The notes under the pieces were generated by a model, which ran no database searches, had not been told where the DNA came from, and was given only the letters and a program-made list of their open reading frames with translations. Shown in pieces: positions 1 to 64,000 of a stretch of DNA of 64,000 nt. The number at the start of each line of letters is the position of its first letter. Position 1 is the first letter of the stretch. The stretch is from Actinomycetota bacterium (GTDB taxonomy: Bacteria > Actinomycetota > Actinomycetes > Mycobacteriales > Mycobacteriaceae): NCBI GenBank assembly GCA_018268465.1, contig JAFDWN010000007.1:310478-374477 (forward strand). Direction: 5' to 3'. A program made the position numbers and the translations under genes.

Positions 1-1
1 G

Positions 2-586
2 GTGCTCGTCTGCACCGCCGGCGCGTCTGCTCCGACCGCATCGCCGCTGCGCATCGCCGTCGTGGGGGACTCCTACGCCGCGGGCATTCAGAACCGAGTC
101 GTCTGGCCGACTCTGTTGGCTCAACGCACCGGCTGGTCGGTCTCGAATTTCGCGCTCCCCGCTTCGGGTTTCGCAGCGGACGGCCAAGGCGGCCAGGCAT
201 TCACCTACCAGGTCGACCGGGCACAGGCGTCGGACCCGAGGGTCATCCTCATCGTCGGCGGACTCGCCGACGCCGGCTCCGCGGAAGCCGATCCGATCAC
301 CTTCGGCGCGATCGACGCGATCAACAAGGTGAAACGGACCGGTCGCCAGGCGCTCGTCATCGGCCCGACGTGGTACGAGGTCCCCGTGCCGGCATCGGTC
401 CGGCGGGTCGCATTCGCGGTCGAACAGGCAGCCACCGACGCCGGCGTCCCCTACCTCGACGCGCTTGACCCACCCTGGTTGTCGCGCGCGGCCATGCGGC
501 CCGATTTGAGCGGGCCGACGGATGACGGGCAATCCCTCATCGCCGACAGGATAGGGCAGTGGCTGCAGACCAGGGTGTCCGGATGA
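2..586 (+). CDS. SGNH-hydrolase-fold protein, apparently inactive (5' end cut by window)
   Basis: The translation has the SGNH/GDSL hydrolase layout, with a block I GDSY motif near its N-terminus (residues 22-25 of the visible part). The later catalytic blocks are degenerate. Where block III should read GxND the sequence is GGLADAG, so the oxyanion Asn is Ala. Where block V should read DxxHP it is DLSGP, so the catalytic His is Gly. Family knowledge says SGNH proteins in polysaccharide loci act as esterases or O-acetyltransferase partners; this one may bind glycan without hydrolysing it. Its stop overlaps the ATG of the next gene (ATGA), and that gene encodes an intact member of the same fold. 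The true start may lie upstream of the window. Confidence 0.6.
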   Translation: MLVCTAGASAPTASPLRIAVVGDSYAAGIQNRVVWPTLLAQRTGWSVSNFALPASGFAADGQGGQAFTYQVDRAQASDPRVILIVGGLADAGSAEADPITFGAIDAINKVKRTGRQALVIGPTWYEVPVPASVRRVAFAVEQAATDAGVPYLDALDPPWLSRAAMRPDLSGPTDDGQSLIADRIGQWLQTRVSG

Positions 587-1347
587 GGATTCGGAGATGC
601 GGAGATATCGCGGCAACCGTGTTGGCCATTGCCACAATCGGCGGACTTGCTGTCGTCTCACATCCTCACCCCACACCGACGGGCCCCGTGCCGACCGCTG
701 CTGAGCCCATCACGCGACCCGTAGCGCCGCCCCCGGGCCACCCTTCGGTCCTTCTCATCGGTGACTCTTATACCGGCGGGCCGAACGGATTACCCGAATT
801 GTCCTACGGCTGCCAGGCCGCGTCGGCAATGGGCTGGTTGTGTCACCTCTCGGCGGTTCCCGGTACGGGCTACATCAGCGGCGGACCGGCCAACAGATTC
901 ATCGTCGACGAGTACATCGGATCCTCGACCTCGTTCTCCGAACGGGTTCCCCGGCTCTCGGCACAGTATCAACCCGACATCGTCATCCTTGACGGCGGCC
1001 GCAACGACGAGTTCCCGCCGCGCGATGACGTCTACAAGGCGATGGCGGCGACCATCGGGCAAGTCCGGCACGCCTGGCCGACTGCTCGGATCGTCTTCAT
1101 CAGACCCCGGTTCCTCGACGACCCCCGCGACGATCTCGGATTCGACGACGCCTTCATGGGACGGCTGTCGAAAGATCCGGGCGCTGCCGGCTTGACCATC
1201 CTCGATCCCGTCGGGGGTTTTGTCGACGACAACACCTCGCAGTGGTTGCTGGCCGACGGTGTACATCCGAATCTATTGGGAGATAAGAAGATAGCGATCG
1301 CTTTAGTTGACGCACTGGAGAGCCATGGATTCGCCGCGACGATGTGA
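583..1347 (+). CDS. Membrane-anchored SGNH/GDSL hydrolase
   Basis: 254 aa. Residues about 9-25 are a hydrophobic anchor, followed by a Pro/Thr-rich linker to about residue 53 and then an SGNH hydrolase domain outside the membrane. The catalytic blocks are complete: GDSY with Ser62, GGRND with Asn141, and DGVHP with Asp225 and His228. Probable role is an esterase or acyl-transfer step on the extracytoplasmic polysaccharide (inference from context). The start at 583 was chosen because it overlaps the upstream stop as ATGA and puts the anchor at the N-terminus. It is the active-looking partner of the degenerate SGNH protein just upstream. Confidence 0.8.
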   Translation: MRIRRCGDIAATVLAIATIGGLAVVSHPHPTPTGPVPTAAEPITRPVAPPPGHPSVLLIGDSYTGGPNGLPELSYGCQAASAMGWLCHLSAVPGTGYISGGPANRFIVDEYIGSSTSFSERVPRLSAQYQPDIVILDGGRNDEFPPRDDVYKAMAATIGQVRHAWPTARIVFIRPRFLDDPRDDLGFDDAFMGRLSKDPGAAGLTILDPVGGFVDDNTSQWLLADGVHPNLLGDKKIAIALVDALESHGFAATM

Positions 1348-2056
1348 GCGGCTCGGCGTGAACGATGCGCTGGTCGAGTACTGGACCGTCCTGCGCGGCC
1401 GGTGGCGATGGCTCGCATGGGGTGTCCTCCTCGCGGTGTCGGCGACGACCCTCTGGCTCATCGTGCAGCCGCCGTTGTATCGCTCTGACGCCACCGTGTT
1501 CATCCGCACTCCCGGCGACGTGAGCCGCGTGATCGACGGCGGGGACTCCTACGCCCGAGCACGGGCGCAGACCTACGCCGTGCTGGCCAACAGTCCAGGG
1601 GTGGCAGCGCGCGTCGCCGCCGATATGGGGCTGGCTCTCGACCCGCAGACCCTGGCCGGCCGGATTCAAGCCGCTGTCCCGCACAACACCGCGCTGATCG
1701 AGATCTCCGTACGTGCAGCCTCCGGCGCGGAGGCACAGCGCGCCGCGACAGCGCTGATCACCGAACTCTCGGCCACGATGGGCGCGCTGGAGTCGGTGCC
1801 GGGCTCTGTCGTTCCGCGCGCCGAACTCATCACGGTTGATCCTCCGGGAGCTCCGGCACGCGTGGTGGCCTTCGGAGCGCCGGTGCCGCTCGTACTGCTC
1901 GTCGCCGCACTCGCGGGGTTGGTGCTCGGCGCACTGGCCGCGGTGCTGAGGTCGGTGTTCGAGCCCCCTCAGCCGGATTCCGCCGACATCCGCCAACTCC
2001 TCGCGTCCGCTGACCAAAGCGCCGCGGACGAATGCCAGCCGGCGGACGACCGATGA
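1325..2056 (+). CDS. Wzz-type chain-length determinant / polysaccharide co-polymerase
   Basis: 243 aa with the two-helix PCP layout. One membrane segment lies at about residues 29-46, an extracytoplasmic domain follows, and a second membrane segment lies at about 180-205 before a short acidic cytoplasmic tail. There is no kinase domain. Such proteins set the modal length of Wzx/Wzy-dependent polymers. The ATG at 1325 has a GGAGAG just upstream and overlaps the end of the preceding gene; a GTG at 1358 would also give a normal PCP N-terminus. It is the first of three Wzz-like genes in a row. Confidence 0.7.
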   Translation: MDSPRRCERLGVNDALVEYWTVLRGRWRWLAWGVLLAVSATTLWLIVQPPLYRSDATVFIRTPGDVSRVIDGGDSYARARAQTYAVLANSPGVAARVAADMGLALDPQTLAGRIQAAVPHNTALIEISVRAASGAEAQRAATALITELSATMGALESVPGSVVPRAELITVDPPGAPARVVAFGAPVPLVLLVAALAGLVLGALAAVLRSVFEPPQPDSADIRQLLASADQSAADECQPADDR

Positions 2057-2097
2057 CTAAAACGGTCACTTCCCGTGTGAATTTGGAGGACGAGGAC

Positions 2098-2160
2098 ATG
2101 ATCACGACTGATGGCCACAGCAGGCTGTCGTCGCGGCAGACGATTGCAGGTGCCAAGTGA
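2098..2160 (+). CDS. Possible 20-codon leader ORF coupled to the next wzz-like gene
   Basis: An ATG at 2098 follows a strong GGAGGA ribosome binding site at about 2085-2090 and opens a 20-codon frame. Its TGA overlaps the GTG start at 2157 of the following wzz-like gene (GTGA). The downstream GTG has a weaker site of its own, so ribosomes may be delivered by reading this small ORF. No family is recognised for the peptide. It could equally be the relic of a longer N-terminus. Confidence 0.4.
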   Translation: MITTDGHSRLSSRQTIAGAK

Positions 2161-3485
2161 AGCTCATCGGATTCCTCGCCGTCGCGCGGCGATACTGGGT
2201 GACGTTCGCCGTCGTCGCCATCGGCGTGACCGGCCTGGGTGTCGGATGGCTGGTGCTCACACCACCGACGTACGTGTCGACCGCACAACTACTGGTCTCG
2301 ATCTCAGGGTCGACGACAGCTGCCGCCTATGAGAACGACCAGGTCGTCGCCGGCCGCGTCAACTCCTATATCGCGTTGCTCACCAGCGACGCTGTCAGTC
2401 AACGTGTCGTCGATCGCCTCCGATTACCCATGGGCCCAACACAATTTGCGACGAAGGTGAGTGCGACGAATGTCCCACCGCGGACTGCGGTGATCGACGT
2501 CGCAGTGACCGACGAGTCGCCGCTGCGAGCCCGGTTGCTGGCCGACACCGTCGCCACGGAGTTCGTCAGCTATACCAACGCCCTGGAAACCCCGACCGGT
2601 CAGGACGGACAGAAGGTCCGCACAACGGTCGTGAGCCCCGCCACCGAACCCCAGGAGCGCCGCAGCGAACGTATCGTACTCGGCGCACTGGCGGCGATCG
2701 TGGGGTTGCTGCTCGCCAGTGCGGCCGTATGGATCCGGTCGTTGACCGATCCCGTTGTGCGGACCGCCCGGGACGCGAGGTCGGCCGGTGTGACGGTGCT
2801 CGGTTCGGTGACAGGTGCGCAGGTGATATCGCTCGCCGAACTCGAGCATTACCGTCGACTGCGGACCCGCGTCCGAGAGATGGTCCTACCGGGCCGCGGA
2901 CAGGTAGTCGAGATCGTCCCCGTCGACACCAGCCTCGACAGTGCCGTCGTCGCTGGTCACCTCGGACGGAGCATGATGCTGGCGGGGGGGCGTGCCGTCG
3001 TGCTCGACGCCGCCTCGGCGAGACCCCCATTTGCCAGCGCCGACGATCCATCGGACCTCGCCGGTCCCGCTGACCACGAGGACAGCACGGCTGCCTCCGC
3101 GATGCCCGAAGCAGGCGAGGATGGGAATCCCGACGTGGTCCTTGTCGGCGCATGGTGGGACGACACCGAAGCGGTCACCATGAGCGGCGTCACGGACCTC
3201 GTCGCGCGCCTGCGCCAGCAGTACCAGCACTTCCTCATAGCCGCTCCGCCCGACACGGTTTCTCCCGTCGCATCGGTGCTCACCGAGTTCGCCTCGGCGG
3301 TCCTTCTGGCGGTAACCCCGGGTACGACGAAGCGGCGCGATCTCCGCCGTGCGGCGGAGAATCTGCGGGCGTCAGGCGCCCAGCTGAGTGGAGCTGTCCT
3401 CGTACGGAAACCACCCGACGGTAACGATATTGGTAGCTGCACTATCAATCGCGAAGCTGCCACGACGTCGAGCATCGGACAGTAA
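2157..3485 (+). CDS. Wzz-domain protein with degenerate BY-kinase-like cytoplasmic domain
   Basis: 442 aa. Membrane segments lie at about 13-35 and 172-195 and flank a Wzz-type extracytoplasmic domain. The 250-residue cytoplasmic region lines up with bacterial tyrosine (BY) kinases fused to Wzz, but the Walker A loop is lost. Where GxxGxGKS/T is expected the sequence is VDTSLDSAVV, and the Walker A' LLVDAD counterpart reads VVLDAA. No C-terminal tyrosine cluster is present. It is therefore a probable ATP-independent co-polymerase or regulator of chain length. The GTG start overlaps a small upstream ORF. Confidence 0.7.
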   Translation: MKLIGFLAVARRYWVTFAVVAIGVTGLGVGWLVLTPPTYVSTAQLLVSISGSTTAAAYENDQVVAGRVNSYIALLTSDAVSQRVVDRLRLPMGPTQFATKVSATNVPPRTAVIDVAVTDESPLRARLLADTVATEFVSYTNALETPTGQDGQKVRTTVVSPATEPQERRSERIVLGALAAIVGLLLASAAVWIRSLTDPVVRTARDARSAGVTVLGSVTGAQVISLAELEHYRRLRTRVREMVLPGRGQVVEIVPVDTSLDSAVVAGHLGRSMMLAGGRAVVLDAASARPPFASADDPSDLAGPADHEDSTAASAMPEAGEDGNPDVVLVGAWWDDTEAVTMSGVTDLVARLRQQYQHFLIAAPPDTVSPVASVLTEFASAVLLAVTPGTTKRRDLRRAAENLRASGAQLSGAVLVRKPPDGNDIGSCTINREAATTSSIGQ

Positions 3486-3581
3486 TGTCGCATTATCTGG
3501 CGCAATAGCGATGGTCTGCATCTCAAAAGGACTCTTTAGCAAATACTGTTGGATTAACTCGAGAGCGAAGGGAACACTGGG

Positions 3582-4361
3582 GTGGACTTATTCGACGTAG
3601 TGCGATCTTGCCTTCGCCGCTGGTACGTCGCACTACCGCTGCTGCTGATCGCCGCCTGGTTCAGCTATTCGGCGTACACATCGGCAAAGCCCGTCTACTA
3701 CTCGAGCGCGGTGGTCGGGCTGGCGCCACCGAGCACCCGGGTGGACCAAACGGCCCCTGGTGCCGAGGTCCGGCGCAATGGCCTTCTGGACATCGGAGGG
3801 GCATCACTCATTGCGAACATCGCCGCATGGGGACTGCACGATCCGGCGGTGGTCGATCGAGTAGTCGCGGCGGGCGGCAGATCAGATTACGTCGCCAGGA
3901 TGTTCCCCGTACCCACCACCATGCCGCAGCTGCCGCTGATCATGATCGAAGCGACAGAAGCCACCCCGGAGGACGCGACCAACACCGTCAATCTCGTTAT
4001 CGCTCAGGCGGAGCCCACGTTGCGGACCCTGCAACAGCAGGCACGAGTCCCCGACGACCAGATGGTCGAACTTTTTGTAGTGTCTCCGACAAGCGCGCCC
4101 GCGGAAGCGATGCCGAGCAGGACACGCTCCACGATTGCGATATTCCTTGCCGGAGCGGGCCTGTCGGTCCTGGTGACGGTACTTGCTGACGTGTTCCTGG
4201 TACGCCGCAGGGCGCGGATCGAGAAGCGGCACGAAGAACAAGCCGCAACCGCTGAGGCCGGTTCGGGCCCTCCCGGACCGGAGGACGGTACCCACCCCGC
4301 CGATATCGACGGGCACGACGGGCGCGCCCCCGCCGCTGAGGGTTTGCTGGGCAGCAGATGA
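3582..4361 (+). CDS. Wzz-like two-pass membrane protein
   Basis: 259 aa. A short cytoplasmic N-terminus precedes a membrane segment at about 14-33, an extracytoplasmic region of roughly 140 residues, and a second membrane segment at about 184-206. A charged, Ala/Glu/Gly/Pro-rich cytoplasmic tail follows. The layout is that of chain-length determinant (PCP) proteins, though the sequence is divergent. The GTG at 3582 is the likely start. It ends in an ATGA overlap with the Wzy-like fusion gene, consistent with one operon in which several PCP-like proteins serve one polymerase. Confidence 0.6.
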   Translation: MDLFDVVRSCLRRWYVALPLLLIAAWFSYSAYTSAKPVYYSSAVVGLAPPSTRVDQTAPGAEVRRNGLLDIGGASLIANIAAWGLHDPAVVDRVVAAGGRSDYVARMFPVPTTMPQLPLIMIEATEATPEDATNTVNLVIAQAEPTLRTLQQQARVPDDQMVELFVVSPTSAPAEAMPSRTRSTIAIFLAGAGLSVLVTVLADVFLVRRRARIEKRHEEQAATAEAGSGPPGPEDGTHPADIDGHDGRAPAAEGLLGSR

Positions 4362-7300
4362 CGACGGCCGAGCCTGCCTCCGTCGCACCGGGAACGGGAC
4401 GCCCGGACGGCGACGCCGGCGGGACGGGACGCCGTGAGCGCATCCCGTGGCTGTTCGCGCTGATGTGCCTACTGATCGGGCTACTTCCCGGTAACGCCGT
4501 GCCGGCGGGGCCGCTCAAGAGCAATGGCTCCCCTACGCTACTGATCGCACTCGCGCTGTTCGGCGTGTGCCTGCTCGGATTCCTCACGTTCCGACGTACT
4601 GCATCCTGGGCGATTCGTCCCGTGGTGCTGATGATCTTGTTGTACTTCCTGCTCAATCTCATCGTGCTCGGGGTGGGCCTCACGCATTTCGACAGCGCCC
4701 TGGTCGAGGCGAACAAGACTCGAGCAGCCATTTGGCTGTGCGCGAGTGTCGGCATCGTGCTCTATGCCGCGACCCGGATCGAGACGGAACGCCAGCGTGC
4801 CATCGTGCTCGGCAGCCTGCTGGTGGGTCTCACCTTCAGCTGTTTCGTCGCGGTCCTGCAGAACGCCACCAAGATCGACCTTCATCTGCTCTTCCAGCCA
4901 CCCGGGTTCGTCGTCAACACCGCCGATCAGGGCCGCGGAGCCGAGACGACCCTCGCGGAGCGTTTCGGCAGTCTCCGGGCGTTCGGAACCGCGATCTCAC
5001 CCATCGAGCTGTCGGTGATGGCGGCCGCGACGGTGCCACTCGCCATTCACTTCGCGCGGTTCGGGTCCCGGCGGGAAGTGCGGTGGCTGGCATGGCTCGC
5101 GTGTGGCGTGGCCATGCTCGCAATTCCCGCGTCGGTATCTCGCAGCGGCGCACTGGCACTCGTCGTGGCTCTGATGGTCGGGATGTGGGCCTTCACAATC
5201 CGCCATCTCGTCACCGGTGTCGCGATCGGAGCGCTCGGCCTCGTCGTCGTCCTGATCGTCTTCCCCAGCAACACCCAGGCGTTGTGGAAGGCGATCGTCA
5301 CGGCGCAGGACGACGCGAGCATCACGGATCGGACCAGCGACTACGTCAGGGTCTCCCAGACTTTTCACCAGTTCCCGCTGTTCGGGATGGGTCTGGGCGG
5401 TTCACCCCCATCGGTATACGGATTCCTGGACAACGAATGGCTCCAGGCCCTCGTACAGGGCGGCATCGTCGGCATCGTAGCGATGACTCTGCTCGCAGCT
5501 TGTGGAGTCCTCGGAGTCTCGGCGGCATTGCGCAGTGCCCGTACTGGCAGCGAGCGGAGCCAGGCGTACACGATGGGAGCGATGTTCGTCGGAATCCTCG
5601 CCTCCAGCTTCACTTTCGACCTGTTCAGCTTCCGGCAGGCGGCGTTGATCTTCTTCATTCTGATCGGGCTGCTCTGGTCACGGTTCGAAGTTCCCATGCC
5701 GCCAGCGCCGAAACGCCGCCCGCGCCGACTCCGAGCCGCTGCACCGCGGCGCCTGTCGGCGGGCACACTGCTGGCGCTGACGCTGGCGCCGGTGCTCGTC
5801 TGCGTGTCGTGCACGACGCCCGCGCCCGCGCAGCAGTTCGACTCCGCGGAGCAGCGGCTCTGGCCGAACGATACGGTGCCCGCGATACCCGACGGTGGCG
5901 ACGGGCGACCGATCGAGGTCGGCACCAAATTCATGACCACCAGCGATGGCGTCATCACGGCGTTTCGGTTCTACCAGGGTCCGAACAGCACCGGCGCCAC
6001 AACAGCCACATTGTGGTCGTCGGAGGGCATCAAACTCGCGTCGGTGCCGATTCCCGAGGGACCTGCCGGCTGGCGAGAGATACCGTTTGTCAAACCCGTT
6101 GAAGTCAACGGGGACAACACGTACGTCATCTCCTATCACGCATCGACAGGCCGGTATTCTTCCGACCCCGACACGTTCTCGTGGGGCAAGACCGTCAGCT
6201 CCGGATGGCTGCAGGCACTCGACGGCGTGTTCTCATACGGTGACGGCTTCCCCGATCAACTCACCAACGGCACGAACTACTACGTCGACGTGGTGTTTCG
6301 CTCCAAAGGCCCGACGCTGCGCGAAGTCGATGGCGGTGAGGACTATTTCGATGCATTCACGAACTCCTTCCCGACGACGCCGGAATTCTTCCCTCTCGGC
6401 GTTTGGTTCACGAATACCAAACTCCCCGAAGAGATCTCCGCCGACCAAGCTCTGGGGATCAATACCTACGTAATGCTCACGGCCGACAGCGACGTCGCGC
6501 TCATCCAGCAGAGCGGCATGCACGCGATCACCGACACCACAAATCCGCAGTCGGTGGGCCAGCTGCTCGCGGACGAGGCCGACATGTGGGCGGGCGCAGG
6601 AGACGCCGCGTGGACGGGCCAGATGCCGCCCAACCCGGTTTGCATTCCCGCGGAGGCCAAATGCGGCTTCACCGTGATGATGGACCATCGTGGACGCGTG
6701 CCCCCGGGGGTACTCGCTTACGCGAACTACGGCAAGGGAGTGACCTTCTGGCAGACCCGCGAACAGGCCGAACGATTTGTCAACGACTTCCAGAATCTCG
6801 TGTCTGCCGACAACTACTGGTTCACCGACGCGGCCATCTGCCGAGCCGGCGAAGGCGGCGCGCTGAAGAACAACGGACAGGCTCCGCTGCCCCCCGCCGA
6901 GTGCCAGCTCGCGGCAAACTACGGACTGACGACCCGCTACGTACGATCACTGGTTCATCCCCGCGCGGCAACGCCCGTCTGGAATTTCGTCGAACTCGGA
7001 CATCCCTTCCCCGATGGGGAGGGCACGTTGATCACCGGTCCGCAGATCCGGGCTGCGGTGTGGAGCAGCATCATCAACGGTGCGCGCGGCATCATCTACT
7101 TCGTCCACAGTTTCGGTGGTCCGTGCCAGTCGTACAACGTTCTCCGCGACCCGTGTGGCGACGCCATCCGCACGGATCTGGCGGGAGTGAACGCCCAGAT
7201 CCGCCGACTCGCGCCGATCTTGAACGCACCGTTCGTAGACGGCTACGCCCACGCGAACGGGCCGGTCGATATCGCCGTCAAACATCACGATGGCAGCACC

Positions 7301-7501
7301 TACATCTTCGCCGGCACGACCGTCAACGCACCGTCGGAGGCAACGATCACCGTATCCTGCGGCGCCGCCAGCATTGTCGAGGTCATCGACGAGGGGCGGA
7401 CACTACCGATCACGAATCGAGCGTTCCGCGACTTCTTCGCCGACGGCAACGCCGTACATCTCTACAAGATCACCGGAAACGATGGCTGCGGCCTCGACTG
7501 A
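4358..7501 (+). CDS. Wzy-like polymerase/O-antigen ligase fused to DUF4082 and glycosidase-like domains
   Basis: 1047 aa. Residues about 30-445 form a polytopic region with roughly ten or more helices and the large loop typical of O-antigen polymerases and ligases. After a basic linker, a further hydrophobic segment (about 464-485, ending near a Cys) leads to an extracytoplasmic part. Residues about 500-645 match the DUF4082 beta-sandwich. Residues about 650-1047 look like a TIM-barrel glycosidase with a C-terminal beta domain, judged from the motif pattern only. The polymerase would join lipid-linked repeats outside the membrane; the fused part may bind or trim the product. The start overlaps the upstream stop (ATGA). 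I know of no standard family with this architecture. Confidence 0.75.
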   Translation: MTTAEPASVAPGTGRPDGDAGGTGRRERIPWLFALMCLLIGLLPGNAVPAGPLKSNGSPTLLIALALFGVCLLGFLTFRRTASWAIRPVVLMILLYFLLNLIVLGVGLTHFDSALVEANKTRAAIWLCASVGIVLYAATRIETERQRAIVLGSLLVGLTFSCFVAVLQNATKIDLHLLFQPPGFVVNTADQGRGAETTLAERFGSLRAFGTAISPIELSVMAAATVPLAIHFARFGSRREVRWLAWLACGVAMLAIPASVSRSGALALVVALMVGMWAFTIRHLVTGVAIGALGLVVVLIVFPSNTQALWKAIVTAQDDASITDRTSDYVRVSQTFHQFPLFGMGLGGSPPSVYGFLDNEWLQALVQGGIVGIVAMTLLAACGVLGVSAALRSARTGSERSQAYTMGAMFVGILASSFTFDLFSFRQAALIFFILIGLLWSRFEVPMPPAPKRRPRRLRAAAPRRLSAGTLLALTLAPVLVCVSCTTPAPAQQFDSAEQRLWPNDTVPAIPDGGDGRPIEVGTKFMTTSDGVITAFRFYQGPNSTGATTATLWSSEGIKLASVPIPEGPAGWREIPFVKPVEVNGDNTYVISYHASTGRYSSDPDTFSWGKTVSSGWLQALDGVFSYGDGFPDQLTNGTNYYVDVVFRSKGPTLREVDGGEDYFDAFTNSFPTTPEFFPLGVWFTNTKLPEEISADQALGINTYVMLTADSDVALIQQSGMHAITDTTNPQSVGQLLADEADMWAGAGDAAWTGQMPPNPVCIPAEAKCGFTVMMDHRGRVPPGVLAYANYGKGVTFWQTREQAERFVNDFQNLVSADNYWFTDAAICRAGEGGALKNNGQAPLPPAECQLAANYGLTTRYVRSLVHPRAATPVWNFVELGHPFPDGEGTLITGPQIRAAVWSSIINGARGIIYFVHSFGGPCQSYNVLRDPCGDAIRTDLAGVNAQIRRLAPILNAPFVDGYAHANGPVDIAVKHHDGSTYIFAGTTVNAPSEATITVSCGAASIVEVIDEGRTLPITNRAFRDFFADGNAVHLYKITGNDGCGLD

Positions 7502-7552
7502 CCGAACCCAACGCGTCCTGCCGGGTGCGGGACACAGAGCGGAGCCGACACA

Positions 7553-8467
7553 ATGGCTGATCCCGATAACCCAGCTCCCAACTCCCGGGCAGCAATGGTG
7601 GTGGTGACTCCCACCTATGCGCCAGACCTGGAACTGTTCACCGATCTGCACCAATCGGTACTGCGGTGGTTCCCCAACGACGTCCGTCACGTCGCCGTCG
7701 TCAACGACCGCGACATGGACCTATTCCGCGTCTTCGAGGGGCCTCGATGCACAGTCCTCGGGGTAAGCGAGGTATTGCCCCGCTCGGTGGTACCACTGCC
7801 CCGCACGAAGCTGTGGCTCAACCTGCGCCGGCCCGTTCCACCACTGCGGGGCTGGATACTCCAGCAGATCATCAAACTCGCTGTGGTGCAGACCCTCCCG
7901 GAGCGCGTGATTGTCGCGGCGGATTCGGACCTCGTGTTTTTCCGCCCGGTCACCGTCGAGACATTCGCTCCCGCCGGCCGGGCACGCCTCTATCGCCTCG
8001 ATGACGGTGTCGGGGAATCCCTTCCGCGCCACCTGCGCTGGCACTCCGCGGCACACAGATTGCTCGGCCTGCCGCCGCCACCGTCCCCACCACTACCCGA
8101 CTATGTAAGTTCGCTCAACACCTGGGACGGTGACGTGGTGCGCAGAATGATCCGGCGCGTGGAAGAGGTGACAGGGCTCCCCTGGATACACGCAGTGGGC
8201 AAAGAACTGCACATCTCGGAATGGACCCTCTACGGCGTCTACGCCGACCAGTTCGAACAGGCGGGTTCGGTGACACTCACGCCCGAATCGCTGTGCCATT
8301 CCTATTGGGACACTGCGCCTCTCGGGGCCGATGACGCCACCTCCTGGCTGTCAACGGCAGGGCCCCCTGATGTTGCCTACATGATCTCGGCCAAGTCGGG
8401 CACACCGCAAGAGACACGACGCAACGCCCATGCAGCGGCCTTCGATCGGCGACAACCTGCCGAGTGA
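7553..8467 (+). CDS. DUF6492 family glycosyltransferase-like protein
   Basis: 304 aa. The N-terminus (VVVTPTYAPDLELF) and a DSD motif near residues 123-125 resemble a GT-A fold nucleotide-sugar transferase, in which DxD binds the metal and sugar nucleotide. The overall pattern fits DUF6492 proteins, which are common in actinobacterial polysaccharide loci. Acceptor and donor cannot be read from the sequence. It lies 51 bp after the Wzy fusion and is probably the last gene of this operon. The next gene is convergent and ends only 3 bp away. Confidence 0.65.
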   Translation: MADPDNPAPNSRAAMVVVTPTYAPDLELFTDLHQSVLRWFPNDVRHVAVVNDRDMDLFRVFEGPRCTVLGVSEVLPRSVVPLPRTKLWLNLRRPVPPLRGWILQQIIKLAVVQTLPERVIVAADSDLVFFRPVTVETFAPAGRARLYRLDDGVGESLPRHLRWHSAAHRLLGLPPPPSPPLPDYVSSLNTWDGDVVRRMIRRVEEVTGLPWIHAVGKELHISEWTLYGVYADQFEQAGSVTLTPESLCHSYWDTAPLGADDATSWLSTAGPPDVAYMISAKSGTPQETRRNAHAAAFDRRQPAE

Positions 8468-8470
8468 TTG

Positions 8471-9466
8471 TCACGAAGCCCCGGCGTGGCTTGGCGGTTC
8501 GTGGCTGGCACGATCATGGGCAACCCGCTTAAGCCAGATCTCCCGCCAGAACGGATAGATCCTTCGCGGACAGAAGATCCGCTCGGGGTGCAGATTTCCC
8601 ATGCATGCAACATCTTCCAGAACGAACGCCGGGGTCCGCATGGCCATCATAACGCCGGTCCGCTCGTTGATGATGCGTTCGATACGCTGCTTCACGCGAT
8701 AGCGCTTGCCGCAGAACGGCAGCATCTCCGTGTCGAACGCCATCCCGCGATTCCTGCCGGCCGAGTCGAGCGTAGTCATGATCTCCGCGGGGGTTTTCAC
8801 CTCGACCATGTCGCCCACCTGCAGGTCGAGGGTGTCGTTGGGCGTCTTGCCAGTCGCCAGACCCTTGATGGTTCCGTGCGGGATCATCAAGTCGTACCGT
8901 CCGACCTTGCGCACTGCCGCGTTCCGTATGGCCAGCAGCATGTACCGAGTGAATGTCCACGCCGACACGTTCCCCGACACGACGTCGATCCAGTATTGAC
9001 GCAGATGGCGACGTCTCATCGGCGAACTGGCCTCAACGAACCTCGTCGCCTGACACGAGTACACGACTTCCCCTGTCGCCGTGCGGGATTCCCTGCCATG
9101 CGTCGCCCGGTCAAGTACCGCCATGTCGTCGTCCTGGGTCGGTGGCACCGGTCGGGGAGCCGGACCGCTCGCGGGCTTAAGCCAGTCCTCCTTCCAGTAC
9201 AGCAGGCACGACGCCTGGCAGCCGCCGTGCGCGGACCCGTCACAGCGGACGCCAAGGTGCACCGCGCGGTCGATCTTTCGATTGCGGTAGGTTTCTATGG
9301 TGTCGCAGCCCTTGTGCGCTGAAGCCGAGACCTGAAGACGCCTCCCAGCGAACCGCGCCATCTCCGGCATGAAGGGCATGTTGTCCACTGCGGCGTCCGC
9401 GTCAAGCGTCCGCAGGACCTCGCCCAAGCTAAGAACCTCTACCCAGTCGCCCACTCGATGAGTCAT
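8471..9466 (-). CDS. Uncharacterised protein with an internally duplicated Cys-containing domain
   Basis: 331 aa, no membrane segments. Two related halves are visible. Each begins with VGDxVEV, continues with E(V/I)xxTLD, MxF and EM, then G(R/K)(R/Y)xxV, and ends in an aromatic-Trp motif before WLK (about residues 5-100 and 215-312). The first half ends with three Cys in a CxxxxxxxCxxxC arrangement; the second keeps only two of these Cys. The intervening 110 residues look helical. The start at 9466 has GGAGG in front of it and removes a low-quality extension. I do not recognise a named family. Its place between glycosyltransferase genes suggests a role in the polysaccharide. Confidence 0.6.
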   Translation of the reverse strand: MTHRVGDWVEVLSLGEVLRTLDADAAVDNMPFMPEMARFAGRRLQVSASAHKGCDTIETYRNRKIDRAVHLGVRCDGSAHGGCQASCLLYWKEDWLKPASGPAPRPVPPTQDDDMAVLDRATHGRESRTATGEVVYSCQATRFVEASSPMRRRHLRQYWIDVVSGNVSAWTFTRYMLLAIRNAAVRKVGRYDLMIPHGTIKGLATGKTPNDTLDLQVGDMVEVKTPAEIMTTLDSAGRNRGMAFDTEMLPFCGKRYRVKQRIERIINERTGVMMAMRTPAFVLEDVACMGNLHPERIFCPRRIYPFWREIWLKRVAHDRASHEPPSHAGAS

Positions 9467-9724
9467 GGGCCCTCCGATCACGTTCCGCGGCGGAAGCCGA
9501 CCGCAGTCCCCACGGCACCCGCCCAGGCGGACATCCACGGCAAACCAAATCGTACACAGCCAAGCTGGCAGTTCGCTGTCAAGAATGCCGCGGGGGACGC
9601 GGTAGTCAGACTCGACCAGCAAAGCTCGCGGTGGTACCGTCACCGCGCCGCGGGCGATGGCACCAATAACGTGTCTGGACCGTCCCGCCCCGAGATGGTG
9701 ATTTCAGCAAAGCACGGCGAACGG

Positions 9725-12340
9725 TTACGTGCGCACTCTGCTCGTCTCGTCGCGTTCCCAGCGTGGATGGTCGCCCACCTGCCTGCGCGCGGCCAGCGCC
9801 ATCGCCAGATACACCGCCGCGTCCGCGGCAGATCGCGGTCCGCGGACACCCCGGACGACCGCGAACGCGGTGCGCGCCCCCGTATTCTGGCCATGCCGGT
9901 GCCCGGCATCATCACCGCGCAGTTCGATACCGCCCCGATACGCGCGACGCAGGATCTTCACCAGGCTTCCGACGTTCGCCGGGGTTTTGACCACCGATGG
10001 TTCGGTGGGCACCACCGTCTTCTCGTCGGCGTGAAAGAGACTGTCCACGTATAGGTCGTCACCGGTGAGAGCGGGAAATGTGCCGAGGCGATGGTGCCCC
10101 TCAGAACTGAGGCCGTAGGCCCCCGCACCCCACATCGCCCGTTTGTGCTGCGGGATCCGCTGGCGCGCACGGTAGTAACTGCGGACCACTGCGTCCGCAC
10201 CGCTGCAGTCGTAGGTATGGTCGGGGCGCGCCGCTAGGACATCTCCCTGCCCGAGCCGGTCGAGAACGGCCACCACCGCAGATGCTGTGATTTGAATGTC
10301 TGCGTCGAGGTACAGGCGCGGCCACAAGGTGGCAGCCTCATCCCCGGCGTTGAGCGCCGCCGGTTTAGAACCGTGCTGCAGCTCCACCACGCTGACGCCC
10401 GGCACAGCCCGGGCAATCGCGGCAGTGTCATCGGTACAACCGTTGCACACCACGATCAATTCGATGTACCCGTCGGCGGCGGCTTCGCTGAGCGGCTCAA
10501 GTGTCCTGCGGATCACCGCCGCCTCGTTGCACGCGGGCACGATCACCGATCCTCGTGCGCGCTGGCCGGACAGTTCTTGTCGTGCCTCCGGTTTGGATAT
10601 CCGGGGCAGCTCCTGCCAGCGTCGCTTGTTAACCACGACGGACATGCTGTAGCGGTGCGCGACGTCGTAGGACCGCAAGGACTCGCCCAGCGCCACCACC
10701 GCGCGGAAAAGCGCCGCGTACACCCGGCTGTGATACCGCTCGACATAGCGCACACGATTGACTGCCATCAGCGCAGCGAGCCCCACGGACGCCCCCGAGC
10801 CGCCGCCGCGGTGCCTCACCACGGCAGCGGGTTCGAATCGAATCCTTCTGCCGGTTTCGCGAATTCGCCGGAAGTAGTCGGTCTCCTCCGAGTAGATGGG
10901 ATAGTCGTCCCACCAGTCGCCCACCTCCCGGACAACGGAGGCCGGCATCATCAGGGCAGCGCCCGTTGCCCAATCGACGTCGTGCGCGCTGAGATAGCTC
11001 GAGGATCGCATCTCGACTTCCGACGTGAAACTTGGCCGGACACTGATCCTGTCGCCGAGCAGCGCGTCGCCGAGCGCTCGGATGAGTGACGGTTCTCTGC
11101 GCAGGGAGGGATACGTCGCGCCGTCCTCTTCGACCATCAACGGCACGACTGCCCCGATCGTCCCGTCCACTAACGCGCTATGCATCAGCCCGATGGACCC
11201 CTGGTCCACTCTGAGGTCGGGATTGAGCATCACCACCGCGTTGCAGTCTCCGACGGCTTGCAACCCTGCATTAAGACCGCCGCCGTACCCCAGATTGCCC
11301 TCCGACTCGATGAGAACGACGTCGCCGTGCTCCCGTACCCGGTCGACAGTCTCGTCCGCGGACTGGTTGTCCACAACGATCAGCCGGAGGGCCATACCGT
11401 GTGCGGCAACCCGCAGATCGTCGATCAGCGTGGCGATGTCGGACGCGCTGTTGTAGGTGACAACCACCGCCGCCACGTCGGCGTGGACCTCCCTGGCGGC
11501 GAACTTCCCACGGTCCAGGCCAGAATCGGGCGGAGCGACCCCGCGCACCACCTTCGCACTCCGTCTCAATTGCACCAGAGAAGGCGGGCCGTGAATCAGG
11601 TAGCGCCGGCCGAGTCGGCGTGGTTCGAGCATGAGCCGCCATGCCCACTCGGCTCCCGCGTCGGCGACTCGTTGCGGCGCCCTGCGCACCCTACCCGCGA
11701 GGAAGTCCACGACGGCCCCGAACGCCAGCAATACTCGCGCACCGGTGGCGACACCGAACCGCGCAATCCACTGCTCTTGAAGCGGTTTACCAAGGGCCAC
11801 AACGAGTATTTCGACACCCGCGGCATGAATCTCGGCCGCGATTCGCCTGGAGGCGGCGGGGTCGGTCAGTTCCGATCGGGCCGGTGCCCACGTACCCGCG
11901 ATACGCAGCGACGGCATCGTATCGGCAAGGCGTGCACGCAACTCGCGGTGAGTCAGGGACGCACCACCGAGGAATCCCACCTTCGCACCCACATCGGCCG
12001 CGGACTCGAGAAGGGTGACGATGAGATCGCTGCCCGAGAGCTTCGGCCAGTCACGGCCGCTTCGCGCATTCGCCGTCCGCACCAGCGGTACACCGTCGAG
12101 CAGGGTCAGCCAGCGCAGCCCTTCGGCCGCTCCTTCCGATGGGAGGGCCGGCGCTCGCCGAGCCCACGACTCGTCATGGGCGAAGTGATGGATGTGGTCG
12201 AGATTGGCCGATACGACGGCGAGCGGGTCTGCTTCCGAGAGCGAGCCGAGGACCAGCGCTACAGCGTGGTCCCTGTCGACCAAATCCACGGCTACGGCGC
12301 CGACCGTCATCCGCGGCCATGGTGTCACTTCGGCGTTCAT
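9725..12340 (-). CDS. Three-module glycosyltransferase fusion (GT26-GT2-GT2)
   Basis: 871 aa. Residues about 10-270 match the WecG/TagA/CpsF (GT26) family, with DGVPLV in the position of the catalytic DG motif and GKPLQEQW near the C-terminal signature. Residues about 290-560 are a GT2 module resembling rhamnosyltransferases (VVVTYNS start, NPDL for the DxD region, EETDY). Residues about 595-800 are a second GT2 module (VIVPACNEAAVI start, DAD motif). One polypeptide could therefore add three successive sugars. The start at 12340 is the Met nearest the GT26 domain; upstream in-frame codons lack homology. Separate genes are the usual arrangement. Confidence 0.75.
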   Translation of the reverse strand: MNAEVTPWPRMTVGAVAVDLVDRDHAVALVLGSLSEADPLAVVSANLDHIHHFAHDESWARRAPALPSEGAAEGLRWLTLLDGVPLVRTANARSGRDWPKLSGSDLIVTLLESAADVGAKVGFLGGASLTHRELRARLADTMPSLRIAGTWAPARSELTDPAASRRIAAEIHAAGVEILVVALGKPLQEQWIARFGVATGARVLLAFGAVVDFLAGRVRRAPQRVADAGAEWAWRLMLEPRRLGRRYLIHGPPSLVQLRRSAKVVRGVAPPDSGLDRGKFAAREVHADVAAVVVTYNSASDIATLIDDLRVAAHGMALRLIVVDNQSADETVDRVREHGDVVLIESEGNLGYGGGLNAGLQAVGDCNAVVMLNPDLRVDQGSIGLMHSALVDGTIGAVVPLMVEEDGATYPSLRREPSLIRALGDALLGDRISVRPSFTSEVEMRSSSYLSAHDVDWATGAALMMPASVVREVGDWWDDYPIYSEETDYFRRIRETGRRIRFEPAAVVRHRGGGSGASVGLAALMAVNRVRYVERYHSRVYAALFRAVVALGESLRSYDVAHRYSMSVVVNKRRWQELPRISKPEARQELSGQRARGSVIVPACNEAAVIRRTLEPLSEAAADGYIELIVVCNGCTDDTAAIARAVPGVSVVELQHGSKPAALNAGDEAATLWPRLYLDADIQITASAVVAVLDRLGQGDVLAARPDHTYDCSGADAVVRSYYRARQRIPQHKRAMWGAGAYGLSSEGHHRLGTFPALTGDDLYVDSLFHADEKTVVPTEPSVVKTPANVGSLVKILRRAYRGGIELRGDDAGHRHGQNTGARTAFAVVRGVRGPRSAADAAVYLAMALAARRQVGDHPRWERDETSRVRT

Positions 12341-12435
12341 CAGGCCCGGCAGACCTCCACATTCGATCTGAGTTTGCCGACCAGCAAATCCTCGCATATG
12401 GCGGGACCGGTGCGGCCTCGTTCGCGAGCCCCAGC

Positions 12436-13077
12436 TCACCGAATCGCGATCATGGACTTCGGCACTCCGGCTATGCGTTCCCATTCGATCCGCGCGTCGG
12501 GAAAGTACCTGCGCATTTCGGATGCACTCAGCAGGTCGGTGAACATGACCTCATCACGTGCACGCTCGGGCGGCCAGCCGTAGGTGTGTCCGAGCGGCCA
12601 ACGGGGAGCCAGCCAGCCCCGTGTCGCCATGGGCAGAAACTGCATCCCCGGGAACAACCAATGGGGTTCCACCGGAAAGTAGCGGTACGGCGTCTGCACC
12701 GCGTAGCGCGGAGCGAGCGCCCGGACCGCATCCGCGAACCGAGTTCTGGGTGCGTGACCTCCGAGGTGTTCGATCAGGCTGTTCGAGAAGACGAGATCAA
12801 ATCGTCGGCCTGCGACCAGTTCTGGCGCGTCACAGGCGTCGCCCTGAATCGGAGTGAGCCAGTCCAGTCCGTCACCGGGCTCGAGTAGATTGATCACCGT
12901 CACGGACTTCGGCCGGATCGGTGCCCGCGTCCACCAGACCGTCGTACCTCCCAGATCCAACACGTGCATTCGGGCGAGCTCCGGGAACTCCCCCGCAAGG
13001 CGTTGCCACCGGCGCAGCCGCAGGCGCTCTGCCAACGAGCCATCGGTGCCGACAAGTCGGCTCCTCAGATTGGTCAT
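12436..13077 (-). CDS. Class I SAM-dependent methyltransferase
   Basis: 213 aa. A Rossmann-type SAM domain is recognised by VLDLGGTTVWW in the motif I position (a loosened GxGxG) and by FDLVFSNSLIEHLG in motifs IV-V, where class I enzymes bear SNxxEH. The start at 13077 follows a GGGGAG ribosome binding site and excludes a non-homologous extension. It lies 95 bp upstream of the glycosyltransferase fusion in the same direction, so it probably methylates a sugar of the same polymer (inference). It is divergent from fcl, with about 207 bp of promoter DNA between them. Confidence 0.7.
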   Translation of the reverse strand: MTNLRSRLVGTDGSLAERLRLRRWQRLAGEFPELARMHVLDLGGTTVWWTRAPIRPKSVTVINLLEPGDGLDWLTPIQGDACDAPELVAGRRFDLVFSNSLIEHLGGHAPRTRFADAVRALAPRYAVQTPYRYFPVEPHWLFPGMQFLPMATRGWLAPRWPLGHTYGWPPERARDEVMFTDLLSASEMRRYFPDARIEWERIAGVPKSMIAIR

Positions 13078-13284
13078 GCTGCTCCCCGTCCCCTGCCTGG
13101 CGAGCCGGACCTGCACACCCTTCGGCAGCCAAGTCTCCTGACCGCAGTATAGGGAGATACTTGGTCCGTTCCCCGCGAAACGTGTTTTTCGCCTTGCGAT
13201 CCGCCGCGCCACGGTCCGCCCGGTCGCCGCGAATACACTCATCGGGCAGTACGACTCGGCCCGCTCCTGGCACAATGGCGATCG

Positions 13285-14247
13285 ATGCACTCAGCGGTGA
13301 GCCCCTTCGGGCCGGACACCCGGATCTTCATCGCCGGACACAGAGGTCTCGTCGGATCTGCGCTCTGGCGCCACTTCACCGCGAACGGATTCCACCACCT
13401 CATCGGACGCACATCGTCCGACCTGGACCTGCGCGACGCGCGAGCGACCGCAGAGTTCTTCAGCGACGAGCGCCCGGAGGTGGTCATCTCTGCCGCGGCC
13501 GTGGTGGGTGGGATCGCCGCGAATGTCAGCCGGCCCGCCGACTTCTTCTCCGACAACGTCCGCATACAGGTGAATCTGTTCGACAGCGCCGTCACCAGCG
13601 GTGTTCACCGGTTCCTATTCCTGGGATCGAGCTGCATCTACCCGAAGTTCGCCGCACAGCCGATCCGCGAAGACGCGCTCTTCACCGGGCCCGTCGAGCA
13701 GACGAACGAAGGATATGCGGTCGCCAAACTCGCGGGAATCGCACAGCTGACCGCTATCCGCCGCCAACACGGTCTGCCGTACATCGCGGCGATGCCGACG
13801 AATCTTTACGGTCCCGGCGACAACTTCAGCATCCATGACAGCCACGTACTGCCTGCCATGCTCCGTCGATTCCACGACGCGGTGCAAGACGGGGCGCGGC
13901 AGGTCACGTGCTGGGGAACGGGTCGGCCCCGGCGTGAGTTCCTCCATGTCGACGACTTCGCGGGAGCGTGCCACCTGCTCCTTCGCCGATACGACGACGA
14001 GACCCCGATCAACGTAGGTACCGGCAAGGACATCAGCGTGGCCGAACTGGCGATGATCGTCGCCGACGTCGTCGGCTACCGAGGTGAGATCCTTTGGGAC
14101 GAAACGAAACCCGACGGAATCTATCGGAAGGTCCTTGACGTCGGTCGAATCGGTGACCTCGGCTGGCACGCCAAAATCACCCTCTCCGAGGGGATCCGGC
14201 GCACATACGCATGGTTCTTGGACCATCAGAGCGACTACCGGCGGTAA
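13285..14247 (+). CDS. fcl: GDP-L-fucose synthase
   Basis: 320 aa, normal length for the family. It epimerises and reduces GDP-4-keto-6-deoxymannose to GDP-L-fucose with NADPH. An extended SDR Rossmann motif GHRGLVGSA is near the N-terminus. SSCIYP carries the catalytic Ser, YAVAKLAG is the YxxxK pair, and the C-terminal part matches WcaG. The convergent neighbour encodes GDP-mannose 4,6-dehydratase, the preceding enzyme, and ends only 11 bp away. A GTG at 13297 is an alternative start. Confidence 0.9.
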   Translation: MHSAVSPFGPDTRIFIAGHRGLVGSALWRHFTANGFHHLIGRTSSDLDLRDARATAEFFSDERPEVVISAAAVVGGIAANVSRPADFFSDNVRIQVNLFDSAVTSGVHRFLFLGSSCIYPKFAAQPIREDALFTGPVEQTNEGYAVAKLAGIAQLTAIRRQHGLPYIAAMPTNLYGPGDNFSIHDSHVLPAMLRRFHDAVQDGARQVTCWGTGRPRREFLHVDDFAGACHLLLRRYDDETPINVGTGKDISVAELAMIVADVVGYRGEILWDETKPDGIYRKVLDVGRIGDLGWHAKITLSEGIRRTYAWFLDHQSDYRR

Positions 14248-14258
14248 CGGGCGCCCGG

Positions 14259-15296
14259 TCAGTCGGGATTGAGCCTCCAACTCGGCAGGTCCGGCCGATC
14301 GATCCAGGTCGGACCGGAGTTCTCCAACGCCTTGATATCGGCTTCGACCATGATCTTTACCAGTTCCGGCATCTGCACGTGCGCCTTCCAGCCCAGCGTC
14401 GTATTCGCCTTCGAGGCGTCGCCGACAACGGCTTCGACTTCCGCCGGACGCAAGTACCTTTCATCGAATCGGACGTACTTCTCCCAATCGAGCCCGACGT
14501 GGTCGAAAGCGAGAGCGAGGAGTTCGCGCACCGAGTGGCCCACCCCCGTGGCCAGGACATAATCGTCGGGAGTGTCGACCTGCATCATCCGCCACATGCC
14601 TTCGACGTACTCCGGCGCGTAACCCCAGTCCCGCACCGCGTCGATATAGCCCATCCATAGGTGCCGATCCAACCCGGCCTGGATACGGGCGACCGCGCGG
14701 GTGATCTTCCGCGTCACGAAGGTCTCACCGCGGCGCGGCGATTCGTGGTTGAACAAGATCCCGTTGACCGTGAAGAGTCCGTACGCCTCGCGATAGTTGC
14801 GCGCCGTCCAGTAGGCGAAGACCTTGGAAGTGCCGTAGGGAGAGCGCGGATGAAACGGGGTGTTCTCGTTCTGGGGCGGCGGCGTCGAACCGAACATCTC
14901 GCAGCTCGAAGCCTGGTAGAAGCGGCAGTCGAGACCGACCTGGCGGATCGCCTCCAACAGCCGTATGGTCCCTAATCCTGTGGTTTCCGAAGTATATTCG
15001 GGCTCGTCGAAGCTGACACGCACATGCGACTGAGCGGCGAGGTGGTAGACCTCGTTCGGTTGGACCTGAGAGAGTAACGCCGCCATCCGGGATCCGTCGA
15101 CGAGTTCGCCGTAATGCATGAACAGCCGGGCACCCGCGACGTGGGGATCGATGTAGAGATGATCGATGCGATGGGTGTTGAAGGTGGATGCGCGCCGGAT
15201 CACCCCGTGCACCTCATAACCCTTGCTCAGCAGCAACTCGGCAAGATATGAACCGTCCTGACCCGTGATTCCGGTGATCAGAGCGCGCTTAACCAT
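14259..15296 (-). CDS. gmd: GDP-mannose 4,6-dehydratase
   Basis: 345 aa, family length. It converts GDP-D-mannose to GDP-4-keto-6-deoxymannose. The N-terminus has the NADP-binding [14 protein letters not shown] motif, followed by [15 protein letters not shown] and the catalytic YGTSK, all diagnostic of Gmd. With fcl it makes GDP-L-fucose for the polymer. The start at 15296 gives MVKRALITG, the expected Gmd N-terminus, and overlaps the end of the upstream glycosyltransferase gene by 8 bp, indicating co-transcription. The GDP-mannose supply (manC/manA) is not in this window. Confidence 0.93.
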
Positions 15297-16557
15297 CAGG
15301 CCCCCACCCGCGATCCGCGCGGTGCGTATCCGCCAGATCGATGATCCATTGTTCGTAGCGATCCAGTGCTGCCCCCTCCGACAGCAACTCGTCGCAGTAC
15401 CGGCGGCCCGCATCGCCAAGCTGCCCGGCCAGCACACGATCCGTGCCCAGTCGCAACGCCTCGCTCAACAGCAGGTCCGGCCGGCCTGCCGGCACACATA
15501 CCCCAGCGCCAGAGGCAGCCAGTTCCCCGGCGGTGAATCCACCCGCATCGGTCGCGGCCAGGATCGGCTTGCCGGAACGGAAATAGGATGTCAACTTACT
15601 CGGCACGGCCATCTGTGCAACACCGGGGCGCTCATTGACCAGGAGGACATCCGCAGCTCCGAGCGCTGCGGGAAAATCGTGATCGCTGACGGGCGGGAGG
15701 AACTCGAGCGTGCGCAATCCGGCGCCGCTCGCCTCCAGGTGCGCGCGCTGGTTGCCGTCACCGAGCAGGACGAAACGCGCCCGAGCCTCGCCGCGGCCGG
15801 CAAGCTCCGCGGCCGCTACCACGTTCTCCAAACCCTGCTTGAAGCCCATGTTTCCCGCGTGCAGGACGACGACTTCGTCGGGAGCCCACCGATGCGCATC
15901 GCGGAACGCCGCGCTGGCCGACGGTTCCGGCGGAACCACGTGGGTCCAATTCCGGATCTCGCGCACCCGCCGCGGATCGGCACCGAGCCGTTCGGCGAGG
16001 TCCCTCACGAATCCTGCATGGATGACCGCGGCACCGTCGGAAAGCCTCATCGCTGCCGATTCCACTGCCCTGATGCCACGGGCCGACAGCCCCGACGCGA
16101 CACCCGTTTCGGCAACGCCGCGGCTGTAAAGATCGTGGACCAGAATGCCGACGGCCGGTCCACGCCACGTCATCCGGGCGCGGACCGCGGCCATCGCGGT
16201 GGCAAGCAGCGGCGGAGTCACGCAGACGACCACATCCGGACGTCCCCACCGGGTGGTGAGCAGTTGCAGCCCGAACGTGATCTCCATGCCTGCACGACCG
16301 ACCCAGGACAGGCGCTTGGGCACCCAATGACTTAGGCGCCGCACGCGCACGCCGTCGACGCTCTCCTCGCCCCGGAAACCGTGAGTGCCCTCCGCGCGGC
16401 GCCATTGTGGGTAGTGGGGGTAGCCCGTCAAAACGCGAACGTCATAGCCACGCTGCACCAGTCCGGACGCGAGCCGAGTGGTGTACGGCGCGATCCCGGT
16501 CGGTTCGGGCGCGTAGTTAATTCCGAGAATCGCGACCTTGAAGGCTCGACGGCGCAT
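15289..16557 (-). CDS. GT4 family glycosyltransferase (WcaI-like)
   Basis: 422 aa. A GT-B fold retaining transferase: the N-terminus [16 protein letters not shown] is typical of the WcaI/WbuB group of GT4. The C-terminal half has the donor-site motifs [10 protein letters not shown] and [14 protein letters not shown], with a Glu-containing loop. The WcaI group commonly transfers fucose or N-acetylfucosamine-type sugars, and its linkage to gmd supports a GDP-fucose donor (inference). The start at 16557 gives [10 protein letters not shown]; upstream codons lack similarity. A 234-bp gap to the next gene upstream includes a possible hairpin near 16737-16764, so this may be a separate transcript. 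Confidence 0.8.
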
Positions 16558-16791
16558 ACCACCAGGGTAGTCGACGGCGTGCCCGCAGGTGAGGGACGTT
16601 ACCGAAGATTTTTCATTGCGCACCGCCTGAAAATCGCCAGGCTGGCATCCGTCGTCTCGCAAACTACTCAGCACGTTGTCTCCCCGGTCGGCAGAATGGC
16701 GTCGCGTGGAGCTCTCCGGCGGACCCGACCGGGGTCGCCCCCACCCCAGCGGCGTGGGGAGGGCCCAATGCCGACGGCGGTTCTTGGTCGG

Positions 16792-17715
16792 TCATGCCAC
16801 GTTCAGCGGACACCACGAGTTGTCCCACACCAACGACTGGCGCACGTGACTGCCCAGTTCCCGATATCTCGCTCGACGAACCGCCCCGGTAGCGAGCTGT
16901 GTCCGCACGAGCTTCTTGGCGACCGCAATGATCCACTGCCTCCAAGCTTTTGACCGGATGTCCGGGTCGAGATGCGGATCGTGGGCCAGCCCCGCCAGGA
17001 TCCACGGCCTGTCCAGCCACGACTCATCAGTCTCCTCGTACTGAGCCGACAGACTTGCGTCGTGCTGAACCCGGACCGATAGCTCCTCGTCGACCCACGC
17101 CGCATTCGACCGGGCGAGTACGCGCAACCACAGTTCCATGTCGCTGTAACTGCGCTGGCGGGGGTCGAAACCGCCGACGGCGGCGAGCAACGATCGGCGC
17201 ACCATCACGGAGGTCGGCTCACCGATCCAGTTCCCACGGGAACCACCGCGGACGTACTTCCGCACAATCTCCATGCCCGCGTTGATGTTCCCGAGCGGTT
17301 CGAGCGGCGTGTGCAGCGTGCCGATCAACGCAGCCCACTTGGGATCTTCGGATTCGATCCGGCGCCGTGCGAAAGCCAGACCCACGCCGGGATCCTCGAA
17401 CGTCGGGACCAGTCGGCTCAGGCAGTCGGGCAGCAGCCAGTCGTCGCCGTGTAGGAACTGGATCAGCTCGCCGGTGGCTTCCCGGATGCAACGGTTCTCG
17501 TTGGCCACCACGCCGACGTTGACTGTATTGCGCAGCACGCGGATCCGGGAGTCGCCGAACGCGATCGCGCGTTCGAATGTCGAGTCGGTGGAGGCGTTGT
17601 CGATGACGAGACACTCGAAATCGCCGTACGACTGCTGCATCGCGCTCGTCAGCGCCTTCTCGATGGTGGACGCGCTGTTGTAGACCGGGACGCAGATCGT
17701 CACTTTAGGAGTCAT
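16792..17715 (-). CDS. GT2 family glycosyltransferase
   Basis: 307 aa. An inverting GT-A transferase with the N-terminal ICVPVYNSASTIEKAL, LVIDNAST for nucleotide binding, and HGDDWLLP with the DxD-type acidic pair near residue 92. Later acidic residues (YSDMELW) fit the catalytic base region. Substrate cannot be read. The start at 17715 overlaps the stop of the flippase gene upstream (ATGA), so the two are translationally coupled. Confidence 0.8.
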   Translation of the reverse strand: MTPKVTICVPVYNSASTIEKALTSAMQQSYGDFECLVIDNASTDSTFERAIAFGDSRIRVLRNTVNVGVVANENRCIREATGELIQFLHGDDWLLPDCLSRLVPTFEDPGVGLAFARRRIESEDPKWAALIGTLHTPLEPLGNINAGMEIVRKYVRGGSRGNWIGEPTSVMVRRSLLAAVGGFDPRQRSYSDMELWLRVLARSNAAWVDEELSVRVQHDASLSAQYEETDESWLDRPWILAGLAHDPHLDPDIRSKAWRQWIIAVAKKLVRTQLATGAVRRARYRELGSHVRQSLVWDNSWCPLNVA

Positions 17716-19340
17716 CGCCACTCCCCATGATTCGCTGTCGTGCTGGATGTTTCAGCGGTCGGTACCTCGGAGTGGCCGCTGCCTGGCCGCAGGTACCCCA
17801 CCAGCAACTGCGGCCACGTCGTCGCTAACACGAGAAGGCGCTGATCGGCTACACGCCGCGGGAGATACTGCACGAGTGCGCGGCCGGCCACCGCGAGATA
17901 CACGATCGCACCGACCGCCAAGGCTACGAACAGCGTCACGATGGGCGAGCGGATCGGGTGGGTGACAACAAGTGCGCCGCCGGTGGCGGCCAGCGCGGCA
18001 ACGACCGGGCGAGATAGGGCACGCAGCGTCACCCCGATGCCAGACCCGGTGATTCTGTGGAGCGCAACCATATACGCGGGCATGGTCACACCCAGAACCA
18101 CCACGATATGCGCCACTCCCACACCGACGAGCCCGCGCATGTGGACTCCGACGATCATCGCCGGCACCAGCGCAACGAGCGCAGCGGCCTGCACGGCGAA
18201 CATTGTCGCCGTTCTTCCCGCCGCGATCATGATGTTGTCGAACAGAATTCCCAGGACATAGAGAACTCCGTACAGCGCGAGCACGCTGAGTACGGGTGCA
18301 GCCGCGATCCAACGACCGCCGTACACCGTTCCGATCAGCGGATACGCGTATGCGCACGTGAAGGCGGCGATCGGGCAAGCCACGAAAGCCACCGCCTGCA
18401 CGGCGCGCGAAAGTGCCTGGCGAAGGTCCCCTCCGTCCCTGTTCACCGCGGAGAATGCCGGTAATACGATCTGGTTGACGACCGCCCCGAACACCGCTGT
18501 GGGCCACGACGCGATGTTGAAGGCGAGCATGTACAGGCCGAGATCGACAGTGGACATCTCGCGACCAATGATGACGTAGTCGACGTTGAGGACGAACTGC
18601 GACAGCATCCAGCCGAGCGCCGCGGGCACCCCGAAGCGAAGCAGCGGCACGATGTACTCGGCACGCCAGCCTGGCCGATAGCGCTTGTCGAGTGCCAAAG
18701 TTATTGTCAGGCAGACGATCACATGCCCCACGACGCGTGACCAGGCGAAAGCCTCCGCCCCCGGGAGCACGAGTACGAGCAACAACAGGGTCGCATTGCT
18801 GCCAAAGAAAGCCATGACGTCACCGCGGAAGACGACGTCCTGACGAAACTGCCGCTGGTTCTGCCCGACGGGCACCGCGAAAATCCCCTGCAGCGCGACG
18901 ACGATAGCCAGGATCCGGATTGGCACCGTCGCTTCCGGCACCCCAAGCGCCGACGCGAGCGGACCGGCCAGCAGCGCCATCACGGCCGCCGTCGCACAAC
19001 CGCTGAGCGCCGAGAAGGTGGTCACCGTCGGCCCCAGCTTGTCGACATCGAGGTCCGAGCGCCCGATGGCGGCACCCACCCCCCAGACTCCGACGCACAC
19101 CACGAACCCGTAGACGGCGATGGCCAGTGCGAACACGCCCAACTCGGCGGGAGTGATGATGCGGGCCACCACAACCATCACCAGCACGCTGCTCAGGCGA
19201 AGCACGATCGCGCTGGCCCCAGTCCACAGCGCGCCGCGCCGGGCGCGGTGGGTCAGCGAGGCATCCTCGGACGTCCCGTCCGCCGTGTCCGCAGCCACGG
19301 TGGGGAGACCCGCGACATGGCCGGACGCCGTCACGCCCAT
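17712..19340 (-). CDS. Wzx-type polysaccharide flippase (MATE/MVF superfamily)
   Basis: 542 aa with about 12-14 hydrophobic helices between residues 35 and 510. The pattern is that of the oligosaccharide flippases: an N-terminal amphipathic stretch, a GALWTGAS start of helix 1, ARIITPAELGVFALA after helix 1, and GLYMLAF mid-protein. It would move lipid-linked repeat units across the membrane to the Wzy-like polymerase encoded at 4358-7501. The start at 19340 is the first Met with plausible spacing to GACGGG. It is the first gene of a leftward unit and faces a 502-bp intergenic region. Confidence 0.8.
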   Translation of the reverse strand: MGVTASGHVAGLPTVAADTADGTSEDASLTHRARRGALWTGASAIVLRLSSVLVMVVVARIITPAELGVFALAIAVYGFVVCVGVWGVGAAIGRSDLDVDKLGPTVTTFSALSGCATAAVMALLAGPLASALGVPEATVPIRILAIVVALQGIFAVPVGQNQRQFRQDVVFRGDVMAFFGSNATLLLLVLVLPGAEAFAWSRVVGHVIVCLTITLALDKRYRPGWRAEYIVPLLRFGVPAALGWMLSQFVLNVDYVIIGREMSTVDLGLYMLAFNIASWPTAVFGAVVNQIVLPAFSAVNRDGGDLRQALSRAVQAVAFVACPIAAFTCAYAYPLIGTVYGGRWIAAAPVLSVLALYGVLYVLGILFDNIMIAAGRTATMFAVQAAALVALVPAMIVGVHMRGLVGVGVAHIVVVLGVTMPAYMVALHRITGSGIGVTLRALSRPVVAALAATGGALVVTHPIRSPIVTLFVALAVGAIVYLAVAGRALVQYLPRRVADQRLLVLATTWPQLLVGYLRPGSGHSEVPTAETSSTTANHGEWR

Positions 19341-19842
19341 GGGCCCGTCACCGCCGCCGGTCGGGTGTAGCCGGGACGGCGTGTGCCACGCTCCCAAGAT
19401 CTGACAACCATGTGATCCGGCCTCCCTCGCGCAGACCTCCGCGCGTCAACCCGTTCGGCCCCCGAGACAGAACCGGCATTGCCTTCCAGCACCCCGCGTC
19501 GGTATGGTAGCTGAGGATACAGCAAAATTTGCTGACTCTCGTCTTTTCTCGACAGACACAGGCCAGCGGGCGCAGGCTGGCGAGGGGGCACGTGACGCGA
19601 TGGCCAATCAGCGAGTGCACCGGACGTCGCCGATGGAGCTGCGTAAAAGCCTGCTCCAACCACACGACAACCGACACGCGTTGCCCTGCCCCTCGCGGCG
19701 GACACACTACGGAAGGCCGGCGCGCCCAGCGACACCCAATGTGGCTACCTCATTCGCTGAAACTGCGTGCTCGTGTGAATTTTTTCTCGGCCCACCGCCA
19801 GCGGACCGACGGGTTGCCCGCTTCGCGACAGGATGAGGGAGC
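19341..19842. promoter_or_regulatory. Divergent intergenic region with a 15-bp palindrome
   Basis: Space between the leftward flippase operon and the rightward StrF-like gene. It contains a near-symmetric element at 19520-19534, arms CAGCAAA and TTTGCTG around a single A, in an AT-richer patch. This could be an operator or part of a promoter. The 3' end carries GAGGGAG just before the ATG at 19843. No coding gene is supported here. Confidence 0.4.
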
Positions 19843-21027
19843 ATGACTATGACAAAACGGCGGACACCTATCTCGATCGTGTGCGTCGCCAACAATCGAT
19901 CGGTCTTGAGCGACTGTCTGACCCGCTCGATCGACAAGCACTTGCCGACAGCGCCGCATACCGAACTCATCGTGGTCGACAACTCCCGACAGCGGTTCCC
20001 GTCCGCGGGTGCGGCTCTCAACCACGGCGTGACACTGGCCCACAACGACGTTTGCGTATTCGTCCATCAAGATGTCTACCTCCATTCGCTGATCAGACTG
20101 GAAGAGGCCGCGGCGGCCCTGGTCACCAACCCCGCCATCGGCTTGGCCGGCGCGCTGGGCATCACGTCCCGCGGGCACCTCCACGGCCGTATTCGCGACC
20201 GCGTCGTGCTTCTGGGTGACACCACCGTCGGGTTCGCCGACGTGGACAGTCTGGACGAGGTGCTGTTCATGGCACGTCGCGACCAGTTGCTCGGAGCACC
20301 GTTGGCCGAGGACACCGACCTCGCGTGGCACGCATACGCCGTCGAATACGGCGCGCGAATGGCCCGCGCCGGAAAGCGCGTCGTCGCGGGGCGGATCCCG
20401 TTGACACACAACAGTCTCACGATCAACCTGGACCGCTTGGAGGATGCGCACGCCCATGTGGCAACCCGCTATCCCGAACTGCTCCCCCTGAGGACAACAT
20501 GCGGTGTCATCACCGGTGTGCCGGCGCGCGAGAACAAGTTCCTCGGTAGTCACCGGTGGCGATATCGCTGGCTGAAAGGCAGTCGCCGGCTGCACTCCGC
20601 ACGGCAGGCCTTGGGCAGACCGGCGGTCGTCCTGTCAGACATCCGGTTCGACGTCGACAACGCGCTGGAGAGCTGCGGCGCCGACAGTCTCACCGTGGTC
20701 AACATGGAAGCCAGGAATGGCCACGACGCCGACCTCGCGGAGCCGATACACCTCCTGCGGCGCGAACGCGGGGTCTCATTCCGCGTCGCCGACCCTGCCA
20801 CCGTCCTCGACGTGCTCACCAACCGCGAACGATCAGAGTCCATACTGCTGACCAATCTGGAGTCCGCGCGGCTACCGAGCCTGAGACATGTCTGCGATCG
20901 CACCACTGCGGTGCTCGGCTTCGCCGAATCGATTGGATTCTGGCTCATCGCAGGACCGGTGTCGACAGCGCAGCCATCGGGATGGCGCGTACCGTCTGCC
21001 AGGCCACTTCTCCTGAGTACACGCTGA
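19843..21027 (+). CDS. StrF-like GT2-related glycosyltransferase
   Basis: 394 aa. The N-terminus ISIVCVANNRSVL and the VFVHQDVYL motif near residue 72 match the StrF-type branch of GT2-like proteins, where HQD replaces the classical DxD. A second region of about 130 residues after position 250 is not recognised. The start has a good ribosome binding site (GAGGGAG) 5 nt upstream. It stands alone between two long intergenic regions, so it is probably transcribed by itself. Donor and acceptor are unknown. Confidence 0.6.
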   Translation: MTMTKRRTPISIVCVANNRSVLSDCLTRSIDKHLPTAPHTELIVVDNSRQRFPSAGAALNHGVTLAHNDVCVFVHQDVYLHSLIRLEEAAAALVTNPAIGLAGALGITSRGHLHGRIRDRVVLLGDTTVGFADVDSLDEVLFMARRDQLLGAPLAEDTDLAWHAYAVEYGARMARAGKRVVAGRIPLTHNSLTINLDRLEDAHAHVATRYPELLPLRTTCGVITGVPARENKFLGSHRWRYRWLKGSRRLHSARQALGRPAVVLSDIRFDVDNALESCGADSLTVVNMEARNGHDADLAEPIHLLRRERGVSFRVADPATVLDVLTNRERSESILLTNLESARLPSLRHVCDRTTAVLGFAESIGFWLIAGPVSTAQPSGWRVPSARPLLLSTR

Positions 21028-21506
21028 CCCGTATCGGTGCCGGCAGACGGTCGAGATTGCCACAGCGTCATGTATCTGATCGATAGCGCCGGGAATCTGC
21101 CATCGCAAATCCCTTTCAGCCCGGGACAGTTCGTTACAGGGCCGTCTGGACAAGTCTGTGTCGCAATCCACAGCGCTGTTTATTGAGTTTGCAATCAAAC
21201 TTTCAGCAATCTGATTGCCTGACGGAGCGCCGGTGCCACTACGCCCGGGCAACCACTCACGCGGCGCGCCGCCTTCGATGACGGATCACACGGTCATATA
21301 TCCGAATAAGTTGACGTACCACCACTGCGCGCGGGTACCGCAGCGGCGTTTAACTGCTGCCCAGCCCTGCCGTAGACGACGCGGAAGTCGACTCACAGCT
21401 ACCTCTACGGTATTCGCCTCATCATCCCGGTGTCGCCGCGAATAAGATGATTCTCTCGACTACTCGACGTTTCGGTGTGGCCGCCCATCATCGAAGGTGA
21501 GAAGAG
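21028..21506. promoter_or_regulatory. Intergenic region with two adjacent small palindromes
   Basis: No gene is supported in this 479-bp gap between two rightward genes. An AT-richer patch holds two inverted repeats close together. The first is at 21186-21201 (AGTTTG, 4 nt, CAAACT) and the second at 21206-21218 (GCAATC, 1 nt, GATTGC). They may form operator half-sites or a weak terminator for the upstream gene. The acyltransferase ATG at 21507 follows GAAGGTGAGAAGAG. Confidence 0.35.
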
Positions 21507-22688
21507 ATGCATACGACCGGGCAATCTGCGGTGGGACGCACCACATCACCCAGCCGACGCCAGGACCCGTCGATTCAGGCACTGCGTGGCGTCGCCGTCA
21601 TCTTGATGGTCGCAGGACATGTCATCGGCACCAGGGGTCACGGCCTTCGCGTCGGCGACAGTTCGGTCTGGCATTACGTATATCTGTCCTTGGTGGACAT
21701 CCGGATGCCGCTGTTCACCTTGATCTCCGGGTATGTCTACGCCATGATCCCGATCTCGCGATGGCGGGACTATCCCCAGCTGATCAAGGGCAAGTCCCGC
21801 CGACTGCTGTTCCCACTACTCACCGTGGGCACCGTTCTGTACGTCGTTAAGCGAGTCGTCCCTGGACTCAACACCGACGTGCACGACATCGCGCTGTGGC
21901 GGGTGTACGTATTCCAGTTCGAATACCTCTGGTTCCTGCAGTCGCTCTTTCTCATCTTCTTGGTCGTCGGGATTCTCGACAGCCTGGGCATTCTCGCCAC
22001 ACGAGCCGGCTGGGCCACCGTGATGGCCGTGTCGACCGTCGCATTCGTAATCATCGATGTTCCCGGCGATGTCGACGTGTTCACGGTGAGCAGAGCATTG
22101 CGACTGCTCCCGTTCTTCCTCCTCGGCTACGGTATGCGCCGACACCGAATGTTCGATCTAAGTGGAGCCGCCGCCGTGGTGACGGTGTCGGCGTTCGCCG
22201 GCGTGTACGCCGTGCGCATGCTCACCATCTTCGATGTCTATCACCCGAATGAGCTCGCCGACAAAGCAATCGCTGTTGGAGTGGGCGCAACTGCGCTCGT
22301 GTTGATCTACTCGTCCCGCCACGTTCTCAACGCAAGACCCCTTGCTTGGATCGGCGGATTCTCGTTCGGCATCTATCTGCTGCACGTGTTTGCAACGGCA
22401 TCGACACAACGTGTTCTGGAGCATCTGGGGCTGCACGGTGATGTCGAACTCTTTGCACTGTGCCTGCTGGCGGGCATCGCTGCCCCGATCGCATTCGAAC
22501 TGTTGTTCCGTAATGTCTGGCTCGTCAGGACGTTCGTACTTGGTGAACGCCGTCCTCGCAAGGCGAAACCCGCTCGCCCGTCTGGATGCACCGACAACGG
22601 GAACTCGAACGGTGCTATTTCCGGAGCGGCCGATAACCCGGCGCCCGGCCGGGGAGCCGGGCGGTCGGTCGTCACACCCAAGGATTGA
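21507..22688 (+). CDS. Acyltransferase 3 family membrane protein
   Basis: 393 aa with about ten hydrophobic helices. The N-terminal IQALRGVAVILMVAGHV is the signature of the acyltransferase-3 (OafA/NolL) family, in which an Arg and a downstream His (RGxxxxxxxxxH) are essential. Such enzymes add acetyl or other short acyl groups to sugars of surface polymers at the membrane. The last 50 residues are hydrophilic and low-complexity. It is convergent with the oxygenase-like gene that follows, 33 bp away. Confidence 0.85.
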   Translation: MHTTGQSAVGRTTSPSRRQDPSIQALRGVAVILMVAGHVIGTRGHGLRVGDSSVWHYVYLSLVDIRMPLFTLISGYVYAMIPISRWRDYPQLIKGKSRRLLFPLLTVGTVLYVVKRVVPGLNTDVHDIALWRVYVFQFEYLWFLQSLFLIFLVVGILDSLGILATRAGWATVMAVSTVAFVIIDVPGDVDVFTVSRALRLLPFFLLGYGMRRHRMFDLSGAAAVVTVSAFAGVYAVRMLTIFDVYHPNELADKAIAVGVGATALVLIYSSRHVLNARPLAWIGGFSFGIYLLHVFATASTQRVLEHLGLHGDVELFALCLLAGIAAPIAFELLFRNVWLVRTFVLGERRPRKAKPARPSGCTDNGNSNGAISGAADNPAPGRGAGRSVVTPKD

Positions 22689-22721
22689 TATCCGAATTCG
22701 TCGGAGCCGCCGCCCGGATAG

Positions 22722-23657
22722 TCAGGCGTCTGCCGGCGTCAGTCCCTCGTAGAACAGCGCGATGTTCTCCCCTATCCGCTCGAAGTCCTTGGCGCGCAAA
22801 AAATCCCGAAGTGACGTTCCGGTGCATTCCGAGTCCACATTGGGCGCCTCCCGCCGCTCCATCACGTCGTCGACATTGACGGTGCGGAAGTCGATGCTGA
22901 AGCGGGTTCGTCCGGAAGTATTCGGCACCGTCGAATGTAATTGGTTTCCCGAGAACATCATGACGCCGCCCACCTCGGGGACGATCCGCACGTGCGGGTC
23001 GAGGTGAACCGGCTCTTCGGGCTTCGGCTGGTCGCGAGTGTCTGTGACGACATGCTCGGCTGCGTTGTGTCGGCTCGTACGGTTCCATTCGTAATAGTTG
23101 TATCGGCGAGAACCGTTGCGCACCGGAGTGCTCCAGTACTGCGGATGAAACGCCATGACATTCTCCGGCACGACGGGATATATCGGTATCCACCAGTTGA
23201 GTTGGCAGAACGGTGCCGAGTACCAGGTATCGCGATGCGGATGAAACGCGTAGGAGATGCCTGACGTGAGATATGCATCGGATGTCGAGGTCCGCATCCG
23301 CGGAACGTCGAAATACGTCCGGTCCAGGTCGCATCCGAAGGACCCGAGCAGCCTCTGGATCAGTTCCTTCGACTTGGGATGATGAATGAACCGCGGTTTC
23401 AAATCGGCCAGTACACGGGCGAATTCCTCGACCGGCATGTCGTGCTGCGCGACCTGCGGATCGCAGCGGCCGAAGGCCTCGACCGTGAGTTCGCGAGCGT
23501 GCTCGATAAGGGCCAGCGAATCGGGCGACGCGGCGTACACCAGGACCTGTCCGCCGTAGAGCCGCGTGCGCCTCTCCTCATCGGTGATGTGGGGGTTGAA
23601 GAGGATGGTTGTCAATTGATCTACCCGCCTTTCAGATACGAGAGTGTCGACACACAC
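22722..23657 (-). CDS. Fe(II)/2-oxoglutarate-dependent oxygenase-like protein
   Basis: 311 aa. A cupin-type oxygenase core is suggested by HPHRDTW near residue 138, which supplies the HxD pair. The distal His is in NQLHSTVPN near residue 242, and an Arg about 9 residues later could bind 2-oxoglutarate. Such proteins hydroxylate or rearrange sugars in some polysaccharide and antibiotic loci; the substrate here is unknown. It sits just downstream of a C-methyltransferase-like gene in the same direction. The start is uncertain: the GTG at 23657 almost touches the upstream stop, while a TTG at 23615 would remove 14 residues. Confidence 0.6.
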   Translation of the reverse strand: MCVDTLVSERRVDQLTTILFNPHITDEERRTRLYGGQVLVYAASPDSLALIEHARELTVEAFGRCDPQVAQHDMPVEEFARVLADLKPRFIHHPKSKELIQRLLGSFGCDLDRTYFDVPRMRTSTSDAYLTSGISYAFHPHRDTWYSAPFCQLNWWIPIYPVVPENVMAFHPQYWSTPVRNGSRRYNYYEWNRTSRHNAAEHVVTDTRDQPKPEEPVHLDPHVRIVPEVGGVMMFSGNQLHSTVPNTSGRTRFSIDFRTVNVDDVMERREAPNVDSECTGTSLRDFLRAKDFERIGENIALFYEGLTPADA

Positions 23658-23658
23658 A

Positions 23659-24735
23659 TCAGAAGTCGTCCACCTGCCAGCGCCCGTCGAACTCCGGAAA
23701 CTGAGCGCTGACCTCGGACAGCAGGTCCGGCACCGTCAGCAGCACCCGATCAGGCTTGGCCTCCAGCAGTTCGGCGGGAGTCACAATCGCAATGTCGGTT
23801 CCGGGCATGCGTCGGCCATGTTTACCGGGCGAAGCGTCGGCCACCCCGGCGAGCAGTTCCGACGTCAGTCCGGCGCGGCTGAACAGCGCCACGGCCCGTG
23901 ATGCGGCCCCGTACGCCATCACGGTGTTGCCAGACGCCACCTCGGTCTGCAGCCACGCGCGCAGTGATGCCGCATGGCGGTCCGCCTGTGTTTGAAGCCC
24001 GGTGAACGCCCGTGCTTCCGTGATGCCTACCCGACGTTCGGCAGCCAGCACGCGCAGCACCGAGTCGTCGGGTTCGGTGTCGCCGCGCACTGCCCCCACC
24101 AGCACCGTCCCGCCGTATAGGTCGAACTCCCAGGCGCTGACCACCCCGATCCCCACCGCTCGCAGCAGGCGCATCAGCGTGGTCAGCGAGTAGTACGCGA
24201 AATGGCCGTGCCGCAGGGCGTTCCATTGTCCGTGCCTGACTATGGTCAGAATCGAGTGGTACTGCAGCAACAACACACCGCCTGGGTTGACCGCCCCCGC
24301 TCGGCCCGCGAACGCATTGCGCTGGTCCCGCTCGTGCATCATGCCGAAGCAATCGAGCACAACGTCGCCCCGGTCATCGGAAGCGGTGAAACCATGGTCT
24401 GCGAGCAGGGGCAACCAAGTGCCTCCGTGTGGGCTCCCGAACTCACGAACGGTTCTGCCCCCCAGCCAGCCTGCCGACTCGACCGTCCGCAGGGCCGCCG
24501 CAGCCTGGTCCTTCAGCGCCTGCGGCTCCACCCCCCGCGGCTCATCGGCTACGGTGTCGTCGTCCGCGAGTTGCGCCAAGCCGCATACCGGGCACAAGCC
24601 CATTGCCAGTGGATGTGACGTCTCCTGGGGCACCACGGGGTCTATCGCACGTGGGAAATGATCAGCCGCCGGTACGTCACCCAGATCGAGTACTCTTCGC
24701 GGCTCCGATTCACCACATCCCCGGCACTCCGTCAT
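23659..24735 (-). CDS. Sugar C-methyltransferase-like protein with shortened SAM domain
   Basis: 358 aa, shorter than the about 410 aa of NovU/TylCIII-type sugar C-methyltransferases. The N-terminal zinc site (CRGCGE and CPVCGLAQL) and the C-terminal Rossmann-like domain (MAYGAASRAV) are kept. The central SAM domain lacks the stretch that should carry the GIEPS acidic loop, and HxEH appears as HGH, losing the Glu. It may be a non-methylating relative or use another mechanism. Its ATG is only 14 bp from the oppositely directed rmlC-like start, so the two genes share almost no promoter DNA. Confidence 0.65.
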   Translation of the reverse strand: MTECRGCGESEPRRVLDLGDVPAADHFPRAIDPVVPQETSHPLAMGLCPVCGLAQLADDDTVADEPRGVEPQALKDQAAAALRTVESAGWLGGRTVREFGSPHGGTWLPLLADHGFTASDDRGDVVLDCFGMMHERDQRNAFAGRAGAVNPGGVLLLQYHSILTIVRHGQWNALRHGHFAYYSLTTLMRLLRAVGIGVVSAWEFDLYGGTVLVGAVRGDTEPDDSVLRVLAAERRVGITEARAFTGLQTQADRHAASLRAWLQTEVASGNTVMAYGAASRAVALFSRAGLTSELLAGVADASPGKHGRRMPGTDIAIVTPAELLEAKPDRVLLTVPDLLSEVSAQFPEFDGRWQVDDF

Positions 24736-24749
24736 GACACCATCTCCCC

Positions 24750-25304
24750 GTGCGCATCGAAACGGCAGCGCTTGCAGGAGTGCTCATTCTCGTTCCGCAA
24801 CCCTTCCGTGACGAGCGGGGCTTTTTCACCCGAACGTTCGATGCCACGGTCTTCGATGAGTACGTCGGCAAGCCGGGCGCTGCGGCGGCGTTCGTTCAGG
24901 ATTCCCAGTCCCGCTCGGCCAAAGGCGTGATCCGGGGTATGCACGGACGCTCGGGACGTGGCGAGGCGAAGCTGGTGCGGTGCTCGAGCGGAGCGATCCA
25001 CGATGTCCTGGTGGACATTCGGCGAGACTCGCCCACCTTTGGGCAGACAGAATCCTTTCGCCTCGACGACAACGACTTTCGGAACCTCTATGTTCCTCCC
25101 GGCTTCTTGCACGGGTTTCAGGCGCTCACGGCGACCGCGGACGTTTGCTACCGGATCGACCGGCCGCACGACCCCGTCGAGGACGTAGCGGTTGTCTACA
25201 GCGATCCCGACCTGGCCATCCAGTGGCCGCTGCCCGTCTCGACCGTCTCCGCACGCGACGCCGCGGCGGGGAGTTGGGCCGAAATACTCAGGCATCGACA
25301 GTGA
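24750..25304 (+). CDS. dTDP-4-dehydrorhamnose 3,5-epimerase-like protein (RmlC family)
   Basis: 184 aa, family length. A cupin epimerase: DERGFFTRTF, the conserved QDSQSRSAKGVIRGMH segment with its active-site His, and VPPGFLHGF are RmlC signatures. It would epimerise C3 and/or C5 of a dTDP-4-keto-6-deoxyhexose made from RmlA product. Whether it makes rhamnose or serves a branched sugar cannot be told; housekeeping rml genes are probably elsewhere. The GTG start is the only one compatible with the fold. Its end overlaps the convergent epimerase gene by 17 bp. Confidence 0.8.
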   Translation: MRIETAALAGVLILVPQPFRDERGFFTRTFDATVFDEYVGKPGAAAAFVQDSQSRSAKGVIRGMHGRSGRGEAKLVRCSSGAIHDVLVDIRRDSPTFGQTESFRLDDNDFRNLYVPPGFLHGFQALTATADVCYRIDRPHDPVEDVAVVYSDPDLAIQWPLPVSTVSARDAAAGSWAEILRHRQ

Positions 25305-26316
25305 TCCGCCGCATCGAATCGTCGATCATTCCGCTGTCGGACAACATTCTCAAACGCGCCAGCCGAGTGAACTTCGTGTCGAAGTCGGTCGCGGTCAGCC
25401 CTGCCGAGACATACTCGCGACATAGTTCGTCGGCACCGTCGCGCACCGTCCAGTCAACCTCGAACCCCAGCGCATTTCTAAACGCGGAGAAGTCGACGCG
25501 ATAGGAGCGAGGGTCGGGCCCTGTTTCGCCCGTGATCCGCAGGACCGCACCGGGAACAGCTTCGACCACTGCCCGGGCGATCTCCGCAACGGTGAGGTTG
25601 TTCGTCTCGCTGCCGACGTTGTATGCGGCGCAGTGGACGGCGTCGACAGGAGCCTCCAGCGCCAACAGAAATGCGGCGGCGATGTCGCGAGCATGGACCA
25701 AAGGACGCCACGGTGTGCCGTCGGAGAGCACCCGAACCTCACCTGTGAGTACCGCGTGCCCGACGAGGTTGTTCAGAACGATATCGGCCCGGAGACGCGG
25801 CGAGAAGCCGAATGCGGTGGCGTTACGCAGGAACACTGGCGAGAAATCGCCGTCAGCCAGCGCCGCGACATCGTCTTCGACACGTACCTTGCTTTCCGCA
25901 TATGGGGTCAGCGGTCGCAGCGGAGCGTTCTCGGCGACGAGATCGTCGCCGGCCGATCCGTAGACCGAGCAGGTGGAGGCGTACAGAAACCTCCTCACCC
26001 CTGCCTCTTTCGCCAGCCGCGCCAGCCGCACGGAGGCGTGGTGGTTGATGTCGTAGGTGATCTGCGGCGCCACCGAACCCAGGGGATCGTTGGACAGTGC
26101 GGCGAGATGAACGACCGCATCGAACCCGTTCAGGTGCGCGGCCGTCACGTCCCGGAGATCGACCCGCAGAGCCGGTGGGTCGTTCGGCGCAGGGCCCAGG
26201 ACGCATTCGGCGAACAGGCCGGAGTCGAGTCCTGTGATGTCATGCCCCGCAGTCCGCATTACCGGAACCATCACCGTGCCGAGATAGCCCTGATGTCCGG
26301 TTACAAGCACTCGCAT
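25288..26316 (-). CDS. NAD-dependent sugar epimerase/dehydratase
   Basis: 342 aa. An extended SDR of the nucleotide-sugar group: VTGHQGYLGTV is the NAD-binding loop, HLAALSNDP follows strand 4, and STCSVYG with YAESK gives Ser, Tyr and Lys of the active site. Related enzymes sit in loci for C-methylated and branched deoxysugars. The start at 26316 has GAGGAG upstream and gives MRVLVTG; a long in-frame upstream extension has no similarity. It is the last gene of the leftward tailoring operon that begins at the phosphoglycosyl transferase or rmlA. Confidence 0.8.
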   Translation of the reverse strand: MRVLVTGHQGYLGTVMVPVMRTAGHDITGLDSGLFAECVLGPAPNDPPALRVDLRDVTAAHLNGFDAVVHLAALSNDPLGSVAPQITYDINHHASVRLARLAKEAGVRRFLYASTCSVYGSAGDDLVAENAPLRPLTPYAESKVRVEDDVAALADGDFSPVFLRNATAFGFSPRLRADIVLNNLVGHAVLTGEVRVLSDGTPWRPLVHARDIAAAFLLALEAPVDAVHCAAYNVGSETNNLTVAEIARAVVEAVPGAVLRITGETGPDPRSYRVDFSAFRNALGFEVDWTVRDGADELCREYVSAGLTATDFDTKFTRLARLRMLSDSGMIDDSMRRITVDA

Positions 26317-26335
26317 CCGGATACTCCTCTCACCT

Positions 26336-26986
26336 TCAACTCTGCCCAAACGTGATGACCGACTTGCCGAGGATGAAGCCTTCGGCATGCTGTCTGCGGC
26401 AATGCACGCCGCGGACCCTCGACAGCCCCAAGAACGCCTGTTCGTCGAACCAGTCATGTGCTGCCTGCGAGGGGTAGTGCTTGAGTAGCAGCCGCGCTTT
26501 CTCCTCGGCAACGTCTGAGTCCAACGGATGGAAGACCGACAGGCGTGGTAGATCGCACTCCCATTTGAGGATCTCGTAACCGAGGACGAGATGGTCCCTG
26601 AACTCGGTCGTGATCAGCTCGGCGAGCAATCTGTGGTCCTGATGTGCATCGTCGGGCTGGGGACCGAAGACAACTTCGGGTCGGCATGACCGGCGAAAGT
26701 CGGCCAGGTGAAGTTTGATTCGGGTCCAATGAGCGGGGGCCATGCTGTCGGGGATGCCGAGCACCGCGAGGTCGACATCGGCCCCGGGACAGAATGCGGA
26801 CAGCGCCTCCAACTCTTCGGACTCGCGCTCCGTTCCTTCGCCGGACATCACCAGGCCCCACACGCGCAGTCCCGGATTCGCTCTGCACAGGGTGAGGAGG
26901 GTCCCCCCCATTCCGATCGCGATGTCGTCGCAATGCGCTCCAACGACGGCAATCTCCGTCAGACGGCCCGTGGTCAGACTGATCAT
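26336..26986 (-). CDS. LmbE/PIG-L family deacetylase
   Basis: 216 aa. The zinc-binding AHPDD motif of LmbE-type N-deacetylases appears as AHCDD with GMGG downstream, and the second metal motif is PDDAHQDH. Family members remove acetyl groups from N-acetyl sugars (for example MshB and PIG-L), so a deacetylation of an amino sugar is likely. The Pro to Cys change in the first motif is unusual, but the Asp pair and His are retained. The start overlaps the stop of the upstream nucleotidyltransferase gene (TGATG), indicating coupling. Confidence 0.8.
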   Translation of the reverse strand: MISLTTGRLTEIAVVGAHCDDIAIGMGGTLLTLCRANPGLRVWGLVMSGEGTERESEELEALSAFCPGADVDLAVLGIPDSMAPAHWTRIKLHLADFRRSCRPEVVFGPQPDDAHQDHRLLAELITTEFRDHLVLGYEILKWECDLPRLSVFHPLDSDVAEEKARLLLKHYPSQAAHDWFDEQAFLGLSRVRGVHCRRQHAEGFILGKSVITFGQS

Positions 26987-27795
26987 CACGCCCGCGCGCC
27001 GAGGCTCGGCGTGCACTCCTCGGCGTGGTCCCACAACATCCAGGGGCGGTCACCGTGGTGATATCTGGAATCGAGTTCGGCACGTTCCTTGAAGGTGTCC
27101 GCCGGTTTCCAGAATCCTTCGTAGCGATACCCGAACAACCGCCCCTGACCGGCGAGCGTGCCGCATACGTCGTCGACGAGGTCGCCCCCGGGGGGGAGCA
27201 CGTCGAAGATCTCCTGTGAAAGCACGAAGAAGCCACCGTTCTCCCATATCGGAAGCTGCGACACCGCATGAATGTCCTTGACCTCCCCCGCCTCCGACAC
27301 CTCGACGCAGTGGAACGAGGACTGCGGTGGCACGATCATCATCGACGCGGCTGCTCCGGACTCGTGGAACCGCTCGATCATGCGGTCGAGCGGCGCGTCG
27401 GTGAGTACGTCGGCATAGTTGGCGAGGAAGAACTCGTCACCGTCGAGGAATGGGCGCACCCGGCGAAGTCGTTCTCCGATAGCCGATTCGAGTCCGGTGT
27501 CAACGAATGTGATCGACCAGTCGCTGATGTCGGAGTGCATCAGTTCGATCTGGCCCTTTCGCATCACGAAGTCGTTCGATGCGGCCTCCTGGTAGGTCAG
27601 GAAGTAGTTCTTGATGTGCGAGGCTCCGTAGCCGAGGCAGAGGATGAATTCCTTGTGTCCGAAGTGGGCGTAGTAGCGCATGACGTGCCAGATCAGCGGA
27701 CGAGGACCGACCATCTGCATCGGCTTCGGCATGCCCTCGCCACTGGAATCGCGCATACGCATGCCGTACCCGCCACAAAAGAGGACGACCTTCAT
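26986..27795 (-). CDS. Sugar-phosphate nucleotidyltransferase, RfbF-like (glucose-1-phosphate cytidylyltransferase family)
   Basis: 269 aa. The N-terminal VVLFCGGYGMRMRD is a divergent GGxGxR nucleotide-binding loop, with PKPM after it as in RfbF. The metal-binding Asp lies in FFLANYADVL, and ENGGFFVL and FWKPADTF match the RfbF group. It would activate a hexose-1-phosphate, most likely to a CDP-sugar, but specificity is not certain. It overlaps the start of the C-methyltransferase product gene order (stop/start overlaps on both sides), so it is embedded in the tailoring operon. Confidence 0.75.
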   Translation of the reverse strand: MKVVLFCGGYGMRMRDSSGEGMPKPMQMVGPRPLIWHVMRYYAHFGHKEFILCLGYGASHIKNYFLTYQEAASNDFVMRKGQIELMHSDISDWSITFVDTGLESAIGERLRRVRPFLDGDEFFLANYADVLTDAPLDRMIERFHESGAAASMMIVPPQSSFHCVEVSEAGEVKDIHAVSQLPIWENGGFFVLSQEIFDVLPPGGDLVDDVCGTLAGQGRLFGYRYEGFWKPADTFKERAELDSRYHHGDRPWMLWDHAEECTPSLGARA

Positions 27796-29126
27796 GATTC
27801 TTGCCTCCTGTGATCTTCCGGATTAGCAACCGCGGCGGCGTGCAAAGTGGGTAGCGGAAAGTACAGTCGCCCACCCCAGTCGGCGATGTAGGCGAGTTGC
27901 TCGGTCAACTCTGCTTCCAGGTTCCACGGGAGCGCGATCACCACATCGGGACGGTCTTTGTCGATGTGCGCGGGATCGTGGATCGGGATGCGTGTTCCCG
28001 GCGTGAATCTGCCGTGCTTATAGGGGTTGCGGTCGACGGTGTACTCGATCAGGTCACTCCGGATCCCGCAGTAATTGAGCAGAGTGTTGCCCTTGCCGGG
28101 AGCGCCGTATCCGACGACCCGTTCTCCGCTTGCGTGGCAGTCCAGCAGAAACCGAAGCAGCGTGTGGCGGACCGACTCGGTCCGCGGGCGCAACTGCAGA
28201 TAGCCGTCTGCCCGGTGCAGTCCCGCGTCCTCTTCGGCACGCAACACCGCGGCCCCGCGTTCGCTCAATCCCCCCGCGATCTCGTCCGGACGCGCCCAGA
28301 TCCGCAACGACCCACCGTGTGTGGGGATCATTTCGCAATCCACCACCGCGAGGCCGCCGACGGCCAATGCGCGCATCGCCGAAAGCAGTGTGTAGTACTG
28401 GAAGTGTTCGTGATAGATGGTGTCGAACTGCCCGAGTGTCACGAGATTGAGCGCGTGATGCACCTCGATGCTCAGCCAGCCGTCCCCGGCGAGCAGGCAG
28501 CGCAACGAACGGGTGAAGCCCACGAGATCGGGGATATGAGCATAGACGTTGTTGGCCACCACCAGGTCGGCCGGGCCGTATTCCTCCCGAATCCTTGCCG
28601 CAAGGCTCTCGTCGAGGAATCCCGTCACCGTTGGCACGCCGCGATCACGCGCGACAGCACCGACATTCACCGACGGCTCGATACCCAGACATGGAATGCC
28701 CTCGGCGACGACGGTTTGCAGCAGGTACCCGTCGTTGCTGGCGACTTCGATCACGAAAGAGGCGCCGTCGAGGCCAATGCTTCTGGTGGAGGATCGGACG
28801 AAATCCCTCGCATGCCTGACCCAGCTGTCCGAGTACGACGAGAAGTACGCGTATTCGGTGAACGTCTCCGCGGGCGTGATCAGTGCCGGAATCTGCAGCA
28901 GCAGACAGTCTTCACACAGGCGAAGGTGAAGCGGGTAGGTAGGTTCCGGAAGATCCAATTGCTCGGCCGACAGGAACGACTCGCAGGGCGGCGTGGCACC
29001 GAGGTCGAGCACGCTGAGCATGCGGCTGGAATCACACAGTCGGCAGAGCACTCTGTTCTCCATCCGTCGCACCACGGAAGCGGGGACCACCCGGGCCTGA
29101 TGACGTGAGTAGCGGGTAGTGGTCAC
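27792..29126 (-). CDS. NDP-sugar C-methyltransferase (NovU/TylCIII type)
   Basis: 444 aa with the three-part layout of sugar C-methyltransferases: a zinc domain (CRLCD and CEDCLLLQ), a SAM domain with [10 protein letters not shown] and LGIEPS, and a C-terminal Rossmann-like domain with [12 protein letters not shown]. The catalytic YHEHFQYY is intact. Such enzymes add a methyl group to C3 of a dTDP-4-keto sugar. This supports a branched-chain deoxysugar in the polymer. The GTG start at 29126 overlaps the rmlA stop (GTGA); the Met at 29063 is a possible alternative. Confidence 0.85.
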
Positions 29127-30007
29127 GGTTCATCGGAGGACCAGGATCCGTCGAGAAGCCGCAGCAGATACGATCCGTAACCCGACTTGAACAGCAGTTC
29201 GCCCCGTTCGCGCAGTTCATCGTCGGAGATGAAGCCACGGCGCCACGCCGCCTCCTCGGGCACACCGATCTTGAGGCCCTGGCGCTGCTCGATGGTGCGA
29301 ACGTAGTTTCCCGCGTCGAGGAGAGAGTCGAACGTCCCCGTGTCGAGCCATGCCGTGCCACGCGGCAGAACCTCCACGAAAAGCCTGCCTTGGTCGAGGT
29401 ACGCGCGATTCACATCGGTGATCTCGTACTCGCCACGATCCGACGGCTTCAGCCCCTGTGCAATCGCCACCACGTCGTTGTCGTAGAAATACAGGCCGGG
29501 GACCGCGTAGTCCGACCGGGGCGACTTGGGCTTCTCCTCAAGAGAGACCGCCGCGCCGTGACGGTCGAATTCGACGACGCCGTAAGCCGAGGGGTCGGCG
29601 ACGCGGTAGGCAAAGATGGTGCCACCCTCCGTCGCCTCGAATCGGCCCAGCTGAGTGCCGAGACCAGGACCGTGAAACAGATTGTCTCCTAGGACAAGTG
29701 ACACGCAATCGGCGCCGATGAAATCCCGTCCGATGACGAAGGCCCTTGCCAGACCGTCGGGTTCGGGTTGGGTTGCGTAGGTGATCGAGATTCCGAACTG
29801 CGAACCGTCACCAAGTAGCCGGCCGAAGGCCGCGGCATCTGTGGGCGTCGTGATCACCAGGATATCCCTGATACCCCCCAGCATCAGTGTGGTGAGCGGA
29901 TAGTAGATCATCGGTTTGTCGTAGACGGGCAGCAGTTGCTTACTCGAGCCCAAGGTGATCGGATGCAAGCGAGATCCGGTGCCGCCGGCCAGTATGATTC
30001 CGCGCAT
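29123..30007 (-). CDS. rmlA: Glucose-1-phosphate thymidylyltransferase
   Basis: 294 aa, close to M. tuberculosis RmlA in length and sequence. It makes dTDP-glucose from glucose-1-phosphate and dTTP. The N-terminus [16 protein letters not shown] holds the nucleotide-binding loop, followed by [22 protein letters not shown] with the metal Asp, and EEKPKSP. The start at 30007 gives the canonical N-terminus; an ATG two codons earlier is possible. The phosphoglycosyl transferase gene ends 10 bp upstream. No dTDP-glucose 4,6-dehydratase (rmlB) is in the window, so that step must come from elsewhere. Confidence 0.92.
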
Positions 30008-30017
30008 CGTCATTCCG

Positions 30018-31613
30018 TCAGTACGCGCCTTGACGCTGGAGCACAGCACCGAACGTCTTGGCGATGATGAGGATATCGCCGACCATCGACCAGTTGTCGA
30101 CATATGACAAGTCGAGGCGAACGGCTTCGTTCCACGACAGGTCGGACCGTCCGCTCACTTGCCACAGGCCGCTGATGCCCGGTTTGACGAGGAGTCTGCG
30201 CAACACCTCGCAGTCGTATGCCTCGACCTCCCGCCGCAGTGGCGGACGCGGGCCGACGACACTCATCTCATTACGCAGGACGTTGATGAATTGTGGCAAT
30301 TCGTCGATGCTGTAACGCCGCAGGAAGCGACCCAGCGGGGTAACCCGCGGATCGTCCTTGATCTTGAAAATGAGTCCGTCACTCTCGTTCGCGCTGAGGA
30401 GGCTGTCAAGCTGGCGGTCGGCGTCCTCCACCATCGTGCGGAATTTGAGCATGGCGAAGGGTTTGCCGTCGATGCCAATTCGCTCGGAGGAGTAGAGCAC
30501 CGGTCCCCGGCTGGTGAGTTTCACCGCGATCGCAGTGACCAGCAACACCGGGGACATCAGAACCAGGACGATCAGCGAGAAACAGAAGTCGAAGGCCCTC
30601 TTCTCGAATCGTTTCGAACCGCGGTACAACGGCTTCTCGATGTGCAGTAGCGGGAGTCCGGCGATGGGTCTCATGACCAGCCGTGAGAGCGCAACGTCCA
30701 TCGCCCCGGTGGACACCACGAGGTCCACCCCCATCGGCTCGAGATCCCATATGAGCCTGCGGATCCCGCGGACACCGAGACATTCGGTACTCGCGATGGC
30801 CACCGTGTCAGCCCCGCACTGACGGATGGCGGCCAGCATATTGGACTCACCGCCCATGATCGGCACGTCTTCGTCGCCGACGGCGATCTGCTCGCCTCGT
30901 GGGGGGCCGTACCCGGGTACTCCGATTCCGACCACCCGGTACCCGTCGCCCCGGCTGCGAGTCAGTTCGGCAGCGAGATCGATGACGGCGTGGCGCTCAC
31001 CGAATGCCAGTACCGCAGTCTGGCACCGGCCACGCGCACGCTTATGTGAAACCGAAGCGTGCCAAGCCCATCTGGTCAGGACCAGCCCGATTGTCCCGAC
31101 CGGCAGCGCGACCGCGAGATAGCCACGAGCGATATCCAGCTTCAGCAGCAGGGTGACGATCGCAATCGCGCCAAACGTACCGAACGATGCGGTGATGACT
31201 CGCCGGTACTCCTCGACTCCCGTCCCGATCAACCTCGGCGATCGGGTGTGGAATCCGGCGAGCGCGAATAGCCAGGCCAGGCTGAATGCGACGGAGAACG
31301 CGGGTACATAGTGTTCCGGGTACCCGGGCGGATTCAGCGTCGGGCCGAATCGTGCGCAATGAGCAAGCGCGACAGCTGCCGTGACCACCAGCAAGTCGGT
31401 CATACGTAGCTTGGCGGCGTAGCCGCGCTGCCAGTTCGACCGCTCGAACACCCCACGCGGCACATCGACGGCCGGGACCGTGGGTGCAGGTTCCACGCGA
31501 ATCTCGGTGATGCCCGGCCCCTCACCACGGTTTCGGCGGTCATCGCTGGCTTCGGACCGGACACGCACCCATCCGTTCCCATCCGTTGGATGGGATGTCG
31601 CGGGCGCGGTCAT
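30018..31613 (-). CDS. Undecaprenyl-phosphate sugar phosphotransferase (polyprenyl PGT, WbaP/WcaJ type)
   Basis: 531 aa. About five N-terminal membrane segments and a CoA-binding-like middle region precede the catalytic PGT domain (about residues 340-531). The core motifs are [11 protein letters not shown] at the re-entrant helix, [11 protein letters not shown], and [10 protein letters not shown] followed by VGPRPP. It transfers a sugar-1-phosphate from its nucleotide form to polyprenyl phosphate, starting each repeat unit. It is the first gene of the leftward operon, and a 556-bp AT-richer region lies upstream. The ATG at 31613 is preferred over the GTG three codons before. Confidence 0.88.
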
Positions 31614-32169
31614 CTGGTCCACGGCGTCACACCGTTCGGTCCGCCGGCTGCCCTGTGACTGGCCGATTCGACACAGTTGGCCCTCCCCGAGAACTACGAC
31701 ACCAAACGCGACTTGTGATTCGCAAAGATTTCACAGTTGTCTGCGTATCTCACCCGGCCAACCTCCGGGTCGAGTGACCGAACGCTATCACTCGGCAGAT
31801 CGCTCAACAAGCAACTTTCTTGAGCTCATTGCCATGTTTTTGATCGGTCAACAACTAGAATCACTAACGAGCCGCCGCTGCCGGTCTCTATTACTGTCTT
31901 GACATGCATATTGTCTTCGATATCGCGATCAGCTGCCTTGCCATCACGGCGACGGTTCGATCAGCAAACACAACATGTATATGCAAAGTTAGCAAATTTC
32001 TGTGTATCACCTGTGACGGGGGGAGACCACCACACCCATCATGAGCACCAGCAACAACTGAGCTCGCAGGACTCACTTATGGCAAATTACGACCGCGGCT
32101 TGCCTATCCAATCGGATCGGCCGTCCTTCCATCACGGATCTGCGGGTGACAACACCCGCCCGCCGGACC
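31614..32169. promoter_or_regulatory. AT-richer intergenic boundary between polysaccharide and sterol loci
   Basis: No gene is supported in this 556-bp gap. It separates the leftward phosphoglycosyl transferase start from the end of the leftward ltp2 operon. Base composition is visibly lower in GC than either side between about 31,780 and 32,000, as often seen for promoter or Lsr2-bound DNA. CACAGTTG occurs twice (about 31,672 and 31,732). A TTGACA lies at about 31,899. The right end holds the hairpin at 32142-32159. Confidence 0.45.
32142..32159 (-). terminator. Hairpin terminator candidate for the cyp125-ltp2 operon
   Basis: A perfect 7-bp stem, GCGGGTG and CACCCGC around a 4-nt loop, lies 10 nt beyond the ltp2 stop. 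It has no T-run, as is common for mycobacterial terminators. Confidence 0.6.
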
Positions 32170-33336
32170 TCAGCCCAGAATCAACCCCGACGTCGGCACA
32201 CCGGTGCCCGCTGTCACCAGCACGTGCTCGACGTCGGGCACCTGGTTGACCGAGGAGCCGCGCAGCTGCCGGACGCCCTCGGCGATGCCGTTCATCCCGT
32301 GGATATAGGCCTCACCCAGCTGGCCGCCGTGTGTGTTGATAGGCAGGCGCCCACCGATCTCGATCGCGCCGCCGGCGACGAAATCCTTGGCCTCACCCTT
32401 ACCGCAGAATCCCAGCTCCTCGAGCTGAATCAAGGTGAAGGGCGTGAAATGGTCGTAGAGCACCGCAGTCTGGATGTCCGCCGGCGTCAGCCCGGACTGC
32501 GCCCACAGCTGGTCGCCCACCAACCCCAGCTCGGGCAGGCCCAGTTCGGGCCGGTAATAGCTCACCATCGAATACTGATCCGGGCTCGCACCCTGCGACG
32601 CCGCCTCGACCACCGCCGGGCGATGTTTCAGGTCCCGCGCCCGCTCCGCCGACGTCACCACGAGCGCCACCGCACCGTCGGTCTCCTGGCAGCAGTCCAG
32701 TAGCCGCAGCGGCTCGGCGATCCACCGCGAATTCTGGTGGTCCTCGATCGTGATCGGCTTACCGTAGAAGTACGCCCTGGGGTTGTTGGCCGCATGCCTG
32801 CGGTCGGCGACCGACACCGCGCCGAAATCACGACTGGTCGCCCCGGACAGGTGCATGTAACGCTTGGCGATCATCGCGACCTGCGCGGCGGGTGTGGACA
32901 GGCCGTGCGGATACGAGAACGAGTTGTCCACCCCCGTCGCGTCCGCGTTGGCCATCAGCCGCGTCTGCACCTGGCCGAACCGCATCCCCGACCGTTCGTT
33001 GAACGCCCGGTAGGCCACGACACAGTCCGCCACCCCGGTCGCGACGGCCATCGCCGCCTGCTGAATCGTCGCGCACGCCGCGCCACCGCCGTGATGGATC
33101 TTGGAGAAGAACGTCAGCTCGCCGATGCCGGTGGCGCGCGCCACCGCCACCTCGGTGTTCGAGTCCATCGTGAACGTCACCATGCCGTCGACGTCGGCGG
33201 GCGTCAGGCCCGCGTCGTCCAGGGCGTCGAGCACCGCCTCGGCCGCCAACCGCAGCTCGCTGCGCCCGGAATCCTTGGAAAAGTCGGTGGCCCCGATTCC
33301 GGCGATCGCCGCCTTACCCGACAGCCCACCCGTCAC
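32170..33336 (-). CDS. ltp2: Steroid side-chain aldolase, thiolase-superfamily (Ltp2, Rv3540c-like)
   Basis: 388 aa, family length. A thiolase-fold lipid-transfer-like protein that, with the DUF35 part of ChsH2, cleaves the 17-hydroxy-3-oxo-pregnene-carboxyl-CoA intermediate to androstenedione and propionyl-CoA (known for the M. tuberculosis and related enzymes). The N-terminus AAIAGIGATDFSKDSG and the C-terminal GGRLPINTHGGQLGEAYIHG fit this group, whose active site differs from that of true thiolases. The GTG start overlaps the chsH1 stop (GTGA). It is the last gene of the cyp125 operon. Confidence 0.92.
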   Translation of the reverse strand: MTGGLSGKAAIAGIGATDFSKDSGRSELRLAAEAVLDALDDAGLTPADVDGMVTFTMDSNTEVAVARATGIGELTFFSKIHHGGGAACATIQQAAMAVATGVADCVVAYRAFNERSGMRFGQVQTRLMANADATGVDNSFSYPHGLSTPAAQVAMIAKRYMHLSGATSRDFGAVSVADRRHAANNPRAYFYGKPITIEDHQNSRWIAEPLRLLDCCQETDGAVALVVTSAERARDLKHRPAVVEAASQGASPDQYSMVSYYRPELGLPELGLVGDQLWAQSGLTPADIQTAVLYDHFTPFTLIQLEELGFCGKGEAKDFVAGGAIEIGGRLPINTHGGQLGEAYIHGMNGIAEGVRQLRGSSVNQVPDVEHVLVTAGTGVPTSGLILG

Positions 33337-33773
33337 AAGCCCACCCCCACAGCCAATGTCGCGGTGGCGATCACGTGATCTCCCAAACTGTTGCTGCCGA
33401 CGACGTTCACCGTCACCACGCCGTGCTCGACCGCCGTCACCTCACCGGTGAACGTAACGGTGTCATACGCGTACCACGGCACGCCCAGGCGCAGCCCGAT
33501 CGATTTCACCAGCGCGTTCGGTCCCGCCCAATCCGTGACATACCGCTGCACCAGACCCGTGTCGGTGAGGATGTTCACGAAGATGTCCTTGGATCCCTTG
33601 GCCTGCGCCTTGTCCCGGTCGTGATGCACGTCCTGGTAGTCGCGGGTGGCGATCGCCGTCGACACGATGAAGGTGGGATCGCCGTAGACCGACAGCGCCG
33701 GCAGCGCGGTGCCGACCTCCGCCGCCACGGCGGTCGGTGCGCGATCCGCCTGCGGCTGCTCACCGGCGCTCAT
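33333..33773 (-). CDS. chsH1: MaoC-like enoyl-CoA hydratase subunit ChsH1 (Rv3541c-like)
   Basis: 146 aa, single hotdog domain with DVHHDRDKAQAKGSKDIFVN near the middle, as in Rv3541c. With ChsH2 it hydrates the 17(20) double bond of 3-oxo-4,17-pregnadiene-20-carboxyl-CoA during the last side-chain cycle. The ATG at 33773 overlaps the chsH2 stop (ATGA), and its own stop overlaps ltp2, so the three products are tightly coupled. The N-terminus is about 17 residues longer than I recall for the M. tuberculosis protein. Confidence 0.9.
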   Translation of the reverse strand: MSAGEQPQADRAPTAVAAEVGTALPALSVYGDPTFIVSTAIATRDYQDVHHDRDKAQAKGSKDIFVNILTDTGLVQRYVTDWAGPNALVKSIGLRLGVPWYAYDTVTFTGEVTAVEHGVVTVNVVGSNSLGDHVIATATLAVGVGL

Positions 33774-34720
33774 ACGTCGGGCTCCCACGCGTAGAGGGTC
33801 CACGCCGGGCCGGCATCACCGGATGGAAAGTCGATATACGTTGCACGGACCGGCATTCCGATCGTCACCGCGGCAGGTTCGACGTTGCGCAGCTCGCCGA
33901 GCATCCGGACACCCTCCTCGAGTTCGACCAACGCGATGACGAACGGCACTGTACGGCCGGGCACCTTCGGCGCGTGATGCACGACGTAGCTGAACACCGT
34001 GCCCGTGCCGCGCGCCACGGCGTAGTCGGCCGGCGCCCCCTTGTCCTGCCAGACCGCGGGCACCGGCGGGTGCTGCAACGTCCCGTCACGGCGCTTCTGG
34101 ATCCGCAACTCGTGGGCATCGACCCCGTCCCAGAAGAACTGCGTGTCGCGGGACACCGCGGGCCGCATCATCGCATCCGCGTCGAGATCGTCGGGGACGG
34201 CAACCGACTGCGTGTGCTCCTTGGGAATGAACTTCAGTATCCGCCAGAACATCTCGGCAACATCCTCGTCGCCGACCTGCCAGGTGATGCGCTGGCTGAT
34301 GAAGTACCCCTCCCCCAGCGCGGTCTGTTTGGGTCCGACCACATCGGTGAGTTCGGCAGCGATGCTGACCTGTTCACCGGGTCTCAGGTAGCGGTGATAC
34401 GTCTGCTCGCAGTTGGTGGCGACGACACCCACATACCCCGCCTCGTCGAACAGTTCGACGATCTGGCCCAACGGGTCGTCGTCGGCACGCACACCGCCGA
34501 GTCCCATCATCGTCCACACCTGGATCATCGCCGGCGGCGCGACGACGCCAGGATGGCCCGCTGCCCTCGCCGCCGATTCGTCGACATAGATCGGATTCCG
34601 GTCACCGATCGCATCGACCCAATGATGGATCATCGGCTGGTTCACCGGATCCCGGCCCAGCCGCGGCTTGCTGCGACCCGCCGCCTTGATCTGTCCGATG
34701 CCGGCCTGGATGTCGATCAC
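33770..34720 (-). CDS. chsH2: MaoC-DUF35 hydratase/aldolase partner ChsH2 (Rv3542c-like)
   Basis: 316 aa. The N-terminal hotdog domain (to about residue 170; RLGRDPVNQPMIHHW near the start) pairs with ChsH1 as hydratase. The C-terminal part, about residues 180-316, is a DUF35/OB-fold domain that partners Ltp2. No CxxC zinc ribbon is visible in the DUF35 region. The GTG at 34720 follows AGAGGG and gives the expected N-terminus; the 15 upstream residues have no similarity. The gap to chsE2 contains a mycobacterial palindromic element. Confidence 0.9.
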   Translation of the reverse strand: MIDIQAGIGQIKAAGRSKPRLGRDPVNQPMIHHWVDAIGDRNPIYVDESAARAAGHPGVVAPPAMIQVWTMMGLGGVRADDDPLGQIVELFDEAGYVGVVATNCEQTYHRYLRPGEQVSIAAELTDVVGPKQTALGEGYFISQRITWQVGDEDVAEMFWRILKFIPKEHTQSVAVPDDLDADAMMRPAVSRDTQFFWDGVDAHELRIQKRRDGTLQHPPVPAVWQDKGAPADYAVARGTGTVFSYVVHHAPKVPGRTVPFVIALVELEEGVRMLGELRNVEPAAVTIGMPVRATYIDFPSGDAGPAWTLYAWEPDV

Positions 34721-34771
34721 CGTTGCCCTCTGCTCTCCGCGCACCCACGACGTGACGGTCCCCAAGGCGCG

Positions 34772-34829
34772 CCGAGTGTGAACTCAGCGCGACAATCCGG
34801 CGGAAAGGTCGTCGACGATTCACACTCGG
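34772..34829. repeat. Intergenic palindromic element, copy A
   Basis: A perfect 11-bp inverted repeat, CCGAGTGTGAA and TTCACACTCGG, encloses 36 nt that itself contains TCGTCGACGA. It sits inside the operon between chsE2 and chsH2. Related elements occur at 40482-40536 and 63839-63906 in this window. Confidence 0.75.
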
Positions 34830-34841
34830 TGAGAACACTCC

Positions 34842-36005
34842 TCACCGCGGCACCCGGGGCACCTTCAGCCCCGACGCGGCGATCATCTCGCGCATCACCT
34901 CGTTCACACCGCCGCCGAACGTGATCACCAGATTGCGTTTGGTCTGCTGATCCAGCCACGTCAGCAATTCGGCGGTCTCGGGTTCGGCCGGGTTCCCGTA
35001 CTTGCCGACGATCTCCTCGGCGAGCCGTCCGACGCGTTGAATACGTTCGGTGGAAAAGACTTTCGTCGCCGCGGCATCCGCGACGTCGATGGTCTCGCCG
35101 GCCGCCGCCACCTGCCAGTTCAACAGTTCGTTGATCCGCCACACCGCGTGGATCTCGCCGAGCGCACGGCGCACATCGCCGTGGTCGAGCGGCGTGATCC
35201 CGTTGCCGCCCGGTTTGGACGCCCATGCATGCACCCGGTCGTAGATACCCGCCACCCGGCCGGCAGGCCCCAGCATCACCCGTTCATGGTTGAGCTGTGT
35301 CGTGATCAGCCGCCAGCCCGCGTTCTCCTGGCCGACGAGCATATCCACCGGCACCCGTACGTCGTTGTAGTAGCTGGCATTGGTGTGATGTGCGCCGTCG
35401 GTGGTGATGATCGGGGTCCACGAGTATCCCGGATCGGTGGTGTCGACGATCAGGATCGAAATGCCTTTGTGCTTCGCCGCGTTCGGATCCGTGCGGCACG
35501 CCAGCCAGATGAAATCGGCGTCATGGGCTCCGGTGGTGAAGATCTTCTGTCCGTTGACGACATACTCGTCGCCGACCCGTACCGCCGTAGTCCGCAGCGA
35601 CGCCAGATCCGTCCCCGCCTCCGGCTCGGAGTACCCGATCGCGAAATGCACCTCGCCCGCGAGGATGGCGGGCAGAAACCGCTCCTTTTGCACGTCGCTG
35701 CCGTACGCCTGCAGGGTGGGCCCCACGGTCTGCAACGTGACGGCGGGCAGCGGAACGTCGGCGCGGGCGGCCTCGTTGACGAAGATCTGCTGTTCGATCG
35801 GACCGAACCCCAACCCGCCGAACATCTTCGGCCAGCCGACACCCAGTTTGCCGTCGGCGCCCATTCGGCGGATCACCGCGCGGTAGGCCTTCCCGTGCCG
35901 GTCGGTGCGCATCTCCTCGGCCTCATCGGCGGAGATCAGATCGGAGAAGTACTGCCGCAGCTCGGCTTGCAGCTGACGCTGCTCGGGGGTCAGATCGACG
36001 AACAT
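34842..36005 (-). CDS. chsE2: Acyl-CoA dehydrogenase subunit ChsE2 (FadE29, Rv3543c-like)
   Basis: 387 aa, matching the length recalled for FadE29. Together with ChsE1 it forms an alpha2beta2 enzyme that dehydrogenates 3-oxo-4-pregnene-20-carboxyl-CoA at C17-C20. Features seen are GYSEPEAGTDLASLR in the flavin-binding region and the C-terminal FGGGVNEVMREMIA stretch. The ATG at 36005 follows GGGAGCTCA and overlaps the end of chsE1 by 16 bp; the frame extends upstream without similarity. Confidence 0.92.
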   Translation of the reverse strand: MFVDLTPEQRQLQAELRQYFSDLISADEAEEMRTDRHGKAYRAVIRRMGADGKLGVGWPKMFGGLGFGPIEQQIFVNEAARADVPLPAVTLQTVGPTLQAYGSDVQKERFLPAILAGEVHFAIGYSEPEAGTDLASLRTTAVRVGDEYVVNGQKIFTTGAHDADFIWLACRTDPNAAKHKGISILIVDTTDPGYSWTPIITTDGAHHTNASYYNDVRVPVDMLVGQENAGWRLITTQLNHERVMLGPAGRVAGIYDRVHAWASKPGGNGITPLDHGDVRRALGEIHAVWRINELLNWQVAAAGETIDVADAAATKVFSTERIQRVGRLAEEIVGKYGNPAEPETAELLTWLDQQTKRNLVITFGGGVNEVMREMIAASGLKVPRVPR

Positions 36006-37009
36006 TGAGCTCCCACCAGGTCGAGTCGATGCGACGGCCCACCCAGCCACCGGGTCAGATCCTTGATCGTCGAGTAGTAGCGCGTCATCGGGTAGGTGAT
36101 ATCCACGCCCATCCCACCGTGCAGGTGATGGCACGTCTGCATGACCGGGGGCGCCTGTGAGGTCAGCCAGTAGCCGAGCACGTCGAGGTCGTCGTCGGCG
36201 TCACGCTCCTCCGCCAGCCGCCAGACCGCGGACGTCGCCGCCAAATCGATCGTGCGCGAGGCGATGTACACCTCGGCTAGCTGTGCGGCGACCGTCTGGA
36301 ATGTGGACAGTGGCTTTCCGAACTGCTGGCGGTTGGCGACGTAATCCGCGGTCAACCGTAGCGCCCCGGCCACCAGACCCGAGCCGTACGCGCCGACCGC
36401 GGCAAGTGCCAGCCGATTGACTCTGCGGACCTCCGCACCCGCCAACACGTCGGATTCGTCCACCTCGACTTCGGCGAACGACACCGTGAACTCCTGGGAT
36501 CCATTGGATGTCGGCGTTTTCGTCAGCTCGACGCCTGGCGCATCCGGAGCCACGACCACCACCGCGACGTCGGTGGTGACCAGCATCCGGACGGCTTGGT
36601 CCGCATACGGCACAGCCACTTTGGTGCCCGAGATCCGATTCCCGGCAATGGTCGTTGCCGGCCGGTCCGGCAACGCCGCACCGGGTTCATGCAGCGCCGC
36701 GGTCAGCACGGCGCCCCCGGGCACCGCCGCGAGGTAACGGTCCTGCTGTGCCGCGGTGGCCATATCGAGCAGCGGTACCAGCCCGAGCCCCAGGGTGGCC
36801 AGCGCGGGGCTGATGGTTCCGTGCCTGCCGATCTCGGTCAGCGCGGTCGCCAGCTCCGCCAGCCCGACGCCGTCGCCGCCGAGGCGTTCGGGCACCCCCA
36901 GCGCGGCGACACCGCCGTCGACGAGGGCCTGCCAGCTGTTGTCACGGCCGAGCGCAGACGTGACGACGTCGGCGACGGCTTGCTGCGCCGGGTCGGGACT
37001 GAAATCCAC
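35990..37009 (-). CDS. chsE1: Acyl-CoA dehydrogenase subunit ChsE1 (FadE28, Rv3544c-like)
   Basis: 339 aa, the shorter partner of the ChsE1-ChsE2 heterotetramer. Such short FadE subunits lack part of the FAD site and combine with the longer chain to form complete active sites. The C-terminal half has ADYVANRQQFGKPLSTFQ and HHLHGGMGVDITYPM, typical of the family. It begins 38 bp after the cyp125 stop and overlaps chsE2. Belongs to the third cycle of sterol side-chain beta-oxidation. Confidence 0.9.
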   Translation of the reverse strand: MDFSPDPAQQAVADVVTSALGRDNSWQALVDGGVAALGVPERLGGDGVGLAELATALTEIGRHGTISPALATLGLGLVPLLDMATAAQQDRYLAAVPGGAVLTAALHEPGAALPDRPATTIAGNRISGTKVAVPYADQAVRMLVTTDVAVVVVAPDAPGVELTKTPTSNGSQEFTVSFAEVEVDESDVLAGAEVRRVNRLALAAVGAYGSGLVAGALRLTADYVANRQQFGKPLSTFQTVAAQLAEVYIASRTIDLAATSAVWRLAEERDADDDLDVLGYWLTSQAPPVMQTCHHLHGGMGVDITYPMTRYYSTIKDLTRWLGGPSHRLDLVGAQCSSI

Positions 37010-37047
37010 CCGAATCCTCCTTGATTCCGCGGTATCCAGTCAGGTAG

Positions 37048-38325
37048 TCAGTGCGCCACAGGGCATTTGGCCCCGGCGCCCGTATAGTCCACCGGCCAGT
37101 GCTTGATGCCGTTGAGCCACCCCGACCGTAGCCGTTCGGGCTCCCCGGCGGCCCGGAGATCGGGCATGTGGTCGGCGACGGCGTTGAAGATCAGATTGAT
37201 GGTCATCCGCGCGAGATTCGCCCCGATGCAATAGTGGGCGCCGGTTCCGCCGAACCCAACGTGCGGATTCGGGCTGCGCAGGATGTCGAACCTCTGCGGC
37301 TCGTCGAACACATCTTCGTCGAAGTTGGCGGACCGGTAGAACAGCACGACACGCTGCCCCTCTTTGATGTGCACCCCCGACAGTTCGGTGTCCCTTAGTG
37401 CGGTCCGCTGGAACGCCGTCACCGGAGTGGCCCATCGGACGATCTCGTCGGCAGCCGTCTCCGGCCGTTCGCGCTTGTACAACTCCCATTGGTCGGGGTG
37501 GTTGGCGAACGCGATCATGCCGTGGGTGATGGAGTTGCGGGTGGTTTCGTTGCCGGCCACCGCGAGCATCACGACGAAGAACCCGAACTCGTCGTCGGAG
37601 AGCTTCTCACCGTCGATGTCGGCCTGGACCAGCTGGGTGACGATGTCCTCCCCGGGGTTGTTCGCGCGCTCCTCGGCCATCTTCATCGCATACATGATGA
37701 GTTCGGCCGACGACATGGCCGGGTCGATATGCGCGTACTCGGGATCCTCCGCACCGGTCATCTCGTTGGACCAGCGGAACAGTTTGTCGCGGTCCTCCTG
37801 GGGCACGCCGAGCAGCCCGGCGATGGCCTGCAAGGGGAGCTCACACGACACCTGTTCGACGAAATCACCCGCGCCGGACTCGGCCGCCTCCTTCGCTATG
37901 CGCTGCGCGCGAACGCTCAAATCGTCCTTGAGGCGTCCGATCGCGCGCGGCGTGAAGCCGCGGGAGATGATCTTTCGCAGACGGGTGTGGTGCGGCGCGT
38001 CCATGTTCAGCATGACGTAGCGCTGCAGATCGATGGCCTCGCGCGCCATATCGTCCGGGAAGACCGGGATCGAGCAGTTTTGCCAGCTGGAGAACACATC
38101 GCTGCGCAGCGACACTTCCTTGACGTCCTTGTGCTTGGTGATCACCCAGTAACCACCGTCGTTGAAGCCACCCTTGCCGATAGGCTGGTCGTTCCACCAG
38201 ATCGGAGCGGTTCTGCGCAGTTCGGCCAGTTCTTCCACCGGCAGCGCTTTCACATGGACGTCGGGATCGAGAAAGTCGAACCCGGCGGGCAGATCGGGGA
38301 TTGGCATCTCATCGGGGGATGTCAC
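37048..38325 (-). CDS. cyp125: Steroid C26/C27-monooxygenase CYP125
   Basis: 425 aa. This cytochrome P450 oxidises the terminal methyl of cholesterol or cholestenone to start side-chain degradation. The N-terminal PDLPAGFDFLDPDV and APIWWND match CYP125. AGNETTRNS is the I-helix, and FGGTGAHYCIGANLAR is the heme loop with the Cys ligand. The GTG at 38325 has GAGGAG 6 nt upstream and gives VTSPDEMPIP; the 25 upstream in-frame residues are unlikely to be translated. It is the first gene of the side-chain operon, divergent from fadA5 with a KstR site between. Confidence 0.93.
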   Translation of the reverse strand: MTSPDEMPIPDLPAGFDFLDPDVHVKALPVEELAELRRTAPIWWNDQPIGKGGFNDGGYWVITKHKDVKEVSLRSDVFSSWQNCSIPVFPDDMAREAIDLQRYVMLNMDAPHHTRLRKIISRGFTPRAIGRLKDDLSVRAQRIAKEAAESGAGDFVEQVSCELPLQAIAGLLGVPQEDRDKLFRWSNEMTGAEDPEYAHIDPAMSSAELIMYAMKMAEERANNPGEDIVTQLVQADIDGEKLSDDEFGFFVVMLAVAGNETTRNSITHGMIAFANHPDQWELYKRERPETAADEIVRWATPVTAFQRTALRDTELSGVHIKEGQRVVLFYRSANFDEDVFDEPQRFDILRSPNPHVGFGGTGAHYCIGANLARMTINLIFNAVADHMPDLRAAGEPERLRSGWLNGIKHWPVDYTGAGAKCPVAH

Positions 38326-38344
38326 AGCGCACTCCTCAATATGA

Positions 38345-39607
<1,263 letters not shown>

Positions 39608-40477
39608 ATGGGCTTGTCAGACGCGGACCGCATCGCCGCGGCCCAGCTGTACATCTCGGCGCTGGCCAGCCATCGGGCCGACGACGTCCCGTTCGCACCC
39701 GGCTGCACGCGTGTCGAGTTCGGCGTCAAATCCGGATTCTCCGGAGAACACCTGCGCCGCAGCCTGAATCGGGGACCGCAGTACCGCGTCATCGAGTCGG
39801 TCTCGGCTCCGGATTTCACGGTGTCCGGCGACGAAGTCCGGGCAAGGTTCGAACTGACCACCAAGACGACGCTGGCGGGGCGCACGGTGGGCGCACGTAT
39901 CGACGAGACGTTCCTGATCCCCGCTGCCGCGGAGACGGCGCAGATCCACCGCATCCGCGCGCATGTCCGCCCATCCCTGACGCGTCAGGTGCCCCGGGTG
40001 GGTACACCGACCCGCCCGCTCAACGCCCGACAGCTCGAGCGGCTCAACTCCGGCGCCACCCGAACCGCCATCAAATGGATGTCGCGGGCACAGACCTGGC
40101 TCTTCACGACAACCGGCGGACGGTTCGGCAACAGATTCCTGCGCGGGGCGGAAGTGGGGATCCTGACCACCACGGGCCGCAAGTCCGGCGAGGCCCGCGA
40201 GTGTCCCGTGCTTTTCCTGCGAGAGGGTGATCGCATCGTGCTGGTGGCCTCGCAGGGCGGCCGCGCAACCAACCCGGCGTGGTACGGCAACATCCAGGCG
40301 AACCCCGAGATCTCCTTCCGGACCCGCGACGACCTGCTGCGCCTCACCGCGCGCGACGCCACCAGGACCGAGCGGGACGAGTACTGGCCCAAACTCGACG
40401 CGATGTACCCGGATTTCGAGAACTACCGCTCCTACACCGACCGCGAGATCCCAATCCTCATCTGCGATCCGCTCTGA
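39608..40477 (+). CDS. Ddn-family F420-binding protein with extra N-terminal domain (Rv3547-like C-terminus)
   Basis: 289 aa, almost twice the length of M. tuberculosis Ddn (151 aa). Residues about 135-289 align well with Ddn: IKWMSRAQTWLF, TTTGRKSGEAREC, ASQGGRATNPAWYGN, YWPKLDAMYPDF and DREIPILICD. Ddn and relatives are F420H2-dependent reductases. The first 130 residues are a separate alpha/beta region resembling an NTF2/SnoaL-like fold (low confidence). No frameshift or internal start explains it, because the ATG directly follows the fadA5 stop. It probably acts on a steroid or quinone substrate near the membrane. Confidence 0.8.
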   Translation: MGLSDADRIAAAQLYISALASHRADDVPFAPGCTRVEFGVKSGFSGEHLRRSLNRGPQYRVIESVSAPDFTVSGDEVRARFELTTKTTLAGRTVGARIDETFLIPAAAETAQIHRIRAHVRPSLTRQVPRVGTPTRPLNARQLERLNSGATRTAIKWMSRAQTWLFTTTGGRFGNRFLRGAEVGILTTTGRKSGEARECPVLFLREGDRIVLVASQGGRATNPAWYGNIQANPEISFRTRDDLLRLTARDATRTERDEYWPKLDAMYPDFENYRSYTDREIPILICDPL

Positions 40478-40481
40478 TCGC

Positions 40482-40536
40482 CGAATGTGTGTCCGCTGCA
40501 CAGATTTCGGGAGTCTTCGCGGTGGGCTCACACTCG
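40482..40536. repeat. Intergenic palindromic element, copy B
   Basis: Imperfect inverted repeat with arms CGAATGTGTGTCC and GGGCTCACACTCG (10 of 13 pair) around 29 nt. It lies between the convergent Ddn-like and SDR genes, where a bidirectional terminator would be expected. Confidence 0.7.
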
Positions 40537-40562
40537 CCGAGGTACCGATCCACCGCGCGGGT

Positions 40563-41480
40563 TCAGGCGCCGTAGACGGGGACCGGCCGGCGCGCCCTGG
40601 CCAGCAGATCACCGACGACCGGTCCGAGTTCGGCCGGATCCCATCTGGCGCCCTTGTCGATCTGCGGTCCGTGCGCCCACCCCTCGGCGATGCGGATCTT
40701 TCCGCCCTCGACCTCGAACACCGCGCCGGTGACGCCGCGGGACTGCACACTGCCCAGCCACACCACCAACGGCGAGATGTTCTCCGGTGCCATCATGTCG
40801 AAATCGTCGTCCTGCGTGGACATCATGTCGGCGAAGACGGTCTCGGTCATCCGCGTACGCGCCGACGGCGCGATGGCGTTGACCGTGACACCGTAGCGGC
40901 CCATCTCCGCAGCGGCCACCAGCGTCAGCGCGGCGATGCCCGCCTTGGCGGCGCTGTAGTTCGCCTGTCCGACGCTGCCTTGAAGTCCCGCACCGGAACT
41001 CGTGTTGATGATGCGGGCGTGTAGGTCGTCGGGACCGACCCCACCACCTTTCACCCTGGCGCGCCAGAAGGCCGCCGCATGCTTCATCGTTGCGAAGTGC
41101 CCCTTGAGGTGCACCGCGGTGACGGCGTCGAACTCCTCCTCACTGGTGTTGGCGAACATCCGGTCCCGCACGATGCCCGCATTGTTCACCAGGACGTCCA
41201 ACCCACCGAAGGTGTCGACGGCAGCCCGGATCAGTCCCTCCGCCTGACCCCAGTCGGCGACGTTGGCGCCGTCGGCGATCGCCTCACCACCCGCCGCGAC
41301 GATCTCGTCGACCACACCCTGCGCGGCACTGCCGCCGCCCGCCGGTGAGCCGTCCAGACCCACGCCGATGTCGTTGACCACCACCCGCGCACCTTCGGCG
41401 GCGAATGCCAGCGCGTGTGCGCGCCCGATACCGCCACCGGCACCCGTCACGATGACCACGCGGCCGTCGAGCAGTCCCAT
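40563..41480 (-). CDS. Short-chain dehydrogenase/reductase (Rv3548c-like)
   Basis: 305 aa, a classical SDR. TGAGGGIGRAHA is the NAD(P) loop, NNAGIV follows strand 4, and the catalytic Ser and YSAAK lie in SSSGAGL and NYSAAKAGI. The family is close to 17beta-hydroxysteroid dehydrogenases and to the SDR domain of peroxisomal multifunctional enzyme. It is at the Rv3548c position of the sterol locus, so it probably oxidises a hydroxyacyl-CoA or a hydroxysteroid intermediate; the exact step is unknown to me. The ATG has GAGGAGAC upstream and is 12 bp after the next gene's stop. Confidence 0.85.
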   Translation of the reverse strand: MGLLDGRVVIVTGAGGGIGRAHALAFAAEGARVVVNDIGVGLDGSPAGGGSAAQGVVDEIVAAGGEAIADGANVADWGQAEGLIRAAVDTFGGLDVLVNNAGIVRDRMFANTSEEEFDAVTAVHLKGHFATMKHAAAFWRARVKGGGVGPDDLHARIINTSSGAGLQGSVGQANYSAAKAGIAALTLVAAAEMGRYGVTVNAIAPSARTRMTETVFADMMSTQDDDFDMMAPENISPLVVWLGSVQSRGVTGAVFEVEGGKIRIAEGWAHGPQIDKGARWDPAELGPVVGDLLARARRPVPVYGA

Positions 41481-41492
41481 TGATCCGTCTCC

Positions 41493-42269
41493 TCACTTGT
41501 TCGCGCTGGATGCCCCGAGATAGGGCGGCGGCTCGCCACCGCCGTGCACCTCGAGCGTGGCGCCGCTGATATAGGACGCCGCATCGGACGCCAGAAATGC
41601 CGCAGCCCAGCCGATATCGACGGGTTTGGCGAGCCGGCGCAGGGGGACCGTCGCCGCGACAGCGGCGATCGACGCCGCATCGCCGTAGAACAACTCGGAC
41701 TGTTCGGTCTCGACCATGCCCACCACGACCGAATTCACCCGCACCCTTGGCGCCCACTCGACGGCCAGGGTGGCGGTCAGGTTGTCCACCCCCGCTTTCG
41801 CCGCGCCGTAGGCCGCCGTACCCGGTGTCGGCCGACGTCCGCTGATGCTGGAGATGTTCACGATCGACCCGCCGGCGTCCTGGGATTGCATGACCTCGTT
41901 GGCGTGCTGCGACACCAGCAGCGGCCCAAGCAAATTGAGTTCGATGATCTTCGCGCTGAACCGCGCCGACGCCGCGGACGCCGCGACATAGGGTGACCCG
42001 CCGGCATTGTTCACCACGATGTCGAGCCGTCCGTGCCGGTCCACGATCGTCTCGATCATGGTCGATACCGAGGCGTCGTCACGCACATCGCAGGGATGGA
42101 ACTCATACGGCGAACCCGCGACCGCACGGCGGGCGCACGTCACCACGGTGGCCCCCTGTCCGGCGAAGACCGCGCTGATTCCGGCGCCGACACCGCGCAC
42201 CCCGCCGGTCACCAGCACGACCCGAGCCTGCAGGCCCAGGCGAATGGCACTGTCAGCGGCGTCGATCAC
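41493..42269 (-). CDS. Short-chain dehydrogenase/reductase (Rv3549c-like)
   Basis: 258 aa. A classical SDR with VTGGVRGVGAGI in the cofactor loop, NNAGGSP, SSISGRRP and the catalytic YGAAKAG. It occupies the Rv3549c position in the KstR2 regulon, in one operon with the following SDR. By context it acts on a HIP-pathway acyl-CoA intermediate; the substrate is not established from the sequence. The GTG start at 42269 lies 15 nt from the KstR2 operator and is divergent from echA20. Confidence 0.85.
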   Translation of the reverse strand: MIDAADSAIRLGLQARVVLVTGGVRGVGAGISAVFAGQGATVVTCARRAVAGSPYEFHPCDVRDDASVSTMIETIVDRHGRLDIVVNNAGGSPYVAASAASARFSAKIIELNLLGPLLVSQHANEVMQSQDAGGSIVNISSISGRRPTPGTAAYGAAKAGVDNLTATLAVEWAPRVRVNSVVVGMVETEQSELFYGDAASIAAVAATVPLRRLAKPVDIGWAAAFLASDAASYISGATLEVHGGGEPPPYLGASSANK

Positions 42270-42284
42270 CGTGCTAGGATACCA

Positions 42285-42298
42285 AGCAAGTGCTTGCT
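42285..42298. promoter_or_regulatory. KstR2 operator (Rv3549c-like / echA20 promoter)
   Basis: AGCAAGTGCTTGCT fits the KstR2 consensus AnCAAGnnCTTGnT. It sits midway between two divergent start codons (42269 and 42326) and can control both operons. It is one of three such sites in the window. Confidence 0.9.
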
Positions 42299-42325
42299 CA
42301 GGTAGACGGGCCCCAGGAGTCGCGC

Positions 42326-43087
42326 ATGACCATCACCACCAGGACGGTCGAATCGGGCATCGCCTCGGTCACCGTCGACTACCCACCGGTGAACGCGATC
42401 CCCGCCCGCGGCTGGTTCGAACTCGCCGACGCCATCACCGCGGCCGGGCGCGACCCCAACACGCACGTGGTGATCCTGAGAGCCGAGGGCCGCGGGTTCA
42501 ACGCCGGTGTCGACATCAAGGAGATGCAGAACACCGAAGGCTTCACCGCGCTCATCGACGCCAATCGCGGCTGCTTCGAAGCGTTTCGGGCCGTCTACGA
42601 ATGTGCGGTGCCCGTCGTCGCGGCGGTCAACGGATTCTGCGTCGGCGGCGGCATCGGTCTGGTCGGCAACGCCGACGTCATCGTCGCCTCCGACGACGCC
42701 ACTTTCGGCCTGCCCGAGGTCGAGCGAGGCGCGCTCGGTGCCGCGACCCATCTCTCCCGGCTCGTGCCCCAGCACATGATGCGGCGTCTGTTCTTCACCG
42801 CGGCCACCGTCGACGCCGCCACCCTGCACCACTTCGGCTCCGTCCACCAAGTGGTGCCGCGCGAGGAACTCGACGGGGCCGCCCTGCGCGTCGCGCGCGA
42901 CATCGCCGCCAAGGACACTCGGGTGATCCGTGCGGCGAAGGAGGCGCTCAACCTCATCGACGTACAGCGGGTGAACTCGAGCTACCGGATGGAGCAGGGC
43001 TTCACTTTCGAACTCAACCTGTCGGGCGTGGCCGACGAACATCGCGACGCCTTCGCCGGGACCTCGAAGGGAGCCGAGACCGCGTGA
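42326..43087 (+). CDS. echA20: Crotonase-family ring D hydrolase EchA20 (Rv3550-like)
   Basis: 253 aa. In the HIP pathway EchA20 hydrolytically opens steroid ring D of the bicyclic acyl-CoA, giving COCHEA-CoA (known for the M. tuberculosis enzyme). Crotonase signatures are visible: LRAEGRGFNAGVDIKEM forms the oxyanion region, and CVGGGIGLVGNADV the second. AGGAG precedes the ATG at 42326. The stop overlaps the ipdA GTG (GTGA), so echA20-ipdA-ipdB-ipdC are translated as a coupled set. Confidence 0.92.
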   Translation: MTITTRTVESGIASVTVDYPPVNAIPARGWFELADAITAAGRDPNTHVVILRAEGRGFNAGVDIKEMQNTEGFTALIDANRGCFEAFRAVYECAVPVVAAVNGFCVGGGIGLVGNADVIVASDDATFGLPEVERGALGAATHLSRLVPQHMMRRLFFTAATVDAATLHHFGSVHQVVPREELDGAALRVARDIAAKDTRVIRAAKEALNLIDVQRVNSSYRMEQGFTFELNLSGVADEHRDAFAGTSKGAETA

Positions 43088-43971
43088 CCGACAAGACAAC
43101 GACCCTCGACGAAGCCGTCGCGACGCTGCGAAGCGGTATGACCGTCGGCATCGGCGGCTGGGGGTCGCGCCGCAAACCCATGGCCTTCGTGCGCGCGATC
43201 CTGCGCACCGGCGTCACGGATCTGACGGTGGTGACCTACGGCGGTCCGGATGTCGGGTTGCTCTGCGCGGCAGGCAAGGTCAAGCGCGTCTACTACGGCT
43301 TCGTATCCCTGGATTCGCCTCCGTTCTACGACCCGTGGTTCGCCAGGGCGCGCACCACGGGGGCGATCGAGGCCCGCGAGATGGACGAGGGCATGCTGCG
43401 CTGCGGGCTGCAGGCCGCAGCACAACGCCTGCCCTTCCTGCCGATTCGGGCCGGCCTGGGCAGTGACGTCCGCGCATTCTGGGGCGACGAGCTCAAGACG
43501 GTCCGTTCGCCCTATCCCACCGACGGCGGTTTCGAGGAGCTCATCGCGATGCCCGCCCTGCGTCTCGACGCGGCATTCGTGCACATGAACATCGGGGACG
43601 CCCATGGCAACGCCGCCTACACCGGGGTCGACCCCTATTTCGACGATCTGTTCCTGATGGCCGCACACAGGCGCTTCCTGTCGGTGGAGCGCGTGGTGTC
43701 CACCGACGAGCTGGTCAAGGCCGTGCCTCCGCAGGCGCTGCTGGTCAACCGGATGATGGTCGACCATGTCGTCGAGGCACCGGGCGGTGCCCACTTCACC
43801 ACCGCCGCACCGGATTACGGCCGCGACGAGAGGTTCCAGCGCCACTACGCCGAGGCGGCCGCGTCCGACTCGGCCTGGCAGGACTTCACCCGCACCTACC
43901 TGGCCGGCACCGAGGCGGACTATCAGGACGCGGTCCGCGCATTCGCCGAATCCGCGGCGGTGCGCACATGA
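43084..43971 (+). CDS. ipdA: COCHEA-CoA hydrolase subunit IpdA (Rv3551-like)
   Basis: 295 aa, alpha subunit of a class I CoA-transferase-fold enzyme. IpdAB opens the last steroid ring (ring C) of COCHEA-CoA rather than transferring CoA. GIGGWGSRRKP near residues 22-32 binds the CoA region. EMDEGML places Glu102 where class I enzymes have the catalytic Glu. The GTG start overlaps the echA20 stop, and the stop overlaps ipdB (ATGA). A longer upstream frame exists but runs through echA20. Confidence 0.92.
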   Translation: MTDKTTTLDEAVATLRSGMTVGIGGWGSRRKPMAFVRAILRTGVTDLTVVTYGGPDVGLLCAAGKVKRVYYGFVSLDSPPFYDPWFARARTTGAIEAREMDEGMLRCGLQAAAQRLPFLPIRAGLGSDVRAFWGDELKTVRSPYPTDGGFEELIAMPALRLDAAFVHMNIGDAHGNAAYTGVDPYFDDLFLMAAHRRFLSVERVVSTDELVKAVPPQALLVNRMMVDHVVEAPGGAHFTTAAPDYGRDERFQRHYAEAAASDSAWQDFTRTYLAGTEADYQDAVRAFAESAAVRT

Positions 43972-44717
43972 TCTCCGTCAGCCGCGCCGAGGTGTGCGTC
44001 ATCGCGTGCGCGGAGTTGTTCCGCGGCGCCGGTGAGATCATGGTCAGCCCCATGACCACGGTCGCGTCGGTGGGTGCGCGCCTGGCCCGCCTGACGTTCT
44101 CCCCGGACATCCTGCTCTCCGACGGCGAGGCGTTGCTGCTCGCCGACACCCCCGCGCTCGGCGCCCGCGGAGCGGTCGAGGGCTGGATGCCGTTCGGGCG
44201 GGTATTCGAAACCCTGGCGTGGGGCCGGCGTCATGTCGTCATGGGCGCCAACCAGATCGACCGCTACGGCAACCAGAACCTCTCGGCGTTCGGGCCACTT
44301 CAGCACCCCACTCGCCAGATGTTCGGCGTGCGCGGCGCTCCGGGCAACACCGTCAACCACACCACGAGTTACTGGGTGGGCAACCACTCCCGGCGGGTGT
44401 TCTGCGACGACGTCGACGTCGTCTCGGGTATCGGCTGGGACAAGGTCGATCCGGACAATCCGGCGTACCGCTTCGTCGACGTGCACCGGGTGGTGACCAA
44501 CCTGGGCGTCTTCGACTTCGGCGGGCCGGATCATCGGATGCGAGCAGTGTCGCTGCACCCGGGGGTGACGCCCGGGCAGGTCGCCGAGCACACCTCGTTC
44601 GAGGTGCACGGCCTGGACGAGGCGGGCACCTCCCGGCTGCCCTCCGGCGACGAGCAGAAGCTCATCCAGACGGTCATCGACCCGAAATCCCTGCGGGACA
44701 AGGAAGTCAAGGTATGA
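43968..44717 (+). CDS. ipdB: COCHEA-CoA hydrolase subunit IpdB (Rv3552-like)
   Basis: 249 aa, beta subunit of the IpdAB hydrolase. The CoA-transferase fold is recognised by ACAELFRGAGEIMVSPMTTV near the N-terminus and the conserved GANQIDRYGNQNLS segment. It pairs with IpdA to hydrolyse the final ring. Start and stop overlap ipdA and ipdC by four bases each, which ensures equal synthesis of the subunits. Confidence 0.92.
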   Translation: MISVSRAEVCVIACAELFRGAGEIMVSPMTTVASVGARLARLTFSPDILLSDGEALLLADTPALGARGAVEGWMPFGRVFETLAWGRRHVVMGANQIDRYGNQNLSAFGPLQHPTRQMFGVRGAPGNTVNHTTSYWVGNHSRRVFCDDVDVVSGIGWDKVDPDNPAYRFVDVHRVVTNLGVFDFGGPDHRMRAVSLHPGVTPGQVAEHTSFEVHGLDEAGTSRLPSGDEQKLIQTVIDPKSLRDKEVKV

Positions 44718-45796
44718 GTCCGCTGCGCACGGCACTCACCGAACTGGTCGGGATCGAGCACCCCGTGGTCCAGACGGGGATGGGCTGGGTCGCCGGCGCT
44801 CGGCTGGTCTCGGCCACGGCCAATGCCGGGGGGCTGGGCATTCTCGCGTCGGCGACCATGACGCTGGCCGAACTGCAGACCGCCGTCGCCAAGGTCAAGG
44901 CGGCCACCGACAAACCCTTCGGTGTCAACATCCGCGCCGATGCCGGGGACGCCGACGAGCGGGTCGACCTGCTCATCCGCGAGGGCGTCAAGGTCGCGTC
45001 GTTCGCGCTCGCACCGAAGCCGGACCTGATCGCCCGCCTCAAAGAGGCCGACGTGGTGGTCATCCCGTCGGTCGGGGCGGCCAAACACGCGCGCAAGGTG
45101 GCCGGATGGGGCGCCGACGCCGTGATCGTGCAGGGCGGCGAGGGTGGTGGGCATACCGGCCCCGTGGCGACGACTTTGTTGTTGCCGTCGGTACTCGACG
45201 CCCTGGACGGCACCGGCGTCGCCGTGGTGGCGGCCGGGGGGTTCTTCGACGGCCGCGGCCTGGCGGCGGCGCTGTCCTACGGCGCGGCCGGGGTGGCGAT
45301 GGGTACGCGCTTCCTGTTGACCTCGGACTCCACGGTGCCCGATGCCGTCAAGCAGCGTTACCTCGAAGCCGGGCTGGACGGCACCGTGGTCTCCACTCGC
45401 GTCGACGGCATGCCGCACCGGGTGTTGCGGACCGGACTTGTGGAGAAGCTCGAAAGCGGTTCCCGGATAAGGGGTTTCACAGCGGCACTACGCAACGCGC
45501 AGAAGTTCAGGAGTCTGTCGGGGATGACCTGGCGCTCGATGCTGCGCGACGGCCGCGCGATGCGGCACGGCAAGGAGCTGACCTGGTCGCAGGTGATGAT
45601 GGCGGCGAACACCCCCATGTTGCTCAAAGCAGGACTCGTCGACGGCAACACCGACGCCGGGGTGCTGGCCTCCGGCCAGGTCGCGGGCATCGTCGACGAT
45701 CTGCCCTCCTGCGCGGAACTGATCGAGTCCATCGTCGACGGCGCGGTGGCACATCTGCGCACCGCCGCCGCACTGACCACACCGGCATGTAAGTAA
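44714..45796 (+). CDS. ipdC: Flavin-dependent reductase IpdC (Rv3553-like)
   Basis: 360 aa. A TIM-barrel FMN enzyme of the nitronate monooxygenase/2-nitropropane dioxygenase group. PVVQTGMGWVAG at the N-terminus, QGGEGGGHTG as phosphate-binding loop, and AAGGFFDGRGLAAALSYGAAG are diagnostic. In the HIP pathway IpdC acts on a ring-opened acyl-CoA with IpdF and FadE30 products. It ends the echA20 operon. An inverted repeat begins directly after the stop codon. Confidence 0.9.
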   Translation: MSPLRTALTELVGIEHPVVQTGMGWVAGARLVSATANAGGLGILASATMTLAELQTAVAKVKAATDKPFGVNIRADAGDADERVDLLIREGVKVASFALAPKPDLIARLKEADVVVIPSVGAAKHARKVAGWGADAVIVQGGEGGGHTGPVATTLLLPSVLDALDGTGVAVVAAGGFFDGRGLAAALSYGAAGVAMGTRFLLTSDSTVPDAVKQRYLEAGLDGTVVSTRVDGMPHRVLRTGLVEKLESGSRIRGFTAALRNAQKFRSLSGMTWRSMLRDGRAMRHGKELTWSQVMMAANTPMLLKAGLVDGNTDAGVLASGQVAGIVDDLPSCAELIESIVDGAVAHLRTAAALTTPACK

Positions 45797-45825
45797 ATAG
45801 CTTCACTTCTGCTGTATGAAGCTAT
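45797..45825. promoter_or_regulatory. 9-bp inverted repeat upstream of the satD-like gene
   Basis: Perfect arms ATAGCTTCA and TGAAGCTAT separated by 11 nt begin at the first base after the ipdC stop and end 9 nt before the satD-like ATG. A further CTTCAT half-site lies at about 45829-45834. AT-rich relative to its surroundings. Best read as an operator, possibly for the HTH-containing SatD-like protein itself. Confidence 0.6.
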
Positions 45826-45834
45826 ATTCTTCAT

Positions 45835-46485
45835 ATGGCAGGAATGAAGGCGGACCCGTCCTACCGCTGCGCCGCGCTGATCGGCGACGTCGTCGGGTCA
45901 CGCACCGCCCCGGACCGGCCCGGTCTCCATCGCGCGATCACCACCGCGCTGCGCCGTATCGGCGGCGCGGCGATCGACCCGCCGGAGTTCACGGTCGGCG
46001 ACGAGTTCCAGGGCAGCTACCCGGCTGTCGGCGCGGCGATCGACGCAGCGCTCGCGGTCCGCCTGGCCGTCGCACCGCATATCGACCTGCGCTTCGGTAT
46101 CGGCTGGGGTGAGGTGACCGTCCTGGACACCGAAACCCGCATCCAGGACGGACCGGCGTGGTGGTCGGCACGCGAGGCCATCGAGTGGACGGCGCAGGCT
46201 CAGCGCCAACCCGGATCGGCCCGGGTGCGCACCGCGTTCCGGACACGCGACGACGCTCGTCCCGACGCGGCGGCGATCAACGCCGCCCTGCTTTGTCGGG
46301 ACCATCTGCTTGGATCACTCGATGACCGATCGCTACGGATTCTGCGGGGTCTGATGAACAACGAACCCAAGAAGGAACTGGCCGCCGCCGAAGGCATCAG
46401 CGCCTCGGCGATCTCGCAGCGCGCGGGTCGCGACGGGCTCGATCTGATCGTCCTGGCCTCCGAGTACCTGCGGGGCGTCCCGTGA
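45835..46485 (+). CDS. SatD family protein (cyclase-like fold plus C-terminal HTH)
   Basis: 216 aa. The sequence matches the SatD family. Read against class III nucleotidyl cyclases, IGDVVGS (Asp18) and VGDEFQG (Asp56) fall where the two metal-binding Asp lie, and LRFGIGWGEV where RIGxHxG lies. I infer a cyclase-like palm fold on that basis; enzymatic activity is unproven. Residues about 175-205 (KELAAAEGISASAISQR) form a helix-turn-helix. It lies inside the sterol locus in place of fdxB. Its stop overlaps the next gene start, a DUF3307-type membrane protein. Confidence 0.75.
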   Translation: MAGMKADPSYRCAALIGDVVGSRTAPDRPGLHRAITTALRRIGGAAIDPPEFTVGDEFQGSYPAVGAAIDAALAVRLAVAPHIDLRFGIGWGEVTVLDTETRIQDGPAWWSAREAIEWTAQAQRQPGSARVRTAFRTRDDARPDAAAINAALLCRDHLLGSLDDRSLRILRGLMNNEPKKELAAAEGISASAISQRAGRDGLDLIVLASEYLRGVP

Positions 46486-47225
46486 GTGCGCTCGCGGTGA
46501 TGCTGATCGCTGTCGGAGTCGCCGACGCGTGCCGACGGACGTGGCGCACCAGGTGGGTACCGGCGGCCGCCGGCCCCGTCAGCATCGTTGTGCTGGCTGT
46601 CCTTTCGGCGCTCTGGCGGCCCGGTGACCTCGTGCTGCTCACCATTGCGGCGGGCGCGACGGTCGCGTGGGAGTTGCTGTGCGAGCGCACCGAGCGCACC
46701 GGTCGCCACCCGGTGCGCCCCCTCGTCGTCCTCGCGGCGGCGATCGGGCTGCTGATCATATTGTCGGGCTTGGGATCCCGCGTCGGCGGGGCGGTCGCGC
46801 ACTGGTCGGCATGGTCGACGCTGTCGCTCGACGCCGACCCGACGTGGCTGCTCATGGTGTGCGCCGCCGTACTGCTGCAACTCGTCACCGGCAACCAGAT
46901 CGTGCGGCTGATCCTGGCGGCGACGGGGTCGCTGCGACCGCCCGGGCAACCCCAGCCCTCCGACCGGCTCAAAGGCGGCAGGCTGCTCGGCCCGATGGAA
47001 CGGGTGCTGATACTCGGCCTGGGCCTGGCCGGGCAGCTGGCCGCGTCCACCGCGGTGATCGCGGCCAAGAGCATCATCCGGTTTCCCGAACTCAGTTCGA
47101 CGCGCAAGGACGCCGGCGACCAACCCGGGATCGACGAGGTGACGGAGTACTTCCTGGTCGGCAGCTTCGCCAGTTGGCTGCTGGCCATGGCCGGTCTGGC
47201 GCTGACCCGGACGGTCCCACCGTGA
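46482..47225 (+). CDS. DUF3307-like membrane protein, partner of SatD
   Basis: 247 aa with about seven hydrophobic segments. The C-terminal half has the DUF3307 pattern: VTGNQIVRLIL, then LKGGRLLGPMERVLIL, AAKSIIRFPEL in a helix, and a final EYFLVGSFASWLLA. DUF3307 proteins and SatD proteins are often neighbours, so a membrane partner in one functional unit is likely. The start overlaps the satD-like stop (GTGA). It ends 7 bp before the convergent fadA6. No role in sterol metabolism is evident. Confidence 0.7.
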   Translation: MSALAVMLIAVGVADACRRTWRTRWVPAAAGPVSIVVLAVLSALWRPGDLVLLTIAAGATVAWELLCERTERTGRHPVRPLVVLAAAIGLLIILSGLGSRVGGAVAHWSAWSTLSLDADPTWLLMVCAAVLLQLVTGNQIVRLILAATGSLRPPGQPQPSDRLKGGRLLGPMERVLILGLGLAGQLAASTAVIAAKSIIRFPELSSTRKDAGDQPGIDEVTEYFLVGSFASWLLAMAGLALTRTVPP

Positions 47226-47232
47226 CGTGACG

Positions 47233-48381
47233 TCAGAGGCGTTCGATGATGGTCACATTGGCGGTTCCGCCGCCCTCGCACATCGTCTGCAGTCCGTAGC
47301 GACCGCCGGTGCGCTCCAACGTGTTGAGCATGGTGGCGAACAGTTTGGCGCCGGTCGCCCCGAGCGGATGCCCCAGCGCGATGCCCCCACCACACGGGTT
47401 CACCTTCTCCGGATCGGCCTTGAACTCCTTGAGCCACGCCAGCACGACGGGTGCGAACGCCTCGTTGATCTCGACGGTGTCGATCTCGTCGATCGACAGG
47501 CCGGTCTTCTCCAGCGCGTAGCGGGTGGCGGGAATCGGACCGGTGAGCATGAACACCGGATCGGCGCCGCGGGCGCTGATGTGGTGGATCCGCGCGCGGG
47601 GCGTCAGACCGTGGTCCTCGACGGCCTGTCGGGAGGCCAGCAGTACGGCGCTGGCGCCGTCGGAGATCTGGCTGGCCATCGCTGCGGTGAGCCGCCCGTC
47701 CTCGACCAGCGTCGGCAGGGCGGCCATTTTCTCCAAGGAACTCTCCCGAGGCCCCTCGTCGACGCCGAAGCCGTCCACCGGCACGACCTCGTTGTCGAAG
47801 TGCCCACCGCGGATCGCCGCCAACGCACGCTCGTGGCTGGCCAGGGCGAACTGCTCCATGTCCGCACGAGAGATGTTCCAGCGCTCGGCGATCAGCTCCG
47901 CCCCGCGGAACTGCGAGATCTCCTGATCGCCGTAGCGGTGCAACCAGAACACCGACTCGGCGGTGGGAGTCGAGAAACCGAACTCCTTGCCGACGATCAT
48001 CGCCGAGGAAATCGGGATCTGGCTCATGTTCTGGATGCCGCCGGCCAGGATGACATCCGCCGTCCCTGCCAGGATCGCCTGCGCTCCAAAGGAGATCGCC
48101 TGCTGACTGGATCCGCATTGCCGGTCGACGGTCACACCGGGGACCTCTTCGGGGTAGCCCGCGGCCAGCCAGGCGCTGCGCGCGATATTGCCGGCCTGTC
48201 CGCCCACGGCGTCCACACAGCCGACGATGACATCGTCGACCGCTGCCGGGTCCACGTCGACCCGGTCGAACACGCCGCGGAATGCGTGCACGCCAAGGTC
48301 GATCGGGTGCACCCCGGAAAGCGATCCGTTGCGCTTCCCGACCGGTGTGCGCACCGCGTCGACGACGTACGCCTCGGGCAT
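47233..48381 (-). CDS. fadA6: Acetyl-CoA acyltransferase FadA6 (Rv3556c-like)
   Basis: 382 aa. A thiolase that cleaves the ring-opened 6-methyl-3,7-dioxodecanedioyl-CoA to 4-methyl-5-oxo-octanedioyl-CoA and acetyl-CoA in the HIP pathway. DRQCGSSQQ holds the nucleophilic Cys, GHPLGATG the His and CEGGGTANV the second Cys. It starts 7 bp after the kstR2 stop on the same strand, so kstR2 and fadA6 form one transcript under the KstR2 operator at 49025-49038. Confidence 0.9.
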   Translation of the reverse strand: MPEAYVVDAVRTPVGKRNGSLSGVHPIDLGVHAFRGVFDRVDVDPAAVDDVIVGCVDAVGGQAGNIARSAWLAAGYPEEVPGVTVDRQCGSSQQAISFGAQAILAGTADVILAGGIQNMSQIPISSAMIVGKEFGFSTPTAESVFWLHRYGDQEISQFRGAELIAERWNISRADMEQFALASHERALAAIRGGHFDNEVVPVDGFGVDEGPRESSLEKMAALPTLVEDGRLTAAMASQISDGASAVLLASRQAVEDHGLTPRARIHHISARGADPVFMLTGPIPATRYALEKTGLSIDEIDTVEINEAFAPVVLAWLKEFKADPEKVNPCGGGIALGHPLGATGAKLFATMLNTLERTGGRYGLQTMCEGGGTANVTIIERL

Positions 48382-48388
48382 GTCTGTC

Positions 48389-49009
48389 TCACTTTCTCGG
48401 TGTCGCCGGCGCCTCGGCGGCGATCCCGCCGAGCACGATGGCGAGGTACTGCCTGCCGACCTCTTCGGCCGTCAGCGGCCCGCCGGGTTGGTACCACCGG
48501 ACCGACACCCACGTGGTGTCGCGGATGAACCGGTACACCAGGTCGACGTTGATGTCGGCGCGGAAGTACCCCTCGTCAATCCCTTGGTTCAGCACGTCGA
48601 CCCACATCTGCCGCTGCTCTCTGTTGCGCTCCTCGAGATAGGCGAACGTCGGCTGCGGGCTGAGTCGTTTGGCTTCGTCCTGGTAGATGACGACCTGGGC
48701 GTGCCGGTACTCGATGGCCTCGAACGAGGCCATGAACAGTCCTTTGAACCGTTCGAGGGGGTTGGATTCGGTCGCGACGACGGCGCGGTAGCGCGAGAAC
48801 AGCCAGTCCAGGAAGCCGCGCAGCACCTCGTCAACCATCTCCTCCTTGGAGGAGAAGTGGTGGTACAGACTGCCCGACAGGATGCCCGCCGAATCGGCGA
48901 TGTCGCGGACCGTGGTCGCCCGCAGCCCGCGTTCGGCGAACATGGTGGCAGCCAGCTCGAGCAGTTCGCCGCGCCTGCCCACCGGCGGTGTCGGGGGTTC
49001 GGGCGTCAT
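48389..49009 (-). CDS. kstR2: TetR-family repressor KstR2 (Rv3557c-like)
   Basis: 206 aa. The N-terminal HTH (about residues 15-60; TTVRDIADSAGILSGSLYHHFSSKEEM) is a classical TetR DNA-binding domain. The rest is the all-helical ligand domain, which in KstR2 binds HIP-CoA. It represses the HIP-pathway operons; three matching operators are present at the expected sites in this window, including one 15 nt upstream of this gene (autoregulation). The ATG at 49009 is preferred to a GTG two codons earlier. Confidence 0.93.
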   Translation of the reverse strand: MTPEPPTPPVGRRGELLELAATMFAERGLRATTVRDIADSAGILSGSLYHHFSSKEEMVDEVLRGFLDWLFSRYRAVVATESNPLERFKGLFMASFEAIEYRHAQVVIYQDEAKRLSPQPTFAYLEERNREQRQMWVDVLNQGIDEGYFRADINVDLVYRFIRDTTWVSVRWYQPGGPLTAEEVGRQYLAIVLGGIAAEAPATPRK

Positions 49010-49024
49010 GACCACAGCGTAGCA

Positions 49025-49038
49025 ACCAAGCGCTTGCT
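49025..49038. promoter_or_regulatory. KstR2 operator (kstR2-fadA6 promoter)
   Basis: ACCAAGCGCTTGCT fits AnCAAGnnCTTGnT. It lies between the kstR2 start and the end of the ipdF gene, allowing autoregulation of kstR2. Confidence 0.9.
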
Positions 49039-49073
49039 AGGTAACCTGCGAGCGGCGGTCGGTCGCACCGCCG

Positions 49074-49873
49074 TCATGGATGCTGACTGGACACCGAGAT
49101 GACCTCCCCGGTCAGATAGCTCGCGTAATCGCTGGCCAGGAACGCGATCGTGGTGGCCACCTCCCACGGTTCGGCCGCCCGCCCGAACGCCTCCCCCGCC
49201 GAGAGTCGTTCGAGCAGATCCGGCGAACTCGTCTTCTCTAGGAATCTGTGGCGCGCGATGCTCGGCGAGACGGCGTTGATGCGCACACCGTATTCGACGG
49301 CCTCGATGGCGCTGCACCGTGTCAACGCCATCACCCCGGCCTTCGCGGCCGCATAGTGCGACTGCGAGTGCTGCGCCCGCCATCCCAGCACACTGGCATT
49401 GTTGACGATGACACCGCCGTGGCCCGCGTCCCGGAAGTAGCGCATTGCGGCCCGGGTGGACCTCAGCACCGACGTCAACGTCACGTTGAGGACCCGGTCC
49501 CACTCCTCGTCGGTCATATCGACCACCGGCGTCTGCCCGCCCAGCCCGGCGTTGTTCACCAGCACATCCAGACGTCCCATCCGGGCGGCGGCCTCGGCGA
49601 CGAGCCCGTCCACCTGCGCGGTGGACGTGACGTCACACACCACACCCTCCACCCGCCCCAAGCCCAAACCGGCCAGCTGCTCGCGGGTTTCGCCCAGCCG
49701 GCGCTCGTGATGGTCGGAGACCACCACGTCGGCGCCCTCGGCGAGCGCCCGCCGCGCCACCGCCGAGCCGATACCGGTGCCCGCCGCCGCGGTCACCACG
49801 ACCACCTTGCCGGCCAGCAGCCCGTGCCCGTCGATCTCCGTCGGGGCCACCGCCAGCCCCTCACGCGCGTGAC

Positions 49874-49877
<4 letters not shown>
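49074..49877 (-). CDS. ipdF: HIP-pathway hydroxyacyl-CoA dehydrogenase IpdF, SDR family (Rv3559c-like)
   Basis: 267 aa. A classical SDR with VVTAAAGTGIGSAVARR as cofactor loop, NNAGLGG, and YAAAKAGV with the catalytic Tyr and Lys. In the HIP pathway IpdF oxidises the hydroxyl left on ring D. The ATG at 49877 overlaps the fadE30 stop (ATGA); the in-frame extension upstream lies in fadE30. M. tuberculosis has a PPE gene between kstR2 and this gene; here the gap is only the KstR2 operator region. Confidence 0.9.
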
Positions 49878-51055
<1,178 letters not shown>

Positions 51056-51071
51056 CCCTGTAGGCTAACCT

Positions 51072-51085
51072 ACCAAGCACTTGCT
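51072..51085. promoter_or_regulatory. KstR2 operator (fadE30 / fadD3 divergent promoter)
   Basis: ACCAAGCACTTGCT fits AnCAAGnnCTTGnT. It lies between two divergent genes (starts at 51055 and 51144), so one site can control both. Confidence 0.9.
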
Positions 51086-51143
51086 TTGTTAGAGCCGGAT
51101 GACGAGACGTCCGTTTCGGGGGGCTGGAGGAACCAATAGACCG

Positions 51144-52679
51144 ATGACGGCAGCCATCTCCACCACACCCGCGGTCCTGGACCGGATTTCGGCGCGGTTC
51201 GCCGACCACGACGCCCTGATCACCGACGATCGGCGGCTCACCTACGCCCAACTTCGCGACGAGGTCCGCCGGACCGCCGCGGCGATGATCAGTCACGGTC
51301 TACGAGCCGGGGACCGCGTGGCCGTCTGGTCCCCGAACACCTGGCACTGGGTGGTGGCGGCGCTGGCGACCCACCACGCCGGCGGTGTCCTGGTACCACT
51401 CAACACCCGCTACACCGCCCACGAAGCCGCCGACATCCTGGCCCGCACCGGTGCGCCGCTGCTGTTCGCGGCAGGGCGGTTCCTCGGCACCGACAGGTCC
51501 GCCGACCTCGACCGTCGCGACCTGCCCGACCTTCGCCACATCGTGCGGGTACCGGTGGACGACCAGGACGGGACCTGGGACGAGTTTGTCTCCGCGGCAG
51601 GAGATCTCGACGCAGTCGACGCCAGGGCGGCCGCGGTCGGGCCCGACGACGTCGCCGACATCCTGTTCACGTCCGGCACCACCGGACGCAGCAAGGGTGC
51701 GTTGTGCGCACACCGTCAATCGCTCGACGCGTCGGCGGCCTGGGCGGAGTGCGGACAGGTCAGCAGCGCCGACCGCTACCTGTGCATCAACCCCTTCTTC
51801 CACAACTTCGGATACAAGGCGGGCATCCTGGCCTGCCTGCAGACCGGGGCGACGTTGATCCCACAGCTGACCTTCGACGCTCAGAGTGCGATGGCGGCGG
51901 TCGCCGCGCACGACATCACCGTGCTACCCGGGCCCCCGACGATCTACCAGGCGCTGCTCGACCACCCCGCACGGTCGGATTACGACCTGAGTTCGCTGCG
52001 CTTCGCGGTCACCGGCGCCGCCAGCATCCCGGTCGTACTCATCGAACGCATGCAGCGGGAGTTGGATATCGACATCGTGCTCACCGCATACGGACTCACC
52101 GAGGCCAGCGGATTCGGGACCATGTGCCGCGCCGAAGACGACGCGGCCACCGTGGCCACCACCTGTGGCAGGCCGATCGCGGGTTTCGAACTGCGGATCG
52201 ACGCCGCCGCACAGGGCGGCACCGGCGAGGTGCTCCTGCGCGGGCGTAACGTCATGCTCGGCTACCTCGACGACCCCACCGCCACGGCCGCGGCCATCGA
52301 CACCGACGGCTGGTTGCACACCGGTGACGTCGGCAGCGTCGACGACGCGGGCAACCTGCGCATCACCGACCGCCTCAAAGACATGTACATCTGCGGTGGA
52401 TTCAACGTCTACCCAGCCGAGGTCGAACAGGTGCTGGCGAGGCTGGACGGTGTCGCGGAGTCGGCGGTGATCGGGGTGCCCGACGCACGGCTGGGCGAGG
52501 TCGGCAAGGCTTTCGTCGTCACGCTACCCGGCGCCGAACTCGACTCCGACGCCGTGATCACCCACGCGCGAGCACATCTGGCCAACTTCAAGGCGCCGCG
52601 GTCCGTCGAATTCCTCTCGGCGCTGCCCCGGAACCCGGGCGGCAAGGTGGTCAAACCGTTACTTCGGGAGAGGGCCTGA
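51144..52679 (+). CDS. fadD3: HIP-CoA synthetase FadD3 (Rv3561-like)
   Basis: 511 aa. It activates 3aalpha-H-4alpha(3'-propanoate)-7abeta-methylhexahydro-1,5-indanedione (HIP) to its CoA ester with ATP, the entry to ring C/D degradation. TSGTTGRSKGA is the P-loop, YGLTEASGFG binds the adenylate, GWLHTGDVG carries the Asp of the hinge region, and NPGGKVVK holds the catalytic Lys. GGAGGAACC lies upstream of the ATG at 51144; the extra upstream codons are rejected. fadE31 follows directly. Confidence 0.93.
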   Translation: MTAAISTTPAVLDRISARFADHDALITDDRRLTYAQLRDEVRRTAAAMISHGLRAGDRVAVWSPNTWHWVVAALATHHAGGVLVPLNTRYTAHEAADILARTGAPLLFAAGRFLGTDRSADLDRRDLPDLRHIVRVPVDDQDGTWDEFVSAAGDLDAVDARAAAVGPDDVADILFTSGTTGRSKGALCAHRQSLDASAAWAECGQVSSADRYLCINPFFHNFGYKAGILACLQTGATLIPQLTFDAQSAMAAVAAHDITVLPGPPTIYQALLDHPARSDYDLSSLRFAVTGAASIPVVLIERMQRELDIDIVLTAYGLTEASGFGTMCRAEDDAATVATTCGRPIAGFELRIDAAAQGGTGEVLLRGRNVMLGYLDDPTATAAAIDTDGWLHTGDVGSVDDAGNLRITDRLKDMYICGGFNVYPAEVEQVLARLDGVAESAVIGVPDARLGEVGKAFVVTLPGAELDSDAVITHARAHLANFKAPRSVEFLSALPRNPGGKVVKPLLRERA

Positions 52680-52680
52680 C

Positions 52681-53814
52681 GTGGACTTGAGCTACGACGA
52701 CGCCACCCTGGACTTCCAGGCCGAGGTGCGCGAGTTCCTGGCAGCGAACCGAGCGGCATTCCCGGCCAGATCCTACGACACCGCCGACGGATTCGCACAG
52801 CACAGACGCTGGGACAGAATCCTTTTCGACGCCGGACTGTCTGTTGTCACATGGCCCGAGCGCTACGGCGGCCGCGACGCGACACTCCTGCAGTGGGTGG
52901 TGTTCGAAGAGGAGTATTTCCGGGCCGGCGCGCCCGGGCGGGCCAGCGCCAACGGCACGTCGATGCTCGCACCGACACTCTTCGCCCACGGCACCGAGGA
53001 ACAGCTGGCCCGTGTGCTTCCGAAAATGGCCAGCGGCGAGGAGATCTGGGCACAGGCCTGGTCCGAGCCGGAATCCGGAAGCGACCTCGCGTCGCTGCGC
53101 TCGACGGCCACCCGCGCCGACGGCGGCTGGCTGCTCAACGGACAGAAGATCTGGAGCTCACGAGCACCCTTCGGCGACAAGGCGTTCGGCCTGTTCCGGT
53201 CGGATCCGCAGGCGGAGCGGCACCGCGGCCTGACGTATCTGATGTTCGACCTCGACGCCGACGGCATCACCGTGCGTCCCATCGCGCAACTCGGCGGGGA
53301 CACCGGCTTCGGGGAGATCTTCCTCGACGACGTGTTCGTCCCCGACCATGACGTGATCGGCGCGGTCCACGACGGCTGGCGCGCCGCGATGAGCACGTCG
53401 AGCAACGAGCGCGGGATGTCACTGCGCAGCCCGGCCCGTTTCGTCGCACCCGCCGAACGGCTCGTCGCGCTGTGGAAGGACAATCGCCACCCGGCCTTCG
53501 AGGCACGGGTGGCCGACGCGTGGATCAAGGCACAGGCCTACCGCCTGCACACCTTCGGCACGGTGACACGACTCGCGGGCGGAGGTGAACTCGGCGCCGA
53601 ATCATCGGTGACGAAGGTGTTCTGGTCCGACCTCGATGTCGAGCTGCACCAGACGGCGCTGGACCTCCGCGGCGCCGACGGCGAACTCGCCGACGCCTGG
53701 ACCGACGGGCTGCTCTTCGCGCTCGGTGGGCCGATCTACGCTGGCACCAACGAGATTCAGCGCAACATCATCGCCGAACGACTGCTGGGCCTGCCCCGCG
53801 ACGCCAGAAGGTGA
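52681..53814 (+). CDS. fadE31: Acyl-CoA dehydrogenase FadE31 (Rv3562-like)
   Basis: 377 aa, full-length ACAD. In M. tuberculosis the FadE31-32-33 group acts on methyl-oxo-octanedioyl-CoA formed from the last ring. WSEPESGSDLASLR is the flavin motif and GTNEIQRNIIAERLLGLPRD the C-terminal signature. The GTG start is 2 nt after the fadD3 stop. Heteromer formation with FadE32 is known for related enzymes and is supported by the short following subunit. Confidence 0.88.
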   Translation: MDLSYDDATLDFQAEVREFLAANRAAFPARSYDTADGFAQHRRWDRILFDAGLSVVTWPERYGGRDATLLQWVVFEEEYFRAGAPGRASANGTSMLAPTLFAHGTEEQLARVLPKMASGEEIWAQAWSEPESGSDLASLRSTATRADGGWLLNGQKIWSSRAPFGDKAFGLFRSDPQAERHRGLTYLMFDLDADGITVRPIAQLGGDTGFGEIFLDDVFVPDHDVIGAVHDGWRAAMSTSSNERGMSLRSPARFVAPAERLVALWKDNRHPAFEARVADAWIKAQAYRLHTFGTVTRLAGGGELGAESSVTKVFWSDLDVELHQTALDLRGADGELADAWTDGLLFALGGPIYAGTNEIQRNIIAERLLGLPRDARR

Positions 53815-53821
53815 CCCCACG

Positions 53822-54781
53822 GTGAACTTCGAGACCGACGCCCATCAGCGCGACTTCGCGGCGAGCATCGACGCCGCACTCACCGGCGCCGACGTACCCG
53901 GCGCGGTACGCGCCTGGGCTCGTGGCGACACCGCACCCGGCAGGAAGGTGTGGTCACGCCTGGCGGAGCTCGGCGTCACCGCCCTGCTGGTGACCGAGGA
54001 GTTCGACGGAATCGGCGCCCATCCCGTCGACCTGGTGGTCGCGGCCGAACGCCTGGGGCGCTGGTGCGTGCCGGGCCCGGTGACCGAGTCCATCGCGGTG
54101 GCACCGATTCTGCTGGCCGCCGACGACCGCAGCGCCGCCCTGGCCGCCGGGGACCTGATCGCGACGGTGGCGTGCCCACCGCAAGTCCCCCGCGCTCTCG
54201 ATGCCGACGCGGCCGGGCTGACCCTGCTGGTGACCGGGGGTCAAGTGTGCGACGCCGTCGCGGGTGACCGCTACGAGTCGGTCGATCCCAGCCGCAGGGT
54301 GTTCGACGTGACGTCGACCGGTACGCCGCGGGATGCCGACGTCGCGCGCGCCTACGAATTCGGTGTCCTGACCACGGCCGCGCAGCTGACCGGCGCGGCC
54401 AAGGCGATGCTCGACCAGTCCGTCGACTACGCCAGACAACGCAGCCAGTTCGGCAGGCCCATCGGCAGCTATCAGGCGATCAAACACAAGCTGGCCGACG
54501 TGCATATCGCGCTCGAACTCGCCAGGCCGCTGGTGTACGGCGCGGCGCTGGCACTTGCCGACGGCTCACCCGACACCGCCCGCGACGTGAGCGCCGCCAA
54601 GGTCGCCGCCGGCGAAGCCGCTCTGCTCGCGGCCCGCTCGGCGCTACAGACCCACGGCGCCATCGGCTTCACGGCCGAATACGACCTGTCGCTGTGGCTG
54701 CTGCGGGTGCAGGCACTGCGCTCGGCCTGGGGTGACCCCACCGTGCATCGGCGCCGCGTGTTGAGCGGACTCGGGGCATGA
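53822..54781 (+). CDS. fadE32: Acyl-CoA dehydrogenase FadE32 (Rv3563-like)
   Basis: 319 aa, a short ACAD subunit that probably pairs with FadE31. The C-terminal half has QRSQFGRPIGSYQAIKHKLADV and THGAIGFTAEYDL, but the N-terminal half is shortened and lacks a complete FAD motif. The GTG at 53822 is chosen because earlier in-frame codons lie within fadE31. An ATG at 54778 overlaps its stop and begins a 12-codon ORF running to the fadE33 start. Confidence 0.86.
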   Translation: MNFETDAHQRDFAASIDAALTGADVPGAVRAWARGDTAPGRKVWSRLAELGVTALLVTEEFDGIGAHPVDLVVAAERLGRWCVPGPVTESIAVAPILLAADDRSAALAAGDLIATVACPPQVPRALDADAAGLTLLVTGGQVCDAVAGDRYESVDPSRRVFDVTSTGTPRDADVARAYEFGVLTTAAQLTGAAKAMLDQSVDYARQRSQFGRPIGSYQAIKHKLADVHIALELARPLVYGAALALADGSPDTARDVSAAKVAAGEAALLAARSALQTHGAIGFTAEYDLSLWLLRVQALRSAWGDPTVHRRRVLSGLGA

Positions 54782-54816
54782 GCACCAGCGAGGAACCGGA
54801 GGCGGATCGCGCATGA
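54778..54816 (+). CDS. 12-codon relay ORF between fadE32 and fadE33
   Basis: An ATG overlaps the fadE32 stop (ATGA) and reads 12 codons to a TGA that overlaps the fadE33 ATG (ATGA). Its first 14 bases, ATGAGCACCAGCGA, are repeated exactly at the fadE33 start, 35 bp away. It looks like a small duplication of the start region that now passes ribosomes from fadE32 to fadE33. No peptide function is claimed. Confidence 0.5.
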   Translation: MSTSEEPEADRA

Positions 54817-55760
54817 GCACCAGCGAACGGGAGCTGCTGCGCGAGACCGTGGCCGCGCTCGTCGATAAGCACGCCGGCCCGGCGGCGGTACGCGCGGCGA
54901 TGGACTCCGCACGCGGTTACGACGCGTCACTGTGGCGGCTGCTGTGCGAACAGGTCGGTGCCGCGGCACTGGTGGTGCCCGAACAGCTGGGCGGCGCGGG
55001 CGGTGAGCTCGCCGACGCCGCGGTCGTCCTGGAGGAACTGGGCAAAGGACTCGTACCCACCCCGCTACTGGGCACAACCCTCGCCGAGATGGCACTGCTC
55101 GCCGCGGAACACTGCGACGACGAAACCCTGGAGCGGCTGGCCGAAGGGCGAGCGATCGGCGCGCTGGTGCTCGGCGACCCCGCCCACGTGATCAACGGCG
55201 ACATCGCCGATGTCGTCCTCGCCGCTGACGGCGAAAACCTCACTCGCTGGCGGACCTTCACCGCGTACCCGCTGCAGACGATGGATCCCACCCGCAGGCT
55301 GGGCCGTGTCGAACCCGGGGAGGTCACGCAGTTGTGCGCCGATCCCGGGTTGGCGGGCATGGCCGCGATCCTGCTGGCCGCCGAGCAGGTGGGGGCCGCC
55401 ACACGCTGCCTGGACCTCACCGTCGAATACACCAAGAGCCGGGTGCAGTTCGGCAGGCCGATCGGCAGCTTCCAGGCGCTCAAACACCGGATGGCCGATC
55501 TGTACGTGCGTGTGCAGACCGCGCGGGCAGTGGTCGCCGAAGCCGTGGCCGACCCCACCCCCACGGCCGCCGCACTGGCCCGGCTGGCGGCCACAGAGGC
55601 GTTCGACGCCGTGGCCGCCGACGCCGTCCAGCTGCACGGCGGCATCGCGATCACCTGGGAACACGACATCCAGCTCTACTTCAAACGCGCGCACGGCAGC
55701 GCGCAGTTGCTCGGACCGCCCCGCGACCACCTGCGCAGACTCGAAGCCCAGGTGTTCTAG
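54813..55760 (+). CDS. fadE33: Acyl-CoA dehydrogenase FadE33 (Rv3564-like)
   Basis: 315 aa, short ACAD subunit of the same heteromeric group as FadE32. VPEQLGGAG lies near the N-terminus; SRVQFGRPIGSFQALKHRMADLYV and LHGGIAITWEHDIQLYFKRA are the C-terminal motifs. The ATG at 54813 is preceded by GGAGGCGG. Step is the oxidation of the C7-C8 chain left after the final ring opening. A 10-bp gap leads to aspB. Confidence 0.86.
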   Translation: MSTSERELLRETVAALVDKHAGPAAVRAAMDSARGYDASLWRLLCEQVGAAALVVPEQLGGAGGELADAAVVLEELGKGLVPTPLLGTTLAEMALLAAEHCDDETLERLAEGRAIGALVLGDPAHVINGDIADVVLAADGENLTRWRTFTAYPLQTMDPTRRLGRVEPGEVTQLCADPGLAGMAAILLAAEQVGAATRCLDLTVEYTKSRVQFGRPIGSFQALKHRMADLYVRVQTARAVVAEAVADPTPTAAALARLAATEAFDAVAADAVQLHGGIAITWEHDIQLYFKRAHGSAQLLGPPRDHLRRLEAQVF

Positions 55761-55770
55761 CCTCAATCCA

Positions 55771-56943
55771 ATGAGCAGCACCTCGGGCACGGCGCTACGG
55801 GCGGGTATTCCCCCGTTCCACGTGATGGACGTGTGGTTGGCCGCCGCCGAGCGTCAGCGCACCCACGGCGATCTGGTGAACCTTTCCGCGGGCCAGCCCA
55901 GTGCGGGCGCGCCGGGCCCGGTCCGTGACGCGGCGGCCGCGGCGCTGGCCCGCAATCAGCTCGGCTATACCGTGGCTCTGGGCGTTCCCGAACTGCGTGG
56001 CGCCATCGCCGACCGGTACCGGATCCGGTACGGGCTCGACGTCGGCGTCGACGACGTGGTCATCACCACCGGATCGTCCGGAGGATTCCTGCTCACCTTC
56101 CTGGCCTGTTTCGACGTCGGTGACCGGGTGGCGATCGCCAGTCCCGGTTATCCGTGCTACCGCAATATCCTCACCGCCCTCGGCTGCGAGGTCGTGGAGA
56201 TTCCGTGCGGTCCGCAGACCCGTTTCCAGCCCACTGTGGCGATGTTGACGGCGCTCGAAGAGCCGGTGCGCGGCGTCATCGTCGCCAGCCCCGCCAACCC
56301 GACCGGTACCGTGATCCCGCCAGCCGAGCTGGCGGCGATCGCGACATGGTGCGCCGACTCCGGAGTGCGGCTGGTCAGCGACGAGGTGTATCACGGCCTG
56401 GTTTACGAGGGTGCGCCCGAAACCAGCTGCGCATGGGAAACCTCACGGGAAGCGGTGGTGGTGAACAGCTTCTCGAAGTACTTCGCGATGACCGGGTGGC
56501 GGCTGGGCTGGCTGCTCGTGCCGCCCGGACTGCGGCGCGCCGTGGACTGTCTGACCGGCAACTTCACCATCTGCCCGCCGACACTGTCTCAGGTCGCGGC
56601 CGTCGCCGCATTCACCTCGGAGTCGATCGCCGAAGCCGACGGTCTGCTGCACCACTACGCGGAGAATCGCCGGGTTCTTCTCGACGGACTGCGCGGAATC
56701 GGAATCGACCGCCTGGCCCCGACCGACGGGGCGTTCTACGTCTACGCCGACGTCTCGGACTTCACCACCGACTCGCTGTCGTTCTGCTCCAAACTCCTCG
56801 CCGACACCGGTGTTGCCATCGCGCCAGGGATCGACTTCGACACCGTCCGGGGCCACTCCTTTGTGCGGCTGTCGTTCGCAGGGCCGACGAGCGACCTGCG
56901 GGAAGCGCTGCACCGGATGGGACCCTGGCTCAGCGGCCGGTGA
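55771..56943 (+). CDS. aspB: PLP-dependent aminotransferase AspB (Rv3565-like)
   Basis: 390 aa. A fold type I class I/II aminotransferase. SPANPTGTVIPP, SDEVYHGLVY and SKYFAMTGWRLGW contain the Asn, Asp/Tyr and PLP-Lys signature. It sits at the end of the fadD3-fadE31-32-33 operon as in M. tuberculosis, but its role in steroid metabolism is not established. The ATG at 55771 is 10 bp after fadE33; longer in-frame codons run through fadE33. Confidence 0.85.
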   Translation: MSSTSGTALRAGIPPFHVMDVWLAAAERQRTHGDLVNLSAGQPSAGAPGPVRDAAAAALARNQLGYTVALGVPELRGAIADRYRIRYGLDVGVDDVVITTGSSGGFLLTFLACFDVGDRVAIASPGYPCYRNILTALGCEVVEIPCGPQTRFQPTVAMLTALEEPVRGVIVASPANPTGTVIPPAELAAIATWCADSGVRLVSDEVYHGLVYEGAPETSCAWETSREAVVVNSFSKYFAMTGWRLGWLLVPPGLRRAVDCLTGNFTICPPTLSQVAAVAAFTSESIAEADGLLHHYAENRRVLLDGLRGIGIDRLAPTDGAFYVYADVSDFTTDSLSFCSKLLADTGVAIAPGIDFDTVRGHSFVRLSFAGPTSDLREALHRMGPWLSGR

Positions 56944-56953
56944 CGGCGTCGCG

Positions 56954-57733
56954 TCATGCGAAGTGCGTGGCGGGCCGCGACAGCGCGACACCGTCGACGA
57001 CGATGTCGACCTTTTCGTTGTAGAACGCCACCATCCGCGCGATCGGCGCGACATCGGCCAACGGGTAGTCGTAGGCCCACGCGATGTCGGACACGACGGT
57101 GTCGCCGGACCGTATCGACCAGTACTGCGAGGTCACTCCCTTGTACGGACACAGCGAGTGGGTCGGGCTGGGCTGCAGGTGGTCGAAGACGACGTCGGAT
57201 CGGTCGATGTAATACCGGGTGGGCAGGCCGGTCTCGAAAAGCAGTACGGGACAGTGAGTGTCGGCCAACACCAGGCCGTCCAGTCCGATCCGGACGTGGC
57301 GGTGCGAACGCAGCGCGTCCACCCGGACATACGGGTTGCGGGGGTGGCCGACGATCGGTTCGTCCTCTTCGTACCAGTCGAGGCTGGCCCATTCGAAGCG
57401 CACCGTGCCCGCAACCGGGCCGTCGACGCCGCTGTCGAAGACCCGAACGACCGAACGCTCCGCATGGCCTTGCACCACAAGCGAATACAGGCGGGACGGA
57501 CCGAGCTGAACCTTCTGCGGATGCTCCTCGTCGACAAGCAGCTCACGGCGGACGTCGGACAGTGGAATGTAATACTGCGGGTAGTAGGGATGCTCCCAGA
57601 CGTAGCGGGCGGCGACGGTGTCGAAGACGAGCTCACCGCCCGCGAAGCCGCGGACCCGCCGCGGTGCGGGCTCGACACGACCTCGCACCGCGGCCGTCTG
57701 CGGGTAGTCCCTGGTTTCGGCGTTCGCAGCCAT
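56954..57733 (-). CDS. Protein with two DUF427 domains
   Basis: 259 aa. Two similar halves (about residues 30-125 and 135-250) each carry a DUF427-type beta-rich fold; RYYIDRSDV with CPYKGVTSQYW in the second half is typical, while the first half has YYIPLSDV. DUF427 proteins are common in actinobacteria and have no settled function. The ATG at 57733 has GGAG just upstream; a GTG three codons earlier is possible. It is convergent with aspB, 10 bp away. Confidence 0.85.
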   Translation of the reverse strand: MAANAETRDYPQTAAVRGRVEPAPRRVRGFAGGELVFDTVAARYVWEHPYYPQYYIPLSDVRRELLVDEEHPQKVQLGPSRLYSLVVQGHAERSVVRVFDSGVDGPVAGTVRFEWASLDWYEEDEPIVGHPRNPYVRVDALRSHRHVRIGLDGLVLADTHCPVLLFETGLPTRYYIDRSDVVFDHLQPSPTHSLCPYKGVTSQYWSIRSGDTVVSDIAWAYDYPLADVAPIARMVAFYNEKVDIVVDGVALSRPATHFA

Positions 57734-57767
57734 GCACTCCACCCTACGTGCGCAGGGGCTGGCTGAT

Positions 57768-59753
57768 TCAGCGGCGCACGGCCGCGAACCAGTCGAGCAG
57801 GTCCGGGTTGTCCACGGCGCTGCGCTCGACGACCTTGGCCGCGTCGCCGCCCTGCAGCAGTTTCTTGATCGGCACCTCGAGCTTCTTGCCGGTCCTGGTG
57901 TGCGGGACCCCCGGTGCCACGAGGATGTCGTCAGGCACGTGCCGCGGCGAGACCTCGCTGCGGATCACGGCCTTGATACGGTCGCGGAGTTCGTCGGTGA
58001 GCTCCTCGCCAGGGACGAGCACCACGAACAACGGCATCCAGTAGCCGCCGTCGGGTTGCTCGGCGCCGATCACCAGCGCTTCGGCGATCTCGGGCAGTTG
58101 TTCGATCGCCTGGTAGATGTCCGCGCTGCCCATCCGGATACCGTGCCGGTTGAGCGTCGAGTCGGAGCGACCGTGCACGACGATACTGTCGTGACCGGTG
58201 ATGGTGATCCAGTCGCCGTGTCGCCAGATGCCCGGGAACATCTCGAAATACGCGCTCCGGTAACGGGATCCGTCTTCGTCACGCCAGAACGCCACCGGCA
58301 TCGACGGCATGGGTTTGGTGACCACCAACTCGCCGACCTCACCGCGCACCGGGTTGCCCGACTCATCCCAGGCGTCCAGCGCGACCCCGAGAAACGGCAC
58401 CGACAACTCACCGGGCCACACCGGCACCGTGCGCGCCCCGCCGATGAACGCCGAGACCACGTCTGTTCCGCCGCTGATCGAGGCGACCTGCACGTGATGC
58501 CCGACGTTGTCGCTCAGCCACTGCGACAGGACCGGCGGCAGCGACGATCCGGTGATGCCGACCGTCCGCAGCACAGCCAGGTCATGCTCCTTACCCGGCA
58601 CCGCACCCGCCTTGTCGCACGCCAGCACATAGCCGGGGCTGGTGCCCAGCACCGTCGCTCCAACCCGTGCAGCGATGTCCCACAACGCATCCGGCTTCGG
58701 GTAGGTGGGGCTGCCGTCGTAGCAGACGATCGTCGCACCCACCAGCAGGCCCGCAACCTGGAAGTTCCACATCATCCAGCTCGGGCTGGTGTACCAGAAG
58801 AACGTATCGTCTGGCCCGATATCCGACTGCAGCGCAACAGCTTTCAGATGCTCGACGAGAACTCCGCCGTGGCCGTGGATGATACCCTTCGGCAGCCCGG
58901 TGGTACCCGAGGAATACAGCACCCACAGCGGATGGTCGAAGCCGACCGGCGTCGTCACCAGGTCGCCGCCGTCGGGGCCGGCGGCGTCGCTCCAGCGCAC
59001 CCAACCCTCGTCCTCCGCGGTGGGCTGGGCCAGCCGGGACACCAGCACCGCCGCCTTCAGAGATGGCAGACCGGCCCGCAGCGTCGCGATATCCGAGCGC
59101 TTGTCGTGTGCCTTGCCGCCGAACCGGTAACCGTCCGCCGTCACCAGCACGGCCGGTTCGAGCTGGCCCAGCCGGTCCAGGGCGGCCTTGGGCGTGTAGT
59201 CCTGCCCGCACCCGCTCCAGACGGCACCCACGCTCGCGGTGGCCAGAAAGGCGATGATCGCCTCGGGGATGTTGGGCAGATAACCCGCGACCCGGTCGCC
59301 GGGGCCCACCCCCACCGACCGTAGCGTCCGCGCGAACGACGCAGTGCGAGAGAGCAGTTCGCCCCATGAGAGTTCTACGGTGGACCCGTCCTCGGTCACC
59401 GTCACAATGGCGGGCCGGTCGGTGCGGGCACTGCGGATCACCTGATCCACGTAATTCAGCCGTACACCGGGGAACCACCGGGCACCGGGCATCCGGGCGT
59501 CGGCCAGCACCTCCTGCGGGGTGTCACCGAGCTCGAAGTAGTCCCACACCGCACCCCAGAACCCGGCGAGGTCCTCGACCGACCAGCGCCACAGCGACCG
59601 GTAGTCGGGCACAGCCACCCCGGTGCGTCCCTCGACGAACCGGGCGAAATCGGTGATCCGCGCGTCTGCCACGTCGCGTTCGGTCGGTACCCATTGTGGA
59701 TCCGCCTGTGGATCCGCCTGTGGATCCGCGGCACCGCCGGGTGTCCCGATCAT
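57768..59753 (-). CDS. Acetoacetyl-CoA synthetase
   Basis: 661 aa, length typical of AACS. An adenylate-forming enzyme that converts acetoacetate, ATP and CoA to acetoacetyl-CoA. YSSGTTGLPKGI is the P-loop, GITGSSLPP and SGGTDVVSAF are AACS-type substrate loops, WRHGDWITI binds the adenylate and TRTGKKLEVPIKK holds the catalytic Lys. The ATG at 59753 overlaps the stop of the hydroxybutyrate dehydrogenase gene (ATGA), which makes acetoacetate, so the two form one pathway. Residues 9-20 are a triple ADPQ repeat. Confidence 0.9.
   Translation of the reverse strand: MIGTPGGAADPQADPQADPQWVPTERDVADARITDFARFVEGRTGVAVPDYRSLWRWSVEDLAGFWGAVWDYFELGDTPQEVLADARMPGARWFPGVRLNYVDQVIRSARTDRPAIVTVTEDGSTVELSWGELLSRTASFARTLRSVGVGPGDRVAGYLPNIPEAIIAFLATASVGAVWSGCGQDYTPKAALDRLGQLEPAVLVTADGYRFGGKAHDKRSDIATLRAGLPSLKAAVLVSRLAQPTAEDEGWVRWSDAAGPDGGDLVTTPVGFDHPLWVLYSSGTTGLPKGIIHGHGGVLVEHLKAVALQSDIGPDDTFFWYTSPSWMMWNFQVAGLLVGATIVCYDGSPTYPKPDALWDIAARVGATVLGTSPGYVLACDKAGAVPGKEHDLAVLRTVGITGSSLPPVLSQWLSDNVGHHVQVASISGGTDVVSAFIGGARTVPVWPGELSVPFLGVALDAWDESGNPVRGEVGELVVTKPMPSMPVAFWRDEDGSRYRSAYFEMFPGIWRHGDWITITGHDSIVVHGRSDSTLNRHGIRMGSADIYQAIEQLPEIAEALVIGAEQPDGGYWMPLFVVLVPGEELTDELRDRIKAVIRSEVSPRHVPDDILVAPGVPHTRTGKKLEVPIKKLLQGGDAAKVVERSAVDNPDLLDWFAAVRR
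59695..59730. repeat. Three 12-bp tandem repeats in the AACS N-terminus
   Basis: TGTGGATCCGCC occurs three times in tandem (the last differs in one base), encoding ADPQ three times in frame. Length can change without a frameshift. Confidence 0.9.
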
Positions 59754-60523
59754 CGTGCGCTCCACCCTCCGTCCATGATGTACGACGTCCCCGTCACCAT
59801 CCCCGCCGACGGGGAGGCCAGCCAGCCGACGAGCGAAGCCACTTCCTCGGGCTCGACCATCCGTTTGATGGCGCTCTCCTTCAGCATGATCTCAGTCACC
59901 ACCTGATCCTCGGGGATACCGTGCGTGCGCGCCTGATCGGCGATCTGCTTGGTCACCAGCGGAGTCCGCACGTAGCCGGGATTGACGCAGTTGCTCGTCA
60001 CCCCGTGTGCGGCCCCCTCAAGTGCGGTCACCTTGGACAACCCCTCCAGCCCGTGTTTGGCGGTGACATACCCCGACTTGAACGCCGACGCCCGGATGCC
60101 GTGCACCGACGATATGTTAACGACCCGCCCGAACCGACCCGCGTACATGTGGGGCAGGGCGGCACGGATCAGCAGGAACGGGACCTCGACCATCAGGGTG
60201 AGTAGCATCCGGAACCGCTCGGGCGGGAAATCCTCGATGGGGTGGATGCTCTGCACTCCGGCGTTGTTCACCAGAATGTCGGTCTGCAGCCGCAGATCCT
60301 CCAGCGCAGACACATCGAGAAGATCGACGGCCCAAGCCTTCCCGTTGATCTGCTGGGCGAGTTCCTTGGCACCCACGTCGTCGACGTCGGCGACGGTGAC
60401 CACCGCGCCCCTGGCCGCGAGTTCGCGGGCACACGCCGCCCCGATACCGCTGGCACCGCCCGTGACGAGGGCCGACCTGCCACTGAGGTCGCCCGCGCGG
60501 CCAATGCTCGATTCGTCGCTCAC
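59750..60523 (-). CDS. 3-hydroxybutyrate dehydrogenase (SDR family)
   Basis: 257 aa. A classical SDR with VTGGASGIGAACA, NNAGVQSIHPIEDFP, SSVHGIRAS and YVTAKHGLEG; the NAGVQxxxPIExFP and VTAKHG patterns are typical of D-3-hydroxybutyrate dehydrogenases. It oxidises 3-hydroxybutyrate to acetoacetate with NAD. The GTG start overlaps the transporter stop and its own stop overlaps the AACS start, indicating one transcript for uptake, oxidation and activation of ketone bodies. Confidence 0.87.
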   Translation of the reverse strand: MSDESSIGRAGDLSGRSALVTGGASGIGAACARELAARGAVVTVADVDDVGAKELAQQINGKAWAVDLLDVSALEDLRLQTDILVNNAGVQSIHPIEDFPPERFRMLLTLMVEVPFLLIRAALPHMYAGRFGRVVNISSVHGIRASAFKSGYVTAKHGLEGLSKVTALEGAAHGVTSNCVNPGYVRTPLVTKQIADQARTHGIPEDQVVTEIMLKESAIKRMVEPEEVASLVGWLASPSAGMVTGTSYIMDGGWSAR

Positions 60524-61908
60524 GCGACACCTGCCTTTGCATTCGACTTGGCCAGATCCTCGGCGTCAGCCCGGTCCAGGTCGGAGAGATCCATGCCGGT
60601 GGTCTCGCGGGTGAACAGCACCGCGACGACGGTGATGGCGGCGGCGACGGCGAGGTAGATCGCGATCGGGACTGACGAGCCGTAGATGTCGAGCAGCTTG
60701 ACCGCGATGATCGGCGCGAGCGAACCCGCCACGATCGAGGTCACCTGATAGCCAAGGGACACACCGGAATAGCGCATCCGGGTCGGGAACATCTCGGCCA
60801 TGATCGCCGGCTGTGAGGCATACATGAGCGCGTGGATGACCAGGCCGATCACGATGGCGCCCATGATGATCAGGTAGTTGCCGCTGTTCATCATCGGGAA
60901 GGCGAAGAAGCCCCAGGTACCGGCGAGGATCGCGCCGACCAGGTACACCGGCTTACGTCCGATCTGGTCGGACAGGCGGCCCATCTGCGGGATCACCAGG
61001 AAGTGCACCGCGTGGGCGGCGAGCAGCCACAACAGGATGTCGCCGGTGTCGGCCCCGACCTGCTGCTTGAGGTACACGATCGAGAACGTGACAACGAGGT
61101 AGTACATGATGTTCTCCGCGAACCGCAGGCCCATCGCGGTGAACACGCCACGCGGGTAGCGCTTCAGCACCTCGAAGACACCGAAGGACGTTGCCTTGGC
61201 CCGCTCGGCCTCCTGCTGTGCGGCGAGGAAAATCGGCGCGTCGGTGACCTTGGTCCGGATGTAGTAGCCGATGAGCACGACAACGGCCGACAGCCAGAAG
61301 GCCACCCGCCAGCCCCACGACAGGAACGCCGCATCGGACAGTGTTGTGGTCAGGCCGAGCAGCACGACCGTCGCCAGCATGTTGCCGACCGGCACCGCGG
61401 CCTGCGGCCAGCTCGACCAGAACGCGCGGCTGCGGTTGGGGCTGTGTTCTGCCACCAACAGCACCGCACCGCCCCATTCACCGCCGACGGCGAACCCCTG
61501 CAGGAAGCGCAGCACGACGAGCAGCACCGGCGCCCAGAATCCGATCTGGCCATAGGTCGGCAGGCAGCCCATCAGGAAGGTCGCCACGCCGACCAGCAGA
61601 AGACTGAACTGGAGCAGCTGTTTGCGGCCGTACTTGTCGCCGAAGTGCCCGAAGACGATGCCGCCGAGCGGTCGTGCGACAAAGCCGACCGCGTAGGTGC
61701 CGAGGGCGGCGATGGTCGCCGTCGCCTGATCCGTGCCCTGCGGGAAGAAGATCTTGTTGAAGACCAGCGTCGCCGCGGTCGCGTAGAGGAAGAACTCGTA
61801 CCACTCGACGACGGTGCCGGCCATCGACGCGGCCACCACCCTCTTCAGCCCGGTCGAGACCGACCCGCCCTGATCGGGCGAGGCCGGGGAAGCGTCGCTC
61901 ATACTCAT
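60520..61908 (-). CDS. MHS-family MFS metabolite:proton symporter
   Basis: 462 aa, 12 helices. GTVVEWYEFFLYATAA in helix 1, GHFGDKYGRKQLL between helices 2 and 3, and AVGGEWGGAVLLVAEHSP are signatures of the metabolite:H+ symporter group. Family members import organic acids such as ketoglutarate or shikimate; the operon suggests 3-hydroxybutyrate or acetoacetate (inference). GGAG stands 6 nt before the ATG at 61908. First gene of the ketone-body operon, divergent from the LysR gene. Confidence 0.85.
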   Translation of the reverse strand: MSMSDASPASPDQGGSVSTGLKRVVAASMAGTVVEWYEFFLYATAATLVFNKIFFPQGTDQATATIAALGTYAVGFVARPLGGIVFGHFGDKYGRKQLLQFSLLLVGVATFLMGCLPTYGQIGFWAPVLLVVLRFLQGFAVGGEWGGAVLLVAEHSPNRSRAFWSSWPQAAVPVGNMLATVVLLGLTTTLSDAAFLSWGWRVAFWLSAVVVLIGYYIRTKVTDAPIFLAAQQEAERAKATSFGVFEVLKRYPRGVFTAMGLRFAENIMYYLVVTFSIVYLKQQVGADTGDILLWLLAAHAVHFLVIPQMGRLSDQIGRKPVYLVGAILAGTWGFFAFPMMNSGNYLIIMGAIVIGLVIHALMYASQPAIMAEMFPTRMRYSGVSLGYQVTSIVAGSLAPIIAVKLLDIYGSSVPIAIYLAVAAAITVVAVLFTRETTGMDLSDLDRADAEDLAKSNAKAGVA

Positions 61909-62043
61909 CACCTACTCCATTCAGACGTGACTTCGTTTCGTGACTGCGGTTACCACTGCTTGATGCTGTGATGCCCCCCACAGATGCTTGTGAGTATTCA
62001 TGCAGGCGGCAGACGGCCGCAATGACCAGATCTGCAGGACTTA

Positions 62044-62059
62044 TCTGCAAAAATGCAGA
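62044..62059. promoter_or_regulatory. Palindrome in the LysR/ketone-body divergent promoter
   Basis: Perfect 6-bp arms TCTGCA and TGCAGA around AAAA, ending directly before the GTG of the LysR gene. A related CTGCAG stands at about 62031. LysR-type proteins bind such interrupted dyads next to their own promoter. Confidence 0.7.
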
Positions 62060-62060
62060 A

Positions 62061-62969
62061 GTGAGCGGTTTTCCGGTTGGGCACCGTCCCAGCGCCGACG
62101 ACCTGCTGGTCCTGCTGGCGGTGGGCCGGTCGGGCCGCTACACCACAGCGGCCGAGGAACTCGGCCTCAACCACACGACCATCTCCCGCCGCATCGCGGC
62201 ACTCGAACAGGCCGTCGGCGGCCGTCTGCTGGCGCGGGTCGCAGGCGGATGGGAACTGACCGACCTGGGACGGCAGGCGCTGTCGGCGGCCGAGTCCGTC
62301 GAGTCCGCCGTCCGATCGCTGACCAGCGGTGTGCGCACCCTGCAGGGCGTGGTGCGAATCTCGGCAACCGACGGCTTCAGCGCCTACATCGCCGCACCTG
62401 CCGCCGCCCAGGTCCGGCGCCACCATCCCGGCGTCGCGGTGGAGATCGTCGCCGCGACGCGACGGGCCACCCAACAACGCTCCGGCCTGGACATCGAGGT
62501 GGTGGTGGGCCAGCCGCAGGTCCACCGCGCCGAGGCGATCAAACTCGGCGACTACTGCCTCGGGCTCTACGGCGCCCGCGGCTACCTCGCCGAACACGGC
62601 ACCCCCGGCACCGTCGAGGACCTGCGCCACTATCCGCTGGTCTATTTCATCGATTCCATGCTCCAGGTCGACGACCTCGACCTCGCAGCCAGTTTCGCCC
62701 CGTCCATGCGCGAGTCGGTGACGTCCACCAACGTCTTCGTCCACGTCGAGGCGACCCGGGCATCGGCAGGCGTCGGTCTGCTGCCGTGTTTCATGGCCGA
62801 TCGGCACGACGACCTGGTGCGCGTGCTCGGCGAAACCGTCACCGTCACGCTGACGTACTGGCTGGTCGCCCGCGCTGAAACTTTGCGCCGGCCCGAGGTG
62901 GCGGTCTTCGTCGAAGCAATCCGGGCCCGCATGCACGACATGCGCGACGTCCTGCTCGGGGTGGCGTGA
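62061..62969 (+). CDS. LysR-family transcriptional regulator
   Basis: 302 aa, family length. The N-terminal winged HTH includes AAEELGLNHTTISRRIAALE (about residues 30-50). The substrate-binding domain follows, with the usual two-lobed pattern. It is divergent from the transporter-hydroxybutyrate dehydrogenase-AACS operon and so probably controls it in response to a ketone body or related acid. The GTG at 62061 is preferred by domain length but lacks a clear ribosome binding site; an ATG at 62022 would add 13 residues and place the palindrome inside the gene. Confidence 0.85.
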   Translation: MSGFPVGHRPSADDLLVLLAVGRSGRYTTAAEELGLNHTTISRRIAALEQAVGGRLLARVAGGWELTDLGRQALSAAESVESAVRSLTSGVRTLQGVVRISATDGFSAYIAAPAAAQVRRHHPGVAVEIVAATRRATQQRSGLDIEVVVGQPQVHRAEAIKLGDYCLGLYGARGYLAEHGTPGTVEDLRHYPLVYFIDSMLQVDDLDLAASFAPSMRESVTSTNVFVHVEATRASAGVGLLPCFMADRHDDLVRVLGETVTVTLTYWLVARAETLRRPEVAVFVEAIRARMHDMRDVLLGVA

Positions 62970-63049
62970 CGGCTGGTTCCGCCAAGGGCGTAGCCGCACG
63001 CTGATCGTTATGCTTGCGCACCTCCGGCCGCCTTGGTGCAGTCGACGGT

Positions 63050-63823
63050 ATGCCATTCATCGACCATCCCCGGGGCCGCGCGTACTACCGGCATTGGGCC
63101 GCTGCCGCACCGATCCGCGCCGCCGTCATCTTCCTGCATGGTTTCGGCGAACACACCGGCGTCTACCACCGCTACGGGTTCGCCCTGAACGCCGCCGGCA
63201 TCGACCTGTGGGCGGTCGACCAGTTCGGCCACGGCCTCACCCCCGGTGACCGCGGCGATTTCGGAACCACCGAGGACAGCGCGGCACTGGCCGCGGCCCT
63301 GACCGAACTCGCCGCAGCGGAGAACCCCGGGATTCCGTTGATCGCGCAGGGGCACTCATTCGGCGCGGTCGTCACCCTGACCCGACTGCTCGACCACCCC
63401 GATCTCTACCGCGCCGGCGTCATCTCGGGTGCGCCGCTGGTGCCGATTCCCGATCTGCTCGACCGTGATCCGTCGTTCGAACTCGACCCGCGCTGGCTCT
63501 CCGGCGACCCCTTCTACCTGGATTCCCTCGACAACGACCCGCTGGCCTTCGTCGACGCCGACGGCGTCGCGCTGGCACGTGAACTCGACCGGGCATGGGA
63601 CCGGTTCGGCGCCGTGCTGCCCACGCTCACGGTGCCCACCCTGGCGGTGCACGGCTCCGCCGACCCCATCGCCGACATCGGCGCGGTCCGCGCGTACGCC
63701 GAGCAGATCGGGCCGTTGCAACTGACGGAGTTTCCCGGCGCCCACGACATCCTCAACGAGACGGTGCACCGCGACGTGGCGGTGGCCATCATCGGCTTCG
63801 TCAACGCGACGATCGAGGACTGA
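63050..63823 (+). CDS. Monoacylglycerol-lipase-like alpha/beta hydrolase
   Basis: 257 aa. Serine hydrolase of the Hydrolase_4/serine aminopeptidase S33 group. FLHGFGEHTGVYHRY supplies the HG oxyanion region, GHSFG the nucleophilic Ser, HGSADPIAD the Asp and GAHDIL the His. Close to mycobacterial monoglyceride lipases in pattern. The ATG at 63050 gives MPFIDHPRGR; upstream in-frame codons have no similarity. Not obviously part of the neighbouring operon. Confidence 0.85.
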   Translation: MPFIDHPRGRAYYRHWAAAAPIRAAVIFLHGFGEHTGVYHRYGFALNAAGIDLWAVDQFGHGLTPGDRGDFGTTEDSAALAAALTELAAAENPGIPLIAQGHSFGAVVTLTRLLDHPDLYRAGVISGAPLVPIPDLLDRDPSFELDPRWLSGDPFYLDSLDNDPLAFVDADGVALARELDRAWDRFGAVLPTLTVPTLAVHGSADPIADIGAVRAYAEQIGPLQLTEFPGAHDILNETVHRDVAVAIIGFVNATIED

Positions 63824-63838
63824 CAGCGCGGACACTGG

Positions 63839-63906
63839 CCGAATGTGGGCTGGCCGCGAGGAATCCGCCGGCGAGAATCCCGCAGCCAGCTCAATCACAC
63901 GCGGCG
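63839..63906. repeat. Intergenic palindromic element, copy C (divergent)
   Basis: Begins CCGAATGTG and ends TCACACGCGG like copies A and B, but its main stem is GGGCTGGC with GCCAGCTC (7 of 8 pair). It lies just after the hydrolase stop. The remaining bases to 64000 show no gene. Confidence 0.5.
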
Positions 63907-64000
63907 GCGTGCGCCCGTCACCCGCGGCGCGGCACACTGTCCCCCGATCGGTGGATGCCGGTTTCCCCCGCGGTGAGGGCCGGTCACCCGACAGACACCC

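Follow-up and report, generated by a model that had tools for sequence, protein, structure and literature searches.

Why would a cell join, in one reading frame, an enzyme predicted to build a polysaccharide and an enzyme predicted to cut one? The question is raised by an open reading frame (ORF) in a stretch of 64,000 nucleotides, hereafter the window, from an Actinomycetota genome assembly (6.88 Mb, 72 contigs, 99.87% completeness, 5.86% contamination). Three PE-family matches over cut-off give a hint of a mycobacterium, but no more than a hint, since the E. coli control also gave matches. The frame runs from ATG to stop with zero internal stops, and the stop codon of its upstream neighbour overlaps its start (ATGA). 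A sequence-only reading had described a single 1047-aa chain with a Wzy-type half, a DUF4082 domain and a barrel-like C-terminus, and the Pfam matches and the structure model bear out this description, the order being Wzy, export segment, DUF4082, and GH-A-type barrel. The relevant features are the following:

1307..3485 (1307-2056; 2157-3485), + strand: two Wzz-type genes, the first at 24.1 bits, narrowly missing the cut-off of 25.5, and the second above it at 28.5 bits
3582..4361, + strand: 259-aa gene directly upstream of the fusion ORF, with no matched family in the Pfam/NCBIfam scan
4358..7501, + strand: whole fusion ORF, 1047 aa (ORF reading, Pfam domains)
4358..5686, + strand: predicted Wzy-type polymerase/ligase region, residues 1-443 (Wzy_C, hydropathy, alignment, profile match to 7tpg)
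5102-5482, + strand: Wzy_C match, residues 249-375 (Pfam PF04932, E 5.4e-14, 52.7 bits against a cut-off of 31.7)
5687..5812, + strand: junction and putative export segment, residues 444-485 (Arg-rich stretch, hydrophobic 466-484, Cys485)
5873..6286, + strand: DUF4082, residues 506-643 (Pfam PF13313, E 5.9e-36, 124 bits against a cut-off of 28.4; all-beta in the full-length model)
6311..7480, + strand: predicted glycosidase-type (beta/alpha)8 barrel and C-terminal beta domain, residues ~652-1041 (structure model, alignment)
6572..6577, + strand: D739-E740 codons, E740 being the proposed acid/base (61/61 rows; strand assignment from the model)
6992..6994, + strand: E879 codon, proposed nucleophile (61/61 rows; strand assignment from the model)
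17712..19397, - strand: flippase-type polysaccharide biosynthesis protein, Wzx-like (PF13440, E 6.5e-68)
30018..31622, - strand: bacterial sugar transferase, likely the initiating enzyme (PF02397, E 5.3e-67)

The Wzz-type genes, the flippase, the sugar transferase and the glycosyltransferases, several of which lie downstream in the window together with an acyltransferase, show that the locus has parts of a Wzy-dependent pathway, in which Wzy links lipid-linked repeat units at the outer face of the membrane. The window also encodes a 919-aa glycosyltransferase, which corresponds to two proteins, WecG-GT2 / GT2, in Rhodococcus sp. HM1 and R. zopfii and is divided at another point, as WecG / GT2-GT2, in R. 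aetherivorans; this comparison suggests that fusion is recurrent in such loci.

In the relatives of the window, the two halves of the 1047-aa protein are encoded separately. From 262 relatives scanned, 79 loci were kept, and the absence of the fusion applies to these 79/262: Wzy was found in none of their 88 barrel frames, and in 0/10 in the regions of a further genome set, which shares at least three genomes (L070, L119, and L124) with the first and is not independent of it. A fusion conserved among homologues, for which the sequence-only reading had proposed a survey, is thus not seen; of the two outcomes that it had named as speaking against itself, the first, separate genes in homologues together with a read-through or assembly fusion here, was found in its first half, and the second, a C-terminus lacking a glycosidase fold, was not found. 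In the closest relatives, Rhodococcus sp. HM1 (L049) and R. zopfii (L050), wzy and the DUF4082-hydrolase gene are adjacent in different frames: wzy ends with TAG, followed after four bases by a GTG one frame over, read as the probable start of the DUF4082-barrel gene, and the open frames share about 113 nt. This pair shares with the window its gene order, its modules and similar surrounding genes, including the 259-aa gene kept before wzy, at identities of 50-53% for wzy and 59% for the DUF4082-barrel part, but it consists of two genes with a stop between them in different frames, whereas the window has one frame. In R. aetherivorans, wzy and the hydrolase gene are about 7.9 kb apart. Domain fusion in long Nonomuraea Wzy frames was considered, but Wzy_C was the only Pfam match in the four scanned (714, 740, 730, and 1148 aa), and none of the 127 plasmid records with some match to the fusion protein spans 80% of it. 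Given the separate genes of the relatives, the fusion is therefore either derived or an artefact.

The barrel gene is linked to wzy well beyond these species. A Wzy-like frame is present in the fetched flank of 68/79 loci, on the same strand in 57 of the 68, and in ten loci the closest aligned parts are less than 300 nt apart (four in the order wzy-hydrolase, five in the order hydrolase-wzy on the same strand, and one on opposite strands). The fetched flanks of the other 11/79 loci contain no Wzy frame, several of these loci ending at contig ends. As a control, Wzy_C matches were counted and numbered only 1-5 per genome in 12/12 genomes, and in all 11 non-own genomes scanned one of these matches is no more than about 10.4 kb from the barrel gene. 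A barrel match is present in 14 non-own genomes, of which this count took 11, without G104, G171, and G309; in the G309 region a Wzy frame lies about 7.5 kb from the barrel gene, and in the G104 region there is none in 20 kb. Overall, chance proximity of the barrel gene and wzy is very unlikely. The two genes are widespread partners, and the window is so far the one case in which they are fused.

We think that the in-frame fusion is real and that it unites partner genes from an exopolysaccharide locus of the Wzy-dependent kind. The explanation that we prefer, and regard as somewhat probable, is that partner genes were fused and that an outward-facing hydrolase acts at the polymerase, cutting the polymer that the locus makes. 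After the last polymerase helix, the Arg-rich stretch would stay inside and residues 466-484 would cross the membrane, so that DUF4082 and the hydrolase would face outward, where Wzy elongates the lipid-linked polymer; the placing of the hydrolase outside, claimed earlier, would fit the sequence order of Wzy helices, export segment, and then DUF4082-barrel. DUF4082 would hold the glycan and the predicted retaining hydrolase, with E740 as acid/base and E879 as nucleophile, would cut the polymer at the polymerase, which could set the chain length, release the chain or clear a stalled chain, as proposed for PslG. Catalysis, substrate, and length control are in this respect what we infer for the hydrolase. 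The more specific proposition, that one membrane protein both polymerises and cuts the same chain and that length is set by a fixed distance between polymerase and hydrolase, is put forward tentatively and is in our view doubtful.

The mature form of the product depends on the segment between the halves. In a hydropathy scan over 19 residues, eleven peaks fall within 32-440 and a twelfth at 466-484, which is preceded by an Arg-rich stretch and followed by Cys485; an in-frame ATG is located at 5696-5698. The extra membrane segment of the sequence-only reading is thus present as a hydrophobic peak, but it looks like a lipoprotein-type export signal and not like another polymerase helix. The usual lipobox rule asks for a basic stretch, a hydrophobic core and a lipobox ending in Cys, and a Cys at -3 is outside it. 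The basic stretch and the hydrophobic core are present here, but there is a Cys at -3 (…VCVSC), and the segment is internal (444-485 of 1047) instead of being at the protein N-terminus as in a bacterial lipoprotein. Given the retained lipobox-like Cys485, cleavage of the chain may yield two proteins. The fusion would then be real but processed after membrane insertion, either before Cys485 or after the APA ending near residue 490, to give equal amounts of a Wzy and a lipoprotein hydrolase, each of the ordinary kind; such a reading overlaps with our preferred explanation, from which the mature product alone sets it apart. In its favour, S-C-T at 484-486 is common in the alignment to the window protein and three Rhodococcus proteins whose hydrolase is separate, lipobox-like signals (by a crude rule) precede 21/88 barrel frames, and the full-length model has pLDDT < 50 over 453-496, leaving the segment without confident structure in the polymerase. 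Conversely, the Cys at -3 misfits the lipobox rule in HM1 as in the window, and the titles and abstract openings of the literature provided no precedent for signal processing inside a multi-pass protein. Processing of this kind is a serious possibility, albeit one to which we give less than even weight.

The nature of the C-terminal region bears on what the hydrolase would do. DUF4082 is in the same frame as the barrel in 12/88 barrel frames and, in the single large protein of a neighbourhood that was scanned (L108), it lies beside Ig-like domains, company that fits a glycan-holding role without showing it; DUF4082 probably holds glycan. The barrel, modelled from a 61-row alignment, is a (beta/alpha)8 barrel with pLDDT 94.9 and pTM 0.94. 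The alignment (A2) covers 60/79 loci, the 19 omitted being mostly near-duplicates, with one overlong match (L112). In clan GH-A, one catalytic Glu follows strand 4 and the other stands at the end of strand 7. By DSSP on the model, with no measurement of coordinates, E740 lies four residues past barrel strand 4 and E879 is the last residue of strand 7, and both are invariant in 61/61 rows. The glycosidase fold with an acidic pair, for which a structure prediction had been suggested, is thus supported, and we are confident in predicting a clan GH-A-type barrel, in which E740 is the proposed acid/base and E879 the proposed nucleophile. These statements are based on the 61-row barrel model and not on the full-length model (mean pLDDT 75.8), in which the barrel is much less confident; the latter was built from alignment A4, comprising 36/46 rows without the 10 barrel-only rows, after a first full-length alignment (A3) had been dropped for placing Wzy rows onto the wrong half.

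Sequence libraries did not name the family of this barrel. Pfam and NCBIfam gave nothing usable for it, the last 400 residues being without Pfam match, and the C-terminal sequence had 0 matches at E <= 10 against solved structures. The only chain matched by the 61-row profile was named protein kinase (E 0.097), which we took as chance. GH42 (PF02449) was matched by one of the 61 members at E 0.015 and by none at E <= 0.001, the window member having no match at E <= 0.1, and GH39 is not among the three families that any of the 61 members matched at E <= 0.1. The best structural matches of the barrel model are glycosidases with middling scores and about 10% identity, among them a GH164 beta-mannosidase and GH42 beta-galactosidases (about 10-12% identity). 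The barrel could do another job, such as transglycosidase transfer to an acceptor, removal of side groups or recycling of the polymer, with no control of chain length. Such middling scores and identities name no substrate for these jobs either, and the linkage to wzy makes the polymer the likelier target without indicating which action takes place. We find this alternative rather unlikely.

The first half shows the features of the WaaL / Wzy_C polymerase-ligase family: besides the Wzy_C match, a 25-row Wzy profile matches the solved polymerase/ligase 7tpg (E 7.4e-5), and S261-R262 and D358-N359 are invariant in 25/25 rows. In contrast to this family, the window protein is extended at its C-terminus by two exported domains. 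When the full-length model was used for a fold search, the best 50 matches included low-TM barrel enzymes, of the alpha-amylase type and others, and the search is therefore uninformative on the fold of the Wzy half. Since PF04932 is named O-antigen ligase and 7tpg is annotated as polymerase/ligase, and since the genome has a second Wzy_C match elsewhere (C71), the first half might instead attach the finished polymer to an acceptor. Nevertheless, the flippase, the Wzz-type genes and the sugar transferase form the usual Wzy-dependent set, and the fusion ORF is the only Wzy_C match on its own contig. A ligase is improbable here, and the gene context leads us to predict a Wzy-type polymerase.

Finally, wzy and the hydrolase gene could really be separate, overlapping genes joined by an assembly indel. 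The fusion is confined to one assembly with the contamination given above, a single indel in the 113-nt overlap of the Rhodococcus frames could join them, and the codon scores over 5687-5760 are -6.3 in the fused frame against -1.2 and -3.1 in the other frames, although codon use at this junction is uninformative and only slightly against the fused frame. In contrast, 33/33 condensation/ketosynthase (NRPS/PKS-type) matches in the assembly are without internal stops (a check on stop-to-stop frames, in which some matches are weak), twelve different frames are longer than 1000 aa (the sum is about 92 kb, and one frame has 7642 aa), the R. zopfii hydrolase start with its GGAAGG and GTG is not recognisable at the aligned window junction, a poorly conserved stretch, the only stop of the other frames between 5670 and 5850 is at 5778, inside the export-signal coding, and the second fusion of the locus, the 919-aa glycosyltransferase, has an R. 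aetherivorans counterpart. We regard an assembly artefact as unlikely.

The sequence-only reading knew of no described enzyme with this layout, and no description of a Wzy plus glycoside hydrolase layout turned up in the titles and abstract openings of the literature. The nearest comparison is PslG of Pseudomonas aeruginosa, which we take to be a GH39 enzyme and which is presumably a separate protein, not fused to a polymerase and without DUF4082. Its identity to the window barrel is low and other structural matches score higher; similarity of fold to PslG and GH39 does not confer GH39 membership. According to one study, the activity and the inner-membrane association of PslG are important for Psl production and its authors propose that it controls polymer length, while citing an earlier study that saw no PslG role in synthesis; this text makes no mention of Wzy or PslJ (PMC6813494). 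For PslG it has been asked what a cluster for polysaccharide synthesis needs a hydrolase gene for, in a text with no mention of Wzy or Wzx (PMC9075953).

Gene fusions point to proteins working together. Together with the actinobacterial linkage, the present fusion ties a GH-A-type hydrolase family, unnamed by the sequence libraries used, to the Wzy polymerase, and this tie offers a handle on the PslG-type question of a hydrolase in a synthesis cluster. By analogy, the likely role of the hydrolase would be the trimming, release or remodelling of the nascent polymer at the polymerase. If this is true, the fusion suggests that the making and the trimming of the polymer are physically coupled in one chain.

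The gene that joins a Wzy part, an export segment, a DUF4082 domain and a glycosidase-type barrel in one frame is accompanied in the window by the following genes, identified by Pfam or domain searches except for the 390-aa ORF:

2-586, + strand: SGNH/GDSL hydrolase gene 1, start of the locus
559-1347, + strand: SGNH/GDSL hydrolase gene 2, start of the locus
7553-8467, + strand: DUF6492 protein (PF20102), immediately 3' of the fusion
8471-9643, - strand: 390-aa ORF
9725-12484, - strand: 919-aa protein with a WecG/TagA (GT26-type) and two GT2 domains

Relatives of both SGNH/GDSL hydrolase genes occupy the same place in Rhodococcus sp. HM1 and R. zopfii, the closest relatives, and relatives of the 390-aa ORF are also present in these loci. 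This ORF has no match in Pfam; its first and second parts match one and the same Rhodococcus region, which suggests an internal repeat. Locus comparison revealed no DUF6492 relative at either the R. zopfii or the HM1 locus. In Rhodococcoides trifolii (L071), such a relative is flanked on each side by a barrel gene (9806-11212 and 12321-13874). Two barrel frames are likewise found in L092, L098, L103, L105, L110, L113, and L127.

DUF4082 also occurs in large neighbouring proteins: in one of them (L108:13949-17860; domain search) it is present three times, together with Ig-like domains and a DMFA2_C domain. Many loci have comparable frames, about 1100-2080 aa long and carrying 2-4 copies of DUF4082, in the vicinity of wzy and the barrel genes.

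Elsewhere in the source's own genome, a second Wzy_C match lies within an 836-aa frame (G000:C71:3335-3781). PE-family matches over the cut-off were obtained on three contigs of this genome; oddly, the E. coli control genome was matched by the PE family too.

According to the locus comparison, the counterpart of the 919-aa protein is split into WecG-GT2 and GT2 in HM1 and R. zopfii, and is divided otherwise, into WecG and GT2-GT2, in R. aetherivorans. The WecG/TagA-GT2-GT2 protein is thus another gene fusion within the locus that carries the Wzy-barrel fusion.
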